A stretch of DNA of 64,000 nt from contig CALUOO010000009.1 in the NCBI GenBank assembly GCA_944322345.1, forward strand, positions 86,837 through 150,836, in the 5' to 3' direction. Origin of the DNA: an uncultured Bacteroides sp. (GTDB taxonomy: Bacteria > Bacteroidota > Bacteroidia > Bacteroidales > Bacteroidaceae). Positions within the stretch are counted from its first letter, which is position 1. Each line of letters starts with the position of its first letter. Positions 1-64,000 of this stretch are shown piece by piece. The notes under the pieces were generated by a model. That model was not told the DNA's origin and searched no databases. It saw only the letters and a list, made by a program, of their open reading frames with translations. The position numbers and the translations under genes are program-made.

Positions 1-1243
1 TGTAGTCATAGTCTGTTACGTTTCCGGGCGTTATGGTTATCAGTTTCCTTCTTCTCCAGTCTCCGTATAATTCTTTGAAACGCTTTTCACGCAAAGCTGC
101 TTCCGGAAGATAGTAGCGGACGATGAAATAATATTTCCATTCGGTTGGTATCATGAAAGCTGCAGCTGTAAGGTCGCTCGTACTCGAAAGGTCGATGCCC
201 ATGTAGCAGTCCATACCCTCGAACTGCTGTAGCTGTAATTCTTCCGACGCTTGCAGTACATAGCTGTCCGGTATCCATACAGTCTCACTGTCACACCACA
301 GATTTAAGTTCTTGGTCTTTACTCCCACTTCTTCAGACGGACTGTTTACTGCCATCTGTACTTGGGTACGTAGATAATTTCCCTTCACTGTCACCCCGAG
401 GTTCGGATTTGCTTTTTTCCATACAGCCTCATCCTTCCAGTCATCGCCTTCGTCCAGCGAATAGATGGCGGCAAACAGCGCATCATTTTCTTTCAGTCCC
501 CTGAGCACTTCGGTACACATTTCCCTGTATTGGTAGCACGGACCTAATTTATCGAATCCCGCTGTCGTGATAATGATTCCCATCGGGTTGTCACGCATAC
601 CCTGAGACGACTGCAATACATCTTTCAGGCCGCTACTTTTTGCCGCGTGATATTCGTCTATCAGATACATAGAAGCATTAAATCCGTCTAGCTTGGAGTC
701 GTCTGCAGCAAATACCTGCAACAGACTGAGCATACGCTCAAACTTTACTTTATCGCGAAAGGATACCAATGCATGTCCTTTAGGGTCTATCCCGCTTGCA
801 AAACGACTGCAAAATTTGAATGCCACTTTTGCTTGGTCTTTTGAGTTGGCCGCCAAATCTACCTCGGCATCCATCTCTCCGTCAGCTATCAGATGATACA
901 GACATAGCCCGGCGGCAAAGGCTGTCTTTCCGTTTTTTCGTGAAATCTCTATGTAGACGTACTGCACCAGCCTCAGCCCCGTCTCCCTTACATAGAATCC
1001 ATATGCGGCAGCTATGACAAACTGCTGCCACGGCTGCAATACGAACGGACGTCCGGCATACCTTCCGGTGAAGTGGCGCAGTATGGAAAAAAACTCTATC
1101 ACATCGTCAGCTTTTTCTTCACGAAACTCATAGCGGTCATCCTCCATCATGTCGAAGAAACGCTCTGCTGCCAGTTTGAGGTATTCTCCTGCAACCTCTT
1201 TCCCTTCTACAACGTCTTGTGCATATTGATAGTATGCTTTCAT
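1..1243 (-). CDS. Phage terminase large subunit (partial, runs off left edge)
   Basis: The reading frame stays open from an ATG at 1243 to the window edge (about 414 codons), so the C-terminus is missing. TerL is the ATPase/nuclease motor that packages phage DNA. Visible motifs: a Walker A-type SRKNGKT and, about 100 residues later, a Walker B-type LIDEYH, as in HK97-like large terminases; the nuclease region includes a conserved GIDLSSTSDLTA segment that supplies the first acidic residue. The start overlaps the stop of the small subunit as ATGA, suggesting translational coupling. The family call is secure; which TerL subfamily it belongs to is not. No ORF of this frame is complete in the window, so short ORFs inside it are shadows. 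Confidence 0.92.
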   Translation of the reverse strand, partial: MKAYYQYAQDVVEGKEVAGEYLKLAAERFFDMMEDDRYEFREEKADDVIEFFSILRHFTGRYAGRPFVLQPWQQFVIAAAYGFYVRETGLRLVQYVYIEISRKNGKTAFAAGLCLYHLIADGEMDAEVDLAANSKDQAKVAFKFCSRFASGIDPKGHALVSFRDKVKFERMLSLLQVFAADDSKLDGFNASMYLIDEYHAAKSSGLKDVLQSSQGMRDNPMGIIITTAGFDKLGPCYQYREMCTEVLRGLKENDALFAAIYSLDEGDDWKDEAVWKKANPNLGVTVKGNYLRTQVQMAVNSPSEEVGVKTKNLNLWCDSETVWIPDSYVLQASEELQLQQFEGMDCYMGIDLSSTSDLTAAAFMIPTEWKYYFIVRYYLPEAALREKRFKELYGDWRRRKLITITPGNVTDYDY

Positions 1244-1647
1244 CTACACATTCGTCCCTTCAGATATTCGTCCAATGGTGAATCTCCTTCTTCGTCTCCT
1301 GTAGCCTTAAGTTGCCCTTTGCTTTTAGCTGTCAGTCCGTATTCCTTTGCCAATTCGAGGTACTGGCTCCAGCTCTCGCGTTGCAGGTTGGCTTCAGGTC
1401 GCTTCACGATTTCGCCCTTGATGTTCTTCATCGTTGCCCCTTCGCGTGCTATCACTTCGGTGCAGGTGAGGTACATGTCGTAGGCGGTCGCCATGCGGTG
1501 CAGTTGCGGTATGTCCGCCTGTGTTATCATCTCTTTCTCATTCAATTGCCTCAACAGAGCACCCATAAGCTTTCTTGTCTCTTCATGCTTGATTGTTTCT
1601 GGTAGCTTAAATGTAACTTTTCGTTTCTTTTTCATGCTTTTTACCAA
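1240..1647 (-). CDS. Phage terminase small subunit, P27-like
   Basis: A 135-residue basic, mostly helical protein directly upstream of TerL, with an ATGA overlap. Size, position and the run of helices with a conserved AxxYDMYL segment fit P27-family small terminases, which recognise the phage packaging site and deliver DNA to the large subunit. The first 30 residues are rich in Lys and Arg. A second in-frame Met at codon 5 (MKKKRK) is an alternative start. Family assignment rests on pattern and context. Confidence 0.82.
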   Translation of the reverse strand: MVKSMKKKRKVTFKLPETIKHEETRKLMGALLRQLNEKEMITQADIPQLHRMATAYDMYLTCTEVIAREGATMKNIKGEIVKRPEANLQRESWSQYLELAKEYGLTAKSKGQLKATGDEEGDSPLDEYLKGRMCR

Positions 1648-1670
1648 TAGTTATGAATTAACATAGTGAG

Positions 1671-1697
1671 ACTGTTTCATTAACAACATGAAACAGT
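1671..1697. promoter_or_regulatory. 10-bp perfect hairpin upstream of terS
   Basis: ACTGTTTCAT and ATGAAACAGT form a perfect 10-bp inverted repeat around a 7-nt loop in the 168-bp gap between the HNH gene and terS. On the transcribed (minus) strand no T-run follows, so it does not look like a terminator for the phage operon. It may be an RNA structure or a protein-binding palindrome. The rest of the gap (1698-1815) shows nothing I can name. Confidence 0.5.
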
Positions 1698-1815
1698 TTG
1701 GCTTTTTTCAAAAAATGCCGTGTGTGTGAAGAAGGGTAGGGCGAGGTTACCACTAGGAAGTCAGTAAAAAAATACCCCCTTACCCCTTCCTTTCTTTTCA
1801 CATCCCACAAGTCTA

Positions 1816-2130
1816 TTACTGTCTGACACCATTATGTATCTTCTGATGGCATTGTTTGCAGAGCGACAGTAGGTTATCATAGTCGTATGCAAGCTCGTAT
1901 CGTAGTGCTTCATCGTCTGTCTGCATGAAAGAGCGTATGTGATGAATGTCTTCTGCTGGCGTTGTTCTACCTTCTCTTAGACAGATTTCACAAAGTGGGT
2001 TATTTGTGAACTTGATTGCACGGAGGCGTTTCCAGTGTGCGCTCTTATATACTTTCCGACGGGTTTCATCGTAGTTATTACCCGTTTTCGTCTGTTTTTT
2101 GCGTGGTTTGTATATGGTCGGCATAGGCAA
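1816..2130 (-). CDS. HNH endonuclease
   Basis: A 104-residue protein with the HNH zinc/metal fold: CEIC near residue 47, the His pair in DIHHI, then a conserved LLSLCKQCH with a final KIH. Small HNH proteins sit beside terminase genes in many tailed phages and are needed for cos/pac cleavage during packaging. The start overlaps the upstream sigma-like gene by about 50 bp; a second Met at codon 3 barely changes this. Confident as an HNH protein; the packaging role is inferred from position. Confidence 0.88.
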   Translation of the reverse strand: MPMPTIYKPRKKQTKTGNNYDETRRKVYKSAHWKRLRAIKFTNNPLCEICLREGRTTPAEDIHHIRSFMQTDDEALRYELAYDYDNLLSLCKQCHQKIHNGVRQ

Positions 2131-2392
2131 TTTCTCTTAATTTCTGTTTCTTTTTTGCATAGGTAAACTCTATCATTCGGAACCGATAAAGGAACAGTCC
2201 CTCTATTTCCTTTTTATTAGTCAGCCCGTTAGCAAGTGGATCAGTGTAGATAAAAAGGATGCAGTCATGAAATATATCTTCAAACTCTTCACGTGTGTAT
2301 CCAGTAACTGATTCCTTACACTTGTAGTACAAGCGATTGTATATCTGTGCCACTATTTGTAATACTCGTTCATTCTTCTTCTTGTTTTTCAT
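2078..2392 (-). CDS. Small sigma-factor-like phage protein
   Basis: A 104-residue protein with the pattern EDIFHDCILFIY, which resembles sigma-70 region 2.1-2.2 (the DIVQDVF-type core-binding helix), followed by a basic helix (RMIEFTYAKKKQKLR). There is no visible region 4. Just upstream of HNH and terminase genes it could be a late-gene activator, but this is a pattern-level guess and it may be an unrelated helical protein. It overlaps the upstream RHH gene by 23 bp. Confidence 0.5.
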   Translation of the reverse strand: MKNKKKNERVLQIVAQIYNRLYYKCKESVTGYTREEFEDIFHDCILFIYTDPLANGLTNKKEIEGLFLYRFRMIEFTYAKKKQKLREIAYADHIQTTQKTDENG

Positions 2393-2555
2393 GGTTTAAC
2401 TTCCAGTTTCCTGCTTTGTCCAATAGCTGTTCTATCCCTCTCTGTACGATGCTTCGTATTATTACAGATAATTTGCTCCCTGTAATTGCTGATAATTCTG
2501 TGAGCAGCATGTCAGTTCGTTCGTCAAAACGTACGGATATTCTTCTTCTTTTCAT
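2370..2555 (-). CDS. Ribbon-helix-helix DNA-binding protein
   Basis: A 61-residue protein. The N-terminal RRRISVRFDERTDMLL strand is followed by two helices with a turn at GSKLSVIIRSIV, the Arc/CopG/MetJ ribbon-helix-helix layout. Such proteins bind DNA as dimers and usually act as repressors. Its gene starts just downstream of a terminator (2621-2660), so it begins a new transcription block leading to the sigma-like, HNH and terminase genes. Target unknown. Confidence 0.7.
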   Translation of the reverse strand: MKRRRISVRFDERTDMLLTELSAITGSKLSVIIRSIVQRGIEQLLDKAGNWKLNHEKQEEE

Positions 2556-2620
2556 TGTTTTATACTGTTTTTTGTTATCTTTGCCGTGTAACAGTTTATG
2601 TTGTTATAAATATTTGATGA

Positions 2621-2660
2621 TAAAAAAGATATGGCTACTTCGAGAGAAGTGGCCATCTTT
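2621..2660 (-). terminator. Terminator after the DUF4406 gene (hairpin works on both strands)
   Basis: ATGGCTACTTC (2631-2641) pairs with GAAGTGGCCAT (2646-2656) around a GAGA loop. On the minus strand the hairpin follows the DUF4406 stop at once and is followed by CTTTTTT, a good intrinsic terminator. On the plus strand a weaker CTTTATTT follows. It separates the modification-enzyme block from the RHH-sigma-HNH-terminase block. Confidence 0.7.
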
Positions 2661-2946
2661 ATTTAAACATAAGTTGTTTACCGTATATCCTTGCTACTTC
2701 AAATTCTGCCATGCATCCCTTGCTTTTTTGCCATCCTTCCAAAAAACATACTGCATCGCATTCGAGTAATGCTTGTATGTCGTGTCCCATGTGCTCTGCA
2801 TAAGTAGCGTCTTGGTCTGGTGATACTTCTATTGGTGATATTGGCGTATGTCCTTCTTGTTCCAGTACTGCCGATACGAAGATGCAACGTGCTTCTACTA
2901 CTTCAATATCGTACCCACTGATTGGTAATGATATGTATACTTTCAT
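2659..2946 (-). CDS. DUF4406 protein, nucleoside deoxyribosyltransferase-like
   Basis: A 95-residue protein starting MKVYISLPISGYD, with a mid-protein DIQALLECDAVCFLEGW and an AEFEVARIYGK helix. This is the DUF4406 pattern, related to nucleoside 2-deoxyribosyltransferases (YISLPIS-type phosphate loop, the downstream acidic residue). It could cleave or transfer the sugar of a nucleotide. Phages carry it widely and its substrate is unknown. Its start overlaps the ASCH gene stop as ATGA. Confidence 0.75.
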   Translation of the reverse strand: MKVYISLPISGYDIEVVEARCIFVSAVLEQEGHTPISPIEVSPDQDATYAEHMGHDIQALLECDAVCFLEGWQKSKGCMAEFEVARIYGKQLMFK

Positions 2947-3353
2947 TTAAGTCCCTCCCAATTGTATTCCCAAAAACTAAGTTTCCCTTTCACGCCCTTA
3001 ATCTGTTTCTCAAAGAGAATCGCATCCTTCAGCACCCAGTTCCAGCAACCTTTGTCAGCCCAAACAGAAGGATGGTTCTGTACACAATCGACTATTACAA
3101 CACTGCCAATGATGGCACAACTTGGATAACCACTCCAATCTGTTCCGCTCTTAGATACTTTTCTTATAAATTTATCAACTCGCGTTCTTACTTCTTTAGG
3201 ATAATTCCAATAGTCATCTGATTTCTTACTTACATGTATCAGTATTCTTTGTCCTATATACTTCTGAGGACACTTCCAAGTGCGGTTCTCAATGTCTTTG
3301 ATACCGTGAGCGATTAAGCTCGCCCACGGCTGTTTAATAGATAATGCTTTCAT
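2943..3353 (-). CDS. ASCH-domain protein
   Basis: I start it at MKALSIKQPWA (137 residues), 7 bp after the radical SAM stop and preceded by AAAGAAGAA; the frame is open further upstream but would overlap the radical SAM gene. The SIKQPWASLIAHGIKDIENRTW motif is the hallmark of ASCH domains, a PUA-like fold thought to bind RNA or modified nucleic acid. A central IGSVVIVDCV strand and the closing FWEY motif also fit. Function in the phage is unknown; neighbours suggest nucleic-acid modification. Confidence 0.82.
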   Translation of the reverse strand: MKALSIKQPWASLIAHGIKDIENRTWKCPQKYIGQRILIHVSKKSDDYWNYPKEVRTRVDKFIRKVSKSGTDWSGYPSCAIIGSVVIVDCVQNHPSVWADKGCWNWVLKDAILFEKQIKGVKGKLSFWEYNWEGLK

Positions 3354-3360
3354 TTCTTCT

Positions 3361-4284
3361 TTATAAATATTCTTTACATTTAAATCCTTTTCTCGGTTCA
3401 AAATCTTTAAACTCGCAAGTTCTGAATATCCATTTCTTGTCTGCCCAACCCGCCACATCCTTTTGCCATTGAGGGATGATCTGACGCGGGTTGTCCAAGT
3501 CCCGATAAGGCTGTGCGTGTGGCAAGAATCTGCGTCCTTTGTTTCTCCAATGGTTTACCCGGTTGAATGACTCCTTGAAATCTTCAAGCAGAATACAATA
3601 GAAGAAGTATTCTCCTTTGTATCCGTATTTGTCAATCAAGGAAGTTGCCCGTTCACATTCAGCTATTTGTCCGGGTGTATCACAACCAAAGCGAATGCGC
3701 TTTATCCATTTGACTTTTGCAAGTAGTTTGGCTATATCATCTGTTACTAAACGTGCATCCAGAGCCTGATTAAAATCAACCCGTAACTTCATTCGTACAA
3801 TCTTCTCTATTTGTTCTAATCCATAATCGGATGCAAGTACGTTATTATCCATTAGAATAAGATTGTTTCGCCCATTGATAGCTATTTCTTCAACATCCAT
3901 GTAAGGTTGTATCTTTCCTTCTTTTCGTGGAACAATACACCACTTACAACGGTTGGGGCAACCGCGAGTAAGGAAACCGTAAGCTGTCTTTTGGTCGATG
4001 GACGGGTACATGCTGTAGTCAGGTTGCATCCTGTCTATCACTTCCGGCAAGTTCTTCCCAATATCATACCCGGTTCCGCCTTTCTCCACACAATCGGTAT
4101 TAGTGATATATTGAATATAATCTTCTGTAAACGAAAAGACTTTTGCCATATATACCTTATCGTAATGGGTAAACGGATTGTACCATTCCACGTTATCACC
4201 TTGCAACTTATGCCATGCGCTTATTTTCATAAGTGCGATATTCGGATAATTGCTGTCGACTGCAAGCAAACCTATATTCATCAT
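3361..4284 (-). CDS. Phage radical SAM protein
   Basis: A 307-residue protein with the iron-sulfur motif CPNRCKWC (CX3CX2C, near residue 109), preceded by a B12-binding-like N-terminal region (NIGLLAVDSNYPNIALMKISAWH). It should bind a 4Fe-4S cluster and cleave S-adenosylmethionine to start radical chemistry. The acidic patch LILMDNNVL after the cluster resembles the usual second strand of the barrel. The start (ATGATG) overlaps the helicase-methyltransferase stop. Substrate unknown; the ASCH, DUF4406 and methyltransferase neighbours hint at nucleic acid or nucleotide modification. Confidence 0.85.
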   Translation of the reverse strand: MMNIGLLAVDSNYPNIALMKISAWHKLQGDNVEWYNPFTHYDKVYMAKVFSFTEDYIQYITNTDCVEKGGTGYDIGKNLPEVIDRMQPDYSMYPSIDQKTAYGFLTRGCPNRCKWCIVPRKEGKIQPYMDVEEIAINGRNNLILMDNNVLASDYGLEQIEKIVRMKLRVDFNQALDARLVTDDIAKLLAKVKWIKRIRFGCDTPGQIAECERATSLIDKYGYKGEYFFYCILLEDFKESFNRVNHWRNKGRRFLPHAQPYRDLDNPRQIIPQWQKDVAGWADKKWIFRTCEFKDFEPRKGFKCKEYL

Positions 4285-6794
4285 CCCGCCTCCATCATGT
4301 CGAACAACGTCGGTGCGCTTACTTCCATCTCCGCCTCGTAGAGGTAGGATAGTCCGTCCTTCCAGTAGTCATAGTTGAGTTCTGTGGATAAGCCGCGCCG
4401 CCCCAGCTTGATTGCGCAATATGGCACGGTCTGTATGCCGCCGAAGGGGTCGAACACCGTTTCGCCCTTGTTGGAGTAGCGTTCAATGAGGCGCTCTACG
4501 ATGTCGAGCTGGAGGGGGCAGATGTGGTTTTGCCGCTTCTTCTGCGACTGGCGGGTGTTGAGTGTGCGCATTCTGGTAACGTCGTCCCACACCCACGGCT
4601 TTTTGCTTACAGGATCTACTGCCATGAATGTTTTAGGAAGCTTCCCGTATGCTTCTAGTTCTTCGGCGAAGCGAACATGTTGCTCGTAGCTATAGATGTG
4701 TTCCTGCTCGTATTGTCGGAACAGACGGCGTATCTTGTCGATTCCAGCTCCTTTCATGTCTTCGTAGGATAGGAGAGTGTTTCCTGATGATTTCCACGAT
4801 GCGTGTGCGTCTATCTGCCAGCGTGCCAGCGAGTAGTCTTCTTTCTGCTTCGTGACGGGCAGGTCGGCGTAGGCGCGCGATGTGTCTGTAGGAAGTTTGC
4901 GGAATAGCAGAATATATTCTGGGCAACCGACTCCCATTTTTGTGCCATCCTTTCGCATTTCAGTGTAGCCGAGCCGATAGGTTTGATTGTTCTCGCGTAC
5001 CACGTCAGTATCTACGGTAATGCGACCGACGTAGCGGAATCCGTGTTTCATGTAGTGGAAGACGGTCATGTCACTGAAGGGATCTACCGTCGGCATTCCG
5101 TCGCCCGTTGCGTTTCCAAACAGGATGCGGTCTTTCACATGGATGCAGGCGAGTCGTCCGGGCTTGAGGATGCGCATCAGTTCGGGAGTCAGGTAGTCCA
5201 TCTGCTCGAAGAACTTCAGGTTGTCCTCGTTGTGCCCGAAGTCGTTGTATGTTGGCGTATACTCGTAGTGGTTTGAAAATGGTATACTGGTTACTATCAG
5301 GTCTACTGAGCTTGACTCCATTTTCTGGCACTCCAGCACGTTGTCGTTATTGATGGCGCGCCACAATCGCCCTTGCTTCTCTTCGCGGGCGGCGAACATC
5401 CAGCGCATCATCTTCTCTTCTGCTTTGAGTCCGAATAGTCCGTTGTCGCGTACTATCTGCGTCATGCGGTCTACCATGTCTCGGTGCTGCTTCCACTTCT
5501 TCATGAAGCTCTTGAATATCTCCTGCTCGCTCTCGGCATAGACGAGGTAGAGGTCGACGGGGTGTTGCTGCATGAATCGGTAGATGCGGGCAATTGCTTG
5601 GAACTTGTCGTTGAATCGGTAGTCGATAAACATGATTGCTTTGTGGCAATGGTACTGAAAGTTCAGTCCCTCGCCCAGCATTTCCGGCTTGGCGGCGAGG
5701 TACTTCAAACGCCCCTCCTTGAAGTCGGATATTACGCGGTCTGCCTCATCGTCTGGCTGGCTTCCGTATACCGCCTTGCAGCCTTCTATCCTCCGGCATA
5801 GCTCGATGCGTTCGTCTTCGAGGTCGTGCCATAGCAGGAAATGGTCGTCCATGTTCTCTTCCCTGCCTATTATCTCTATTACTTTGTCTATCTTGAGCTG
5901 CATGTTGTCTCGCCGTTCGCGCGCCGCTTCTGCGAGCCCCAACGCCGCTTCGCGGAACATCTTCACCTGCCCGTTGCGGTCTGTCCCGGCGGTGGAATTG
6001 TCTACGCTTACTATTTCCTCGTGCACTCTCAGTTCTGGCAATTCGTAGCCTGTGTCGGGGTAGCCTAAATCGGAGGGTCGTGTCAGGAACAATGCCCATG
6101 TAGATACCCATAGCCAGAACTCTTTTTCTTTGTGTGGGTAGAGTGTCAGGTTGTTTGCCTTTGTGCTGTCTCGCTGGAAGAAGCGTGTCAGTGCCTGTCC
6201 GGTGTCCATCACGCCGAGATAGCCTGCGTAGTGTATCAGTTCCTTGTATCGGTTGGGCGACGGCGTGGCGGTTGCCACAAACTTGTAGGGCACGGCGCTG
6301 AACAATGGAAGGAACTCCTGATAGGTCTTGGTTCCGAACCCTCGCAACACGCTTGCTTCGTCGAGCGAGGTGACGGTGAAGTAGGAGGGCTCGATGCGTA
6401 CGCCCTCTTTTCCGTCTCGTACCCGTTCGTAGTTGGTTATCATGATGTCTGTCGGGCTATCTTTCACTTCCTGCATCGTCCGGACGTAGGTGACTTCCAT
6501 TCCTAAATGTTGCTTCGCTTGGTGCAAGAACTCTATCACTACACGCTTGGGGCAAACTATCAATCCTTTGCCTCCTTCGTGTTTCAGCACGATGCGGACT
6601 ATCTCCAGTTGTGTCACTGTCTTCTGCATGCCGAAGCTGCTGAATATCGCCCGGCAACCGCCCTGCACTGCCCAACGTACGGTGTCCTTTACGTGGGGGT
6701 AGAGTGTTGGTGTCAACTCTTCTGGCTTCACCTCAAATCCGGTGTTGTGACTGATAGCCATCTTGTCTTTTAGAAATTCTATGTAGGTTTTCAT
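4281..6794 (-). CDS. SNF2-like helicase / DNA methyltransferase fusion
   Basis: An 837-residue fusion. The first 460 residues follow the SF2 helicase order: a motif I position reading FGMQKT (53-60), a DE box in TSLDEAS (145-146), TATPSP (motif III), a LGEGLNF stretch and QAIARIYR (motifs V-VI). The C-terminal half is a beta-class amino methyltransferase: TSIPF (502-506) in the catalytic motif IV place, a central variable region, then FDPFGG (motif I, SAM binding). Probably modifies phage DNA, possibly with translocation along it. The motif I Gly of GxGKT is Gln and motif IV is not the usual DPPY, so activity needs testing. ATGA overlaps at both ends. Confidence 0.85.
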   Translation of the reverse strand: MKTYIEFLKDKMAISHNTGFEVKPEELTPTLYPHVKDTVRWAVQGGCRAIFSSFGMQKTVTQLEIVRIVLKHEGGKGLIVCPKRVVIEFLHQAKQHLGMEVTYVRTMQEVKDSPTDIMITNYERVRDGKEGVRIEPSYFTVTSLDEASVLRGFGTKTYQEFLPLFSAVPYKFVATATPSPNRYKELIHYAGYLGVMDTGQALTRFFQRDSTKANNLTLYPHKEKEFWLWVSTWALFLTRPSDLGYPDTGYELPELRVHEEIVSVDNSTAGTDRNGQVKMFREAALGLAEAARERRDNMQLKIDKVIEIIGREENMDDHFLLWHDLEDERIELCRRIEGCKAVYGSQPDDEADRVISDFKEGRLKYLAAKPEMLGEGLNFQYHCHKAIMFIDYRFNDKFQAIARIYRFMQQHPVDLYLVYAESEQEIFKSFMKKWKQHRDMVDRMTQIVRDNGLFGLKAEEKMMRWMFAAREEKQGRLWRAINNDNVLECQKMESSSVDLIVTSIPFSNHYEYTPTYNDFGHNEDNLKFFEQMDYLTPELMRILKPGRLACIHVKDRILFGNATGDGMPTVDPFSDMTVFHYMKHGFRYVGRITVDTDVVRENNQTYRLGYTEMRKDGTKMGVGCPEYILLFRKLPTDTSRAYADLPVTKQKEDYSLARWQIDAHASWKSSGNTLLSYEDMKGAGIDKIRRLFRQYEQEHIYSYEQHVRFAEELEAYGKLPKTFMAVDPVSKKPWVWDDVTRMRTLNTRQSQKKRQNHICPLQLDIVERLIERYSNKGETVFDPFGGIQTVPYCAIKLGRRGLSTELNYDYWKDGLSYLYEAEMEVSAPTLFDMMEAG

Positions 6795-7177
6795 CTTTTC
6801 TCGAATAAATGTTCAAATGCTCTTTCTCCGTCTATCTCCAACCCTAATTTCGATGGGAACGATTGTACATATTCATACAGTCTGTACAGCAGTTTATCGT
6901 TGTCTCCGCAACGGTCTATCACTGTTAGCAGCATTGCGTTCACCATATCTGCGTCGTTACCGAAGTTTCCCTGTGTTTCTTGTGTACAGTGGTTCAGGTC
7001 TCTTTTCAACTTCTTGATGCTGGCTATTGCTGTGTTGAAATTACGTTTGGCATCGTGGCGCAATTCGTATCCTTCTTTCCGGTACTGCTGTTGCATCTCC
7101 ATCAGGTTTGTTTCCAACACGTCTGTTATCACGTAGACTATGTTGGTCATTGTATTCAGTTTGTCTGTCCCTTCCAT
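6791..7177 (-). CDS. Phage protein of unknown function
   Basis: A 128-residue, soluble, largely helical protein. I recognise no family. A central segment (residues 40-70) is Lys-rich with Cys and a C-terminal FEHLFEKR. It overlaps the helicase-methyltransferase start as ATGA, so the two are translated together and it may assist that enzyme. It is the first gene of the block after a 186-bp gap with RNA-like structure. Confidence 0.6.
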   Translation of the reverse strand: MEGTDKLNTMTNIVYVITDVLETNLMEMQQQYRKEGYELRHDAKRNFNTAIASIKKLKRDLNHCTQETQGNFGNDADMVNAMLLTVIDRCGDNDKLLYRLYEYVQSFPSKLGLEIDGERAFEHLFEKR

Positions 7178-7202
7178 TTTCGTTTCCCTTTCTACTCCCT
7201 TC

Positions 7203-7245
7203 TACTGCCCTTATAAGTCGTTACCCGACTACCCTTCGGGCAGTA
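7203..7245. other. Nested inverted repeats in the 7178-7363 gap
   Basis: TACTGCCC (7203-7210) pairs perfectly with GGGCAGTA (7238-7245), and inside it AGTCG (7216-7220) pairs with CGACT (7226-7230). The gap of 186 bp has no ORF. Candidates are a leader RNA, a processing site or a replication/nicking origin. A second small hairpin (AAGCACC-TTAT-GGTGCTT, 7319-7336) sits just after the next gene's stop. Confidence 0.45.
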
Positions 7246-7318
7246 TAGGACAAGTTGCCGTAATTTGTTAATTTAACACTTTGTTGCTCTTATTGTATTG
7301 ATTATCAGTTTATTAATT

Positions 7319-7338
7319 AAGCACCTTATGGTGCTTTT
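7319..7338. terminator. Possible terminator hairpin after the 333-residue-frame gene
   Basis: AAGCACC, loop TTAT, GGTGCTT, 7-bp perfect stem. A T-run (TTTT) follows on the plus strand; on the minus strand, where the gene at 7364-8311 ends, the tail is only AATTAAT. It may slow or partly stop leftward transcription between the two phage blocks. Confidence 0.4.
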
Positions 7339-7363
7339 AACTTATTATATAAATATTTGATTA

Positions 7364-8311
7364 TCAGATGTTTATGTAATTCCTTGCAGGCGTAAATATT
7401 CCCAACTGCCAGTTTTTGAGTAGCCGTTCTTTGAACTCCTGTTCCAGAGTTCCCACCTCTTCTGTGTAGTTCGTCCTCTCTTTGTTCCAACGGTTCGCAA
7501 ATGTCCGTATGGTCTCCCATTGCTTCTTTGTAAGCTTTCCGTCAAGATATAATTGCTTATATCGCTCCTTGTATCGGGTGACTCCGAGCCGGTGTATCTC
7601 CCTTGCTCGGTCGAGTTGCGACATCTTTACCCCTTTGGCGGCTGTCAGTTCGCGGTCAAACTCCAGCCCCGACCAGTCGTTGTAGAAGATTTTGCCTATC
7701 TTGCACAGGTAGCTGTTCTCTATCAGTTGTACCAACGGTACGGACTGGTGGCGGTAGATGGTTTCTATGCGCAATACGTTGCTCCCTACGTGGTGCCCTT
7801 TCTCCGCCTGCTCGTAGGTCTTGTCGTATATCTTCATCACCTTCCGGTAATACTTGCTCTTCTCTGTAGTCTTCTGCTTGTATTCCGGATAGTTGGCATC
7901 GTTCCACAATATGCGGTCAGAAGCTCTCAACACTTGCCGTATATACATCTCTGCCGCTTGTTCCAGCCTCATCGTAATTCCTATCTCATAGTAGGTCACT
8001 ACTGCATTTTCTGGCTTCACGCATAGCCTCATCATCAGTTCTCGTATTGTTCTTACAGCCATTGCAAATGTCATTGGTCTGCTGTTGTCCAGCTTACCAG
8101 TTTTTCCTTTGCTGTATAGCTTACAGATTGAACACTTACATCTTAACCTGTTCCCGCGCACCTCTACGAAGCATCCGTCAAAGTTGGCGTAGGCTGTTGA
8201 CTTGTAATAAAGTTCGTCCCCTTCGGTGCATTGCTCTAGATAGTTCCGCAATACGATTGTTCCGATGTCGTCCATGTTGATAGTGGCCTTGATGATCATC
8301 TTGTCGAACAT
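7364..8311 (-). CDS. Phage protein, possible replication initiator (weak)
   Basis: A protein of about 315 residues. The open frame reaches 8365 but that would overlap the upstream gene by 70 bp; better starts are MFDKMII at 8311 or MIIKATI at 8299, the latter forming ATGA with the upstream stop. Segments YYEIGITMRL and VLRIETIYR recall the catalytic barrel of filamentous-phage gene II/X replication proteins, but I do not see the full motif set. A CKCSICKLY stretch could bind metal. Treat function as unknown. Confidence 0.6.
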   Translation of the reverse strand: MFDKMIIKATINMDDIGTIVLRNYLEQCTEGDELYYKSTAYANFDGCFVEVRGNRLRCKCSICKLYSKGKTGKLDNSRPMTFAMAVRTIRELMMRLCVKPENAVVTYYEIGITMRLEQAAEMYIRQVLRASDRILWNDANYPEYKQKTTEKSKYYRKVMKIYDKTYEQAEKGHHVGSNVLRIETIYRHQSVPLVQLIENSYLCKIGKIFYNDWSGLEFDRELTAAKGVKMSQLDRAREIHRLGVTRYKERYKQLYLDGKLTKKQWETIRTFANRWNKERTNYTEEVGTLEQEFKERLLKNWQLGIFTPARNYINI

Positions 8312-8493
8312 CTTCGTTTCTGTACAAAGTGCATACACATTCGCGTTCCTATCGATCGTTTCCACCCAACTACATCACATGCTACCATGTAGTTCTCTAC
8401 CGACCCTGCATGCTTGCAATCCCTACAGTCACATTTCTTCTTTTCGTATAGATTTTCCTGCGACTGTTCTTCTTGTTTTATTTTCTTGGCCAT
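8296..8493 (-). CDS. Small Cys-rich phage protein
   Basis: 65 residues with five Cys, in the pattern CDCRDC ... C ... C, plus a basic C-terminus. This could be a small zinc-binding protein. The stop overlaps the next gene by ATGA if that gene starts at 8299. No family recognised. Confidence 0.6.
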   Translation of the reverse strand: MAKKIKQEEQSQENLYEKKKCDCRDCKHAGSVENYMVACDVVGWKRSIGTRMCMHFVQKRRCSTR

Positions 8494-8497
8494 CGTA

Positions 8498-8914
8498 TTA
8501 AAGTTGCTTTTCGGCTTTGATTCGTTTCACCTCCTTTCGGTAGTGGTCTATCATTGCCTTGTATTCAAATTCCGTTATCTTTTTAGTCTCGTGCTTCATG
8601 GCTTCCAGCCACAACACTACCGGCTCTCCGTATTTGGCTATTAGCCCACGTCTGTATCCCTGTATGTTCCCTTCGTCGTAGCGGTTACACTGGCGGCATT
8701 GGGCGTTGCAGTTCTTCTCGCTGTATCGTAGTGACATGTGCTGCCGGTTGATGTAGTGCCCGCAATCTGCTTGCTCATATGGTTTTATCTTCCCACACGA
8801 TATGCAGACGAATGTTCCGTCCCTCCTCGCGTCTCTCAGGCGGATATACTCGCTGAACGTGTTGTCAAGCCGTGCCATTAGGCTGTTCCGTTTCCCTTTT
8901 CGTCGTGGTATCAT
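8498..8914 (-). CDS. ninG: NinG/Rap-like recombination nuclease
   Basis: 138 residues with the NinG pattern: CISCGKIKPYEQADCGHYI, NCNAQCRQCNRY and a basic C-terminus. In lambda, NinG (Rap) is an HNH-type nuclease that resolves Holliday junctions and recombination intermediates. It sits in the early recombination/replication block, overlapping the upstream gene by ATGA. Confident. Confidence 0.88.
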   Translation of the reverse strand: MIPRRKGKRNSLMARLDNTFSEYIRLRDARRDGTFVCISCGKIKPYEQADCGHYINRQHMSLRYSEKNCNAQCRQCNRYDEGNIQGYRRGLIAKYGEPVVLWLEAMKHETKKITEFEYKAMIDHYRKEVKRIKAEKQL

Positions 8915-9240
8915 AGCAATATGCCTAATACTTTAAGGTACTGTTCTTCATCCCTGAACCGGATGGCATTCTTATACCATTCTCCGTTTTTTGCCTGATA
9001 GGGCATGCTGTCCATTTCTTCATTGTTCACTCTCGATATGATTGCTTCACGGTGGTTGTTGTTCCACATGATGGCTAGGTCTCCTATCTTTGGAAGCTCT
9101 TCCTCACATTCAGTTCGTTCACATTTTACGGTTCGTGGCTCTTCCTCTTCCGGTTCTATCACTATCAGAATCTTTCCGCATTCGTCTTTTACAGACAGTG
9201 TGCTACCTTTCGGTATCTTTATCTTATTCAGTAGTTCCAT
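8911..9240 (-). CDS. Phage protein of unknown function
   Basis: Taken from MELLNKIKIPKG (109 residues); the longer start at 9267 would overlap the upstream gene more. An acidic stretch EPEEEEPR lies in the middle and the C-terminal half is a small basic domain. Overlaps ninG by ATGA. No family recognised. Confidence 0.55.
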   Translation of the reverse strand: MELLNKIKIPKGSTLSVKDECGKILIVIEPEEEEPRTVKCERTECEEELPKIGDLAIMWNNNHREAIISRVNNEEMDSMPYQAKNGEWYKNAIRFRDEEQYLKVLGILL

Positions 9241-9478
9241 AGTTCCTTTCGCTTTCAATGCTGTCATAATAGTCTTGTTTGCTCAAGTATTCGTCCACCA
9301 CTTCGCTCATAGATGCTTTTCCTCCCAATTCATCCTTGATGTAGTGATACTGTTCGTCGCTCATAGTTCTCACCACCTCTTCTTCAAAGTCCATTCTTCC
9401 TGCGTAGGCAAAAGCGGCCACAACAAAAGCCGCTGCAATTCCTTTCAGAGTGCGTTTTGTCAATCTGTTAGCATCCAT
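9224..9478 (-). CDS. Small phage membrane protein
   Basis: 84 residues with one hydrophobic helix near the N-terminus (GIAAAFVVAAFAYAG) after a basic segment, then an acidic soluble tail. Likely anchored in the inner membrane with its tail on one side. Function unknown. Confidence 0.55.
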   Translation of the reverse strand: MDANRLTKRTLKGIAAAFVVAAFAYAGRMDFEEEVVRTMSDEQYHYIKDELGGKASMSEVVDEYLSKQDYYDSIESERNYGTTE

Positions 9479-9480
9479 AC

Positions 9481-9933
9481 TTAGCTCTCCTTTTCAGGTT
9501 CATACATGAAAACGTCCAAAATCGTAGTCTCTGCTACAGATATTATTCGATAGTCTGCCAGCGTTCCCTTCATTCCTTCGTCCAACCTCTTCACTGCTTC
9601 TCTCAGGTCTGTAGCCTCTACCAGCATGTTGCTGTATTTCTTTTTTTCTGCTCCCGACTTTTCATCCAGTGTCACAAAGGCTACACGCACTTTATACCAT
9701 TTGTCATCTTTCAACTCGTTGCTTTGGAATATCTCGGCATAGTTGCATTTCTTCACCGCCTTCACATCATACTCACACCCTTCTTTCAGGAACGGCTGCA
9801 CCATCTCCGTCACCCGTGCTTCTGCTTCCGTGAAGCTGAGCGCATCACACAGATAGTTCTCAGTTATCTTTTTCTCTGTCCCGTTCTCCTGTGTCTTCTC
9901 GTAGCTTACACAGCATTCAAACCATTTATTCAT
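9481..9933 (-). CDS. DUF4494 protein
   Basis: 150 residues. It carries the DUF4494 pattern: WFECCVSYEKT at the start, LSFTEAEARVTE, then KWYKVRVAFVTLDE and TTILDVF near the end. The family is common in Bacteroides phages and mobile elements and has no known function; the ending residues are acidic. It is part of the early operon. Confidence 0.75.
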   Translation of the reverse strand: MNKWFECCVSYEKTQENGTEKKITENYLCDALSFTEAEARVTEMVQPFLKEGCEYDVKAVKKCNYAEIFQSNELKDDKWYKVRVAFVTLDEKSGAEKKKYSNMLVEATDLREAVKRLDEGMKGTLADYRIISVAETTILDVFMYEPEKES

Positions 9934-9954
9934 ATCTTCTGTATTTTTTATAGG

Positions 9955-10188
9955 TTAATAACTCTTGAATTTCACCGGTTCCCTGTCCGGACGTAGATGT
10001 GCCATGCAGGCACTCCTGAAATAGCAGAAATTCGCTCCTTCTCCTTTGTCGAATATGCATCCGTGACACATCGTAATGCAGCGGTTGTCCACCTTAGCCC
10101 GTACCACCCGTATCTTAACTCCTTCTCCTTCTACGTTGCTGCCCACTTTCGTCTCTCGCAGCTTGCTCAATAGATCATTTCCTTCCAT
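9955..10188 (-). CDS. Small Cys-rich phage protein
   Basis: Taken from MEGNDLLSKL (77 residues); earlier starts run over the upstream gene. Cys at four or more places (CITMCHGCIF, CYFRSAC) suggest metal binding. Function unknown. The start is 4 bp from the stop of the SSB-tip protein gene. Confidence 0.55.
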   Translation of the reverse strand: MEGNDLLSKLRETKVGSNVEGEGVKIRVVRAKVDNRCITMCHGCIFDKGEGANFCYFRSACMAHLRPDREPVKFKSY

Positions 10189-10192
10189 ATGC

Positions 10193-10585
10193 TCAGAATG
10201 GTAGGTCGTCGTTGTTCTCAACGTCGGCAACAGTTGTACTCAACATGCTTGTTCTGTTCACCTGTTCCATCGGCTTCATGTTTCCCAGAAAAGGCTTTGC
10301 CTTCAGCTCTTCTTCTGTCATGGTCTCACGGAATTGTTTCGACAGCGATTGCTTCACTGCATGGCTGTTCCCGTATTGGTCAAGTCCCGATTCGCTTTGG
10401 TTTTCATACAGGTTCAATCCCAGATAGGCGCCTTTGGCACGTCCCGTCTGTTCGTCCACGCTTATGTAGATGTCATTCTCTTCTACCTGGATCACTACAC
10501 ACACCTTCGCTCCGCTCTTTCCGTTGATGGTTATCACGCCAGTGTGCTCCAGCCTCATCAGATTAATTTTCCCTGTCAGATTCAT
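10193..10585 (-). CDS. Phage protein with SSB-like C-terminal tip
   Basis: 130 residues. The first 60 form a beta-rich domain (TGVITINGKSGAKVCVVIQVEENDIYISVDEQT); the last residues, NNDDLPF, match the acidic-aromatic tip of bacterial SSB (DDDIPF), which docks repair and replication proteins. It may be a single-stranded DNA-binding protein or a mimic of the SSB tail. It lies in the early block and starts with an ATGA overlap. Inferred. Confidence 0.6.
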   Translation of the reverse strand: MNLTGKINLMRLEHTGVITINGKSGAKVCVVIQVEENDIYISVDEQTGRAKGAYLGLNLYENQSESGLDQYGNSHAVKQSLSKQFRETMTEEELKAKPFLGNMKPMEQVNRTSMLSTTVADVENNDDLPF

Positions 10586-10779
10586 TTCTCAGCCCTCCAC
10601 AGTTTTAATATTTCACTCCCTAAGTAGAACTTACGTTCTGTCATTCTCCTGAATCCACATTTTATTTTCTTTGCCTCCGTATATCTCCGAAGGGTGTTTC
10701 TGTGGATTCCTAATGCGCTGCAGGTTTCAGTCACCGAATACCTGCCTGTCATACTTACTTGCGGTTCAATTGGTGTCAT
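10582..10779 (-). CDS. HTH protein, MerR/excisionase-like
   Basis: 65 residues with a winged-helix core: YSVTETCSALGIHRNTLRRYTEAKKIKCGFR, as in MerR-type and excisionase DNA-binding domains. First gene of the early leftward operon, so a likely regulator. ATGA overlap with the next gene. Confidence 0.7.
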   Translation of the reverse strand: MTPIEPQVSMTGRYSVTETCSALGIHRNTLRRYTEAKKIKCGFRRMTERKFYLGSEILKLWRAEK

Positions 10780-10864
10780 TGTATCGATTATTTTATGGTG
10801 AATACTCGTTCCCGTTCCGGTAAACTCACCCGGCGTGAAAGGCTGCTCTTTACGGGATTCTTCT

Positions 10865-10872
10865 TAACTTTG
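10865..10872 (+). promoter_or_regulatory. -7 box (TAACTTTG) for the isolated membrane gene
   Basis: TAACTTTG matches the Bacteroides TAnnTTTG consensus and lies 28 bp before the ATG at 10900. No strong -33 box. It gives the plus-strand membrane gene its own promoter inside the leftward early region. Confidence 0.5.
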
Positions 10873-10899
10873 GGGTGTCAAATCAAAAAATTAAGAAGT

Positions 10900-11334
10900 A
10901 TGTCTATCGAAAAAATCAAACAGGCTGTAGCTCTGAACGAACATCTATTTTCTCGGATGAAGGAGAAACAAGAATCATGGTTTCGCCATCTTTCCATCCT
11001 GCTTTCCACTCTTCTTGGTATAATAGTCTCCCTTGCAGATAAAACAGGTGATAACCCAGCACATCACTTCTGCATGGCATTCGGAGTCTCGTCACTATGC
11101 ATTGCGCTCCTTTTGTCATTGATTCTTCTATTTTACAAATCAACTTGGCTTTCCAATAAGGAATTTGCCACGTACCGGGAGCAACTAAAAAAAGTTGACA
11201 TGCGTAGCGACTCTTCGGAGATAGTATACTATTCAACATCTCTACCTTCCTTTCTCGTTTTCGTCGAAGCGCTCGATTATCTTTCCATAGCCTCAGCCTT
11301 TGTAGCATTTGCTGTATCATTTTGGGTGGAATAA
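10900..11334 (+). CDS. Isolated small membrane protein, possible moron gene
   Basis: 144 residues from MSIEKIKQAV (the open frame starts upstream but the AAGAAGT ribosome-site-like stretch and the promoter box fit this start). A soluble, coiled-coil-like N-terminus (residues 1-35) precedes about three hydrophobic segments: near 40-55, 68-93 and 120-143. It is the only plus-strand gene among leftward phage genes, with its own promoter box and ending 16 bp from a converging gene. That layout is typical of phage morons expressed in the lysogen, e.g. exclusion proteins. Function unknown. Confidence 0.65.
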   Translation: MSIEKIKQAVALNEHLFSRMKEKQESWFRHLSILLSTLLGIIVSLADKTGDNPAHHFCMAFGVSSLCIALLLSLILLFYKSTWLSNKEFATYREQLKKVDMRSDSSEIVYYSTSLPSFLVFVEALDYLSIASAFVAFAVSFWVE

Positions 11335-11350
11335 GATTTCTTTTATTCAC

Positions 11351-12220
11351 TCACTTTACAACGTCCTCCAGCCTCCTAAGCAGCGACTTAGTGTCATCCA
11401 CTATTTCTCTCAACTTCCCCTTATCATCTGCTTCTGTAGTCTCGTCTTTTGCAACACTTGCATGCATTGCCTCTATCATCACTGTATTATTGTCCAACAC
11501 ATTCAATATCGAGCTAACCACTATCCGTTTCCTGTTCTCAAATAGTTTTCCGCAATCCTGCTGCTCAATCCCAAATTTCACTTTTATCACATTGATAATC
11601 GCCTTGTATTGCCTTTCGTATACAGTGCCCTTATACGTATCTTCCACTTTCTTCTCAAACTCCTCTATGCTTCCACGAAAGCATCCACAGGTAATTTCTA
11701 CAGTTCCATTACTGGTCATGTATGCATGTGTGTGCCTATTAACTGAGCCGAAACAGTCAAAACCGCAGTGTTGATTATTGTTTTCTACCTTAGCATCGCC
11801 GTGCACCCAAGCATCGCCGTACACCCAAGCATCGCCGAACACCCTAGCATTGCCGTACACCCAAGCATTGCCGTACACCTGAGCATCGCCGAACACCCTA
11901 GCATCGCCGTACACCCTAGCATCGCCGTACACCCATGCATTGCCGTACACCCTAGCATCGCCGTACACCCATGCATTGCCGTACACCCATGCATTGCCGT
12001 ACACCTGAGCATTGCCGTACACCTGAGCATCGCCGTGCACCCATGCATTGCCGTACACCCAAGCATTTCCATATTGAGATAAGTTCTTTTCATCTTCTAT
12101 GAATCCGCCCTTATCTCCTCTCTTAACATCCCCAAAGCTTTCCAAACTCCTAATACGATAGAGCTTTCTTCCTGATATTTCTTTACAATCAGTTTTTATT
12201 AATTCATATTTCTTTTCCAT
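11351..12220 (-). CDS. Hexapeptide-repeat beta-helix protein
   Basis: 289 residues in three parts: an N-terminal 49-residue domain (YELIKTDCKEI..GRKLYRIRSL), 16 tandem hexapeptides (residues 50-145, consensus (Y/H/F)G(N/D)A(W/R/Q)V), and a 140-residue C-terminal domain with a CGCFRGS-like segment and long helices. Hexapeptide repeats of this type fold as a left-handed beta-helix. Related YGNAWV-repeat proteins occur in phages, role unknown; a scaffold or surface-binding function is possible. The repeat DNA is near-perfect 18-bp units, so copy number could vary. Confidence 0.75.
   Translation of the reverse strand: MEKKYELIKTDCKEISGRKLYRIRSLESFGDVKRGDKGGFIEDEKNLSQYGNAWVYGNAWVHGDAQVYGNAQVYGNAWVYGNAWVYGDARVYGNAWVYGDARVYGDARVFGDAQVYGNAWVYGNARVFGDAWVYGDAWVHGDAKVENNNQHCGFDCFGSVNRHTHAYMTSNGTVEITCGCFRGSIEEFEKKVEDTYKGTVYERQYKAIINVIKVKFGIEQQDCGKLFENRKRIVVSSILNVLDNNTVMIEAMHASVAKDETTEADDKGKLREIVDDTKSLLRRLEDVVK
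11786..12073 (-). repeat. 16 x 18-bp coding tandem repeat
   Basis: Sixteen imperfect 18-bp units inside the beta-helix gene. Units differ mainly at codons for residue 1 (Tyr/His/Phe), 3 (Asn/Asp) and 5 (Trp/Arg/Gln/Lys). Because 18 is a multiple of three and the units lack stops, several other frames are also open here; these are by-products. Confidence 0.9.
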
Positions 12221-12240
12221 ACTCTTCCCTTTCTTTCATT

Positions 12241-12441
12241 CTAGTTCAATCTCGTTACCTCGCATTCGTCAATCATCCCGGCCTCAGATAGCTTAATATC
12301 TATTCCTTCCTTTTTCAGCCTGTTTTTGGCTGTCTTTACAGCACTCAATTTGAAATCTCTACTTTTGATTCTCATTGTCTCACCGATCTTCATTCTACGG
12401 AGAGTTTCTGTTAATGATTTTTTAACAACAAAACTTTGCAT
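12241..12441 (-). CDS. Small basic phage protein
   Basis: 66 residues, strongly basic (KKSLTETLRRMKIGETMRIKSRDFKLSAVKTAKNRLKKEG). It may bind nucleic acid. First gene read from the operator-controlled leftward promoter, so it could be an early regulator. No family recognised. Confidence 0.55.
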   Translation of the reverse strand: MQSFVVKKSLTETLRRMKIGETMRIKSRDFKLSAVKTAKNRLKKEGIDIKLSEAGMIDECEVTRLN

Positions 12442-12463
12442 ATCATTCTGTATCTAAAACACA

Positions 12464-12513
12464 ATCCCCCGCACCTTCCTGCTGATGTGGTGTTGCAGGT
12501 CAGTACGGGGGAT
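12464..12513. other. Nested hairpin in the early leader
   Basis: ATCCCCCG (12464-12471) pairs perfectly with CGGGGGAT (12506-12513); inside it CCTGC (12478-12482) pairs with GCAGG (12495-12499). It lies in the untranslated 240 nt between the leftward promoter and the first gene. GC-rich in an AT-rich leader, so possibly an attenuator, antitermination site or small RNA. The rest of the 12442-12688 gap shows no gene. Confidence 0.5.
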
Positions 12514-12688
12514 ACTCACTAGGTTTACTTTATGTCAATTAGAAATCAGAAACACCACTAACCAATTTCCACTGTCAATACTTTGAGAAATGGAAAAGCT
12601 GTACTATATTTGTTGCGTTGTGTGTATGTTGTATGGCAAATAGTCATACAGCCCTTCCTTTTCGTAAGGCAGTTTTGCTTTACTGGTA

Positions 12689-12719
12689 CAAAGATGAATA
12701 GAATATATTCTAATTCAAA
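12689..12719 (-). promoter_or_regulatory. Leftward phage promoter with operator in the spacer
   Basis: On the minus strand: a TTTG -33 box (12719-12716), a 19-nt spacer and CATCTTTG (12696-12689), one base from the TAnnTTTG consensus. The palindrome TAGAATATATTCTA (12699-12712) sits in the spacer, so a bound repressor would block the promoter. Confidence 0.65.
12699..12712. promoter_or_regulatory. Operator O1 (14-bp palindrome)
   Basis: TAGAATATATTCTA, perfect palindrome. The same core recurs at 12727-12742, with centres 29 bp apart, as for paired phage operators next to a repressor gene. Confidence 0.75.
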
Positions 12720-12726
12720 CTTTTAC

Positions 12727-12742
12727 ATAGAATATATTCTAT
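12727..12742. promoter_or_regulatory. Operator O2 (16-bp palindrome)
   Basis: ATAGAATATATTCTAT, perfect palindrome, 29 bp before the repressor ATG (12772). A weak TAGTTTAG box (12742-12749) overlaps its edge, so binding here may also control the repressor itself. Confidence 0.75.
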
Positions 12743-12771
12743 AGTTTAGCAATTATTAACATTATAGGACT

Positions 12772-13167
12772 ATGGAAATTAAAGAACGTATTCAGGAATA
12801 CCTTAAAAATAAAGGTGTTACAATAGCAGAGGTTGAGCGTATGCTTAAATGGGGGAATGGTTCTTTTAGTAAGCCTAAAAGCGTGTCTGCGGATAGAGCA
12901 AGAGAATTTCTTCTATTATTTGATGACCTATCCGCAGAATGGCTGATGCGCGGTGAAGGAGAAATGTTTAAATCCTCATCGCAAAAGATTGGCAATATTT
13001 CTCATAGTTCTGCAGTAGTAAATAATGGTAATGGTAATAGTATCGCTAATAATGATTTATCCAAAATGATAGAACTTCAGCAAGAGTATATCTCTATGCT
13101 CAAAAAGAAAGATGAACAGATAGACAGATTAACCATCGTTATAGAAAAAATGACAAACAGACTATAA
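12772..13167 (+). CDS. Phage repressor (HTH plus coiled coil)
   Basis: 131 residues: an N-terminal HTH domain (residues 5-35, KGVTIAEVERMLKWGNGSFSK), a linker with Asn/Gly/Ser repeats (NNGNGNS) and a C-terminal coiled coil (MIELQQEYISMLKKKDEQIDRL) that could mediate dimerisation. It faces two palindromic operators and a leftward early promoter, the layout of a CI-like lysogeny repressor. No RecA-cleavable Ser/Lys peptidase domain is seen, so induction would use another route. Confidence 0.8.
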   Translation: MEIKERIQEYLKNKGVTIAEVERMLKWGNGSFSKPKSVSADRAREFLLLFDDLSAEWLMRGEGEMFKSSSQKIGNISHSSAVVNNGNGNSIANNDLSKMIELQQEYISMLKKKDEQIDRLTIVIEKMTNRL

Positions 13168-13178
13168 ACTTATCCATT

Positions 13179-13937
13179 ATGAGTAACAGTGAACAAAATA
13201 ATGATTCTGTCATTCAAAAAAATGGTAGAATTTATATGAAACTTTCTGATGGTAGATATTGGTGTCCCAGTCGGCAGTTTAGAGACGGAAGCCCAACAAG
13301 AAGAACATTAAAAAACACCGAAATTAATTCTCAGACAAGTTCACGCCAATCTAACTTTTTCCCAAAACAGTTAACTTTTAATGCTGTCGATTTTGAAACA
13401 GCTACCACAGATCGTTTTATTTGTCAGGTAGGCATTGTTTCTGTTAAAGATGGGGTAATTGTTGAAAAAGTATCTATGCTTATTCAACCTCCCGGAAATC
13501 GGTACGATACAAATACGATAATGGTTCACCATATTACCCCTAAAGATACTGAAAACTCTATGACTTTTAAAGAGGCTTGGTGTGACTTGAAAAAATATTT
13601 TCAGAATACACTTGTTGTTGCTCATAATTCCGCTTTTGATGAAGATGTATTACGTAAAAATCTGAAATATTATGGTATTCTCGATTCTGAAATTTCCCCT
13701 TTCCTGTGTACATGTCAACTGTATAAACATCTTGCATATTCCAAAGGTATAGACATCAAAGCTGGTCTCAAGGATTTATGTTTGGCATTCAATCTTTCAT
13801 ACGACAATCATCACGATGCCTTATTTGATTCCGATTGTTGTGCTAATTTTTATCTTAACTATGTAAATGGGATTGAACCGGATTATAGCCTCATCGAAAA
13901 AAATGAAACTATACATCCACAGCAAGAAGAAAGGTGA
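13179..13937 (+). CDS. DEDDh 3'-5' exonuclease, phage cargo
   Basis: 252 residues. After a 65-residue N-terminal region (GRIYMKLSDGRYWCPSRQF) comes a DnaQ-type exonuclease domain (about 65-230): Asp71 and Glu73 in VDFETAT, HNSAFDED (Asp154) and HHDALFDSD (His212, Asp217). All five DEDDh positions are present. It begins 11 bp after the repressor stop and leads an operon with a second exonuclease. Probably degrades or trims DNA or RNA 3' ends; the role in the prophage is unknown. Confidence 0.85.
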   Translation: MSNSEQNNDSVIQKNGRIYMKLSDGRYWCPSRQFRDGSPTRRTLKNTEINSQTSSRQSNFFPKQLTFNAVDFETATTDRFICQVGIVSVKDGVIVEKVSMLIQPPGNRYDTNTIMVHHITPKDTENSMTFKEAWCDLKKYFQNTLVVAHNSAFDEDVLRKNLKYYGILDSEISPFLCTCQLYKHLAYSKGIDIKAGLKDLCLAFNLSYDNHHDALFDSDCCANFYLNYVNGIEPDYSLIEKNETIHPQQEER

Positions 13938-13979
13938 ACAGATAGATAAGTTATTGTAGATAATTTCAGAAAAGTAGAT

Positions 13980-14864
13980 ATGAAGAATGCCAACTTTGTT
14001 GCTATAGATTTTGAAACTGCCACTAAAAGTAGATTTGCATGCCAACTTGGTATCATAATAGTAAATTCCGGTCTAATAAAGGACAGGTTATCTTTTCTTA
14101 TACAGCCTCCGCTTAATAAATATGACGATGATTTAATAGATATTCATCACATCACCCCCGATATAACTGCTAATGCTCCTACTTTTGATATAGTATGGAA
14201 AGAGATAAAACAATATTTTGACTGTAATTTTATTGTTGGCCACAATGTAGGGTTCGATATAAATGTCCTTTACAAGAACTTGGATTTTTATAACATTGAA
14301 CGTCCTGTTCTTATGGGTACTTCTTGTACTTACGAATTAACCTCCCTTCCTTTGGATGAAGCTTGCGAAATATACAATATACCACTCCCTAATCACCACG
14401 ATGGAACATGTGACGCTGAAGCTTGTGCTTTGTTGTTTCTTAAATATCTGAATCGTGAACTCAATATCCCTTATCAAAATCAAAAGTATTCTCCGAGTAA
14501 GCATATTAACTCTACACAACATAAAATTCTATTAGAAGGTTATTCTCAAAACGATCCGCTCGGCCAACTTACCGATGACTCCATCAACTCATTGGGAGCT
14601 ATACCGGATTTTCAAGGCAAAAGGTTCTTGATAACCGGAGCTACCATATTCAATAGAGATAAAGCATATTCAATTATCAAAGCACTCGGTGGAAAGAAAT
14701 CTTCTACAATAAATAAGTCTTTAAACTATGTAATAGTAGGTGTCGAAGCAGGACCTAAAAAAATGGAAATTATAAATCATTTGAATCAGAATGGCTGCTC
14801 TATAGAAATTATATCAGATTCTTCGTTTATAGATATATTGAGAAAGCATAAAATATTAAAATAA
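13980..14864 (+). CDS. DEDDh exonuclease with C-terminal BRCT domain
   Basis: 294 residues. The exonuclease domain (1-160) has Asp10/Glu12 (IDFETA), GHNVGFDIN (Asp93) and NHHDGTCDAE (His140, Asp145), and is about as long as, and similar to, the domain of the gene upstream, suggesting duplication. A BRCT domain follows (about 208-294): FQGKRFLITGATI, ALGGKKSS, LNYVIVG and closing EIISDSSFIDIL. DnaQ-BRCT joins occur in bacterial repair proteins; BRCT may recruit it to DNA ends or partners. The stop abuts the next gene (1 nt). Confidence 0.85.
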   Translation: MKNANFVAIDFETATKSRFACQLGIIIVNSGLIKDRLSFLIQPPLNKYDDDLIDIHHITPDITANAPTFDIVWKEIKQYFDCNFIVGHNVGFDINVLYKNLDFYNIERPVLMGTSCTYELTSLPLDEACEIYNIPLPNHHDGTCDAEACALLFLKYLNRELNIPYQNQKYSPSKHINSTQHKILLEGYSQNDPLGQLTDDSINSLGAIPDFQGKRFLITGATIFNRDKAYSIIKALGGKKSSTINKSLNYVIVGVEAGPKKMEIINHLNQNGCSIEIISDSSFIDILRKHKILK

Positions 14865-14865
14865 C

Positions 14866-15636
14866 ATGAATGTAAGTAATGATTTATTTGGCAATATCTC
14901 TTATCCTTTTGAAGGAGTAAGGGTGTATCTATCAGGAAAATTCACACAACCTAAAGAACTAATATCTGATAGACTTTATGATTCAGGAGCCATTGTCAAG
15001 TCTGTAGGGCCTGTTAGTTCTACTAATTATCTCGGTCTTTCAAAAGATACGTGTGTTGTTATTGCTGGGGGTGAACTTTCAGAACAAGAACTTTTAAAAC
15101 TTGACACATTACGTCACGATGGCTTTTATATACCTGTCATTTCCGAAAATGAGATGAATGAGATTATTAATGGTAATATAAAACGTGAATTTCCTGCTCC
15201 TATCAAAAATGTAGATATTACGTACGACTTTATATTCAATAGCCGTACTCCAATGATTCAACATTTCAATTTTTACGGATACACCCATTCACTAGGACAA
15301 AAAGAACTTTTTGTTCACGATTTAAAAGGTAATAAAGATTGCTTATTGCAAAGTCTCGGTAATATTGGTGCTTACTCCAATTTCGAATTTGACCCAAAGT
15401 CGATAGACTATTGCTGGCTTAAGAATGAAACCATCAATAAACTTAAAAAAGGAGAGAAAGACGAATTTATTCAAATCATAACTGAAAAGTATAATTCTTC
15501 TGCTGCAAATAAATTTACATATAAGTTTATCATTGAATCCGAAGCTGTTTTTTGGATGCTATTCCGAGCAAAAGAGATTGGTGATAATGTATCACTTTAT
15601 TATCTGAATAAGTATCTTCAGAGCATCTATGAATGA
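14866..15636 (+). CDS. BRCT-like protein
   Basis: 256 residues. Residues 15-100 look like a second BRCT fold (FEGVRVYLSGKF, DSGAIVKSVGPVSSTNYLGLSKDTCVVIAGG, then VISENEM). The rest (about 110-256) is unfamiliar, with a SRTPMIQHFNFYGY segment and a helical C-terminus. It starts 1 nt after the exonuclease-BRCT stop, so they are surely co-translated. Probably a partner of the exonucleases. Confidence 0.65.
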   Translation: MNVSNDLFGNISYPFEGVRVYLSGKFTQPKELISDRLYDSGAIVKSVGPVSSTNYLGLSKDTCVVIAGGELSEQELLKLDTLRHDGFYIPVISENEMNEIINGNIKREFPAPIKNVDITYDFIFNSRTPMIQHFNFYGYTHSLGQKELFVHDLKGNKDCLLQSLGNIGAYSNFEFDPKSIDYCWLKNETINKLKKGEKDEFIQIITEKYNSSAANKFTYKFIIESEAVFWMLFRAKEIGDNVSLYYLNKYLQSIYE

Positions 15637-15678
15637 TATAGATCAGCCCATATCTGAAGATTCAAGAGTTTATTGAAA

Positions 15679-16206
15679 ATGGGATCGGGAACTGATAAGA
15701 ACAAAAATAGACAGTTAATATTAAACAGCACTGTAGGTACTGCACTGTCTATTATTATAGGTAAAATCCTTGAAAAGACATTTAATATTGATTTTTCCTA
15801 TCATATACATCGAATAAATGATTGGATTGTATCATTCATGAATATGGATATAAAAATATGGCATGTTATTGTTTCTGTTTTAGCCCTAATCCTATTATAT
15901 ATCATTTCCCAACTTTTTTATAAAAAGATGAAGAAAGAGGAGTATTTATCACACTCCAAAATAATGTATCGAGATGTCCTTTGGTCATGGGAATGGAAAC
16001 TTAGATTCAGGCATTTTAAGTTTGAATGGCATATCTACAACGTCATACCTCTTTGCCCCAAAGACGGAACTCCATTGACCTACAATGCATGTTGCCCAAT
16101 GTGCTATTCTACGTTTATAATTCTTCCAGAATATATAAACGATGTTGTGCTATTGGTTTACAGCCAACTTAGTAATAAATATCCATCTTTTCGACAATCT
16201 CCGTGA
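15679..16206 (+). CDS. Membrane protein with C-terminal Zn ribbon
   Basis: 175 residues from the ATG at 15679 (a TTG two codons upstream is an alternative). Two hydrophobic segments (near residues 14-36 and 60-83) are followed by a soluble part holding CPKDGTPL...CCPMC, a possible zinc ribbon. Last gene of the exonuclease/BRCT operon. No family recognised; it could tether the system to the membrane. Confidence 0.65.
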   Translation: MGSGTDKNKNRQLILNSTVGTALSIIIGKILEKTFNIDFSYHIHRINDWIVSFMNMDIKIWHVIVSVLALILLYIISQLFYKKMKKEEYLSHSKIMYRDVLWSWEWKLRFRHFKFEWHIYNVIPLCPKDGTPLTYNACCPMCYSTFIILPEYINDVVLLVYSQLSNKYPSFRQSP

Positions 16207-16357
16207 GCAGTTCACATATTCTCGCCAAAATAGCCCATGTTATTATGAACAATATACAAACAAAAAAGTCTATACGCATTTTATCTATGTTTTTACAAAA
16301 ATGTAAAATTAGTCAATCTGAAAATAGGGAGAAAAAGACACTCTTCTCAAAGCTGGC

Positions 16358-16558
16358 TCAATATCTGGCATTATCGCATCCATTGCCAGTATTGCGAGTC
16401 TCTTTCTTTGACATAGCCTCATTTGGCAATTTACCATGTTTAATATAGTCATAGATTATGCATACATTCTTATTAAATGAATTAGCCTGCATTGCATTAG
16501 ATGCAATCAATTGCACGGACATCTTTGCCGCCTCTAAACGTATTTCTTCATCTGTCAT
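16358..16558 (-). CDS. Small protein of unknown function (uncertain)
   Basis: 66 residues from MTDEEIRLEAAKM; a helical, charged protein. The frame continues upstream with a hydrophobic, low-complexity stretch that looks non-coding. Lies between the cargo operon and the prophage end, in the opposite direction. No family recognised; may not be real. Confidence 0.4.
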   Translation of the reverse strand: MTDEEIRLEAAKMSVQLIASNAMQANSFNKNVCIIYDYIKHGKLPNEAMSKKETRNTGNGCDNARY

Positions 16559-16723
16559 AGCTGAATAATCTGTTATTTCAGTATACAAGAAAATAAATGT
16601 CAGACAATTCTTAAAAAATAAAGGAAATGAAAATAGATATAATTCTATGTCCTGAAATATCAGCAAGATTTTTTTTCGATAGTTCTTGAAGCTTAGGTCA
16701 CTTTTCAAAACTTCTGAAAAAAT

Positions 16724-16760
16724 ACCTGCAAGTAGAAAAATACCTGCAAGTCACCTGCAA
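16724..16760. repeat. Three ACCTGCAA direct repeats near the prophage end
   Basis: ACCTGCAAGT at 16724-16733 and 16742-16751, plus ACCTGCAA at 16753-16760, spaced 18 and 11 bp. Two are preceded by AAAAAT. They lie about 55 bp from the tRNA remnant, the position of arm-type integrase or excisionase sites in site-specific recombination. Inferred. Confidence 0.5.
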
Positions 16761-16816
16761 ATAAATTTAGAAACAAATATAATTATTTTATAATAAGCAT
16801 ATTACGAAGGTTTAAA

Positions 16817-16862
16817 AATGCCTCTCACGCATGTAATACGAGTTCGATTCTCGTACCCACTA
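16817..16862 (+). other. 3' tRNA-Glu fragment, prophage attR
   Basis: The sequence reads as the 3' two-thirds of a tRNA: anticodon stem ATGC/GCAT with loop CTCTCAC (anticodon CTC, Glu), T-arm ACGAG-TTCGATT-CTCGT (16838-16854), acceptor 3' strand ACCCACT (16855-16861). The matching 5' acceptor (AGTGGGT) and D-arm are absent just upstream. Such truncated copies arise when a phage integrates into a tRNA 3' end; the whole tRNA should lie at the other end of the prophage, left of the window. Confidence 0.75.
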
Positions 16863-16869
16863 CTACACA

Positions 16870-16895
16870 AGCAACCTATAAAAGGTTGCTTTTTT
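16870..16895 (+). terminator. Terminator after the tRNA remnant
   Basis: AGCAACC, loop TATAAAA, GGTTGCT, then TTTTT. A simple intrinsic terminator that probably ended the tRNA transcript before integration. Confidence 0.85.
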
Positions 16896-16920
16896 CATAT
16901 ATAATAATCACATTGTTGCA

Positions 16921-16956
16921 AAAAAAATCCGGGAGCAAATGCTCTCGGATTTTTTG
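16921..16956 (-). terminator. Bidirectional terminator after dnaJ
   Basis: ATCCGGGAGC (16927-16936) pairs with GCTCTCGGAT (16941-16950), one G-T pair, AAAT loop, with A/T runs on both sides. On the minus strand it ends the grpE-dnaJ operon. Confidence 0.85.
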
Positions 16957-16971
16957 TTTCACTGTATTTAC

Positions 16972-18159
16972 TTAATCGAAGAAATTTCTGAATTTCTTGA
17001 AGATTTTTTCTTTTACAGAAGTACTTGGTTTAAAATTGTCAGACTCGTTTAGTTTCTCGAGCATATTCTTCTCTTCTTTATTTAATGTTTCAGGGACGTA
17101 AATGCTTACGTTGACTAATAAATCACCGGTCCCATATCCGTTGACATTCGGAATACCTTTGCCACGTAAACGAAGAACTTTTCCTGGTTGTGTGCCGGGC
17201 TCAATTTTGACTTTAACCTTGCCGTCAATAGTTGGAATCTCGACAGCACCTCCTAAAGCTGCGGTTGGGAATCCCAACAGTAAGTTGTAGATCAAATCGT
17301 TTTCGTCACGAATCAGTTCTGGATGTGGCTCTTCTTCTACGAGGATCAGCAAATCACCAGGAACACCGTTATGCTTGCCTGCATTTCCTTTTCCGTTCAT
17401 GGTTAATTGCATGCCTTCTGCTACGCCTGCCGGAATTTTAACAGTTACTACTTCCTCTCCATATACAATGCCTTCTCCGCTACATTCCTTACATTTGTTT
17501 TTGATAATTTTACCTTCACCGTTACATGTGGGGCATGTTGTACGGGTTTGCATTGTCCCTAGTATTGTCTGTTGGTTGCGGATTACTGTACCGCTTCCTT
17601 TACAAGTGGGGCATGTCTCTGCATTTCCGTCACCTTCTGCTCCTGTACCATGGCAGTGACTACATGGTACATATTTTTTCAACTTGAATTTTTTTTCTAC
17701 ACCTGTAGAGATTTCTTTTAAAGTAAGTTTGACTTTTACACGAAGGTCGCTACCACGATAGCGTCGCTGTTGAGAACTTCCGCCGCCGAATCCGCTGAAA
17801 CCACCAAATCCGCCACCGAATCCTCCTCCGCGGCCTCCAAAGATATCTCCAAACATAGAGAAAATGTCATCTACAGACATTCCTTCACTTCCAAAACCTC
17901 CTCCAAATGGTCCGCCATTTCCTGCAGCACCGCTTACACCGGCATGGCCGAATTGGTCATAGCGAGCTCTTTTTTCGGGATTGCTTAAAACATCGTATGC
18001 TTCTGCGGCCTCCTTAAATTTTTCTTCGGCAACCTTATCTCCCGGATTTTTATCAGGGTGATATTGAATTGCCTTTTTTCGGTATGCTTTTTTTATCTCG
18101 TCGGCAGTGGCAGTCTTTGCCACTTCCAATACTTCGTAATAATCTCTTTTTGCTGCCAT
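16972..18159 (-). CDS. dnaJ: Chaperone DnaJ
   Basis: 395 residues from [11 protein letters not shown], the conserved start, 16 bp after the grpE stop (the longer frame adds nine non-conserved residues). J domain with HPD (QYHPDKNPG), a Gly/Phe-rich stretch with repeated GGFGG, four CxxCxGxG zinc motifs ([32 protein letters not shown]) and the two substrate-binding beta domains. It stimulates DnaK ATPase and delivers unfolded proteins. In operon with grpE; dnaK is elsewhere. Confidence 0.97.
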
Positions 18160-18175
18160 AAGTTTTTGATTTAAT

Positions 18176-18763
18176 TTACTCTCCAACTACAACTTTTGCA
18201 TGACGGATTACTTTGTCATTTAAAGTATATCCCGTTTGCACACAATCCAGAATTTTCCCTTTCTGCTCTTCTGTAGGGGAGGGAATAACAGCGATAGCCT
18301 CGTGAAAATCTGTATCTAACGTACAGTCCTTTGTGTCAATTACTTTTACACCATTTTGAGATAGAATCGACATGAACTTGCTGTAAATAAGCTCTACTCC
18401 TTCTTTTACAGCTTTTACATCAGTTGCTGTTTCCATCGTTTTGATGGCACGTTCGAAATCGTCAATAACAGGTAAAATACTGCTAATGCTCTTTTCACTA
18501 CCATTTAGTATCAATTCAGCTTTTTCTTTCATTGTACGTTTACGGTAGTTGTCGAATTCTGCTGATAGACGAAGGTATTTGTCTTTTTGATCCTCAATAG
18601 TGGAATTTGCTTCTTCCAGTTCTTTGGTCAATTGTTCTTCAGGGGTCAGTTGAATCTGTTCTTCTACTGGCTCATCTTGCGGAGTCTCTTCCGCAGTGTG
18701 AGAATTCTCTACTTTCTTTTCAGTATTCAGTTCTTCTTCTGTCTTTTTTTCTTTTGGATCCAT
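18176..18763 (-). CDS. grpE: Nucleotide exchange factor GrpE
   Basis: 195 residues. A long acidic, low-complexity N-terminus (residues 1-50, KKTEEEL...TPQDEPVEE), the dimer-forming long helix ([22 protein letters not shown], near 56-80) and the beta domain ending [11 protein letters not shown]. It releases ADP from DnaK. First gene of the grpE-dnaJ operon, read from a TACTTTTG box at 18845-18852. Confidence 0.96.
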
Positions 18764-18844
18764 ATCTTTATTTTTCTAATTTTTCTATTTTGAATATGAT
18801 AAACAAAAACTTTGCCAGTCTTGTCATTTTGACTCAATACACTG

Positions 18845-18852
18845 CAAAAGTA
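18845..18852 (-). promoter_or_regulatory. -7 box (TACTTTTG) for grpE-dnaJ
   Basis: CAAAAGTA on the plus strand is TACTTTTG on the minus strand, matching TAnnTTTG, 82 bp before the grpE ATG. The -33 box is weak. No heat-shock operator (CIRCE-like) is seen nearby. Confidence 0.5.
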
Positions 18853-18905
18853 GCAGTTTTATGTCAGATTGTCATAATTAATGTGAACGTTTTATTTAAA
18901 ATCCG

Positions 18906-18913
18906 TATCTTTG
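18906..18913 (+). promoter_or_regulatory. -7 box (TATCTTTG) for the ABC-F gene
   Basis: TATCTTTG, perfect Bacteroides -7 consensus, 41 bp before the ATG. With the grpE promoter it forms a divergent promoter pair in the 190-bp gap. Confidence 0.65.
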
Positions 18914-18953
18914 CATCCTCAAAAAAACTAATGAAATTAAAAGTTTAAAATAA

Positions 18954-20573
<1,620 letters not shown>

Positions 20574-20635
20574 ATTGTATGTGGAGAAACTAACGGATAA
20601 TGTATAAGTGTGATGAATAATCATACTGGCATGAT

Positions 20636-20685
20636 AAATCCCCTTGTTCCGGATTTTTATAAATGGAGGAACAAGGGGATTTTTT
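20636..20685 (+). terminator. Terminator after the ABC-F gene
   Basis: A long perfect stem (AATCCCCTTGTTCC with GGAACAAGGGGATT) around an 18-nt loop, followed by TTTTT. It also faces the converging DUF486 gene. Confidence 0.9.
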
Positions 20686-20703
20686 AAGTGGAAAATTATA
20701 AGA

Positions 20704-21072
20704 TTATTTCATAAATACAAAATAAACGGCTGCAATGAGGCAAATAAATGCTGCAAAATGATTCCAGTGGAGGGATTCTCCCTTGAAAAGAACAGTTGTG
20801 AATATTGTAAATATAATTAAGGTTATAACTTCCTGTATGACTTTTAACTGCATGAGAGAGAAAGGCCCCCCATTCCCTACAAATCCAATACGATTTGCTG
20901 GTATCTGGCATGAATATTCCGCTAAAGCTATAAACCATGAAAAGAGTATGACTGTGTATAGAGGCCAATTGGAAATAACTTTCATTTCCTGTAGTTTGAG
21001 ATGGCCATACCATGCAAAGGTCATAAAAACATTGGAAACAATTAATAATAAAATAGTATACGCTGCTTTCAT
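20704..21072 (-). CDS. DUF486 membrane protein (DMT-like)
   Basis: 122 residues with four hydrophobic helices (near 4-24, 36-56, 76-96, 100-120) and the DUF486 segments FMTFAWYGHLK and SWFIALAEYSCQIPANRIG. Small DMT-type half-transporter family; substrate unknown. The longer overlapping frame ending at 21142 is a shadow. Confidence 0.78.
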   Translation of the reverse strand: MKAAYTILLLIVSNVFMTFAWYGHLKLQEMKVISNWPLYTVILFSWFIALAEYSCQIPANRIGFVGNGGPFSLMQLKVIQEVITLIIFTIFTTVLFKGESLHWNHFAAFICLIAAVYFVFMK

Positions 21073-21101
21073 ATTGATATAAATTAATTTTAACTTTTGA
21101 G

Positions 21102-21851
21102 CTATATTTTTGTTTTAGGTGGTAACAGTTCTGTCTGAACATTTGTCATACTACTCCAAAGACTGTAACGCGTTTCTGGATTTATTTCCTCCAATTGATG
21201 AAGAAATCCTTTCATGCTATTTCGGCTAGAAAGGGATTCGTATGGACAGTTTTTGACTTGCTTTTGATAATGATGTAATATTGATAATTCCTGCAGATCT
21301 GACTCGTGTACGAGGCACATAGGACGAATAATAGTCATGTCGAATTTGTTCATAACTAAACGCGGAGGCATTGTGCTAAAGGCTCCTTGATAAGCCATGT
21401 TCATCAATAGTGTTTCCAAGATATCATCCATATGATGTCCAAGTGCAATTTTGTTACATTTTTGTTCTTTCGCGACAGTGAATAAGGCTTTGCGACGATT
21501 CCATGAACAGAGGAAACATGGAGATTTCCGCATGTCCGTCGATGGATCGAACGACGTTTTATATTCGACGAAAGGAACATCGTATTGTTGGCAATGTGAT
21601 TTCAGATAATTAATATCGCTCTGATATGGAATATTACTCATAACGATATGGGCTGCAATGACTGAGAAACGAGGCTTATAGATACGTTTCCGCCTTCCTA
21701 ATAATTCGACTAGTGCTAGTGAATCTTTTCCTCCAGACAGTCCGATTAAAATTTTATCTCCCTCTTCAATAAGTTGATATTGTATAATTCCTTTGTTGAA
21801 ACGTCGTTCAATTCGCTGGATGATTTTCTCTTTTTCTGTTAATTGATCCAT
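21102..21851 (-). CDS. TtcA-like tRNA 2-thiocytidine synthase
   Basis: 249 residues. PP-loop SGGKDS (39-44), CFLC (Cys112, Cys115) for a 4Fe-4S cluster, GHHMDDILETLLMN and the final RPMCLVHES. This is the TtcA layout, which thiolates C32 of several tRNAs, with ATP activation. The third Cys of TtcA may be the one in RPMC (Cys179); its position is slightly shifted from the usual pattern. A TATTTTTG box lies just upstream (21870-21877). Confidence 0.82.
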   Translation of the reverse strand: MDQLTEKEKIIQRIERRFNKGIIQYQLIEEGDKILIGLSGGKDSLALVELLGRRKRIYKPRFSVIAAHIVMSNIPYQSDINYLKSHCQQYDVPFVEYKTSFDPSTDMRKSPCFLCSWNRRKALFTVAKEQKCNKIALGHHMDDILETLLMNMAYQGAFSTMPPRLVMNKFDMTIIRPMCLVHESDLQELSILHHYQKQVKNCPYESLSSRNSMKGFLHQLEEINPETRYSLWSSMTNVQTELLPPKTKI

Positions 21852-21869
21852 AACCTATAAAATCGGTTG

Positions 21870-21877
21870 CAAAAATA
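21870..21877 (-). promoter_or_regulatory. -7 box (TATTTTTG) for the ttcA-like gene
   Basis: CAAAAATA on the plus strand; TATTTTTG on the coding strand, 19 bp before the ATG. Confidence 0.55.
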
Positions 21878-21950
21878 AAGTAAAAGAATGATTTAAAGAA
21901 GAATTAACAAAATAGATTGACTTAATGGAGTTTTATTTCAAATTAATTTG

Positions 21951-21958
21951 TATTTTTG
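21951..21958 (+). promoter_or_regulatory. -7 box (TATTTTTG) for the TPR/NfeD/FloA operon
   Basis: TATTTTTG, 68 bp before the ATG at 22027. The -33 region is only TTTTA-like. Confidence 0.55.
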
Positions 21959-22026
21959 AACAATAGATATAGAGGATTTTTATGAAAATCTTTCGGTATC
22001 TATTTATTTGGCTATAATCTTAAGAA

Positions 22027-23457
22027 GTGATGAAAAAAGTATATATTTTATTTTATTTTATTTGTTTCTGTCTTTGTGGAAGTTTTTCACAGACATTGCA
22101 ACAAGCTCGTTCTTTATATGAAAGTAATAATTATGTAGATGCTAAACCTGTTTTTGAGAAATATGTGAAGTCTAGTCCTTCTAATGGAAATTATAACTTT
22201 TGGTATGGAGTATGTTGTTTAAAGACAGGAGAACCGGAAAAAGCGATTCCTTATCTTGAGACGGCGGTAAAGAAGCGTATAACTGGTGGACAACTTTATT
22301 TGGCTCAGGCTTATCATGATAGTTATCATTTTCAGAATGCAGTAGATTGCTATGAAGAATATATTGCTGAGCTGGAAAAGCGTAAGAAACCTACAGAAAT
22401 TGCAGATTCGTTGCTGGAGAGAAGTAAAATGTACTTGCGGATGATTAAAGGTGTGGAGGAAGTTTGTGTCATTGACAGTTTTGTTGTTGATAAAGTGAAC
22501 TTCTTGGAGCATTATAAAATTAGTGAAGATGCTGGTACGCTGTACAATTATAATGATTTCTTTAAAGCCTCAGGAGAAAACGTTGGCACTGTATATCAAA
22601 ATGAAATAGAAAGCAAGATTTATTATAGCGAGACTGGTGAGAATGGCACTCTTGATATTTTTTCTAAGAGTAAATTGGATAATGAATGGGGGAGAAAGCA
22701 AACTTTGCCAAGCGGTATTAATGGTTCGGGAAATGCCAATTATGCATATGTGCTTTCTGATGGTATTACCATTTATTATGCAACAGATGGAGAAGGCTTG
22801 GGAGGGTATGATATTTATGTTACCCGGTATAATACAAATGCAGATACTTATCTGACACCTGAAAATGTAGGTATGCCATTTAATTCACCTTATAATGACT
22901 ATATGTACGTTGTTGATGAATATAATAATCTAGGATGGTTCGCTTCAGACCGTTTTCAGCCAGATGGGAAAGTGTGTATTTACGTTTTTATCCCGAATGT
23001 GTCTAAGCAGACTTATAATTTTGAGATTATGGATGCGGAAAAGATGATTCGGTTAGCAAAACTTTATTCATTGAGGGAAACATGGAATGATGAATCTGAA
23101 GTAAAGGAGGCTCTTGCACGTTTGCAAATGGTACTCGATTATAAACCTAAAGAACATCGTAAGGTTGATTTTGAATTGGTGATTGATGATAACAGAACGT
23201 ATCATGTATGGGGGGATTTTAAGTCTGCGGAAGCTAAAAAACTATTTCAACACTTTTTGCGGTTGAAAAAAGATTATTTAGTGCAAGAGGATAAATTGGA
23301 AAAAATGAGACTAAGATATATTCAGTCAGGTAATGAAGAAAAAATACAGTTGTCTCCTTCTATTTTAGATTTAGAGAAAAGAGTTTTACAAATGAATATA
23401 GAGCTAGATACACTTGAGGTAGAGGTGAGAAATAAGGAAAAGGCAAATCTTAAATAA
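22027..23457 (+). CDS. Exported TPR and PD40-repeat protein
   Basis: 476 residues. Signal peptide of about 21 residues (KKVYILFYFICFCLCGSFSQ), TPR helices (about 25-150: YVDAKPVFEKYVKSSP, PEKAIPYLETAVKK, AVDCYEEYIAELEK), then a beta-propeller-like region with WD40/PD40 repeats (IYYSETGENGTLDIF, IYYATDGEGLGGYDIY, LGWFASDRF) and a helical C-terminus. Similar proteins occur around Bacteroidota OmpA/gliding operons. Function unknown. Starts an operon with nfeD, floA and a nucleoside phosphorylase, with short gaps (7, 27, 3 bp). Confidence 0.78.
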   Translation: MMKKVYILFYFICFCLCGSFSQTLQQARSLYESNNYVDAKPVFEKYVKSSPSNGNYNFWYGVCCLKTGEPEKAIPYLETAVKKRITGGQLYLAQAYHDSYHFQNAVDCYEEYIAELEKRKKPTEIADSLLERSKMYLRMIKGVEEVCVIDSFVVDKVNFLEHYKISEDAGTLYNYNDFFKASGENVGTVYQNEIESKIYYSETGENGTLDIFSKSKLDNEWGRKQTLPSGINGSGNANYAYVLSDGITIYYATDGEGLGGYDIYVTRYNTNADTYLTPENVGMPFNSPYNDYMYVVDEYNNLGWFASDRFQPDGKVCIYVFIPNVSKQTYNFEIMDAEKMIRLAKLYSLRETWNDESEVKEALARLQMVLDYKPKEHRKVDFELVIDDNRTYHVWGDFKSAEAKKLFQHFLRLKKDYLVQEDKLEKMRLRYIQSGNEEKIQLSPSILDLEKRVLQMNIELDTLEVEVRNKEKANLK

Positions 23458-23464
23458 TTTATTT

Positions 23465-23944
23465 ATGGACATACTGATTATTTCTGTTCTTATTATTGCG
23501 GCAGTAATACTTTTTCTTGTTGAATTGTTCGTTATTCCGGGAATCAGTATAGCAGGAATTTCTGCATTAGCATGTATTGTTTACGCTAACTACCATGCTT
23601 TTGAATATTTGGGAATAATAGGTGGATTGATTACTTTTGGAATTTCGGCCATTTCTTGTATCGGGTCTCTGATCTGGTTTATGCGTTCGAAAATGTTGGA
23701 TAAAATAGCCTTGCAAAAAGATATTGATTCGACTGTTGATAGAAGTGCTGAGAAGCGTATAAAAGTTGGAGATAAGGGAATGTGTACTACGCGTTTGGCA
23801 CAAATCGGATATGCGGAAATTGATGGAAATATTGTAGAAGTCAAATCTGTTGATGGATTCCTCAATGAGAAGACTCCAATTGTTGTAAGTAGAATTACTG
23901 ATGGAGTTATAATGGTAGAAAGACTGAAAGATAAAGAGAACTAG
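23465..23944 (+). CDS. NfeD-family membrane protein
   Basis: 159 residues: three to four hydrophobic segments in the first 80, then a soluble OB-fold domain (GDKGMCTTRLAQIGYAEIDGNIVEVKS, near 100-150). NfeD proteins pair with SPFH/flotillin proteins, and the floA gene follows 27 bp on, so the two likely act together in a membrane domain. Confidence 0.85.
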   Translation: MDILIISVLIIAAVILFLVELFVIPGISIAGISALACIVYANYHAFEYLGIIGGLITFGISAISCIGSLIWFMRSKMLDKIALQKDIDSTVDRSAEKRIKVGDKGMCTTRLAQIGYAEIDGNIVEVKSVDGFLNEKTPIVVSRITDGVIMVERLKDKEN

Positions 23945-23971
23945 TTGTTTATTTTTAATTTATAAAAGATT

Positions 23972-24970
23972 ATGGAAACTTTTTATTTCCCAATTTTTTT
24001 AATTGTGGGAGGAATCATTTTCTTGATTTTATTCTTCCATTATGTCCCTTTTTTCCTTTGGCTGTCTGCTAAAGTATCGGGAGTGAATATATCTTTAGTA
24101 CAGCTTTTTTTAATGCGTATTCGTAATGTCCCTCCTTACATTATTGTTCCAGGTATGATTGAAGCTCATAAAGCTGGTTTGAAGACTATTACACGTGATG
24201 AACTGGAAGCTCATTATTTGGCAGGAGGGCATGTAGAGAAAGTGGTGCATGCACTTGTATCTGCTTCGAAAGCTAATATTGAATTGCCATTTCAAATGGC
24301 TACAGCTATTGATTTAGCAGGGCGTGATGTTTTTGAGGCTGTACAAATGTCTGTCAATCCAAAGGTTATTGATACTCCTCCTGTAACAGCTGTTGCTAAA
24401 GATGGTATTCAGTTGATTGCTAAGGCGAGAGTCACAGTACGTGCAAATATTCGCCAATTGGTGGGAGGAGCAGGTGAAGACACTATTCTAGCTCGTGTAG
24501 GTGAAGGCATTGTATCGTCTATTGGTTCTTCTGAAAATCATAAATCTGTGCTTGAAAATCCGGATTCAATTTCTAAATTGGTACTTCGTAAAGGGCTAGA
24601 TGCCGGGACAGCTTTTGAGATTCTTTCTATTGATATTGCGGATATTGATATTGGCAAAAATATAGGTGCAGCATTACAAATGGATCAAGCTAATGCTGAT
24701 AAAAATATAGCTCAAGCTAAAGCAGAAGAACGTCGTGCTATGGCTGTAGCTACTGAGCAGGAGATGAAAGCAAAGGCACAAGAAGCACGTGCTAAAGTAA
24801 TTGAAGCTGAGGCAGAAGTACCGAAAGCAATGGCTGAAGCTTTTCGTAATGGTAATTTAGGTATTATGGATTATTATCGCATGAAAAACATTGAAGCCGA
24901 TACCTCTATGCGTGAAAATATAGCCAGACCTACTACAGGAGGTCCTAATAATCAACCATTAAGTAAGTAA
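23972..24970 (+). CDS. floA: Flotillin-like protein FloA
   Basis: 332 residues: an N-terminal membrane anchor (residues 3-28), the SPFH domain with the FloA-specific segment [24 protein letters not shown] and [15 protein letters not shown], and a long Ala/Glu/Lys coiled tail ([42 protein letters not shown]). FloA organises membrane microdomains. Paired with NfeD upstream. Confidence 0.92.
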
Positions 24971-24973
24971 AAA

Positions 24974-25852
24974 ATGAAAACATATTTTCCTCCTTCAGAA
25001 CTGATTATCAATGATGATGGTTCTGTTTTTCATCTTCATGTTAAACCGGAATGGTTGGCTGATAAGATTATTCTAGTTGGTGACCCTGGACGGGTATCTC
25101 TTGTGGCATCTCATTTTGAGAACAGAGAATGTGAAGTGGAAAGCCGTGAATTTAAAACAATTACAGGTACTTATCAAGGGAAGCGTGTGACTGTTGTGTC
25201 TACAGGTATTGGGTGTGATAATATTGATATTGTAATGAACGAATTGGATGCTCTTGCTAATATTAATTTTAGGACACGTGAAGTGCATCCATTTTTCCGG
25301 CAATTAGAAATTGTTCGCATTGGTACTTGTGGTGGTTTGCAGCCGAATACTCCAGTTGGAACATTTGTGTGTTCACAGAAATCTATAGGTTTTGACGGGC
25401 TTTTAAATTTTTATGCTGGTCGTAACGACGTTTGTGATTTATCTTTTGAGCAGACTTTCCTCTCTTATATGAATTGGTCTGGTAATCTTTGTGCGCCTGC
25501 TCCTTATGTTATTAATGCAGATGAAAAATTGACAGATAGAATTGCTGGAGAAGATATGGTGCGTGGAGTAACAATTTCTGCTAATGGATTTTTTGGTCCA
25601 CAAGGGCGTGAATTACGTATTCCATTAGCCGATCCAAATCAGAATAGTAAAATAGAATCATTTGAGTATAATGGTTTTAAAATTACTAATTTTGAAATGG
25701 AAAGTTCTGCTTTGGCTGGATTAAGTCGTTTGATGGGGCATAGAGCTACAACAGTTTGTATGGTAATAGCTAATCGTTTAATAAAGGAAGCGGATACTAA
25801 TTATAAAAATACAATTGATACACTGATAAAAATAGTATTGGATAGAATTTGA
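24974..25852 (+). CDS. Nucleoside phosphorylase (uridine/purine type)
   Basis: 292 residues, 3 bp after floA. Motifs: VGDPGR (phosphate), STGIGCDNIDIVMNEL, VRIGTCGGLQ and FEMESSALAGL (nucleoside-binding). These are the PNP_UDP_1 family marks. It splits a nucleoside with phosphate to give base and ribose-1-phosphate; uridine is the closest match by length, but purine is possible. Confidence 0.85.
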   Translation: MKTYFPPSELIINDDGSVFHLHVKPEWLADKIILVGDPGRVSLVASHFENRECEVESREFKTITGTYQGKRVTVVSTGIGCDNIDIVMNELDALANINFRTREVHPFFRQLEIVRIGTCGGLQPNTPVGTFVCSQKSIGFDGLLNFYAGRNDVCDLSFEQTFLSYMNWSGNLCAPAPYVINADEKLTDRIAGEDMVRGVTISANGFFGPQGRELRIPLADPNQNSKIESFEYNGFKITNFEMESSALAGLSRLMGHRATTVCMVIANRLIKEADTNYKNTIDTLIKIVLDRI

Positions 25853-25866
25853 TGGAGATGTTTACG

Positions 25867-25905
25867 GCTAGTTCTAAATTGCTATAATGGGAATTTAGAA
25901 CTAGC
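25867..25905. terminator. Perfect 14-bp hairpin between converging genes
   Basis: GCTAGTTCTAAATT pairs with AATTTAGAACTAGC around an 11-nt loop, in the 102-bp gap between the phosphorylase and the PorT-like gene, which converge. There is no long T-run on either side, so it is a probable but atypical shared terminator. Confidence 0.65.
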
Positions 25906-25954
25906 TGAATTCTCTGAATGTCATGAGAATACTTGAAAACTGTATTTTGATTGT

Positions 25955-26677
25955 TTATTTTCTTAAATCAAATAGATAGCTCAACTTTATTGTGATTGTA
26001 CCGTGTGCTGCTCGTGCAAAATAATCTTTTTTAGTGGTGCTGTAAAAATCGGATAAGGCAAAGTAATATCTTCCTTCAATTAAGAAACTTCCGGCTTTTT
26101 TAGTTCGTAGCTCTATTCCTCCTCCACCAGCAATTCCGTAATCGAATTTATTCCCAATCTTTTCTCCATATACTTCTTTTTGAGTGTTGGTTAGATCATT
26201 CATATTAATATTATACATTTCTTCAGATTCTCCAATTAAAAAACCAATTTGAGGGCCTAAATTGAGAAAAAATTGTAATCCTTCTTCGTTACCGAAAGCT
26301 AGATGAGCAAGAAAAGGGACATCTATATAAGTCATTTTTCGAGTATATGATCGACTTGTGTCTTTTATAGGTTGTCCATTATCACCCATTATTTCGAATA
26401 ATTCATCCCAACCTCTTTGGGAGAAATTTAACTCAACTTGTGCACCACATATCATTGCGAAGTACTTTTCTGATATGTAGCGAGCTGTTAAGCCTCCTGT
26501 AATCCCCGTCATACTATTTTGCTTGATTGTTGGGGAAAATGATACATTGTTTAAATTGGCTCCACCATTAAATCCTATAGAAAAAATGTGGCGTGATTCT
26601 CCAATTTGAGCATTTGCTGTTAACGCTGTACCTATTGTAATAAGGAGAATAAGTAAATATTTATTATAATTTGTCAT
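25955..26677 (-). CDS. PorT-like outer-membrane beta-barrel protein
   Basis: 240 residues with a signal peptide (LLILLITIGTALTANAQ, cut near 24) and amphipathic strands typical of an 8-stranded barrel: FSIGFNGGANLNN, GGLTARY, KMTYIDVPFLAHLAF, IGFLIGESEE, closing TIKLSYLFDLR. PorT-like proteins serve surface secretion in some Bacteroidota; here the family call is by pattern. Ends the LysM gene's operon (8-bp gap). Confidence 0.75.
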   Translation of the reverse strand: MTNYNKYLLILLITIGTALTANAQIGESRHIFSIGFNGGANLNNVSFSPTIKQNSMTGITGGLTARYISEKYFAMICGAQVELNFSQRGWDELFEIMGDNGQPIKDTSRSYTRKMTYIDVPFLAHLAFGNEEGLQFFLNLGPQIGFLIGESEEMYNINMNDLTNTQKEVYGEKIGNKFDYGIAGGGGIELRTKKAGSFLIEGRYYFALSDFYSTTKKDYFARAAHGTITIKLSYLFDLRK

Positions 26678-26685
26678 ATCTCATA

Positions 26686-28446
26686 TTATTCAAATTCTAA
26701 TTTTTCGAGTTCAAAGTTTCGGTTGAAGTGAATAAAAAACACTTTTTTGTTAATGAAGCCGCCCCAGTTATTTACACGTTCAAACATAAAGCCTGTTTGG
26801 ATAGCTGTTAGTTTCATTTTATTTAGGTTATTTTCTAATGCTGAACCATACATAGACAGCCCTTTTAGGAAAAAGAATCCTGTATCAAAGCCAAGCATCG
26901 CATAATTGGGATATTTACTTGTCAAATCTTTGCTGTACCATTTGTGATAGGATTCTGTGAATCGTACTGCAGCGGGGAATAATGTATTGGTGTAGAATGA
27001 GGAATAAAAGTAAGTATCCAATTCGAAAAAGCTTTCCAAATGATCTCGTGTGTATGTCTGCCACTCCGGATATCCAAATAGATGAATATTCTTGTCAGCA
27101 TTTTCTCGTGTTAATAGTGTGAGTTGAGGAAGTATTTTGATTAGTAATATATTGTTTCCAGAAGCAGGAATGAATATATTTGCTTTATCGTTTTGTAAAA
27201 TTGCTTTCAACTCATCTTTCGTTACGTTTTCTCCAACAGTGTGACTAGAAATTCCTTTATTTTTTAGATCTTGTTTGAAGCCTATAATGAATTTTTCTTT
27301 ATCCTTATCAGGAATTGTTGGCTCGATAAAAATGACATGGGCGTTGGGAAACTGTCTGGAAAAATGATCGTATACTTTTGAATATAAATAAGATTGTGGA
27401 GTATTGACTTGATAAATGGAGGGATTGTTAAAAACTTCTTTCCCTTTTTGAGAGAAAGGTATCACTAAACGAATGTTATTTTTCTGTGCAAATTCGGATA
27501 AAGGTTTTATATGTTCTTGGTGCATTGGGCCGAAAATAACATTCATTTCTTTCAACTCTTTTTTTGATAGAATGCTATTTAAGGATGCTCCTTTCCCTGA
27601 ATCGTATGCATATACATCAATAGAAGTACCTATTCTTTTCAGACTGTCTATTGCCATTAAAAAACCCTCGTAATATTCAATCATACGTTTGTCTTCGTGG
27701 AATGGCAAAATAAGTGCTACCTTGACTGTTGATATTTTTTTTTGTATTTCTTTGTTTTCCTCAAACAGTTCTTTATTACTGGGAGGATTGATGTTTTCTT
27801 CTTCTTTTTTAGAAATATTCACCATGGCTTTCGGGTAAGGAATGCACAATAATTGCCCCTTTTTCATTCCTTCTTTTAGCTCAGGATTAGCTTCAATCAA
27901 TTCCTGTTCGCTTATTCCATATTCTCGACTGACGCTAAAGATTGTTTCTTTCCTTTTCACTTTATGAATTTCTTTGCACTTAGGTTTTACTGCTTCCTGG
28001 ATCATCATTTCAGGTGATTCCTTTTGTGAAGGGGTAACAGTTTTTTCTTCATTCAATGGGATTAATATAACTTGGCCAATACGAAAGTTTTCAGCACTTA
28101 GGCCAGGATTGGCTTCGCAAATGGCTTTTGCAGATATTTTATAAATAGTTGTTAGTTTATATAATGTTTCTCCTGCTTGAATTGTATGAAATGTTTCTCC
28201 GCTCTGCCCTTTTTGATGTTTGGGGATTTTCAATGTCTGCCCGGCATATATTTTTTCCTCACAACCTGGGTTGAGTTGGATAATATCTGCTGAGGTAACA
28301 TTGTACATACTTGAAATTGAGTATAGACTTTGCCCTTTTTCAATAGTATGTAAAAAGTAGGATTGATTCTCTTGTGCCCATCCGATGATGCACGAACTAC
28401 TTATAGTAAATAGTAGAGAAATGAATATACGATAGATTTGTTTCAT
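26686..28446 (-). CDS. LysM-repeat and ligand-binding-like protein
   Basis: 586 residues. Signal peptide (to about 24), then three LysM repeats (about 30-75, 86-131 and 160-204; each ending in a GQxLxIP-type strand), a linker (NPPSNKELFEENKEI), and from about 240 a two-lobed domain like the periplasmic receptors of amino-acid ABC transporters (VKVALILPFHEDKRMIEYYEGFLMAIDSL, NVIFGPMHQEHIKPLSEFAQK). LysM binds peptidoglycan, so the receptor would be fixed to the wall. Ligand unknown. Precedes the PorT-like gene. Confidence 0.8.
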   Translation of the reverse strand: MKQIYRIFISLLFTISSSCIIGWAQENQSYFLHTIEKGQSLYSISSMYNVTSADIIQLNPGCEEKIYAGQTLKIPKHQKGQSGETFHTIQAGETLYKLTTIYKISAKAICEANPGLSAENFRIGQVILIPLNEEKTVTPSQKESPEMMIQEAVKPKCKEIHKVKRKETIFSVSREYGISEQELIEANPELKEGMKKGQLLCIPYPKAMVNISKKEEENINPPSNKELFEENKEIQKKISTVKVALILPFHEDKRMIEYYEGFLMAIDSLKRIGTSIDVYAYDSGKGASLNSILSKKELKEMNVIFGPMHQEHIKPLSEFAQKNNIRLVIPFSQKGKEVFNNPSIYQVNTPQSYLYSKVYDHFSRQFPNAHVIFIEPTIPDKDKEKFIIGFKQDLKNKGISSHTVGENVTKDELKAILQNDKANIFIPASGNNILLIKILPQLTLLTRENADKNIHLFGYPEWQTYTRDHLESFFELDTYFYSSFYTNTLFPAAVRFTESYHKWYSKDLTSKYPNYAMLGFDTGFFFLKGLSMYGSALENNLNKMKLTAIQTGFMFERVNNWGGFINKKVFFIHFNRNFELEKLEFE

Positions 28447-28478
28447 TAAATATGACTGTATAATTTTAAATCAAGGAA

Positions 28479-28486
28479 CAAAGTTA
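28479..28486 (-). promoter_or_regulatory. -7 box (TAACTTTG) for the LysM gene
   Basis: CAAAGTTA on the plus strand; TAACTTTG on the minus strand, 33 bp before the ATG. No clear -33 box. Confidence 0.5.
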
Positions 28487-28570
28487 CAAATAAAGCCTTA
28501 TATTTTCCTAAGATTTCAGTTAAGAAAATAATATTCTAATGCTTTCAGAATATATTTCAAACGGAAACAT

Positions 28571-28578
28571 TAAATTTG
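28571..28578 (+). promoter_or_regulatory. -7 box (TAAATTTG) for uvrA
   Basis: TAAATTTG matches TAnnTTTG, 26 bp before the uvrA ATG. Divergent with the LysM promoter. No SOS-type operator seen. Confidence 0.5.
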
Positions 28579-28603
28579 CAACATCTATTTAAGAAAGACA
28601 TAT

Positions 28604-31429
28604 ATGCAAGAAACCGAATATATTAATGTATATGGTGCCCGTGTACATAATCTGAAAGACATAGATGTTGAAATTCCTCGTAATAGTTTGAGTGTAATAA
28701 CAGGATTAAGTGGTAGTGGAAAATCTTCTTTGGCTTTTGATACAATTTTTGCTGAAGGACAACGACGTTATATAGAAACATTTTCTGCATACGCCCGTAA
28801 TTTTTTAGGAAATTTAGAACGACCAGACATAGATAAAATTACAGGACTAAGTCCAGTAATCTCAATTGAACAAAAAACTACAAATAAAAATCCACGTTCT
28901 ACTGTAGGAACTACTACCGAAATTTATGATTATTTGCGTTTATTTTATGCTCGGGTAGGTGAGGCTTATTCATACTTATCAGGTGAAAAAATGGTGAAGT
29001 ATACAGAGGAACAAATACTTCATTTGATTTTAAAAGATTATAAAGGAAAAAGAATTTATTTATTAGCCCCGTTGGTGCGAAACAGAAAAGGGCATTATAA
29101 AGAACTCTTTGAGAATGTTCGGAGAAAAGGATATCTGTATGTTCGTATAGATGGTGAAATAAAAGAAATTGTACAAGGATTAAAACTTGACAGATATAAA
29201 AATCATAATATTGAGGTAGTAATTGACAAGCTGATAGTTTCGGAAAAGGACAGCAGAAGATTGGCATTGAGTGTAGCAACTGCAATGAAGCAAAGCGGTG
29301 GCTTGTTGATGGTTTTAGATGCACAAACGGAAAGTGTCCGGCATTATAGTAAGCATCTTATGTGCCCTGTGACTGGATTATCGTATCGAGAACCTGCTCC
29401 TCATAATTTTTCATTCAATTCTCCTCAAGGTGCTTGTCCCAAATGTAAAGGGCTGGGAGTTGTCAGTCAAGTAGACGTTGATAAAGTTATTCCAGATTGT
29501 ACTCTCTCTATTTATGAAGGAGCTATTGTGCCGTTAGGCAAATATAAAAATACTATGATCTTTTGGCAAATTAGTGCTTTACTGGAAAAATATGAAGCTA
29601 CGTTGAAAACTCCAATTTGTGAATTACCTAAAGATGCAATGGATGAGGTACTTTATGGTTCTGATGAACGTATTAAAATAAAAGGTACATTAATAGGAAC
29701 TTCATCTGATTATTTTATAACTTTTGAGGGAGTTGTGAAATATGTGCAGATGTTACAGGATAAAGAAACCTCTGCAACAGAACAAAAATGGGCAGAACAA
29801 TTTGCAAAAACAATAGAATGCCCTGAATGTAAAGGAGCACGTTTGAACAAAGAAGCTCTTCATTTTCTTATTCATGAAAAGAATATTTATGAATTATCTA
29901 TTATGGATATTCAGGAATTGTATAATTGGTTAATGAATGTAGAAGACTTTTTGTCGGATAAGCAAAAAAAAATTTCAATAGAAATTTTGAAGGAGATTCG
30001 TACACGCTTAAAATTCTTGTTGGATGTAGGACTTGATTATTTGTCATTAAATCGTACTTCTGTTAGTCTTTCAGGAGGAGAAAGCCAACGCATCCGATTG
30101 GCAACACAAATTGGTTCTCAACTAGTGAATGTTCTTTATATTTTGGATGAGCCGAGTATTGGGCTTCACCAACGTGATAACCTTCGATTGATACATTCTT
30201 TAAAAGAATTGCGGGATTTAGGTAATACTGTCATTGTTGTGGAACATGATAAGGATATGATGCTAGAGGCGGATTACATAATTGATATGGGACCTAAAGC
30301 CGGCCGTTTGGGCGGAGAAGTCGTGTTTTCTGGTACTCCTCAGGAGATGATGAAAACAAATACAATGACTTCTCAATATCTTAATGGAAGTTTACAGATT
30401 GCTATTCCACTAAAAAGAAGGCAAGGAAATGGAAAATCTATTTGTTTGAAAGGAGCGCATGGAAATAATCTAAAAAATGTAGATGTTGAATTCCCTTTGG
30501 GCAAGTTAATTTGTGTCACGGGAGTCTCTGGAAGTGGAAAATCAACGTTAATTAATGAGACTTTGCAACCTATTCTTTCACAGAAGTTTTATCATTCATT
30601 GCAAGCTCCATTAGAGTATGGATCAATTAATGGGGTAGAGTATATTGACAAAGTAGTAACAGTTGATCAGTCTCCCATTGGGCGGACTCCTCGTTCTAAT
30701 CCTGCTACGTATACGGGCGTTTTTTCTGATATCCGTAATTTATATGCTGAATTACCTGAAGCAAAGATGCGCGGTTATAAAGCAGGCCGATTTTCATTTA
30801 ATATAGCGGGAGGTCGTTGTGAGGCTTGTGGGGGAAACGGATATAAAACCATAGAAATGAATTTTCTACCAGATGTATATATCCCTTGTGAGGTTTGTTA
30901 TGGTAAACGCTATAATAGAGAAACTTTAGAAGTTCGATTTAAAGGGAAGTCTATTGCGGATGTTTTGGAGATGACGATAAATCGTGCTGTAGAGTTTTTT
31001 GAGAATGTCCCACAAATTTTGAACAAAATTAAAGTCCTTCAAGATGTTGGATTAGGTTATATTAAGTTAGGACAATCATCAACAACTTTATCTGGTGGAG
31101 AAAGCCAACGTGTAAAATTGGCTACTGAACTTTCAAAACGTGATACTGGTAAAACCCTATATATTCTAGATGAACCTACTACAGGCTTACATTTTGAGGA
31201 CATTCGTGTATTGATGGATGTTCTAAATAAACTAGTAGATAAAGGTAATACTGTTATTGTTATTGAGCATAATTTAGACGTGATTAAAACTGCTGACTAT
31301 ATTATAGATATGGGACCTGAAGGAGGGAAAAAAGGAGGAAGACTGCTAATTTGTGGAACGCCAGAGGAAATCGCATTGAGTGAAAAAGGATATACTTCTA
31401 AATTCTTACGTAAAGAATTAGGTTTGTGA
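28604..31429 (+). CDS. uvrA: Excinuclease ABC subunit A
   Basis: 941 residues with two ABC ATPase modules. Walker A GLSGSGKS (34-41) and GVSGSGKS in the second half, two signatures ([26 protein letters not shown]), Walker [11 protein letters not shown] and [10 protein letters not shown]. Zinc modules: [15 protein letters not shown] with CEVC. In the first finger, CPVTG (from Cys254) lacks the second Cys of the usual CPxC; Thr257 takes that place. UvrA scans DNA and loads UvrB for nucleotide excision repair. uvrB is also in this window (47965-49986). Some Bacteroidota carry two UvrA; this is the canonical length. Confidence 0.94.
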
Positions 31430-31493
31430 TTAGTAAAATAGGCAAACATGATTTATGTTTGTTAATGATAGTAGATTTTGATTTTTATGATTT

Positions 31494-31970
31494 ATGAAAA
31501 TTAATAAAACTAATGTAGCTCGATTATTAGATAAAGCAGCTGTTTCATATGAACTTATTTCATACGATGTTGATGAAAATGATCTTAGTGCTATTCATGT
31601 AGCTATGAGTCTTAATGAAAATATAGAACAAGTATTTAAAACAATTGTACTACATGGAGATAAGAATGGTTATTTTGTGTGTATAATCCCGGGAGAGCAT
31701 GAAATTGATTTGAAAATGGCTGCTAAAATTTCTAGAAATAAAAAATGTGAATTAATTCCTATGAAAGAACTTTTACCGTTGACTGGTTATATAAGAGGAG
31801 GATGTTCTCCAATTGGCATGAAAAAGCATTTCCCAACTTATATTCATGAGACTTGTTTAACATTTGATTATATCTACATTAGCGCTGGTATTCGTGGATT
31901 GCAATTAAAAATCTCTCCTCATGATTTAATAAAAGAGACAAATGCTGAAGTGTGTGCATTGTTTGCCTAA
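31494..31970 (+). CDS. ybaK: YbaK/EbsC-type Cys-tRNA(Pro) deacylase
   Basis: 158 residues with the YbaK pattern: NVARLLDKAAVSYELISYD, FKTIVLHGDKNGYFVCIIPG, MAAKISRNKKCELIP, and GYIRGGCSPIGMKKHFP. It edits Cys mischarged onto tRNA-Pro. 64 bp after uvrA, so possibly co-transcribed. Confidence 0.88.
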   Translation: MKINKTNVARLLDKAAVSYELISYDVDENDLSAIHVAMSLNENIEQVFKTIVLHGDKNGYFVCIIPGEHEIDLKMAAKISRNKKCELIPMKELLPLTGYIRGGCSPIGMKKHFPTYIHETCLTFDYIYISAGIRGLQLKISPHDLIKETNAEVCALFA

Positions 31971-32000
31971 AGAACATTTTCCTATTTCCTGAGAAAATGC

Positions 32001-32008
32001 TACTTTTG
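32001..32008 (+). promoter_or_regulatory. -7 box (TACTTTTG) for the peptide transporter
   Basis: TACTTTTG, consensus TAnnTTTG, 43 bp before the ATG. Confidence 0.6.
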
Positions 32009-32051
32009 CGAAAAGTAAAACTAATTTATTAATCTTAATTTTTTACAATTT

Positions 32052-33575
32052 ATGTTTGAAGGACAACCTAAAGGTTTATATGCCTTAGCGCTTGCCAATA
32101 CGGGAGAACGTTTTGGCTATTATACGATGTTAGCTATTTTTGTACTTTTCTTGAAAGCTAATTTCGGCTTATCTCCAGCAATGGCTGGTAATATCTACTC
32201 TACCTTTTTAGCTTTGGTTTACTTTTTGCCTTTTATAGGTGGTATTCTTGCAGATAAGTTTGGGTATGGGAAAATGGTTACCATTGGCATTATTGCTATG
32301 TTCGTAGGTTATGTATTGTTGGCATTACCTTTGGGAACAGGAACTATGGGACTGATATCCATGTTTGTAGCCCTTATTATTATTAGCAGTGGTACAGGGC
32401 TTTTTAAAGGAAATTTACAAGTGATGGTCGGTAACCTATATGATGCGCCAGAGTATGCTTCTAAACGTGATTCTGCATTTAGTATCTTTTATATGGCTAT
32501 TAATATTGGGGCTTTGTTTGCTCCTACGGCAGCTGTTTCTATTATGGAATATGCGCAACAAACATGGAATGTCAGTGTTAATGACTCTTATCATTTTGCA
32601 TTTGCAGTGGCATGTGTATCGTTGATTATTTCAATGGCTATTTACTATGGATTCCGTAATACATTTAAGCATGTCGAAGGAGGAAATAAAGTACTCTTGC
32701 AAAAGAAAAATGATTCTGTAGAAGAGCTTTCTCCACGTGAAACAAAGGATCGTATTGTCGCTCTTTGCCTTGTATTTGCTGTTGTTATTTTCTTTTGGAT
32801 GGCGTTCCATCAAAATGGACTTACATTAACTCTTTTTGCAGATGAATATACAGCTAAGAGCTCTACTGGAATAGAAAGTATGATGTTTAGTGTTTGGAAT
32901 TTAGTTGCAGTTGTTTTTATTGTATATGCTCTTTTTTCTTTTTTTCAGTCTAAAACTGGAAGAGGAAAAATCATTTCAATCTTTATAATATTATTTGCTG
33001 TAGTTTTTTTACTTATTCGATATACACATTTGGATGGGGAAGTGCCAGTTGATGCACCTATTTTTCAGCAGTTTAATCCTTTTTTTGTCGTTGCTCTTAC
33101 TCCTGTATCTATGGCTATTTTTGGCTTTTTGGCACGTAAGGGAAAAGAGCCTTCAGCTCCTCGTAAAATTGGATTAGGAATGTTTGTTGCTGCTTGTGGA
33201 TATGTGCTAATGCTGATAGCATCTTTGGATCTATTAACTCCTAATGCACAAGCGGCTGCAACTGAAGCAGGAAATGCATCGTTTGTATCTCCCAATTGGT
33301 TGATTACTACATATCTTGTATTAACTTTTGGTGAACTGTTACTTTCTCCGATGGGTATTTCGTTTGTTTCAAAAGTTGCTCCTCCAAAATATAAAGGAAT
33401 GATGATGGGTGGTTGGTTTGTTGCTACTGCTATTGGTAATTATCTGACTGCTGTTGCAGCATGGTTATGGGGGGATATTCCCTTATGGATTGTTTGGGGA
33501 GTGTTAATGATACTTTGTTTGTTAGCAGCATTGTTTATTTTTTCAGTGATGAAGAAACTGGAAAAAGTTGCATAA
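32052..33575 (+). CDS. POT/PTR proton-dependent oligopeptide transporter
   Basis: 507 residues, about 14 membrane helices. The POT motif NTGERFGYYTML lies in helix 1, and GGILADKFGYGK in the loop between helices 2 and 3. A late FGELLLSPMGISFVSKVAP segment also fits. It takes up di- and tripeptides with protons. Followed by IS debris, so probably a single gene unit. Confidence 0.9.
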   Translation: MFEGQPKGLYALALANTGERFGYYTMLAIFVLFLKANFGLSPAMAGNIYSTFLALVYFLPFIGGILADKFGYGKMVTIGIIAMFVGYVLLALPLGTGTMGLISMFVALIIISSGTGLFKGNLQVMVGNLYDAPEYASKRDSAFSIFYMAINIGALFAPTAAVSIMEYAQQTWNVSVNDSYHFAFAVACVSLIISMAIYYGFRNTFKHVEGGNKVLLQKKNDSVEELSPRETKDRIVALCLVFAVVIFFWMAFHQNGLTLTLFADEYTAKSSTGIESMMFSVWNLVAVVFIVYALFSFFQSKTGRGKIISIFIILFAVVFLLIRYTHLDGEVPVDAPIFQQFNPFFVVALTPVSMAIFGFLARKGKEPSAPRKIGLGMFVAACGYVLMLIASLDLLTPNAQAAATEAGNASFVSPNWLITTYLVLTFGELLLSPMGISFVSKVAPPKYKGMMMGGWFVATAIGNYLTAVAAWLWGDIPLWIVWGVLMILCLLAALFIFSVMKKLEKVA

Positions 33576-33630
33576 TTTGTTAGATTATTTTTTAATAACG
33601 ATTATAATTTTTTTGATAATTAGTTTTAAT

Positions 33631-35417
33631 GAGGCTGTCTCAAAATACTTTGAGATGGCCTTTTTTGTATCCTCAGAAAAATAAGGCAAGCCCTCACTTC
33701 GCTAAGTCGGGACTTGCCCGTCTCTCTAATTTTTTGTATCTTAGGGAATCAAATTAAGATATCCCAAAGATAATGTTTAAAAGTTACACATCTAACGATA
33801 ATCTGCTTTTACCTCCATGTTTAGGTGATTTTATACCCCAGAACGATCCGGTCCGAGTTGTTCTATCATAGAACAGATAAACCTTGAAGAACTTTACCGC
33901 AGGTATTCTCCTAAAGGTTGTTCTGCGTACCATCCACGCATGATGCTTCAGATTCTTGTCTATGCTTATTTGCGTAATATCTATTCCAGCCGTCGTATCG
34001 AAGAGTTCTGTCGTAATGATATCCGCTTCATGTGGTTTACCGGCGATGTGGCTCCTGACCATAATACCATCAACCGTTTTCGTAGCAGCCGTCTGAAGAA
34101 TGTACTGAAGACAGTTTTCGCTACTATTGTAAAGTTACTCGTGGCAGAAGGTTTTGTAAGTCTTGATGTAGCCTGTACCGACGGAACTAAAATGGAGGCT
34201 AACGCCAACCGTTATACATTTGTTTGGGGCAAGTCCATACATATCCGCATATCCAGAATAGCAGAACAGCTTGAGGAGATATGGCAATATGCCGAATCCG
34301 TCACCAAACAGGAAATGCGCGATTCAACTCCGGTTACATATCAGGATATCACCTCGGAAAAAGTGGAAAAGGCACTAGAGCAGATAGACGATGCCCTGAA
34401 TGGAGTGGATGCTGATAAGAAAGTGAAAGCGAAGGTAAGGCGTGCAAGGAAGTCATGGCCTGAACAACTTAGAAAATATGAATCACAGGGAAAGATACTT
34501 GACGGATGTAATAGTTACTCAAAGACGGACAAAGACGCAACTTTCATGCGTATGAAAGAGGACCACACGAGAAACGGACAGCTCACTCCGGATATAATCC
34601 CCAGATCAGTACTAACAAGCAGTTCATTCTGAACTATACCATCCATCAGTGCGCCGGTGATATCTCCGCCTATCCTCTGCATATGGATGATTTCCATGTC
34701 CTTTACAGCAGATACCCTTCCGTATCTGTCTGTGATGCTGGATACGGAAGCGAGGAGAACTATCTGTATGCCTTCAGACATGGTATTGAAACTTTCATAA
34801 AGTACAACTATTTTCATAAAGAACAGAAAAGGAACTTCAGGAACGACCCGTTTCTGTCTGCCAACTTTTATTATAATGAAGAAACAGAGGGCATGTATTG
34901 TCCGATGGAACAGAGAATGGAAAGACTCTCCGATGCAACGAGGATAACAGACAACGGTTTTGTACAGACCATATCAAGATACAATAGCTGCAAGGACTGT
35001 TCGCTAAGATGCCGGAGTCACAGAAACCGGTCGGAAAGGATTATACAGGTAAACCACCGTCTGAGGAAAATCAAGGAAAGGGAACGTGAAAAGCTGCTCT
35101 CTGATGAAGGTCTGAAATATCGCAGTCAGCGACCACAGGATGTGGAAGCCGTATTTGGAAACCTCAAGAACAACAAGCACTTCAAGAGGTTCCATCTTCG
35201 TGGGCTTAAGAAGGTTGAAATTGAGTTCGGTCTGCTGGCCATTGCACATAATCTTGTAAAAGTAGCCTCTTAGGAGGCTTATGGAAATGAAAAAATTGTT
35301 TGAAAGGATGAAATCTTCAAAAGTAAGTTCGCAAACTCCTCTTTTGAGGAAAACTCAAATGACTTTAATTGAAATGAAACAACAGAGGCCATCTCAAGTC
35401 TATTTTGAGACAGCCTC
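33631..35417 (+). mobile_element. IS1182-family insertion sequence with damaged transposase
   Basis: Perfect 17-bp terminal inverted repeats (GAGGCTGTCTCAAAATA at 33631-33647, reverse complement at 35401-35417); total 1787 bp. No clear target duplication (AT at most). It holds one transposase reading frame broken in two places. Lies between the POT transporter and a DUF4468 protein, next to an older IS982 remnant. Confidence 0.9.
33773..35273 (+). pseudogene. IS1182-family transposase, two frameshifts
   Basis: ATG at 33773 starts MFKSYTSNDN... and stops early (VVLS, near 33866); the frame resumes from about 33862 through 34632, then shifts again near 34588 and continues to 35273. Each shift looks like one missing base. 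The N-terminal part holds the dimerisation-type domain (YHPRMMLQILVYAYLRN); catalytic DDE residues seem kept but lie in different frames: LDVACTDGTK, CDAGYGSEENY and the Glu in PQDVEAVFGNLK. So the gene is inactive unless the sequence has errors. Confidence 0.85.
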
Positions 35418-35584
35418 ATTTTTTTATATCTAATTTTAATAATTCTTTGGATGTTGTTGTATTATGTAGCCACTTTCTTTTGGGAAACGATATCGCTGCT
35501 ATTGTAGATGTATATATCGTGTGAGCTCAATAAGAGAAGTTCGTTTTCTGATTATTAATAATATATTGAAAGCTAGGTTCTGTC

Positions 35585-35870
35585 TTAATGGGATACAGCT
35601 TGTCACTAAAGTTAAAAACAATATGAAGAACCTAGATGAGTATTGCAGACAAGATTTTGCTCAGAAAAAGAGCTTTGATCGAAACGGTCAATGACGGATT
35701 GAAGGAACATAGATAGAGCACTCCAGACATTGCTTATTCAGTAACTTTATAGCTAACTCTTTGTCGTCTACCCGCAGCATACTGTTTTTGAAAAGAAACC
35801 TGCCATTGACGTAAATTTTGTCAATGACGAACAACTTTCTATTTTTTGATTTTATATCGAACCCACGTTA
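35585..35870 (+). mobile_element. Remnant of an IS982-type element (3' end)
   Basis: This matches, at the eye level, the transposase 3' part and end of the longer IS982-type copy at 46781-47772 (shared strings include AAAGTTAAAAACAATATGAA, CAAGATTTTGCTCAGAAA and CGAAACGGTCAATGACGG), ending with TATCGAACCCACGTTA, close to the terminal repeat. The 5' half is missing. A decayed fragment. Confidence 0.8.
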
Positions 35871-36148
35871 AATTATGATATTAAGTCATAGCATTTGAAG
35901 ATTGTCGTTATGTTCTTAGAGGCTAAAACTACGAAAATTTTCATTTTGGTGGATTAAATATTATTATAATTGTATGACATCTGAAGCCTTGCTTTTGACT
36001 TGCTGCCTTATAATCGTTTTGTGGAGTTGTATAATATTGCTTTCTTAGGCTATTTTTATCAAAAAAGTTCTTTTGCGAGAGTGCGTTTTTTAGATATTGT
36101 TCGCGCCTTTGCTTTTTTATATGATTAGGAATATGTTTAATAATAAAT

Positions 36149-36188
36149 TAGAACCCTAAAAGCTCTTTACTTAACTTTTAAGGTTCTA
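36149..36188 (-). terminator. Hairpin after the DUF4468 gene
   Basis: TAGAACCCTAAAAG pairs with CTTTTAAGGTTCTA (one mismatch) around a 12-nt loop. On the minus strand an AT-rich ATTTATTATT tail follows; it lies about 70 bp after the DUF4468 stop. Confidence 0.55.
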
Positions 36189-36256
36189 TTTGTTTAGAAT
36201 AGTCTTTTATATAAAGACATATATTCTATTTGTTGGGTATTGTTAAAAAAAAGTAT

Positions 36257-37318
36257 TTATTCTTTTATTAATAGCCTAATAATTTCCCCGACGTATGTTT
36301 GAGGATGGCCTTCCTGTGCGATTGTTTGGGTATCTAATTTCCTACATTCGATAATTACTGTTGGGGTTGTTTGGTTTGGTGCATACAATTTTAACATATA
36401 ATTTTGAGCTTTGTCCATTGCTTCATGTGATTGATTAGCAGAAAGGGTACAATATGCAACAACTTTATCTGATTGTTTGCCAATAGCACCTCCTTCATTA
36501 GCTGTCATATTGGTCATATTGAATTCATCTTCACCTATAGATATTACTACTTTACAGTTGTTGAGCAGTGTGTATACATTTTCTGGAATTTGTTTTACAT
36601 CTACTTCTACATATCCGTCTTGGGTCTTCTTATTGGTAGTCTTTGATTGGCCAATTACTACAGGGCCAGATCCTGCAACTATAGCAGTTGGATCCTTCTT
36701 TTCTATCTTTTTGAGTTGAGCTTCTGCACGTGTATCAGGGGCACCAAAAGCCACCGCTACATCTACAAAAATATCATCAGCAAAATCTACAGTTTTCCTA
36801 CGCCATTTTGCTAATCTGCGTATGAGTTTGGTTTTATCTTTATTTAATGCATACTTGTCAGTAATCCATTCTTCTGCTGTATATTTAAGATTCTCTTGAT
36901 AAGTATATCGTATCTTTTCGATTTCAACAAAGCAACTGTTTTCTTTACAAGTAGCAGTGATTTGATAATTGATTAATGTTCGGTCTAACATTAATGGTTT
37001 TGATTTAAAAATAATCCATTCCTCACCGATTCCTGCAATAGTCCCTTTTTCTTTGTCTGTAAATACGATTCGGCTATCTCTATTATTATTTTCTTTAAGA
37101 CGTTCTGTCATCCATTGTAGCATTGTATCGTAGACTTGTGTTTGACTCATTCCTGCAATTTGGAACTCTTTTGAGAATACGACCTTACCATCCACTTCGG
37201 GAACAGCTCCTGCCAAATATTTTGTGTCATCTTGCTTTTCTTTTAAAGGGTTAGCTTGCATTGCATTGGGCAGGTTTACGAGAAACAACGCAAGAAATAA
37301 AGTTACTAATTTATTCAT
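36257..37318 (-). CDS. DUF4468 exported protein
   Basis: 354 residues from MNKLVTLFLALFLV (the frame begins 7 codons earlier); signal peptide of about 22 residues. Residues 45-150 carry the DUF4468 pattern (VPEVDGKVVFSKEFQIAGMSQTQVYDTMLQWMTERL), a TBP-like fold domain of unknown role common in Bacteroidota lipid/envelope contexts. The C-terminal half has a second soluble domain (VVISIGEDEFNMTNMTANEGG). Function unknown. Confidence 0.78.
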   Translation of the reverse strand: MNKLVTLFLALFLVNLPNAMQANPLKEKQDDTKYLAGAVPEVDGKVVFSKEFQIAGMSQTQVYDTMLQWMTERLKENNNRDSRIVFTDKEKGTIAGIGEEWIIFKSKPLMLDRTLINYQITATCKENSCFVEIEKIRYTYQENLKYTAEEWITDKYALNKDKTKLIRRLAKWRRKTVDFADDIFVDVAVAFGAPDTRAEAQLKKIEKKDPTAIVAGSGPVVIGQSKTTNKKTQDGYVEVDVKQIPENVYTLLNNCKVVISIGEDEFNMTNMTANEGGAIGKQSDKVVAYCTLSANQSHEAMDKAQNYMLKLYAPNQTTPTVIIECRKLDTQTIAQEGHPQTYVGEIIRLLIKE

Positions 37319-37800
37319 AAAATATTTTTTATTATACAAAGATTTATTTTATTGTTTGCAATTTAATAAACGTTTCATAAGAACATATACTGCACCTAAA
37401 TATCTATATATGATAGTTTTTTTGATTATTTTAAAACTTTTGTTTATTTGAGTCCAATAAAATGATATCTATGTCTGGCTATTATATATTCTTTTAATGT
37501 TTGCAATATTACTGATTCTAATTGGAGTATACAAGAAAAATCGACGAAATTCAGAAATGTGTTATTTGATTGGAGGATTTTGAGGAAGTTCATATATATA
37601 TATTATAGTGTTCATTTTCTACCAATTTTTAGTGAAGTATTGATTGGAGATTTAGAAAGACTGTGGCAATTAATATTTGATTGACTTTCTCTACTATATT
37701 ATGATGATTTATTTTGTAATTGTTTTATTTGTAACATTTTGCCTGCTTGTGTAAATACTATTTTCTTGGTTGTAATGTGTAATTGTATTGGTATTTTTAT
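37319..37800. other. Gap between diverging DUF4468 and FadL genes
   Basis: About 480 AT-rich bases with no ORF of note. Apart from a -7 box at its end (37801-37808), nothing supported. Confidence 0.5.
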
Positions 37801-37808
37801 TAATTTTG
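37801..37808 (+). promoter_or_regulatory. -7 box (TAATTTTG) for the FadL-like gene
   Basis: TAATTTTG, TAnnTTTG consensus, 27 bp before the ATG. Confidence 0.6.
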
Positions 37809-37835
37809 CCGAATAAATTGTTTAAAAGTGTTTAT

Positions 37836-39314
37836 ATGAAAAGGTTATCTTTAATTTGTGTTATTTTATTTATTGTTTCAAATTCAACTTTTTCGGGCGG
37901 ATTCTTGACGAATACTAATCAGAATATTTTATTTCTTAGAATGTTGGCACGCGATGCATCTACACGTATTGATGCGGTTTATTCTAATCCTGCCGGTTTG
38001 GCTTTTATAGAAGGCGGTGATGGACTACATTTATCATTAAATATGCAAAGTGCTTATCAAACACGTAAGATTACATCTACTTTTGATCCTTTTAGATATG
38101 GTGAGCAGAATGTTAATAGTTCGGTTAAATTATTCAAGGGAGAGGCTTCTGCACCTGTAGTGCCTAGTTTTCAAGTGGCTTATAAAAGTAATGATTGGGT
38201 GTTTTCTGGTAGCTTTGCCGTTACAGGAGGTGGAGGTAAGGCAACTTTTAATACAGGATTAGCCTCATTCGAGTCGATCATTTCCATGTTGCCGGTATTT
38301 GGAAATAGCATGGGGGTAGATATTAATCACTATGATGTGGATAGTTATATGGAGGGGAGCCAATTCTTCTATGGCTTACAACTGGGAGTAACTTATAGAA
38401 TTAACTCATATTTGTCAGCGTTTGTTGGGGGGCGTATGAATTATGTCAACAATAATTATGTAGGATATTTGCGCAATATAAAGATCAATGTGCCAGGTAC
38501 AGAAAACATGATGTTAGCGTCGGAAGTTTTCAAAGGAATGGCTGCGCAGATTCCTGATGGTGCACCAGAAGAATTATTAGCTAAGAAAGGTTTGTTAAAT
38601 GCTATGGCTGAGGTGACACAGAATAAAGAATTAGATTGTGAGCAGACAGGATGGGGAGTTACTCCTATTGTAGGTTTACATTTTGACTATAAAAAGTGGA
38701 ATATAGGTGTAAAATATGAACTTAACACTAATTTAAATGTACAGAACGATACACGTATTAATACAACTGGTTTCTCTGCTTATGATCCGGGGGTAAATAC
38801 TCCTCATGATATTCCAGCCTTGTTGACAATAGGAGTGTCATATGAGTTTTTACCTACTTTGCGTGCCTCAGCGGGATTCCATCATTTTTTTGATAAACAG
38901 GCTGATATGGCAGGTGGAAAGCAGAAACTTCTTTCACATGGAACTAATGAATATCTTGCAGGAATTGAATGGGATGTGCATAAGTTAGTACAGATTAGCG
39001 GAGGAATGCAGCGTACGAAATATGGATTAACTGATGATTATATGGATGATGTGAGTTTTGTTACTAGTTCATATTCTTTTGGAGTGGGAGCTGGTATTAA
39101 ACTGGCGAAGAATCTAAACTTAAATGTTGCTTATTTTTGGACAAATTATGAGAACTATTCTCGCGATAGTGATGATTATAATCAAATGAATTCTAAGTTG
39201 CAGGCGATGGGGTTACCTGCAAGCGTGGTTTCTAAGCTTCCAAAATTGTCGGGAACAGATGTTTTTACTCGTACTAATAAAGTATTCGGTGTAGGAATCG
39301 ATTATAAGTTCTAG
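37836..39314 (+). CDS. OmpP1/FadL-family outer-membrane transporter
   Basis: 492 residues from MKRLSLICVILF, 27 bp after the promoter box (an earlier in-frame ATG at 37788 precedes that box). Signal peptide to about 22. The mature start NTNQNILFLRMLARDASTRIDAVYSNPAGLAF is the FadL hatch signature (NPAGLA). Barrel strands follow, ending GVGIDYKF with a C-terminal Phe. It likely imports hydrophobic molecules such as fatty acids. A strong terminator follows. Confidence 0.88.
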   Translation: MKRLSLICVILFIVSNSTFSGGFLTNTNQNILFLRMLARDASTRIDAVYSNPAGLAFIEGGDGLHLSLNMQSAYQTRKITSTFDPFRYGEQNVNSSVKLFKGEASAPVVPSFQVAYKSNDWVFSGSFAVTGGGGKATFNTGLASFESIISMLPVFGNSMGVDINHYDVDSYMEGSQFFYGLQLGVTYRINSYLSAFVGGRMNYVNNNYVGYLRNIKINVPGTENMMLASEVFKGMAAQIPDGAPEELLAKKGLLNAMAEVTQNKELDCEQTGWGVTPIVGLHFDYKKWNIGVKYELNTNLNVQNDTRINTTGFSAYDPGVNTPHDIPALLTIGVSYEFLPTLRASAGFHHFFDKQADMAGGKQKLLSHGTNEYLAGIEWDVHKLVQISGGMQRTKYGLTDDYMDDVSFVTSSYSFGVGAGIKLAKNLNLNVAYFWTNYENYSRDSDDYNQMNSKLQAMGLPASVVSKLPKLSGTDVFTRTNKVFGVGIDYKF

Positions 39315-39337
39315 GTGATATTTTAAATTCTATATTT

Positions 39338-39379
39338 AAATCGGTGTAAGTTAAAAAATTACGCCGATTTTATTTTTTT
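39338..39379 (+). terminator. Terminator after the FadL-like gene
   Basis: AAATCGGTGTAA (39338-39349) pairs with TTACGCCGATTT (39359-39370), one G-T pair, then TATTTTTTT. Confidence 0.9.
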
Positions 39380-39442
39380 ACAAGTAATTTTTAAGATTTC
39401 CATAAAAAAAGAGTAGAAGTAGTGTAGCATAAGAATAAGAGC

Positions 39443-39473
39443 TTGCGTATTAAAAAAAGAATTCATATCTTTG
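39443..39473 (+). promoter_or_regulatory. Promoter of the queuosine operon
   Basis: TTG at 39443-39445, a 20-nt spacer and TATCTTTG at 39466-39473: both Bacteroides promoter boxes at correct spacing. Transcription should start near 39480, giving a 60-nt leader that holds the pseudoknot. Confidence 0.75.
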
Positions 39474-39498
39474 CGACCCAAATAATGATGCCACCAAC

Positions 39499-39539
39499 CG
39501 TGGCCGTGTATTCTAGAACACCACGTAAAAAACAGGAAT
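39499..39539 (+). promoter_or_regulatory. preQ1-I-like pseudoknot leader (candidate riboswitch)
   Basis: Stem 1: CGTGG (39499-39503) with CCACG (39521-39525). Its loop holds ATTCT (39510-39514), which can pair with GGAAT (39535-39539), a ribosome-site-like stretch just before the ATG, across a TAAAAAACA loop. This H-type pseudoknot, the A-rich third loop and the TTCTAG string resemble preQ1-I riboswitches. Ligand binding would hide the translation start. It precedes a queuosine-precursor transporter, queC and queF. Confidence 0.55.
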
Positions 39540-39540
39540 T

Positions 39541-40218
39541 ATGAAGGAAAAAGTCTCTGTACCTTTTATGCTGCTTGGAATTCTTTTTAATGTCTGTCTT
39601 ATTGCAGCAAATCTTCTCGAAACAAAAGTTATTCAATTAGGAAGTCTGACTGTTACAGCAGGTTTGATTGTTTTCCCGGTTTCTTATATTATTAATGATT
39701 GTATTGCAGAAGTTTGGGGATTTCGGAAAGCCAGACTGATTATTTGGAGTGGCTTTGCGATGAACTTTTTTGTAGTCTCTCTTGGTTTGATTGCTGTATC
39801 ATTGCCGGCTGCTCCTTTTTGGGAAGGAGAAGAACATTTTGATTTTGTATTTGGCATGGCTCCCCGGATTGTTATTGCCAGTTTAATGGCTTTCCTTGTG
39901 GGATCATTCCTGAATGCTTATGTGATGAGCCGTATGAAAGTTATTTGCAGTGGGAAAAACTTTTCTTTGCGTGCTATTGGGTCTACTGTTGTTGGTGAGA
40001 CGGCAGACTCTTTAATTTTTTTCCCTATAGCTTTTGGCGGAGTTATTGCTTGGCAGGAATTATTGGTGATGATGGGAGTTCAGATTGTGCTGAAATCCAT
40101 GTATGAGGTCATTATTCTACCAGTTACTATTCGTGTTGTTAAATTTATAAAGAAGGTTGATGGGAGTGATGTTTACGACAATGATATTTCCTATAATGTA
40201 TTTGGTATGAAGCTATAG
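39541..40218 (+). CDS. Queuosine precursor transporter (YhhQ/QueT-like)
   Basis: 225 residues, about six membrane helices. Family marks: ANLLETKVIQLGSLTVTAG, YIINDCIAEVWGFRKARLII and a VGETADSLIFF segment. YhhQ proteins import preQ0/preQ1 for queuosine synthesis. First gene of the queuosine operon and preceded by a candidate preQ1-type leader. The C-terminal 30 residues are charged and cytosolic. Confidence 0.88.
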   Translation: MKEKVSVPFMLLGILFNVCLIAANLLETKVIQLGSLTVTAGLIVFPVSYIINDCIAEVWGFRKARLIIWSGFAMNFFVVSLGLIAVSLPAAPFWEGEEHFDFVFGMAPRIVIASLMAFLVGSFLNAYVMSRMKVICSGKNFSLRAIGSTVVGETADSLIFFPIAFGGVIAWQELLVMMGVQIVLKSMYEVIILPVTIRVVKFIKKVDGSDVYDNDISYNVFGMKL

Positions 40219-40254
40219 TAGCTTGCTGATATATTATTTTAAAACCTATATTCG

Positions 40255-40917
40255 ATGAATAATGAACGTGTATTAGTGGTATTCAGTGGAGGTCAAGATT
40301 CTACCACTTGTTTGTATTGGGCAAAACACCGTTTTAAGGAGGTGTATGCATTGAGTTTTTTATATGGCCAGAAGCATAAGACAGAAGTGGAGTTTGCACG
40401 TGAGATAGCAAGGAAAGCCAAAGTCCATTTTGATGTGCTAGATGTTCCTTTAATAGGACAGTTAGGGCATAATTCACTTACGGACATCAGTGTTACGATG
40501 GATACGGAAAAGCCGGAAGTGGGAGTGCCAAATACGTTTGTGCCTGGACGTAATCTGTTTTTTTTGAGTATTGCAGCTGTTTATGCCCGAGAGCTCGGCA
40601 TCCAGCATATTGTGACAGGAGTGTCACAAACTGATTTCAGTGGTTATCCCGATTGTCGTGACTCATTTATTAAGTCTTTGAATGTCACTCTAAATTTAGC
40701 TATGGACGAGCAATTTGTATTGCATACGCCGTTGATGTGGATTGACAAGGCAGAAACATGGGCGCTGGCGGATGAGCTGGGAGTGTTAGACATAATTCGA
40801 AATGAAACCCTAACTTGTTATAATGGTATTCCCGGTGATGGATGCGGACATTGCCCCGCTTGTAAGTTGCGTCGCGATGGGCTGGAGAAGTATTTGAAGA
40901 CTAAGAACAAAAACTGA
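40255..40917 (+). CDS. queC: 7-cyano-7-deazaguanine synthase QueC
   Basis: 220 residues. PP-loop FSGGQDS (9-15), [30 protein letters not shown] and the zinc motif [19 protein letters not shown]. It makes preQ0 from CDG with ATP and ammonia. 36 bp after the transporter. Confidence 0.95.
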
Positions 40918-40940
40918 AGAATAGTAATTTGAAAATTTAT

Positions 40941-41396
40941 ATGACCGAACTGAAAGAACAGCTCTCGCTTTTAGGGCGAAAGACAGAATACAAACAGGAC
41001 TATGCCCCTGAAGTGCTCGAAGCATTCGACAACAAACATCCTGATCGTGACTATTGGGTACGTTTCAACTGTCCGGAATTTACAAGCCTTTGTCCAATTA
41101 CCGGACAGCCTGACTTCGCAGAAATCCGTATTTCCTATATCCCCGACATCAAGATGGTGGAGAGCAAGAGCCTCAAGCTTTACCTCTTCAGCTTCCGCAA
41201 CCACGGTGCGTTCCATGAGGACTGTGTGAATATCATACTGAACGACCTCGTCCGCCTGATGAACCCGAAATATATCGAAGTGACCGGCATCTTTACCCCA
41301 CGCGGAGGAATTTCCATCTATCCGTATGCCAATTACGGTAGGCCGGGAACGAAGTATGAACGTATGGCAGAGGCAAGGTTGATGAACAGGGAATAA
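40941..41396 (+). CDS. queF: preQ0 reductase QueF (YkvM type)
   Basis: 151 residues from the ATG at 40941 (a TTG four codons upstream is possible). Single-domain Que[24 protein letters not shown] with the catalytic Cys, [16 protein letters not shown], and the closing [16 protein letters not shown]. It reduces preQ0 to preQ1 with NADPH. Ends the operon 23 bp after queC. Codon use is more GC-rich than upstream genes. Confidence 0.95.
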
Positions 41397-41428
41397 TACC
41401 CGCAACCGGCAGTATCAGGTACCCTTGA

Positions 41429-41902
41429 TTACTCATGATGGTAAGGGCTCCCTCCAAGTATTGTCATTGCCCGATAAATCTGTTCGACGAAGATGAGCCG
41501 TATCATTTGGTGCGAGAAGGTCATCCGTGACATGGAAATCTTCTCGTGTGCCGCCTGATACACCTTTTCGGAGAATCCGTAGGGACCACCTATGACGAAC
41601 ACCAGCCTTTTGCTGACAGTATTCATCTTTCGCTTCATGTAGTCGGCAAACTCTACCGAGCGCATTTCCTTGCCATGTTCATCCAACAGTACCACCACAT
41701 CGCCCGGTTGTAGTGACTTTAGAATAAGTTCTCCTTCCTTTTCCTTTTGTTGCTCTTCCGACAGGCTTTTGGTGTTCTTCAACTCGGGAATCACTTCCAT
41801 GTCGAACGAAAGGAACCGTCTAGTTCGCTGGACATAGTCGTCAATGGCAGTAACGAAATGCCTTTCCACCGTCCGTCCTACAACAAGTAAGGTAGTTTTC
41901 AT
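41429..41902 (-). CDS. rlmH: 23S rRNA pseudouridine1915 N3-methyltransferase RlmH
   Basis: 157 residues from MKTTLLVVGRTVE (the frame starts earlier but lacks conservation). SPOUT-fold knot: VFVIGGPYGFSEKV, FSHQMIRLIFVEQIYRAMTILGGSPYHHE. It methylates m3Psi1915 in the ribosomal A-site helix. A TATTTTTG box at 41929-41936 lies just upstream. Confidence 0.94.
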   Translation of the reverse strand: MKTTLLVVGRTVERHFVTAIDDYVQRTRRFLSFDMEVIPELKNTKSLSEEQQKEKEGELILKSLQPGDVVVLLDEHGKEMRSVEFADYMKRKMNTVSKRLVFVIGGPYGFSEKVYQAAHEKISMSRMTFSHQMIRLIFVEQIYRAMTILGGSPYHHE

Positions 41903-41928
41903 ATACAGGTATGTTTTGAAATGGGGTA

Positions 41929-41936
41929 CAAAAATA
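41929..41936 (-). promoter_or_regulatory. -7 box (TATTTTTG) for rlmH
   Basis: CAAAAATA on the plus strand, 27 bp before the ATG. Divergent with the nadC promoter. Confidence 0.6.
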
Positions 41937-41968
41937 ATCATTTTTTAGGCGAATATTCAATTAATCTA

Positions 41969-41976
41969 TACCTTTG
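41969..41976 (+). promoter_or_regulatory. -7 box (TACCTTTG) for nadC
   Basis: TACCTTTG, TAnnTTTG consensus, 35 bp before the nadC ATG; a TTT stretch lies about 21 nt upstream. Confidence 0.6.
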
Positions 41977-42010
41977 CATCTCATCAACCAATCTATTATG
42001 TAATATTATT

Positions 42011-42859
42011 ATGGATAAGGAAAAAGAACTGATTGACAAATTGATTGACCTTGCTTTTGCAGAAGATATCGGCGACGGAGATCATACTACCCTTTCGTGT
42101 ATTCCCAACACGGCGATGGGTAAATCGAAACTTCTGATTAAAGAAGCCGGAGTGTTGGCTGGGATCGAAGTGGCAGAAGAAATTTTCCACCGTTTCGACC
42201 CCACAATGAAAGTAGAGGTGCTTATTCGCGATGGAGAAGAAGTAAAGCCGGGTGATATAGCGATGATAGTAGAAGGTAAAGTGCAGTCGTTGCTGCAGAC
42301 AGAACGTCTGATGTTGAACGTGATGCAGCGGATGAGTGGTATTGCTACAATGACTCGAAAGTATGCTGCCCGTTTGGAAGGAACGAAAACAAAAGTGCTC
42401 GATACCCGTAAAACAACTCCCGGAATGCGTATTCTTGAGAAGATGGCAGTGAAAATAGGTGGTGGAGTGAATCACCGTATCGGATTGTTCGACATGATTC
42501 TGCTGAAAGACAATCACGTAGACTTTGCCGGAGGCATCGAAAAGGCTATTACACGTGCCAAGGAATATTGCAAGGCTAAGGGAAAAGACTTGAAGATAGA
42601 GATTGAGGTGCGCAATTTTGACGAGTTGCGGCAAGTGCTCGATTTGGGTGGCGTAGACCGCATCATGTTCGATAACTTTACACCTGAAATGACGAAGAAA
42701 GCAGTTGAAATGGTTGCCGGCAAATATGAGACGGAATCTTCTGGGGGTATTACTTTTGACACACTTCGTCAGTATGCTGAATGTGGCGTTGACTTTATTT
42801 CAGTGGGTGCGTTGACTCATTCTGTCAAGGGACTTGATATGAGCTTCAAGGCATGTTGA
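42011..42859 (+). CDS. nadC: Nicotinate-nucleotide pyrophosphorylase NadC
   Basis: 282 residues from MDKEKELIDKLIDLAFAEDIG, the conserved start. Motifs: EDIGDGDHTT, LDTRKTTPGMRILEKMAVKIGGGVNHR, DMILLKDNH, VDRIMFDNFTPE and SSGGIT. It joins quinolinate and PRPP for NAD synthesis. A perfect terminator follows. Confidence 0.96.
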   Translation: MDKEKELIDKLIDLAFAEDIGDGDHTTLSCIPNTAMGKSKLLIKEAGVLAGIEVAEEIFHRFDPTMKVEVLIRDGEEVKPGDIAMIVEGKVQSLLQTERLMLNVMQRMSGIATMTRKYAARLEGTKTKVLDTRKTTPGMRILEKMAVKIGGGVNHRIGLFDMILLKDNHVDFAGGIEKAITRAKEYCKAKGKDLKIEIEVRNFDELRQVLDLGGVDRIMFDNFTPEMTKKAVEMVAGKYETESSGGITFDTLRQYAECGVDFISVGALTHSVKGLDMSFKAC

Positions 42860-42870
42860 TTTTTCTTTTT

Positions 42871-42927
42871 CTCTATCCTTTCTTGTCTGCAATCGGATAG
42901 ACTATATAGAAAGGATAGAGTTTTTTA
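42871..42927 (+). terminator. Terminator after nadC
   Basis: CTCTATCCTTTCT (42871-42883) pairs perfectly with AGAAAGGATAGAG (42908-42920), followed by TTTTTT. Confidence 0.9.
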
Positions 42928-43012
42928 TTCTTTAACACTTTTCTTTGCAGCATTTTGGGTCTTTTGCGTCAAAATGGTAAAACGATACAAACTACGTCAG
43001 ATTAAATAAAGA

Positions 43013-43570
43013 TTGATTTTGAAAAATGAGATAGAACTGGTGGAGGGATGTCGGGCAGGAAGAGATGAGGCTCGGAAGGAACTTTATATGCTCTATTCTA
43101 AACGGATGCTGGCAGTTTGTTATCGTTATACAGGTGATATGGATGCAGCTCACGATGTATTGCATGATGGATTTATCAAGATTTTTACCAATTTTTCTTT
43201 TCGGGGAGAATCTTCGCTGAATACATGGATTACCCGATTGATGGTCACTCAGGCAATTGATTATCTGAGGCGTGAGAAAAGGCTTGGCCAATGGATGGTG
43301 CACGAAGAACAGCTACCAGATTTGCCAGATATTCCGACGTCGGATGATGAATCAGAACTTTCGGAGGAACAATTGATGGCTTTTGTAGCAGAATTACCCG
43401 ATGGTTGCCGAACAGTTTTCAATCTGTATGTTTTTGAAGAGAAAACACATCGGGAGATAGCTAAGATTCTGCACATCAAAGAGCATTCTTCCACGTCACA
43501 GTTACATAGAGCTAAGTGTTTGTTGGCAAGAAGAATAAAGGAATATAGAAATTATGGAGAAAGAAAATGA
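43013..43570 (+). CDS. ECF-type sigma factor
   Basis: About 185 residues, starting at a TTG (43013 or 43019); no ATG is in frame. Region 2: DAAHDVLHDGFIKIF and SSLNTWITRLMVTQAIDYLRREKR; region 4: LPDGCRTVFNLYVFEEKTHREIAKILHIKEHSSTSQLHRAK. It directs RNA polymerase to a special promoter set. Overlaps the next gene by 17 bp, suggesting coupling with a membrane partner. Confidence 0.88.
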   Translation: MILKNEIELVEGCRAGRDEARKELYMLYSKRMLAVCYRYTGDMDAAHDVLHDGFIKIFTNFSFRGESSLNTWITRLMVTQAIDYLRREKRLGQWMVHEEQLPDLPDIPTSDDESELSEEQLMAFVAELPDGCRTVFNLYVFEEKTHREIAKILHIKEHSSTSQLHRAKCLLARRIKEYRNYGERK

Positions 43571-44612
43571 TAAAATAGCTCATTTGTTCCGTACACATTT
43601 GGAAAAAGTAGAGTTGAATGTGCGTGATGGTTTTTGGGAGAAACTCTCGCGGGATATAACGGCTGTGGAACGTCGTCGGCACTTGTTGTTTGTTCGCTTT
43701 GCTGCCGCTGCTTCAGTTCTATTGGTATTGGCGGTATCATCTGCTGCAGTTTGGTATTTTTCTCCAAAGAAGGAACTTGGTGAAGCATTTACACAGATTG
43801 AAGCTGTTCATCGTGGATCATTGAATGGTGATAGAGTAGGTATCAATTCGCTTCCTCAGATGATAGAACCTATTTTGACAAAACCTTCTTCACGTATATG
43901 TAAATTGATGACTGTGGGGGATGAAGAGGATGATTCACTTTCGGTAATGATTTCTATGTCTTTTTCTTTTTCTGCGATCTCTTCGGTAGACGAGGGAGAA
44001 CATTCTATATCTCCTGTTTTGAGCAGATATAGAAACAATTATTATAAGAAAACTGCTAACAAGCAGCAGGAAGGTTCTTCCGATTTTTCTCTGTACGAAC
44101 CGATTGCTGATAATTTGGTGATAACCGATGAACACAATTGGGCAGTGAAAGTGCAGACTGGTTTTGGCCTTCCGGCAGAACACGGTGATTATAAGGTACC
44201 TATTTCTGCCGGAGTGACAGTGGAACGGAAGTTGAATCAGTACTTAGGAATAGAGACGGGGATACTTTATTCTAATTTACGTTCAGAAGGATTGTCGTTG
44301 CACTATTTGGGTATTCCTATGCGGATGAATGTTCAGCTTGTGGATAAAAAGAAAGTAGGATTTTATGCTACAGTAGGAGGAATAGCGGATAAATGTATAA
44401 CCGGTGCACTTGATAATAGTTTTAAGAAAGAACCGGTCCAATTGTCGCTGACTGCGGGACTAGGAATGCAGTATAAAATTACTAAGAGTCTCAGTGCATT
44501 TGTTGAACCTTCTATCTCTCATCATTTTGATACAGATTCAGAGTTGATTACAATACGTACAAAGAGACCGACAAATTTTAATTTGCTTTGTGGAATCCGT
44601 ATGACATATTAG
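43554..44612 (+). CDS. Membrane protein with anti-sigma-like N-terminus and barrel-like C-terminus
   Basis: 352 residues. A cytosolic start (HLFRTHLEKVELNVRDGFWEKLSRDI, 1-43) as in anti-sigma factors, one membrane helix (44-69), a linker, then from about 190 a PorT-like beta-barrel domain (AVKVQTGFGLP, GVTVERKLNQYLGIETGILYSNLR, LGIPMRMNVQL, closing LLCGIRMTY). Overlaps the sigma gene by 17 bp. An anti-sigma factor with its signal-sensing barrel in one chain is the likely reading, but a protein spanning both membranes is unusual. Confidence 0.7.
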   Translation: MEKENDKIAHLFRTHLEKVELNVRDGFWEKLSRDITAVERRRHLLFVRFAAAASVLLVLAVSSAAVWYFSPKKELGEAFTQIEAVHRGSLNGDRVGINSLPQMIEPILTKPSSRICKLMTVGDEEDDSLSVMISMSFSFSAISSVDEGEHSISPVLSRYRNNYYKKTANKQQEGSSDFSLYEPIADNLVITDEHNWAVKVQTGFGLPAEHGDYKVPISAGVTVERKLNQYLGIETGILYSNLRSEGLSLHYLGIPMRMNVQLVDKKKVGFYATVGGIADKCITGALDNSFKKEPVQLSLTAGLGMQYKITKSLSAFVEPSISHHFDTDSELITIRTKRPTNFNLLCGIRMTY

Positions 44613-44623
44613 TTTCGATAGAC

Positions 44624-45148
44624 ATGAAAAAAACGTTTACAGTATTAGGAATGGTACTCCTTTTGATTACTTGTTTAGAAGGATGTAACAGTGGAGAAAT
44701 GGATTATGATAATCCGGATATTGACCTTTTTGCGAAACAATTGAAAGAAGGTACTTATAAGACTACAGATAAAAACGGTGTCGTGGTAGTTCCTCATTTT
44801 ATAGAGGATGATATTCCAGCATTGTTGGAATATGCTGAAGATCTGACGATTATTCCCTCTTTTCCATCGGTATATAATATGAATAATGGCAAAATTCGAT
44901 TAGGAGAATGTATGCTTTGGATTGTGGAACTGATCCGTCAAGGTACACCGCCGTCACTAGGTTGCAAGATGGTATTGGCAAATGCCGTAAACTATGAGGC
45001 AATGTATTTTTTGACTGATCAGGAAGTTTTGGATGCTGTAGCTTTTTACCGTCGTTGGTGGGAAGGCAGAAAATATCCGAAAACAGCATGGACGATTGAT
45101 CCATGTTATGACGAGCCGCTTTGCGGTTCGGGATATCGCTGGTGGTGA
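44624..45148 (+). CDS. Small lipoprotein of unknown function
   Basis: 174 residues from MKKTFTVLGM; lipobox LEGC (Cys21). Mature part has conserved Trp and Cys; TPPSLGCKMV, FLTDQEVLDAVAFYRRWW. I do not recognise the family with certainty. 11 bp after the barrel-type gene, in the sigma operon. Confidence 0.65.
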   Translation: MKKTFTVLGMVLLLITCLEGCNSGEMDYDNPDIDLFAKQLKEGTYKTTDKNGVVVVPHFIEDDIPALLEYAEDLTIIPSFPSVYNMNNGKIRLGECMLWIVELIRQGTPPSLGCKMVLANAVNYEAMYFLTDQEVLDAVAFYRRWWEGRKYPKTAWTIDPCYDEPLCGSGYRWW

Positions 45149-45168
45149 TTTGTTATGAAAAAGAGAAA

Positions 45169-45810
45169 ATGAAGGGAATAGGGAACATAAGGCATTGGCT
45201 ACTTGTTACAATAATAAGTTTGCTGTTCCCTTCAGGAGTGTGGGCACAGGTGTGGACTGCTCAAGATTCATTGCACTTAAAACGATTGTTGGAAGACGAA
45301 AGGGAACTTGAACTGAATCCAGAAGCCGTGAAAGCGATTGATCTAGGTGGAGCGAATGAGACTCCTCATGTGTACGAGGGCAAGCAGTGGCTTTATTTTG
45401 ATGAAACACTTCCGAGTGTTTCGACTACACCTAAGAAGATAATTTATACATTGATGCCATACACGCCTACTACGCCACACGATTGGGATCCTATCCTGCA
45501 ACGGAAAATAAGACGTGAAGAGTATGGAAAACCGTTGAAGCTATCGATGGAGAAGATGGAGTCTTTATCTGTGAAAAATGTAAAGGGAATGCATTATTAT
45601 ATGTTTAGAGAACGTGCAAATGGGACAATGATACATTCTATGGCCATAGATAATTCAATTCCTGTTGGTAAAAATGGAGCGTATGTGAATGGTGGAATAG
45701 TTGGAGGACTTGACCTGATGCGTGTTTTCACAAAAGACTTTTGGGATTTTAAAGGACGGGAAACGCGTAGGAATACGCAGAATGTGCTGAATTTTTATAA
45801 CTCTCCGTAG
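45169..45810 (+). CDS. Exported protein of unknown function
   Basis: 213 residues from MKGIGNIRHWLL (earlier in-frame Met overlaps the lipoprotein gene). Signal peptide to about 28 (VWAQ). Mature part is soluble, with a DSLHLKRLLEDERELELNPEAVKAIDLG segment. Fourth gene of the sigma operon; function unknown. Confidence 0.65.
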   Translation: MKGIGNIRHWLLVTIISLLFPSGVWAQVWTAQDSLHLKRLLEDERELELNPEAVKAIDLGGANETPHVYEGKQWLYFDETLPSVSTTPKKIIYTLMPYTPTTPHDWDPILQRKIRREEYGKPLKLSMEKMESLSVKNVKGMHYYMFRERANGTMIHSMAIDNSIPVGKNGAYVNGGIVGGLDLMRVFTKDFWDFKGRETRRNTQNVLNFYNSP

Positions 45811-45833
45811 AGTTGCAATTTTTAAAAAATAAT

Positions 45834-46775
45834 ATGAATCGAGTTTGTTCTCTTTTAGGTATCCGTTACCCCATTATTCAAGGAGGAATGGTTTGGTGTA
45901 GTGGATGGAAGTTGGCATCTGCTGTGAGCAATGCCGGTGGTTTGGGCCTGATAGGTGCGGGATCAATGCATCCTGAAATCCTTCGTGAACATATATGTAA
46001 ATGCCGTGCTGCGACAGGGAAACCTTTTGGGGTAAATATTCCGCTGATGTATCCTCAGATTGAAGAAATTATGAAGATGGTAGTGGACGAAGGTGTCAAG
46101 ATTGTCTTTACGTCTGCCGGAAATCCCAAGACGTGGACTGGATGGCTGAAAGAGCACGGTGTAACGGTTGTACATGTCGTTTCCTCTTCCCGTTTTGCTA
46201 TAAAATGCGAGGAAGCAGGAGTGGACGCAATTGTAGCTGAAGGTTTTGAAGCTGGTGGACATAATGGTCGTGAAGAGACTACCACATTCTGTTTGATTCC
46301 TGCTGTACGTAGTGCTATTTCTTTGCCTTTGATTGCTGCCGGAGGCATTGCTACGGGTGAAGGTATATTGGCTGCTATGGTATTGGGAGCAGAAGGTGTA
46401 CAGATAGGCACTCGTTTTGCATTGGCTGATGAAAGTTCTGCAAGTGCTTTATTTAAAGAACGTTGCTTGGCTATTGGAGAGGGAGATACTCGTTTAGTAT
46501 TGAAAAAACTAATTCCTACTCGACTAGTTAAGAATGCATTTAGAGATGCAGTAGAGACCGCAGAAGATAGAGGAGCATCTGTAGAAGAATTAAGAGCATT
46601 GTTGGGAAAAGGGCGTGCAAAGAAAGGTATTTTTGAAGGAGATATGGAAAATGGAGAATTGGAGATTGGTCAGGTAGCAGCGCTTCTATCTTCTAAGCAG
46701 TCTGTAGAAACAGTAATGAGAGAAATGATAGAAACATACGAAAAAATATTGAATAAAGATTATAGTTTTGGCTAG
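45834..46775 (+). CDS. Nitronate monooxygenase/FabK-family flavoenzyme
   Basis: 313 residues from MNRVCSLLGIRYPIIQGGM. FMN barrel: IIQGGMVWCSGWKLASAVSNAGGLGLIGAG, EGFEAGGHNG (flavin contact/active site), IAAGGIATGEGILAAMVLGAEGVQIGTRF. The family covers both nitronate monooxygenases and FabK enoyl-ACP reductases; length and pattern fit FabK-like proteins, but substrate is not decided. Last gene of the sigma operon, then an IS element. Confidence 0.85.
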   Translation: MNRVCSLLGIRYPIIQGGMVWCSGWKLASAVSNAGGLGLIGAGSMHPEILREHICKCRAATGKPFGVNIPLMYPQIEEIMKMVVDEGVKIVFTSAGNPKTWTGWLKEHGVTVVHVVSSSRFAIKCEEAGVDAIVAEGFEAGGHNGREETTTFCLIPAVRSAISLPLIAAGGIATGEGILAAMVLGAEGVQIGTRFALADESSASALFKERCLAIGEGDTRLVLKKLIPTRLVKNAFRDAVETAEDRGASVEELRALLGKGRAKKGIFEGDMENGELEIGQVAALLSSKQSVETVMREMIETYEKILNKDYSFG

Positions 46776-46780
46776 TAAAT

Positions 46781-47772
46781 TAACGTGAGTTCGAAATAAA
46801 AATCAGAAAATGACTAGCTACCCGTCATTGACAAACTTCACATCAATGGCGGGTTTCTTCTCAAAAAAGCATATGCTGTGATAGTCGAAAAGAGTTGGCT
46901 ATAAAGTTACTGAATGAACGATGTCTGGAGTGTTCTATCTGTGTAATATTCTTCAGCCCGTCATTGACCGTTTCGATTAAGGCTCTTTCTGAGCAAAATC
47001 TTGTCAGCAATACTCATTAGTAAGTTCTTCATATTGTTTTTAACTTTAGTAACAAGTTGTATACCATTAAGGGAAAGGTTCTCAAACAGAGCCTGTTCAA
47101 TGTACCCCTTGTCTACACATAATTTTCCCTTAATGTTTTCCAAGAACTAGCTTTGTTTCAACTGTTCACGATCATCCACATTTCCAGACGTGAACAAGAA
47201 ATCGAGGATCTCACCCTTCTCATTGATTATCAGGTGTAACTTGGATCTGAAAAAATAGCCCATGGAGTATTTTTCACGTTCGGTAAGCACTTCAAATGTA
47301 TTATGAATCAGGATTCTTTGGTTACGACATACACGTAAGGGAGTGGAGTCAATGAAGCTGATACCGGTACAAATTCCCAACAGGATTTTTTCTAATAAAC
47401 ATAGTCAGTGGAAGCAATAATTTCTTCTCCAGTTCAATGAAACGGTTATAGGATACCAAGCGTGGGAAAAGTGTTTTAATGTTTGTATACATATCCTTGT
47501 GGCAATGCTTAAAGCAACCATAATCTCAGTAACACTCATTCGGTTAGGCTTGTTGTGATGCTTCTGTTTCTTGTCTCCTACCATATATTTTCCTGCTGCA
47601 ACGCAAATTCCTTGCAAAATCATTGGCCATACAATAAATCTGTGAAACTTTAGCTTCTGAGAACATAGCGGTAACCATTTAATGTCATATGAGCACTATA
47701 AATTTAATACTATTATCGCTATGCTCCTAGTCTCTAGTAGATTATATTTGATCTTATATCGAACTCACGTTA
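46781..47772 (-). mobile_element. IS982-type insertion sequence, degenerate
   Basis: Perfect 14-bp terminal inverted repeats (TAACGTGAGTTCGA at 46781-46794; TCGAACTCACGTTA at 47759-47772); 992 bp, as for IS982 elements. The transposase is split into three pieces in different frames, so the element is dead. Target duplication not clear. Inserted after the FabK-like gene. Confidence 0.9.
46961..47623 (-). pseudogene. IS982-type transposase, fragmented
   Basis: Three pieces: N-terminal (ends of a 72-residue frame near 47405-47623), middle (GISFIDSTPLRVCRNQRILIHNTFEVL, GYFFRSKLHLIINEKGEILDF, 47147-47380) and C-terminal (GKLCVDKGYIEQALFENL, 46961-47143). Asp in the FIDST motif and CVDKGY agree with a DDE-type IS982 transposase. 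Frame breaks between pieces make it inactive. Confidence 0.85.
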
Positions 47773-47964
47773 TTTTACAAGAAGGTGTCACAAAGACCGT
47801 AATTCTTACAGAAGGAAGATTTACTTTGATATAGAATTTAAGAAGGAATAAATTCTTTTCCATACTGTAATAACGATGTTTGAATCGCATTGAATACACA
47901 TTTTATTAGTCAGTAAATGTGGCTAGCAATATAGTATTAGGTATTTGCGGATTTTTTGTAATTT

Positions 47965-49986
47965 CTATTTCTTTTTTAATAAGTTTTCCAATTTAAGTAA
48001 TTCATCCCTATATTGTGCGGCTTGAAGAAACTCTAGATTTTTTGCCGCTTCTTGCATTAATTTTCGCGTTCTTTCGATACTTTTTTCCAATTGTTTTTTA
48101 TTCATATATTGTATAATTGGATCTGCTGCTATATTAGAATCTGATAATCCTGTGCTTGGATTGCTGGGGCTAAATGAGACCTCTTCAATATTTGATTTGA
48201 TAAATAAAGGAATGTTTCTAGCTTTTTGGATTTGTTGTGGAATTATTCCATGAGCTTCATTATATGCTAATTGTTTTTCACGTCTGCGGTTGGTCTCTTT
48301 GATAGTTAGTTGCATACTATCTGTTATCTTATCTGCATACATGATAACTTTACCGTTTATGTTACGTGCTGCACGACCTGCTGTTTGGGTCAATGAACGA
48401 TGTGATCGAAGAAAACCTTCTTTGTCGGCATCTAAAATTGCAACGAGTGATACTTCTGGTAAATCCAATCCTTCTCGGAGAAGATTTACTCCAATCAATA
48501 CGTCATAAATACCCTGGCGGAGGTTATCCATGATTTTGATACGTTCTAATGTTTCTACATCGCTATGAATATAGTTACATCGTATGTTGTTGTTAAGAAG
48601 ATATTCGGTCAATTCTTCAGCCATTCTCTTAGTGAGTGTTGTGACTAATACTCTTTCTTCTCTTTCTATACATATTTGAATTTCTTCCATCAGATCATCA
48701 ATTTGATTCAGACTTGGACGAACTTCGATAATAGGATCAAGTAAACCGGTAGGACGTATCACTTGTTCAATTACAATTCCTTCGGATTGTATCAATTCGT
48801 ATTCGGCTGGAGTAGCACTAATATAAATGACTTGCTTTGCTATTTCTTGGAATTCTTCAAATTTCAATGGACGATTATCCATTGCGGCAGGCAAACGGAA
48901 ACCATAATCTATTAGATTGATTTTTCTAGCCCTATCTCCTCCATACATTGCCCTGATTTGTGGTATACTAACATGGCTTTCATCAATGACGATAAGAAAG
49001 TCTTTTGGGAAGAAATCGAGCAAACAGTAGGGACGTGTTCCGGCCGCACGTCCATCGAAATAGCGAGAATAATTTTCTATACCTGAACAGTGCCCCAATT
49101 CACGAAGCATTTCTGTGTCATATGTTACTCTTTCATGAAGTCGTTTGGCCTCATATTCTTTTCCGATAGACAGAAGGTATTCCTCTTGCTTTGCCAAGTC
49201 TATCTCTATTTCATGAATAGCTCGTGATGTGTTCTCCTTACTTGTTATGAATAAATTTGCAGGATATATTTTGTATTCATCAAAGGAAGCTATTGTGTCC
49301 CCATTGATATCTATCTCTTCAATTCCGTCAATTTCTTCTCCCCAAAAAGTCACTCGAAGCGGATTGTCAGAATATGCAAGATAAATATCCACGGTATCTC
49401 CTTTTACTCGAAAGTTTCCTCTGTTCAAATCAATATCGTTGCGGAGGTATAAACTATCTATTAGCTGTCGGAGAAATACATTACGATCTAGTAATTGTCC
49501 TCGCTTTATGTCAATGACATTATTATAGAAATCAGCAGGATTCCCCATACCATAAATACATGAAACAGAAGAAACCACTACCACATCATTACGCCCTGAA
49601 AGTAGAGCAGAAGTAGCAGCTAGACGAAGCTTGTCAATTTCATCATTGATAGACAAATCTTTCTCAATATATGTATCCGTACTGGGCAAATATGCTTCAG
49701 GCTGATAATAGTCATAATAAGATACATAATATTCTACTGCGTTATTTGGAAAAAATCCTTTAAATTCGCTATATAATTGTGCTGCTAATGTTTTGTTATG
49801 GCTCAAAATTAGTGTGGGCTTGTTTATATTAGCAATTACATTGGCTATGGTGAATGTTTTCCCTGATCCAGTTACCCCTAATAATGTTTGCGCAGGAATT
49901 CCTCGGCGGACTCCTTCTGTTAATTGTGCAATTGCTTCCGGTTGATCTCCTGTAGGCTTATAATTAGATGTTAATTCAAAATTCAT
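47965..49986 (-). CDS. uvrB: Excinuclease ABC subunit B
   Basis: 673 residues: Walker A GVTGSGKT with ANVIANINKPTLILSHNKTLAAQLYSEFKGFFP, beta-hairpin YYDYYQPEAYLP, motif II DESH, SATPAEYEL, motif VI QTAGRAARN and a C-terminal UVR motif (about 630-665, LEKSIERTRKLMQEAAKNLEFLQAAQYRDEL). It checks DNA damage delivered by UvrA and recruits UvrC. No operon partner; the AT-rich 185-bp 5' gap holds no obvious SOS box. Confidence 0.97.
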   Translation of the reverse strand: MNFELTSNYKPTGDQPEAIAQLTEGVRRGIPAQTLLGVTGSGKTFTIANVIANINKPTLILSHNKTLAAQLYSEFKGFFPNNAVEYYVSYYDYYQPEAYLPSTDTYIEKDLSINDEIDKLRLAATSALLSGRNDVVVVSSVSCIYGMGNPADFYNNVIDIKRGQLLDRNVFLRQLIDSLYLRNDIDLNRGNFRVKGDTVDIYLAYSDNPLRVTFWGEEIDGIEEIDINGDTIASFDEYKIYPANLFITSKENTSRAIHEIEIDLAKQEEYLLSIGKEYEAKRLHERVTYDTEMLRELGHCSGIENYSRYFDGRAAGTRPYCLLDFFPKDFLIVIDESHVSIPQIRAMYGGDRARKINLIDYGFRLPAAMDNRPLKFEEFQEIAKQVIYISATPAEYELIQSEGIVIEQVIRPTGLLDPIIEVRPSLNQIDDLMEEIQICIEREERVLVTTLTKRMAEELTEYLLNNNIRCNYIHSDVETLERIKIMDNLRQGIYDVLIGVNLLREGLDLPEVSLVAILDADKEGFLRSHRSLTQTAGRAARNINGKVIMYADKITDSMQLTIKETNRRREKQLAYNEAHGIIPQQIQKARNIPLFIKSNIEEVSFSPSNPSTGLSDSNIAADPIIQYMNKKQLEKSIERTRKLMQEAAKNLEFLQAAQYRDELLKLENLLKKK

Positions 49987-50170
49987 AGTTAAATCTTAAA
50001 AAAAGTAAGGCAATATTCGGGAAAATAATTGAATTTGCAAATCATTTTTCCAAATTAATCCTTTATTTTGCGACAAAATATTTGGATTGTGTAATGTAAG
50101 ATATAAATATTATTTTTACTCTATTTATTATAAAGTATATATGATTTTAATTTGTAATAATTAAACAAAC

Positions 50171-51478
50171 ATGAAAGGCATGATTTGGAATGAAAGTATC
50201 GAATGTATGGATCGCGATAGTTTGCAAAGGATTCAAAGCATTCGTTTAAAGAAAATGGTGGATTATGTATATCATAACACTCCTTTTTATCGGAAAAAAA
50301 TGCAGGAAGCTGGAATAACTCCAGATGATATCAATGATATCAACGATATTGTAAAACTGCCTTTTACGACTAAACATGATTTAAGAGATAATTATCCTTT
50401 TGGACTCTGTGCTGTGCCAATGAGTCAAATTGTACGTATACATGCTTCTTCTGGCACAACCGGAAAACCGACTGTAGTAGGATATACACGTAAGGATCTA
50501 GCATCGTGGACGGAATGCCTTTCTCGAGCTTTTACAGCTTTTGGGGCTGAACGCACGGATGTGTTTCAGATATCTTATGGTTATGGTTTGTTCACTGGCG
50601 GATTAGGAGCTCATGCTGGAGCTGAAAATATAGGTGCGTCTGTCATTCCTATGTCTAGTGGAAATACGGAGAAACAAATTACATTAATGCATGATTTTGG
50701 AGCAACTATGCTGTGTTGTACACCTTCTTATGCTCTTTATTTGGCAGATGCTATTAAAGATTCTGGACTGTCTCGTGAAGAATTTAAATTAAAAGCTGGG
50801 GCTTTCGGTGCAGAACCATGGTCAGAGCACATGAGACAGGAAATTCAGAAAAAAATGGGTATTAAAGCATTTGATATCTATGGGCTAAGTGAGATTGCTG
50901 GACCTGGTGTAGGATATGAGTGTGAATGCCAGAAAGGAACTCATTTGAATGAAGATCATTATTTCCCAGAGATAATAGACCCTAAAACATTACAGCCTGT
51001 ACCACCTGGAGAGACTGGTGAATTGGTCTTTACTCATTTGACAAAAGAAGGGATGCCACTTATTCGCTATCGCACACGTGATTTAACAGCTTTACATTAT
51101 GAACAATGTTCTTGTGGACGTACATTAGTTCGCATGGATCGCATTTTGGGGCGTAGCGATGATATGTTGATTATTCGTGGTGTCAATGTTTTCCCCACTC
51201 AGATAGAATCTGTTATTTTAGAAATGACAGAATTTGAGCCGCATTATTTGTTACTTGTTGGACGCGAAAATAATACAGATACGATGGAACTTCAGGTAGA
51301 AGTAAAATCTGAGTTTTATTCAGATGAGATAAATAAAATGTTGTCATTAAAAAAGAAATTGACAGCACGTTTACAAAGTGTGTTGGGACTTGGGGTTGAT
51401 GTAAAGTTGGTTGAGCCCCGTAGCCTTGAACGTAGTATAGGAAAAGCGAAACGAGTAATTGATAATAGAAAACTTTAA
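50171..51478 (+). CDS. Phenylacetate-CoA ligase-type adenylating enzyme
   Basis: 435 residues, PaaK-like: DYVYHNTPFYRKKM, the AMP-binding loop HASSGTTGKPTVVGYT (near 96-110), DVFQISYGYGLFTGGLGAH, FGAEPWSEHMR, YGLSEIAGPGV and the C-terminal GRSDDMLIIRGVNVFPTQIE with a final Lys in SIGKAKRV. It activates an aryl acid to a CoA ester. Here it is paired with an ACT protein, common in Bacteroidota, which points to amino-acid-derived acids (e.g. phenylacetate or indoleacetate). Substrate inferred. Confidence 0.88.
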   Translation: MKGMIWNESIECMDRDSLQRIQSIRLKKMVDYVYHNTPFYRKKMQEAGITPDDINDINDIVKLPFTTKHDLRDNYPFGLCAVPMSQIVRIHASSGTTGKPTVVGYTRKDLASWTECLSRAFTAFGAERTDVFQISYGYGLFTGGLGAHAGAENIGASVIPMSSGNTEKQITLMHDFGATMLCCTPSYALYLADAIKDSGLSREEFKLKAGAFGAEPWSEHMRQEIQKKMGIKAFDIYGLSEIAGPGVGYECECQKGTHLNEDHYFPEIIDPKTLQPVPPGETGELVFTHLTKEGMPLIRYRTRDLTALHYEQCSCGRTLVRMDRILGRSDDMLIIRGVNVFPTQIESVILEMTEFEPHYLLLVGRENNTDTMELQVEVKSEFYSDEINKMLSLKKKLTARLQSVLGLGVDVKLVEPRSLERSIGKAKRVIDNRKL

Positions 51479-51489
51479 ATTCTTATAAT

Positions 51490-51915
51490 ATGGTAGCAAA
51501 ACAATTATCTATTTTTTTGGAAAATAAATCAGGACGTCTAACCGAAGTGACAGAAGTTTTAGCAAAAGAAAATATAAATCTTTCGGCTTTGTGCATCGCA
51601 GAGAATGCTGATTTTGGTATTTTACGAGGAATAGTATCTGAACCTGATAAGGCTTACAAGGTGTTGAAAGAAAATCATTTTGCTGTTAATATTACGGACG
51701 TAGTGGGTATTAGTTGTCCTAATGTGCCAGGGGCTCTAGCTAAAGTATTGGAATATTTATCTGCGGCAGGTGTATTTATTGAATACATGTATTCTTTTGC
51801 GAATAATAATATTGCCAATGTGATAATTCGTCCTAATAATATGGATAAATGTCTTAATGTGTTGAAAGAAAAAAAAGTTGATCTGTTGGCTGCCAGTGAT
51901 TTATATAAATTATAG
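51490..51915 (+). CDS. Two-ACT-domain regulatory protein
   Basis: 141 residues with two ACT domains: KQLSIFLENKSGRLTEVTEVLAKENINLSALCIAE (1-66) and a second from about 70 (GISCPNVPGALAKVLEYLSAAGVFIEYMYSFA). ACT domains bind amino acids. 11 bp after the ligase gene, so probably a feedback sensor for it. Confidence 0.85.
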   Translation: MVAKQLSIFLENKSGRLTEVTEVLAKENINLSALCIAENADFGILRGIVSEPDKAYKVLKENHFAVNITDVVGISCPNVPGALAKVLEYLSAAGVFIEYMYSFANNNIANVIIRPNNMDKCLNVLKEKKVDLLAASDLYKL

Positions 51916-52024
51916 AGAGTAGTAGAAATAATCATTTGAGTACTTATTCGCTGAATTTATACGATATATTTATGAAAATAATTTTACTTTCTAATTTATT
52001 TTATTATTAAAAAAGATAGATTTA

Positions 52025-52055
52025 TTGCTAGATTCCTCGTTAATATGTAACTTTG
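52025..52055 (+). promoter_or_regulatory. Promoter of bamD-rpoZ
   Basis: TTG (52025-52027), 20-nt spacer, TAACTTTG (52048-52055): full Bacteroides-type promoter 20 bp before the bamD ATG. Confidence 0.7.
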
Positions 52056-52074
52056 CACATTATTTGTAAATAGA

Positions 52075-52878
52075 ATGAGAAAGAAAGCCATTATAATATT
52101 GCTCGCATCAATATCTTTTGCTTCTTGTGGGGAGTATAATAAATTATTGAAAAGTGCTGATTATGAATATAAATATGAAGCTGCTAAGAATTATTTTGCA
52201 AAAGGACAATATAATCGTGCTTCGGTATTGTTAAATGAATTAATTACTATTCTGAAAGGTACGAGTAAGGGAGAAGAGTCTTTGTATATGTTGGGCATGA
52301 GTTATTTTAATCAAGGAGATTATCAAACTGCAGCTCAATCATTTATTGCATATTATACATCATATCCTCGTGGAACTTTTGCTGAATTGGCACGTTTTCA
52401 GGCTGGTAAGGCTTTGTTTCTAGATACTCCCGAACCACGATTGGATCAATCGAGTACATATCAGGCTATTCAGCAATTGCAGATGTTTATGGAGTATTGT
52501 CCCGAGAGTTCTAAAAAACAAGAAGCCCAAGATATGATTTTTGCTTTACAGGATAAACTTGTATTGAAAGAGCTTTATTCTGCAAAGTTATATTATAATT
52601 TGGGTAATTATATGGGTAATAATTATGAATCATGTGTTATTACTGCTCGTAATGCTTTGAAGGACTATCCTTATACGGATTATCGAGAAGAACTTTCTAT
52701 TCTTATCCTCCGTGCTATGTATGAGATGGCAGTATATAGTGTAGAAGATAAAAAAATGGATCGTTATCGTGAAACGGTCGATGAATATTATGCCTTTAAA
52801 AATGAATTTCCAGAAAGTAAGTATTTAAAGGAAGCAGAAAAAATTTTCAATGACTCACAAAAAGTAATAAAAGACTAA
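52075..52878 (+). CDS. bamD: Outer-membrane assembly lipoprotein BamD
   Basis: 267 residues. Lipobox FASC (Cys19), then TPR units (about 30-230: AAKNYFAKGQYNRASVLLNELI, SLYMLGMSYFNQGDYQTAAQSFIAYYTSYP, EFPESKYLKEAEKIF). BamD is part of the BAM complex that inserts barrels. The BamD-RpoZ-DUF4293 order is typical of Bacteroides. Confidence 0.9.
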   Translation: MRKKAIIILLASISFASCGEYNKLLKSADYEYKYEAAKNYFAKGQYNRASVLLNELITILKGTSKGEESLYMLGMSYFNQGDYQTAAQSFIAYYTSYPRGTFAELARFQAGKALFLDTPEPRLDQSSTYQAIQQLQMFMEYCPESSKKQEAQDMIFALQDKLVLKELYSAKLYYNLGNYMGNNYESCVITARNALKDYPYTDYREELSILILRAMYEMAVYSVEDKKMDRYRETVDEYYAFKNEFPESKYLKEAEKIFNDSQKVIKD

Positions 52879-52892
52879 ATTAAAATAATTTT

Positions 52893-53228
52893 ATGGATTA
52901 CAAAAAGACGAATGCTCCAACTACGACTGTGACCCGTGACATGATGGATCTTTGTTCAGATACGGGTAATGTATATGAAACAGTTGCCATTATTGGTAAA
53001 CGTGCAAACCAGATTAGTGTGGAAATCAAGAATGAGCTATCTAAAAAACTAAATGAATTTGCATCCTATAGTGATAATATGGAAGAAGTTTTTGAAAATA
53101 GAGAACAAATTGAGATTTCGAGATTTTATGAAAAATTGCCGAAACCTACTTTAATAGCTACTCAAGAATATATTGAAGGAAAAGTTTACTATAGAAATCC
53201 TGCTAAAGAAAAAGAAAAATTACAGTAA
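52893..53228 (+). CDS. rpoZ: RNA polymerase omega subunit, Bacteroidota type
   Basis: 111 residues. Divergent from E. coli RpoZ but with the Bacteroidota pattern: TVTRDMMDLCSDTGNVYETVAIIGKRANQISVEIKNEL and a C-terminal LPKPTLIATQEYIEGKVYYRNP. The KRANQIS helix matches the omega RARQL position. 14 bp after bamD. Confidence 0.85.
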   Translation: MDYKKTNAPTTTVTRDMMDLCSDTGNVYETVAIIGKRANQISVEIKNELSKKLNEFASYSDNMEEVFENREQIEISRFYEKLPKPTLIATQEYIEGKVYYRNPAKEKEKLQ

Positions 53229-53336
53229 AAATTAACGAATAAAAATTCCTTATAACTATAATAAAGTTGGCAAGATAAATTAGGATGTATATATTGCATC
53301 TGCTTGTCAACGGTTATATTTGAAGATAATTTTTTT

Positions 53337-53789
53337 ATGATTCAAAGAATTCAGACGATTTACTTATTACTTGTCGTTGTATTGTTGACTATTTCTCTTT
53401 GTTTGCCAATTGGATATTTTGCTCCAGTTGCAGACCTAGCAGAAGAGAGTTCATTTATGGCAATAGGGGTAAATATAGGTGGCAAGTTTTATTCTACGTG
53501 GGGATTATTTGTAATTTTATTGCTTAGTGCTATTATTGCATTTTCTACTATATTTTTATATAAAAAACGGGTGCTTCAGATTCGTATATCTATTTTTAAT
53601 AGTTTGTTGATTCTTGGGTATTATATATCTTTTGTGATTTTTTATTTTTCATTAAAAGATGATACCTTGGTTTTTCGTGTTAGCTGGGCGACTTGTTTGC
53701 CTTTGATTACTATTATCTTAAACATACTTGCAATCAGAGCGATTGGGCGTGACGAAGTGCTTGTGAAAGCCGCTGATAGGCTAAGATAG
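53337..53789 (+). CDS. DUF4293 membrane protein
   Basis: 150 residues from MIQRIQTIYLLL; four hydrophobic helices (about 5-27, 47-69, 78-100, 112-134) and the conserved MIQRIQTIYLLL start of DUF4293. Bacteroidota-only family of unknown role. Its frame is open 11 codons upstream but conservation starts here. Confidence 0.8.
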   Translation: MIQRIQTIYLLLVVVLLTISLCLPIGYFAPVADLAEESSFMAIGVNIGGKFYSTWGLFVILLLSAIIAFSTIFLYKKRVLQIRISIFNSLLILGYYISFVIFYFSLKDDTLVFRVSWATCLPLITIILNILAIRAIGRDEVLVKAADRLR

Positions 53790-54235
53790 AGATGTTAGAT
53801 GATTGCTGTTGAATTTTTATTGCTAATTTTGAGGTTTTTGTTAGATCAGATTGATGTGTAATATCAGTTTTAAATAGGGTTTATTCCTGAATCAGAGCGA
53901 AATGTTGAACTACAGATATGTTCAATAGATATTTTCTGCGAATAATGTTGTTACATTTTATAATTCTTTTGTAGTTTAATTATAAGTTTATGTGGGGGTA
54001 ATTTTTTTATATATGTAAAATGTTTAATCCCCATTATAAGTAAGTTGAGTATTTTAATTATTCTTGTAATTCCTTTTTGAATAATAGCAATATATATTGG
54101 TCAAGAACAGTATATATTTATTAGTTTTTGGGGGACTTATTAATTTGTTACAATAATATAGGTTTTAAATTGGGTATTTATAACGTTTATGTGTGTTATA
54201 TATTTTTTTTCAAAAATGTCAAATAATATAAAAAA
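53790..54235. other. Gap before the TPR gene
   Basis: About 450 AT-rich bases with no ORF and no strong hairpin. I see nothing beyond the promoter at its end. Confidence 0.5.
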
Positions 54236-54267
54236 TTTGTAGTTTTATCATAGACATCTTATTTTTG
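54236..54267 (+). promoter_or_regulatory. Promoter of the TPR gene
   Basis: TTTG (54236-54239), 20-nt spacer, TATTTTTG (54260-54267): both boxes match the Bacteroides consensus at exact spacing. Leader is about 25-30 nt. Confidence 0.8.
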
Positions 54268-54297
54268 AAGAACTAACAACTAAAAACACATAAAGTT

Positions 54298-55032
54298 ATG
54301 AAGAAATTTATTTTATTATCTGTATTTTGTATCATTGTAACAAACGTATTTGCACAAACTGATTTTACTCAATTGTGGAAGGAAGGACGTGATGCTTATA
54401 ATGCTAAAAATTATGCTGTAGCTTATGCAAAACTTGGTGAATATTTAAAGCAAACTAATAGTCAAGATTCAGCAATAGCCTATTGTATTGGAGTCTCAGC
54501 ATATAAATTAAAAAAATACAACGAAGCTATTTCATTTTTTGATATTGCTATTAAAAAGAATTTTAATGTAGGCAATGCATATGCGCAAAAGGCTTTTGCA
54601 CTAAAGGCACAGAAAAAAATGGAAGAATATGTATCAACATTGGAAAGTGGATTAAAAGCTGATCCTGATAATGCGACATTGATAAAGAATTATGCCCTTT
54701 ATAATTTAAAAACTGGATTGGCTGCGCAAAAAGCAGGGAAGAATGATGTTGCAGAGGCATCTTACAAGAAAGTTATTGTTTTGAACGATAAGAAATCTAA
54801 GACAGATGCATTGTATAGTTTAGGAGTTTTATGTTATAATGATGGAGCAGATATATTGAAGAAAGCAACACCGTTATCAACATCTGATGCAGATAAATAT
54901 GCAGCTGAAAAGACAAAGGCTGATGCTCGTTTTAAGGAAGCGGTAGATTACTTGGAAGAAGCTGCTAAAGTTTCTCCTGAGCGGAACGATATAAAAACAA
55001 TGCTTACTCAGGTAAAAGATGCAATGGAATGA
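54298..55032 (+). CDS. Exported TPR protein
   Basis: 244 residues. Signal peptide to about 20 (VTNVFAQT), then TPRs (WKEGRDAYNAKNYAVAYAKLGEYLKQ, SAYKLKKYNEAISFFDIAIKK, and three more) and a C-terminal AKVSPERNDIKTMLTQVKD. Periplasmic protein-protein scaffold; partner unknown. Strong own promoter and terminator. Confidence 0.82.
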   Translation: MKKFILLSVFCIIVTNVFAQTDFTQLWKEGRDAYNAKNYAVAYAKLGEYLKQTNSQDSAIAYCIGVSAYKLKKYNEAISFFDIAIKKNFNVGNAYAQKAFALKAQKKMEEYVSTLESGLKADPDNATLIKNYALYNLKTGLAAQKAGKNDVAEASYKKVIVLNDKKSKTDALYSLGVLCYNDGADILKKATPLSTSDADKYAAEKTKADARFKEAVDYLEEAAKVSPERNDIKTMLTQVKDAME

Positions 55033-55066
55033 TTAACTGAGAGAAAAAGGCTATTATTATAAAGTT

Positions 55067-55099
55067 AGGGTTGGCTTCATTATGTGGTCAACCCTTTTT
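55067..55099 (+). terminator. Terminator after the TPR gene
   Basis: AGGGTTG (55067-55073) with CAACCCT (55089-55095), then TTTT. Confidence 0.8.
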
Positions 55100-55511
55100 G
55101 TTAGAATAAATTCTCAATAGAGATGTTTATAATAACTGTTTCTAAAAAACGAGATGGTATGTGATAATGGTATCTTACGGTCATGTTAGTATTGTCTTTT
55201 TGACACTTGCCTGTATTTGCGCGAATAATGTCTGGAAAAAGAGTCTTTAGATTTCTTATAATTCTGTCTTAAAATTATATTTAGCGTGAGCTTGATATAA
55301 GAATAGATATAATCTATTGATAAATACGAATATAGTAATAAAATAAAGGCATTAAATATATTGTACTGGATTATAACATTTAAATGGTAACAGTTGAAAT
55401 ATTAAATTCTTTAATACCCAAAGTTGGGTATTACTTTTTGAAACATCTTACATCTTAACTATAAGTTTAAAGATGTATTCCGCCTGGGCTGTTCTTTTTA
55501 TACAAAAGCGA

Positions 55512-56738
55512 TCAGAATGCTTCGGTCATATTAAAATAAAACAGATTCTGTTTATTTACAGTGTTTCTTCCCAAGTCTAAACGAACATTCATTCGGGGCT
55601 GAACCTCAATACGCAGGCCTATTCCCATGTTAGGTAGAACGCCTTCTACTTTACCTGGATTGGGGCCCATAAAACCACAACCTGCCCATGCTGTATACCC
55701 AATATGACTTATAACTCTTTTTATCCAATTACTTTTATCTGTATTAAACATTTGCCGGTATTCAGCCATTATCAAATGAGATGATTTGTCACGGTATTGC
55801 CCCATATAGTATCCACGAAGATCGTAAGGAGTACCACTAAGAGTATATTTTACCAAGGGGGCATCCCCGAACACATTTTTTGTTTGTACGGTCCATGCAA
55901 GTACCTTACGGTTTCCTAAGGTTTTATATTGGCGATAATCTATTTCTAATCGATAAAAATTATTGTCACCTCCTAGCATCTTGTTATACATTACTCCTCG
56001 AAAATCTAAATAGATTCCTTTATACGCATTAGCAGGTACATCTCGTGTGTCGTATGTTAACAAAAAACCTAAACCAGAGCTAATGGTTGTGCATCCATTT
56101 TCTGTCCCGCCTGATGTCAGATAAAGTGGATCATTAATCATTCCTTTTGCAGGACTGGTAATTTTGTCATAATTGAAATCAATCTGAGGTCCTGCAAAGA
56201 AATTGCTCTTTCCTAATCGGAATAAGAACCATGGATTTATCTGTATGCCACTATATCGGTATTCGCTGGTTTCCTCACCTCTAGGATAGTCTTTATTGGT
56301 CGAATAACCAATGCCATAGTAATTTTCTATGGTATTTTTATATGCAAAAACACCGAATATACGGAAACGGTCGTCTTTAAAAAAGAGTTGTGGCTTGGTT
56401 GATAAATTGAGTCCTCCTTCGAACATCAACGCAACAGCTATTGGGAGAACCGAACGCTGAAGGGTTGTATCGTTAGGGTTCGTCCTAAAAGTCATCAGTG
56501 CACTACCACCGATTAAGAATCCAAAATCTGGAGTATAGCTTGGTCCACCTAATATATTATAGTGCAGATTCCGTCGGGCTAGCTTTTGGCTATGGGATTC
56601 TCGACTGATTGTTTTTGATGTACTGTCTGAAGATAAGTGATTGGATAACGTATCTTTTATGGCTGTATCACCCACTTGGCCTATCATATTACAGCTTGGT
56701 AACAATGCCAGCCACATGACTATTATATATTTCTTCAT
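55512..56738 (-). CDS. BamA/OMP85-type outer-membrane barrel protein
   Basis: 408 residues from MKKYIIVMWLAL; signal peptide to about 20. No POTRA domains; it begins with a short linker, then barrel strands with the surface-antigen pattern: GGPSYTPDFGFLIGG at start, GLGFLLTYDTRDVPANAYKGIYLDF, and RGYYMGQYRDKSSHLIMAEYRQMF near the end. This resembles TamA/BamA-like phospholipase-barrel families. Function unknown. The 480-bp gap upstream of its end (55033-55511) holds only a terminator. Confidence 0.75.
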   Translation of the reverse strand: MKKYIIVMWLALLPSCNMIGQVGDTAIKDTLSNHLSSDSTSKTISRESHSQKLARRNLHYNILGGPSYTPDFGFLIGGSALMTFRTNPNDTTLQRSVLPIAVALMFEGGLNLSTKPQLFFKDDRFRIFGVFAYKNTIENYYGIGYSTNKDYPRGEETSEYRYSGIQINPWFLFRLGKSNFFAGPQIDFNYDKITSPAKGMINDPLYLTSGGTENGCTTISSGLGFLLTYDTRDVPANAYKGIYLDFRGVMYNKMLGGDNNFYRLEIDYRQYKTLGNRKVLAWTVQTKNVFGDAPLVKYTLSGTPYDLRGYYMGQYRDKSSHLIMAEYRQMFNTDKSNWIKRVISHIGYTAWAGCGFMGPNPGKVEGVLPNMGIGLRIEVQPRMNVRLDLGRNTVNKQNLFYFNMTEAF

Positions 56739-56824
56739 ATCTGCTCCGGAATTCGGTTGCAAAGAAAACTAATTTATTTCAGTTAGTTTTTCTTTTTATA
56801 GATAATAAATCTAAAAAAGATTTG

Positions 56825-56832
56825 TATTTTTG
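56825..56832 (+). promoter_or_regulatory. -7 box (TATTTTTG) for the HU-like gene
   Basis: TATTTTTG; 154 bp before the HU-like ATG. The leader (56833-56986) is GC-rich compared with its flanks, with complementary pieces such as CTCCC and GGGGAG, so it may be structured. Confidence 0.5.
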
Positions 56833-56986
56833 TGTATTACAATCTGAGGGCTTTACAGGGAGGACTTAAGCAAGCTCTTAGAAACAGGGAAATGTATGTA
56901 TAACTGGCTGCCCCTCCCGTGCGCGGCCAATCTGACCGGATACACAAGAGAGGCTAGGGGAGAGGTGGCTTTAAAATCTGAAGCTT

Positions 56987-57454
56987 ATGGCAATCTTAGT
57001 TAAACCAATCCAGCGGATTAATCCGCAAGACAAGGATGCAGAAAAGAAGTGGTATGTTACCCAAGTAACATCCGCACAGGTGGACGAAACGCAAGTGGCA
57101 ATGGAAATTGCCGAAGAAACCACGCTGAACCCTTCGGAGGGGATGATGGCCATCCGCCAATTCCGCAAGATAGTGCTGCGCCATCTGCTGGCGGGCGAAA
57201 GCGTCAAGCTTGGCAACTGGGGCAGTTTCAGCGTCACTATCTCCAGCATCGGAGTGGCGAAGAAAGAAGAGGTCAATGCCAACAACATCAAGAGCGTCAA
57301 CCTCAACTTCCAGCCCGACGATGAGTTCAAGGCCGACCTGCAGAAGGCACGCTTCGCATGGGTGGACAAGCTCGCCGAAGGACGTACTTCTGCCGAATCG
57401 CCCGTAGAGCCCGAAGAACCGGGTGGTGGTGAATCTCCCGACCCTATCGTATGA
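56987..57454 (+). CDS. HU/IHF-family DNA-binding protein
   Basis: 155 residues. HU-like core (about 10-115): KKWYVTQVTSAQVDETQVAMEIAEETTLN, AIRQFRKIVLRHLLAGESVKLGNWGSFSVTI, and a basic-strand arm; plus a low-complexity tail rich in Pro, Glu, Gly (about 130-155). Such longer HU paralogues are common in Bacteroidota. GC-rich coding sequence unlike the flanks. Ends with a strong terminator. Confidence 0.82.
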   Translation: MAILVKPIQRINPQDKDAEKKWYVTQVTSAQVDETQVAMEIAEETTLNPSEGMMAIRQFRKIVLRHLLAGESVKLGNWGSFSVTISSIGVAKKEEVNANNIKSVNLNFQPDDEFKADLQKARFAWVDKLAEGRTSAESPVEPEEPGGGESPDPIV

Positions 57455-57471
57455 CATACGCGTCGTAGACC

Positions 57472-57531
57472 GCAGGCATGTATTTACCTCAATGTCCTCC
57501 CTCATCCCGGTAAGTACATGCCTGCTTTTTT
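57472..57531 (+). terminator. Long-stem terminator after the HU-like gene
   Basis: GCAGGCATGTATTTACC (57472-57488) pairs with GGTAAGTACATGCCTGC (57509-57525), 16 of 17 bases, around a 20-nt loop, then TTTTTT. Confidence 0.85.
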
Positions 57532-57535
57532 GTAT

Positions 57536-57645
57536 CCACATGTCTGTACTTACGTATCCACACGTCTGTACTTACGTATCTACGCGTCTGTACTTACGTA
57601 TCTACGCGTCTGTACTTACGTATCTGCACGCCGGTACTTACGTAT
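57536..57645 (+). repeat. Five 22-bp tandem repeats
   Basis: Units at 57536, 57558, 57580, 57602 and 57624, each around GTCTGTACTTACGTAT (the fifth has GCCGGTACTTACGTAT). The core GTACTTAC is the inverse of GTAAGTAC in the terminator arm just upstream. A 22-bp period breaks any reading frame, so it is non-coding. Function unknown. Confidence 0.85.
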
Positions 57646-57891
57646 CTGCCGGAAGAAAGTACAGTACGCGCACAACGGCAGATACCGAAAAGACCGCCGG
57701 GAGCTCCCGAAGGACTGAATAAAAGACCTTGTCAGGAGAAACCGGACAAGCTCGGAAAATCGGTGGCAATTACTTAAATATGTTTGTATCATCTTGTAAA
57801 GTGCACGGCTGTTGTGCCCGTACACGTGTCGTATTACGGAAAAATCTCCATAAATCCTCCTTCGTTCCTCTTTATTTACACTATTATTTAT

Positions 57892-57899
57892 TAATTTTG
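57892..57899 (+). promoter_or_regulatory. -7 box (TAATTTTG) for the nqr operon
   Basis: TAATTTTG, consensus, 31 bp before nqrA. Confidence 0.6.
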
Positions 57900-57930
57900 C
57901 GCCAAATTTAAAAACCATTATTTATCTAGC

Positions 57931-59280
57931 ATGGCAAATGTTATAAAGTTACGTAAAGGCCTTGACATTAACCTGAAAGGTAAAGCTGCTGAAACGTACA
58001 TGAATGTAAAAGAGCCGGGGTTCTATGCGTTGGTGCCCGATGATTTTACAGGCGTGACTCCGAAGGTAGTCGTAAAGGAACAGGAGTATGTGATGGCCGG
58101 CGGACCCTTGTTTATCGACAAGAATCATCCGGAAGTGAAATTTGTATCGCCAGTGAGTGGCGTAGTAACGAGCGTTGAACGCGGCGCTCGCCGTAAAGTA
58201 TTGAACATCGTAGTGGAAGCCGCAACAGAACAAGACTACGAAGAGTTTGGTAAAAAGAATGTTGCTGAAATGGATGCCGATGCTGTAAAATCAGTCTTAC
58301 TGGAAGCAGGGTTGTTCGCGTTTATCAGGCAACGTCCATACGACATTATCGCAGACCCGACCACCACTCCCAAAGGTATCTTCATTTCTGCGTTTGATAC
58401 CAATCCGCTGGCACCGGATTTCGAATTTGCTCTGAAAGGAGAGGAAGTAAATTTCCAGACAGGTCTTGACGCTTTGTCTAAGCTCTCGAAAACGTACCTC
58501 AACATTAGTGTGAAGCAGACAGCTACGGCTTTGACACAGGCAAAGAATGTAACAATCACCGCTTTCGACGGACCTAACCCGGCAGGCAATGTAGGAGTAC
58601 AGATCAACCATATAAGCCCGATCTCCAAAGGGGAAACCGTCTGGACCATCGACCCGCAGGCCGTGATATTCATCGGACGCTTGCTGAACACCGGACGTAT
58701 CGATTTTACCCGTACAGTGGCAGTCACAGGTTCTGAGATGAAAGAGCCGGCCTATTGCAAACTGAAAGTAGGTGCACTCCTGACCAATATATTTGCCGGT
58801 AATGTAACGTCCGACAAATCTCTACGCTATATCAGCGGAAATGTTTTGACAGGCAAGCAAGTATCTCCAAACGGATTCCTTGGCGCTTTCCACAATCAGC
58901 TGACCGTGATTCCAGAAGGTGACAATGTACATGAAATGCTGGGATGGATCATGCCGCGCTTTGATCAGTTCAGTGCCAACCATTCCTATTTCAGTTGGTT
59001 GATGGGCAAAAAGGAGTATACTTTGGATGCACGTATCAAAGGTGGTGAACGCCACATGATTATGTCTGGTGAATATGACAAAGTGCTTCCTATGGATATT
59101 CTTCCCGAATATCTGATAAAAGCTATCATTGCTGGTGATATCGACCGCATGGAAGCGTTAGGCATTTACGAAGTAGCTCCCGAAGACTTTGCTTTGTGTG
59201 AGTTTGTATGTTCTTCAAAGATGGAATTGCAGCGCATTGTCCGGGCAGGTCTTGACATGCTTCGTGCAGAAATGGCATAA
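57931..59280 (+). CDS. nqrA: Na+-NQR subunit A
   Basis: 449 residues. NqrA marks: LRKGLDINLKGKAAETY at the start, HPEVKFVSPVSGVVTSVERGARRKV, and VEFQ-like later segments (FSANHSYFSWLMGKKEYTLDARIKGGERHMIMSGEYDKVLPMDI). Soluble subunit of the sodium pump that couples NADH-quinone oxidoreduction to sodium export. Codon use is richer in G and C than the following subunits. Confidence 0.95.
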   Translation: MANVIKLRKGLDINLKGKAAETYMNVKEPGFYALVPDDFTGVTPKVVVKEQEYVMAGGPLFIDKNHPEVKFVSPVSGVVTSVERGARRKVLNIVVEAATEQDYEEFGKKNVAEMDADAVKSVLLEAGLFAFIRQRPYDIIADPTTTPKGIFISAFDTNPLAPDFEFALKGEEVNFQTGLDALSKLSKTYLNISVKQTATALTQAKNVTITAFDGPNPAGNVGVQINHISPISKGETVWTIDPQAVIFIGRLLNTGRIDFTRTVAVTGSEMKEPAYCKLKVGALLTNIFAGNVTSDKSLRYISGNVLTGKQVSPNGFLGAFHNQLTVIPEGDNVHEMLGWIMPRFDQFSANHSYFSWLMGKKEYTLDARIKGGERHMIMSGEYDKVLPMDILPEYLIKAIIAGDIDRMEALGIYEVAPEDFALCEFVCSSKMELQRIVRAGLDMLRAEMA

Positions 59281-59316
59281 TCCATAAAAATTAGAATATT
59301 AAAAAAAGAATCATTA

Positions 59317-60486
59317 ATGAAAGCGTTAAGAAATTATCTCGATAAGATAAAGCCGAATTTTGAGGAAGGTGGTAGATTACACGCATTCCGTTCTGTATTT
59401 GACGGTTTCGAAACATTTCTGTTCGTGCCTAATACAACCTCAAAAAGCGGAACTCATATACACGACTCTATCGACAGTAAACGCATTATGTCGATTGTAG
59501 TTATCTCATTGATACCAGCTCTGTTGTTTGGTATGTACAATGTTGGTTACCAGCATTTCACTCATACTGGTGCCGAAGGAGGATTTTGGGAAATGTTTGC
59601 TTACGGTTTTCTTGCCGTACTCCCTAAAATCATTGTATCTTATGTCGTAGGTTTGGGAATCGAGTTCGTGGTAGCTCAATGGAAGAAGGAAGAAATTCAA
59701 GAAGGTTTTCTTGTTTCCGGTATTTTGATTCCGATGATTGTACCTGTAGACTGTCCTCTGTGGATTTTGGCAATAGCTACAGCATTTTCTGTAATCTTTG
59801 CGAAAGAGGTTTTTGGTGGAACAGGTATGAACATTTTCAATGTTGCATTGATAACACGTGCGTTTCTGTTTTTTGCATATCCAACAAAAATGTCAGGTGA
59901 TGCCGTATGGGTATCAGGCGATAGTATATTAGGCTTGGGAAAGACAGTAGATGGATTAACTGTTGCTACACCTCTTGGTATAGCTTCTACCAGTGCTTCC
60001 GCTCCTGTATTTAGTATGGATATGGTAACAGGTTTGATTCCAGGATCTATTGGTGAAACGAGTGTTATTGCAATTTTAATAGGTGCGGTTATTCTTCTAT
60101 GGACCGGTGTTGCAAGCTGGAAAACAATGTTCTCTGTATTTGTAGGAGGAGCATTCATGGCTTGGGTATTTAATGCTATTGGACCGGATACCGCTATGGC
60201 TCAGATGCCATGGTACGAGCATCTTGTAGTTGGAGGCTTTTGCTTTGGAGCAGTCTTTATGGCTACTGATCCTGTAACTTCTGCACGTACTGAAAAAGGT
60301 AAATATGTTTTTGGCTTTTTAATAGGTGTCATGGCAATCGTTATTCGTGTATTGAATCCTGGTTATCCAGAAGGAATGATGCTTGCTATTTTATTAATGA
60401 ACATTTTCGCTCCGTTAATTGACTATTGTGTAGTACAAAGTAACATATCACGTCGCGAAAAAAGAATGATGAAGTCTAACCACTAA
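59317..60486 (+). CDS. nqrB: Na+-NQR subunit B
   Basis: 389 residues, ten or so membrane helices. The FMN attachment site falls at Thr218 in VDGLTVATPLG, where other NqrB have SGAT; the Gly is Val here. It holds a covalent FMN and riboflavin and forms the quinone side with NqrA. 36 bp after nqrA. Confidence 0.95.
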   Translation: MKALRNYLDKIKPNFEEGGRLHAFRSVFDGFETFLFVPNTTSKSGTHIHDSIDSKRIMSIVVISLIPALLFGMYNVGYQHFTHTGAEGGFWEMFAYGFLAVLPKIIVSYVVGLGIEFVVAQWKKEEIQEGFLVSGILIPMIVPVDCPLWILAIATAFSVIFAKEVFGGTGMNIFNVALITRAFLFFAYPTKMSGDAVWVSGDSILGLGKTVDGLTVATPLGIASTSASAPVFSMDMVTGLIPGSIGETSVIAILIGAVILLWTGVASWKTMFSVFVGGAFMAWVFNAIGPDTAMAQMPWYEHLVVGGFCFGAVFMATDPVTSARTEKGKYVFGFLIGVMAIVIRVLNPGYPEGMMLAILLMNIFAPLIDYCVVQSNISRREKRMMKSNH

Positions 60487-60494
60487 AATACCGA

Positions 60495-61178
60495 ATGGAA
60501 ATGAATACAAATAGTAACAGTTATACTATCATTTATGCTTCGGTAATGGTTATTATCGTTGCATTTCTGTTGGCTTTTGTCAGCTCTTCTTTGAAAGAGA
60601 CTCAGAACAAAAATGTCCAATTGGATACTAAGAAACAGATTCTTTCTGCATTAAACATTAGAAATGTAGAAGATGTGGAAGCTGCTTACCAAGAGCATGT
60701 AAAAAGTGACATGCTGATGGAGGCTGACGGAACATTGACCGAGAATACGGGAGCTTTTGCTACAAGCTACGAGAAAGAGGTAAAAGAGAATAATCGTCTG
60801 CATGTGTTTGTCTGCGACGTAGACGGGCAGACTAAATATGTAATACCCGTATATGGCGCTGGACTTTGGGGCGGCATCTGGGGATATATCGCTTTGAATG
60901 ATGACAAGGATACAGTCTATGGAACATACTTTTCACATGCGAGTGAAACTCCGGGACTAGGAGCTGAGATTGCAACTGAATGGTTTCAGAAGTCATTTGA
61001 AGGCAAAAAAACTCTCGAAGGTGAGGCTATCGCTTTAGGTGTAGTCAAGAATGGAAAAGTAGAGAAAGAAGAGTATCAAGTTGACGGTATATCAGGGGGT
61101 ACTATTACTTCCGTAGGTGTAGATACTATGTTGAAATCCTGCTTGAATAATTATTTGAAATTCTTAACTAAGAAATAA
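60495..61178 (+). CDS. nqrC: Na+-NQR subunit C
   Basis: 227 residues. One N-terminal membrane helix (about 10-32), then the periplasmic flavoprotein domain with GIWGYIALN and the ApbE site DGISGGTITS (Thr203) for covalent FMN. Start MEMNTN or the Met two codons later. Confidence 0.94.
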   Translation: MEMNTNSNSYTIIYASVMVIIVAFLLAFVSSSLKETQNKNVQLDTKKQILSALNIRNVEDVEAAYQEHVKSDMLMEADGTLTENTGAFATSYEKEVKENNRLHVFVCDVDGQTKYVIPVYGAGLWGGIWGYIALNDDKDTVYGTYFSHASETPGLGAEIATEWFQKSFEGKKTLEGEAIALGVVKNGKVEKEEYQVDGISGGTITSVGVDTMLKSCLNNYLKFLTKK

Positions 61179-61193
61179 GGAGCAAAGAATATT

Positions 61194-61829
61194 ATGGGAC
61201 AATTATTTTCAAAGAAAAATAGAGAGGTATTCTCCACTCCATTAGGAATGAATAATCCTGTTACAGTACAAGTGCTGGGAATTTGTTCTGCCTTAGCCGT
61301 TACAGCAAAGTTAGAACCTGCTATTGTCATGGGATTATCAGTAACTGTCATTACAGCCTTTTCTAATGTTGTTATATCATTGTTGCGTAAAACAATTCCC
61401 AACCGTATACGTATTATCGTACAATTAGTTGTAGTTGCAGCATTGGTTACTATTGTAAGTGAAATATTGAAGGCATTTGCGTATGACGTGAGTGTACAGT
61501 TATCTGTTTATGTAGGTTTAATTATTACTAATTGTATTTTGATGGGACGTTTGGAAGCATTTGCCATGCAGAATGCTCCATGGGAATCATTCCTTGATGG
61601 TATTGGTAACGGATTAGGATATGCTAAAATTTTAGTTATTGTAGCATTTTTCCGTGAGTTATTAGGATCAGGTACATTATTAGGATTTAATATCTTAAAT
61701 TATGAACCAATAAAGGAAGTTGGATATATCAATAATGGTTTGATGCTTATGCCTCCTATGGCATTAATTATTGTAGCTTGTATAATTTGGTATGACCGTG
61801 CCCATCATAAAGAGTTGCAAGAAAAATAA
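61194..61829 (+). CDS. nqrD: Na+-NQR subunit D
   Basis: 211 residues, six membrane helices. NqrD pattern: [31 protein letters not shown], with [31 protein letters not shown]. Core sodium path with NqrE, sharing an iron site. 15 bp after nqrC. Confidence 0.95.
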
Positions 61830-61905
61830 TTAGTTATGAATTCTGAGCTTATATCAGGCTTATTTATGGTTAGAACAATCATTTGAATTCAAAATTTGAA
61901 TATTT

Positions 61906-62532
61906 ATGGAACATTTATTAAGTTTATTCGTCCGCTCTATTTTCGTGGACAACATGATATTTGCATTCTTTTTAGGTATGTGTTCATACTTAGCTGTGTC
62001 AAAGAATGTAAAAACAGCTATAGGATTGGGCGTTGCTGTAACATTTGTGTTAGTTGTAACATTGCCTGTTAATTATTTATTGCAGACTAAAGTATTAGGT
62101 CCTGATGCTATCATTGAAGGGGTTGATCTTAGCTTTTTGAGTTTTATTCTCTTTATTGCAGTCATTGCTGGAATTGTGCAATTAGTTGAAATGCTGGTTG
62201 AACGTTTTAGCCCTTCATTATATGCCTCATTAGGAATTTTCTTGCCACTGATTGCAGTAAATTGTGCTATTATGGGAGCTTCTTTATTTATGCAACAACG
62301 AATTAATTTGGGGGCTAGCGATCCTAAATATATCGGTGATGTATGGGATGCCATTTCATATGCATTGGGTTCTGGAATTGGTTGGTTGCTGGCTATTGTC
62401 GGTTTGGCTGCAATCCGTGAAAAAATGGCTTATTCGGATGTACCAGCTCCACTAAGAGGTCTGGGTATTACATTTATTACAGTAGGTCTAATGGCAATTG
62501 CATTTATGTGCTTTTCTGGTTTGAATATTTAA
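61906..62532 (+). CDS. nqrE: Na+-NQR subunit E
   Basis: 208 residues, six membrane helices. NqrE marks: [32 protein letters not shown] and [16 protein letters not shown]. Homologous to NqrD and inverted in the membrane. Confidence 0.95.
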
Positions 62533-62551
62533 AAAAGAAAGGAATAGAACA

Positions 62552-63826
62552 ATGGATATGAATTTAGTATTGGCAAGCGTTGGAGTATTCCTTGTGGTAA
62601 TCCTACTGCTGGTTATTATTTTATTAGTAGCCAAAAAAATTTTGGTACCTTCTGGAAATGTAAAATTGACAATTAACAATGAAAAAAAATTAGATGTAGC
62701 TTCTGGATCTACTTTGTTGAATACATTATCGGTGAATGGCGTATTTCTATCGTCAGCATGTGGAGGAAAAGGATCTTGTGGACAGTGTAAATGCCAGGTG
62801 TTAGAAGGAGGAGGTGAGATTTTACCATCTGAAATACCGCATTTTAGCCGTAAACAACAGCAAGAACACTGGCGTTTGGGCTGTCAAGTCAAAGTAAAAG
62901 GTGATATGTCCATTAAAGTGCCAGAAAGTGTATTAGGAGTCAAAGAATGGGAGTGTGAAGTTATCTCAAATAAAAATGTTGCAACTTTTATCAAAGAATT
63001 TATCGTTGCGCTTCCTAAAGGTGAACATATGGATTTTGTTCCAGGATCTTATGCACAAATAAAGATTCCTAGATATACAATGGACTATAATAAGGATATT
63101 GATAAAGGATTGATTGGGGATGAATATCTACCAGCATGGAAAAAATTCGGATTATTTGATCTAAAATGTACAAATGAAGAGGAAACCATACGTGCATATT
63201 CTATGGCAAATTATCCTGCAGAAGGAGATCGTATTATGTTAACTGTACGTATTGCAACTCCTCCCTTTAAACCTAAAGAACAAGGTCCTGGATTTATGAA
63301 TGTAATGCCTGGTATCGCTTCATCTTATATTTTCACATTGAAGCCTGGAGATAAAGTAATAATGAGTGGTCCTTATGGAGATTTTCACCCAATCTTTGAC
63401 TCTAAAAAAGAAATGATGTGGGTAGGTGGTGGTGCAGGAATGGCCCCATTGCGTGCACAGATTATGCATATGACGAAAACATTACATACAACAGACCGTG
63501 TGATGAATTATTTTTACGGAGCACGTGCTTTGAATGAAGTATTCTATTTGGAAGATTTCCTGCAATTAGAGAAGGATTTTCCCAATTTCAAATTTCACTT
63601 AGCGCTTGATCGCCCTGATCCTTCAGCAGATGCAGCAGGTGTGAAATACACGCCTGGTTTTGTCCATCAGGTGATTTATGAAACATATTTAAAAAATCAT
63701 GAAGCACCAGAAGATATTGAATATTACATGTGTGGTCCAGGGCCAATGTCTAAAGCTGTAGAAAAAATGCTTGATGAGTTAGGTGTTCCAGCACAAAATT
63801 TAATGTTTGATAACTTTGGTGGTTGA
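62552..63826 (+). CDS. nqrF: Na+-NQR subunit F
   Basis: 424 residues. N-terminal helix (3-29), a 2Fe-2S ferredoxin domain with Cys70, Cys76, Cys79 and Cys111 (SACGGKGSCGQC), then an FAD/NADH reductase domain (RAYSMANYP, GGGAGMAPLRAQ, CGPGPMSKAVEKML). It accepts electrons from NADH. Ends the six-gene operon. Confidence 0.96.
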   Translation: MDMNLVLASVGVFLVVILLLVIILLVAKKILVPSGNVKLTINNEKKLDVASGSTLLNTLSVNGVFLSSACGGKGSCGQCKCQVLEGGGEILPSEIPHFSRKQQQEHWRLGCQVKVKGDMSIKVPESVLGVKEWECEVISNKNVATFIKEFIVALPKGEHMDFVPGSYAQIKIPRYTMDYNKDIDKGLIGDEYLPAWKKFGLFDLKCTNEEETIRAYSMANYPAEGDRIMLTVRIATPPFKPKEQGPGFMNVMPGIASSYIFTLKPGDKVIMSGPYGDFHPIFDSKKEMMWVGGGAGMAPLRAQIMHMTKTLHTTDRVMNYFYGARALNEVFYLEDFLQLEKDFPNFKFHLALDRPDPSADAAGVKYTPGFVHQVIYETYLKNHEAPEDIEYYMCGPGPMSKAVEKMLDELGVPAQNLMFDNFGG

Positions 63827-63892
63827 TTTTACATCTAAAGAAAAAAGTAAATAATAATCTAAATAAGTGGAAAAGAGTTTCTAAAAAATAAG

Positions 63893-63935
63893 ATGGCATA
63901 TGAAGATGATATAGCATGAGCACTTCATATGCCAT
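63893..63935 (+). terminator. Hairpin after the nqr operon
   Basis: ATGGCATATGAAG (63893-63905) pairs perfectly with CTTCATATGCCAT (63923-63935), 13 bp. The T-rich tail is weak. About 67 bp after nqrF; likely terminator or 3' end stabiliser. Confidence 0.65.
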
Positions 63936-64000
63936 TATTATTGTCATTTTACCATACTTCCTCACATAATTCTATTGACAGGACATACCGGTCCGAAAGA

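What the first reader, a model, noticed from the sequence alone, without database searches (positions are those of the whole stretch)
13179..16206. Exonuclease/BRCT operon in the lysogenic-conversion slot of the prophage
Two DEDDh exonucleases in tandem, one with a C-terminal BRCT domain, a separate BRCT-like protein starting 1 nt later, and a two-helix Zn-ribbon membrane protein follow the phage repressor on the same strand and end near attR. Genes in this place are usually expressed in the lysogen and often protect the host (superinfection exclusion or defence). The combination of twin DnaQ-type nucleases, BRCT and a membrane protein is not a system I can name. Sequence shows domains and order; the defence role is inference.
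Basis: partly seen in the sequence, partly recalled or inferred. Interest (0 to 1): 0.78.

Follow-up and report, generated by a model that had tools for sequence, protein, structure and literature searches.

The report
Prophage exonuclease-BRCT cassette behind the repressor
A dormant virus in a gut bacterium carries, right behind its master switch gene, a DNA-end-chewing enzyme and a partner protein; related enzymes sit in the same spot in several unrelated dormant viruses, which suggests that they protect the infected cell from rival viruses.

Summary
They are not four independent parts.

(1) Genes 2+3 together equal one exonuclease-BRCT-BRCT protein with a weakly BRCT-like end, found as a single chain in relatives. 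The same split pair recurs in another provirus, also behind a repressor.

(2) The 'twin' nucleases are not a duplication: they fall in different lineages. The spacer between them is a decayed repressor tail, so two conversion cassettes were stacked; gene 1 was probably cut off at the join.

(3) Relatives hold this slot widely: in 12 of 14 phage records opened (Staphylococcus, Streptococcus, Moraxella, Campylobacter) the gene lies behind a CI/HTH regulator, under names such as polymerase subunit, DNA ligase or DinG.

(4) A membrane partner occurs in some loci only; gene 4 has no convincing relative.

Best reading: a lysogen-expressed cassette that attacks DNA ends of incoming phage. Slot and protein logic are shown; defence is inference. 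Main rival: DNA repair, because in two other Bacteroidales the exo-BRCT gene overlaps the LigA gene.

The parts
12698..12741 (.). two identical 15-bp palindromes, starts 29 bp apart; likely operators of the repressor
   Evidence: the repeat finder D9/I1; operator role inferred from position and symmetry
12772..13167 (+). phage repressor (HTH), presumed first gene of the lysogenic transcript
   Evidence: HTH_19 E 8.5e-6 (below Pfam's curated cut-off), phrog_8/phrog_4 regulators E 2.5e-6 and 4e-5
13179..13937 (+). gene 1: short WCPSRQ module + DEDDh exonuclease, no BRCT; probably truncated at its 3' end
   Evidence: RNase_T E 1.2e-17; residues 4-252 align to residues 10-243 of the 649-aa fused protein L132, 38%, E 5e-46; groups with fused proteins L077/L044 (93/89)
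13924..13974 (+). decayed C-terminus of a second repressor gene (fossil of the cassette join); overlaps the end of gene 1 in another frame
   Evidence: second best of 127,900 six-frame positions of the window against C-termini of four other repressors: 39.25 versus 21.0 for the next; best of 351,688 control positions 29.0
13980..14864 (+). gene 2: DEDDh exonuclease + BRCT1 (LigA/RFC1-type)
   Evidence: 53% identical to L190, 46% to L131
14866..15636 (+). gene 3: BRCT2 + weakly BRCT-like C-terminal domain; the detached C-terminal half of the fused exonuclease
   Evidence: aligns to residues 284-522 of L077, E 1e-24; 62% identical to L190, 51% to L131; profile
15673..16206 (+). gene 4: protein with two hydrophobic stretches and four clustered cysteines (possible Zn ribbon); possible membrane partner
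   Evidence: hydropathy and cysteines; no convincing homologue
16818..16863 (+). attR: 46-bp copy of the tRNA-Glu 3' end

Best explanation
A lysogenic-conversion cassette of a Bacteroides-type prophage. Shown: the repressor and the operon are co-oriented with no + strand terminator-like site between 12772 and 16206; genes 2 and 3 correspond to the two halves of an exonuclease-BRCT1-BRCT2-C-domain protein that is one chain in relatives; a decayed repressor tail shows that two cassettes were stacked in this slot; homologous genes hold the same slot in phages of other phyla. Inferred: the genes are transcribed with the repressor in the lysogen; the exo-BRCT1 and BRCT2 proteins assemble, the LigA/RFC1-type BRCT domains grip DNA ends or nicks, and the exonuclease degrades the end of an incoming phage genome, perhaps held at the membrane by gene 4. 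The outcome would be superinfection exclusion. Gene 1 is a truncated older cassette whose catalytic motifs are intact and which may still contribute.
For: Slot: in 12 of 14 annotated phage records opened the gene lies behind a CI/HTH regulator on the same strand, 9 directly and 3 with one gene between; one of the 12 (Javan175) has the exonuclease without BRCT. Proviruses: L190 repressor -> exo-BRCT -> gene 3 homologue -> 278 aa -> membrane protein -> integrase; L191 repressor -> exo-BRCT -> integrase; 13 of 23 viral loci have an integrase/recombinase match within 5.4 kb downstream. Fusion: L077, L132. Stacking. Other cargo behind related repressors. Precedent: in S. [quoted passage not shown] Some chromosomal relatives lie by defence genes: L037 by Hachiman HamA/HamB, L077 by Fic and a TmtA-like protein (neighbours picked by eye). 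BRCT type: LigA and RFC1 BRCT chains. Membrane: TM gene directly downstream in the window, L078, L152 and L153; TM in cis in L156 and L193.
Against: No phage challenge data for any member were found. Exo-BRCT overlaps LigA in L040/L041, which fits repair. Several relatives sit in what read by eye as housekeeping surroundings (L131, L140, L141, L044). 9 of 23 viral loci showed neither a repressor-like nor an integrase match; Pmp8 and BDU-MI-1 break the slot rule. The membrane association is weak and post hoc: downstream co-oriented partners within 100 nt have a TM stretch in 4 of 9 genome loci and 4 of 14 viral loci, 8 of 23 in all, against 80 of 385 other ORFs; in phi12, Javan549, CJIE4-2 and Pmp8 the next co-oriented gene has none. 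PADLOC matches cover only the generic exonuclease domain. Resistance of phage 47 lysogens to kayviruses is assigned in print to pdpSau, in the lysis module, not to its exo-BRCT (PMC10127798, passages). Gene 4 has no convincing relative.
Confidence: 0.5

Rival explanations
1. DNA repair or end-processing cassette: exo-BRCT trims 3' ends or flaps at nicks for ligation, helping prophage excision, integration or host repair.
For: Exo-BRCT genes overlap the LigA gene in L040 and L041 and lie beside a convergent LigA gene in L038 (LigA domains confirmed); BRCT1 resembles LigA BRCT; stand-alone gene 3 relatives with no exonuclease beside them exist in another Bacteroidaceae genus.
Against: In phages it lies behind the repressor in 12 of 14 records opened, not among recombination/replication genes; related repressors in other prophages are followed by unrelated cargo (by eye).
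Confidence: 0.27
2. Lysogeny stabiliser: a 3'-5' exonuclease made with the repressor removes single-stranded 3' ends and so dampens SOS-driven induction.
For: Position directly behind S24-type repressors in phi12 and Mcat9 and near them in L191 and L194; that such repressors are cleaved in SOS is recalled.
Against: The window's own repressor is short and matched no S24 peptidase domain; neither did those of L190, Javan542 and L208.
Confidence: 0.1
3. Decaying passengers: gene 1 truncated, genes 2/3 split by mutation, gene 4 an orphan; no function left.
For: Gene 1 ends in a fossil repressor tail; genes 2/3 equal a broken-up fused protein.
Against: The same split is kept in L131 and L190 at 46-53% (gene 2) and 51-62% (gene 3) identity; catalytic motifs kept in both exonucleases; all four frames open.
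Confidence: 0.1

Closest known systems
phrog_192 'DNA polymerase exonuclease subunit' of temperate phages (e.g. Staphylococcus phi12 gp04, phage 47 ORF013, Streptococcus IPP/Javan exonucleases)
   Same: exonuclease+BRCT architecture; gene 2 matches residues 1-289 to profile 103-366 of 397 (E 1e-32); same place behind the repressor
   Different: 22-32% identity to gene 2 over 79-91% of it; no detached gene 3 homologue found in phage records; the phage BRCT match can be weak (phi12 E 7.5e-4); record names (polymerase subunit, DNA ligase, DinG) do not fit a single exo-BRCT protein behind the repressor
SNIPE, membrane-bound nuclease that cuts phage DNA during injection (PMC13190303, passages read)
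   Same: proposed logic: a nuclease plus DNA-binding part held at the membrane
   Different: SNIPE is one chain with DUF4041 and a GIY-YIG nuclease; neither domain matched here; the membrane link here is inferred
Tha in the cI operon of S. aureus phage 80alpha (PMC11087260, passages read)
   Same: prophage gene expressed with the lysogeny module starting from cI
   Different: HEPN-domain protein activated by tail proteins; unrelated protein
diDNases (DEDD family) in genomic islands, about a third next to HIRAN and HipA genes (PMC11706625, passages read)
   Same: DEDD nucleases in mobile elements, with a HIRAN partner in a subset, as in L078 and L152
   Different: NrnC-type dinucleases; the paper's text does not mention BRCT (0 occurrences)

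Membership tests
phrog_192 exo-BRCT of temperate phages | exonuclease followed by BRCT in one chain, profile match over most of the protein | tested here: met
   gene 2: residues 1-289 to profile 103-366 of 397, E 1e-32; gene 1 lacks BRCT and matches only 61-232
phrog_192 exo-BRCT of temperate phages | lies behind the repressor (feature proposed here, not part of the PHROG definition) | tested here: met
   window layout and 12 of 14 annotated records opened
NF004844 (PRK06195) DNA polymerase III subunit epsilon | score above curated cut-off 373 bits | tested here: not met
   124.8 (gene 1) and 124.7 bits (gene 2)
PADLOC PDC-S48 candidate defence protein | match over the whole profile, not only the exonuclease | tested here: not met
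   best stretches 6-169 and 1-180 of 411, 8-137 and 17-141 of 512
SNIPE | DUF4041 + GIY-YIG nuclease + TM | tested here: not met
   no DUF4041 or GIY-YIG match in any of the four proteins at E up to 1
Superinfection exclusion / anti-phage system | reduces infection by another phage | not testable with these tools
   needs phage challenge
Superinfection exclusion / anti-phage system | placed for expression in the lysogen | tested here: inconclusive
   co-oriented with the repressor, no + strand terminator-like site between 12772 and 16206; promoter-like matches in the region are at chance level (20 found, 23.2 expected); no expression data
Conserved four-gene system | same four genes together elsewhere | tested here: not met
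   only gene 2+3 recur together (L131, L190); gene 4 without convincing relatives

The most novel reading that the evidence does not exclude
Exo-BRCT proteins are an unnamed superinfection-defence family carried behind the repressor of temperate phages and satellites of at least four host phyla (phyla recalled). A LigA/RFC1-type BRCT recognises the free end of an injected genome; in Bacteroidales a dedicated BRCT subunit (gene 3) and, in some loci, a membrane or HIRAN partner place the nuclease at the entry site.
Probability: 0.35. Interest if true: 0.82.

Novelty: new variant of a known kind. Interest (0 to 1): 0.62.

Why it matters
A protein named in phage records as a polymerase subunit, DNA ligase or DinG helicase sits where temperate phages keep genes expressed in the lysogen. 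If it defends the lysogen, it is a widespread superinfection barrier overlooked through its annotation, with a testable end-recognition logic. The fossil repressor tail also shows, in one sequence, how conversion cassettes are stacked behind a repressor.

Tried and rejected
Rejected: tandem duplication of the exonuclease (gene 1 and gene 2 fall in different lineages; 41% to each other against 53% for gene 1-L077 and 46% for gene 2-L131). Rejected: a separate BRCT protein unrelated to gene 2. Rejected: fresh frameshift as the cause of the gene 2/3 split (same split in L131 and L190).

Led nowhere: gene 3 against phage records; gene 3 and gene 2 singly against viral contigs; A5 and gene 3 relatives in viral contigs (the last two found only the L190 contig again); A9 in 393 genomes of the order (only the window's own genome at E <= 1e-12); gene 4 in phages, viral contigs, 158 genus and 399 family genomes (besides its own, 2 and 3 marginal partial hits at E 4.5e-4 to 9.8e-4); DNA search of the L190 pair. 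One genome-contig scan gave 3 loci, all places already in hand. The wide BRCT searches were mostly hits in frames of LigA length; I followed those with other frame lengths and low E-values. HIRAN in the L196 partner was suspected by eye and not confirmed by Pfam. A third BRCT in the fused protein is not detected by Pfam in L077 (2 stretches). Listings of the literature searches showed nothing on this family; that covers the held open-access library only, and most papers were seen as listings.

Limits of counts: the 14 phage records opened were chosen for variety among annotated ones from 53 and 54 overlapping matches; three pairs are near copies, so about 9 distinct exonuclease types among the 12 that fit. 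In one search several repressor and integrase queries were taken by eye from the same loci, so those are self-matches. L081 dropped out of the tree (28 of 29 rows). Defence neighbours were hand-picked (10 proteins from 4 loci). In one search no target ORF was called in L136, L139, L146 and L149, and in L142 and L144 only an ORF of about LigA length was labelled. A fragment of L092 was dropped from an alignment after wrong coordinates. Many neighbour genes were named by eye from their first residues.
Full report
What is there. Four + strand genes follow the repressor (12772-13167): 13179-13937, 13980-14864, 14866-15636 and 15673-16206. Genes 1 and 2 carry an RNase_T/DEDDh exonuclease (E 1.2e-17 and 7.8e-15) and gene 2 a C-terminal BRCT (E 2.9e-9); gene 3 alone gives only E 0.075 to BRCT and gene 4 nothing above cut-off. 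Active-site motifs are present in both exonucleases, and gene 4 has two hydrophobic stretches and four clustered cysteines. The element is a prophage of about 40 kb: tRNA-Glu(ctc) plus a 46-bp exact repeat at its two ends, integrase at the far end, operon at the attR end. Two identical 15-bp palindromes, starts 29 bp apart, lie before the repressor, and no + strand terminator-like site lies between 12772 and 16206 (a consensus scan). The operon has 33.2% G+C against 45.3% in window 1-12,700 (prophage) and 36.8% in the chromosomal part.

Genes 2 and 3 are one protein in two pieces. In the same genus (L077) a single 522-aa protein has exonuclease, two BRCT domains found by Pfam and a further C-terminal domain: gene 2 aligns to its residues 1-264 (E 1e-56) and gene 3 to residues 284-522 (E 1e-24). 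The C-terminal domain is only weakly BRCT-like (L134 homologue E 4.7e-4, under the cut-off). A 649-aa protein in another genus of the family (L132) adds at its N-terminus the WCPSxQ module that gene 1 also has. The same split occurs in L131 (300 + 253 aa) and in provirus L190; gene 2 is 46% and 53%, gene 3 51% and 62% identical to these. In three other genomes a larger exonuclease-BRCT protein is followed directly by a gene 3 relative (L134, L140, L145); in L134, the one scanned, it also has DUF723 repeats. By profile BRCT1 resembles the BRCT of LigA and RFC1 and BRCT2 that of LigA.

The twin nucleases are two stacked cassettes. In the exonuclease tree gene 2 pairs with L131 (98/95) and gene 1 with the fused proteins L077/L044 (93/89, below the tool's star level) (28 of 29 rows entered). 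The spacer between gene 1 and gene 2 reads as a repressor C-terminus broken by a stop: against a profile from four repressors of other prophages it scores 39.25, second only to the window's own repressor (49.0) among 127,900 six-frame positions, the next being 21.0; the best of 351,688 control positions scores 29.0. The last codons of gene 1 lie in this stretch in another frame. So a repressor tail once stood directly before gene 2, as a repressor still does in L190, and a repressor + gene 1 piece was joined in front of it; gene 1 most likely lost its BRCT part at the join (inference).

The slot. I opened 14 annotated phage records, chosen for variety from 53 and 54 overlapping matches. In 12 the gene lies behind a CI/HTH regulator on the same strand: directly in phi12, 23MRA, 47, phi2958PVL, Javan310, Javan549, Javan542, Javan175 and Mcat9, with one gene between in phiARI0923, IPP44 and CJIE4-2. 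HTH or S24 domains were checked for phi12, Mcat9 and Javan542; for the others I rely on the record's annotation. Javan175 has the exonuclease without BRCT, phi12 a weak BRCT (E 7.5e-4), CJIE4-2 a clear one (7.3e-6). The misses are Pmp8 and BDU-MI-1, whose match covers the exonuclease part only and lies near primase/helicase and SSB genes. Among 23 viral loci, 8 have a repressor-like match within 1.1 kb upstream on the same strand and 13 an integrase or recombinase within 5.4 kb downstream; 9 have neither (several queries came from these loci). Similar repressors in other genomes of the genus are followed by other genes (L180, L181, L183, L184; read by eye). [quoted passage not shown]

Partners. 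A TM-bearing gene lies directly downstream in the window, L078 and L152 (these two with HIRAN, E 6e-12 and 7.7e-11) and L153; in L156 and L193 the exonuclease itself starts with a TM stretch. The association is weak when counted: 4 of 9 genome loci and 4 of 14 viral loci with a co-oriented gene within 100 nt downstream, against 80 of 385 other ORFs. In phi12, Javan549, CJIE4-2 and Pmp8 the next co-oriented gene has no TM stretch. Gene 4 has no convincing relative.

Function. Slot, cassette exchange, kept catalytic motifs, an end-binding type of BRCT (recalled for RFC1) and defence neighbours of some chromosomal relatives (Hachiman by L037, Fic and TmtA-like by L077, hand-picked) fit a lysogen-expressed barrier against incoming DNA. 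Against it: LigA overlap in L040/L041, housekeeping-looking surroundings of several relatives, and no experiment found. I put defence at about one half, repair at about one quarter.

Compared with what is known: gene 2 is a member of phrog_192 by architecture and profile; it is not a PRK06195 equivalog (124.7 of 373 bits), not SNIPE (no DUF4041 or GIY-YIG; SNIPE from passages of PMC13190303), and matches PADLOC PDC-S48 only in the generic exonuclease. The detached gene 3 subunit and the stacked cassettes did not turn up in the listings of the literature searches run.

Noticed in passing
window 11351-12220 (-): 289-aa phage protein made largely of short tandem beta-solenoid repeats (Pfam YdcK beta solenoid, E 5.8e-24), on the other strand beyond the repressor.
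   Followed up: partly
L040 5351-8691, L041 5587-8941: In two other Bacteroidales an exo-BRCT gene overlaps the end of a LigA gene by 4 and 11 nt (LigA domains), suggesting a repair operon.
   Followed up: partly
L133, L135, L137, L138, L143, L147: Stand-alone ~220-aa gene 3 relatives beside a putative lipoprotein gene, with no exonuclease next to them: a chromosomal relative of gene 3.
   Followed up: no
L134 5658-8590, L140 7415-10480, L145 7566-10319: Two-gene units: a large exonuclease-BRCT protein (DUF723 repeats by Pfam in L134) followed by a gene 3 relative.
   Followed up: partly
L037 8132-13894: 460-aa exonuclease-BRCT protein downstream of a Hachiman HamA/HamB pair and a 244-aa unknown gene, same strand.
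   Followed up: no
L079 7875-8420 and L080 8034-8579: Truncated exo-BRCT ORFs of equal length with the same displayed ends in two genomes, followed by the same 274-aa gene but in different surroundings: a recently mobile fragment.
   Followed up: no
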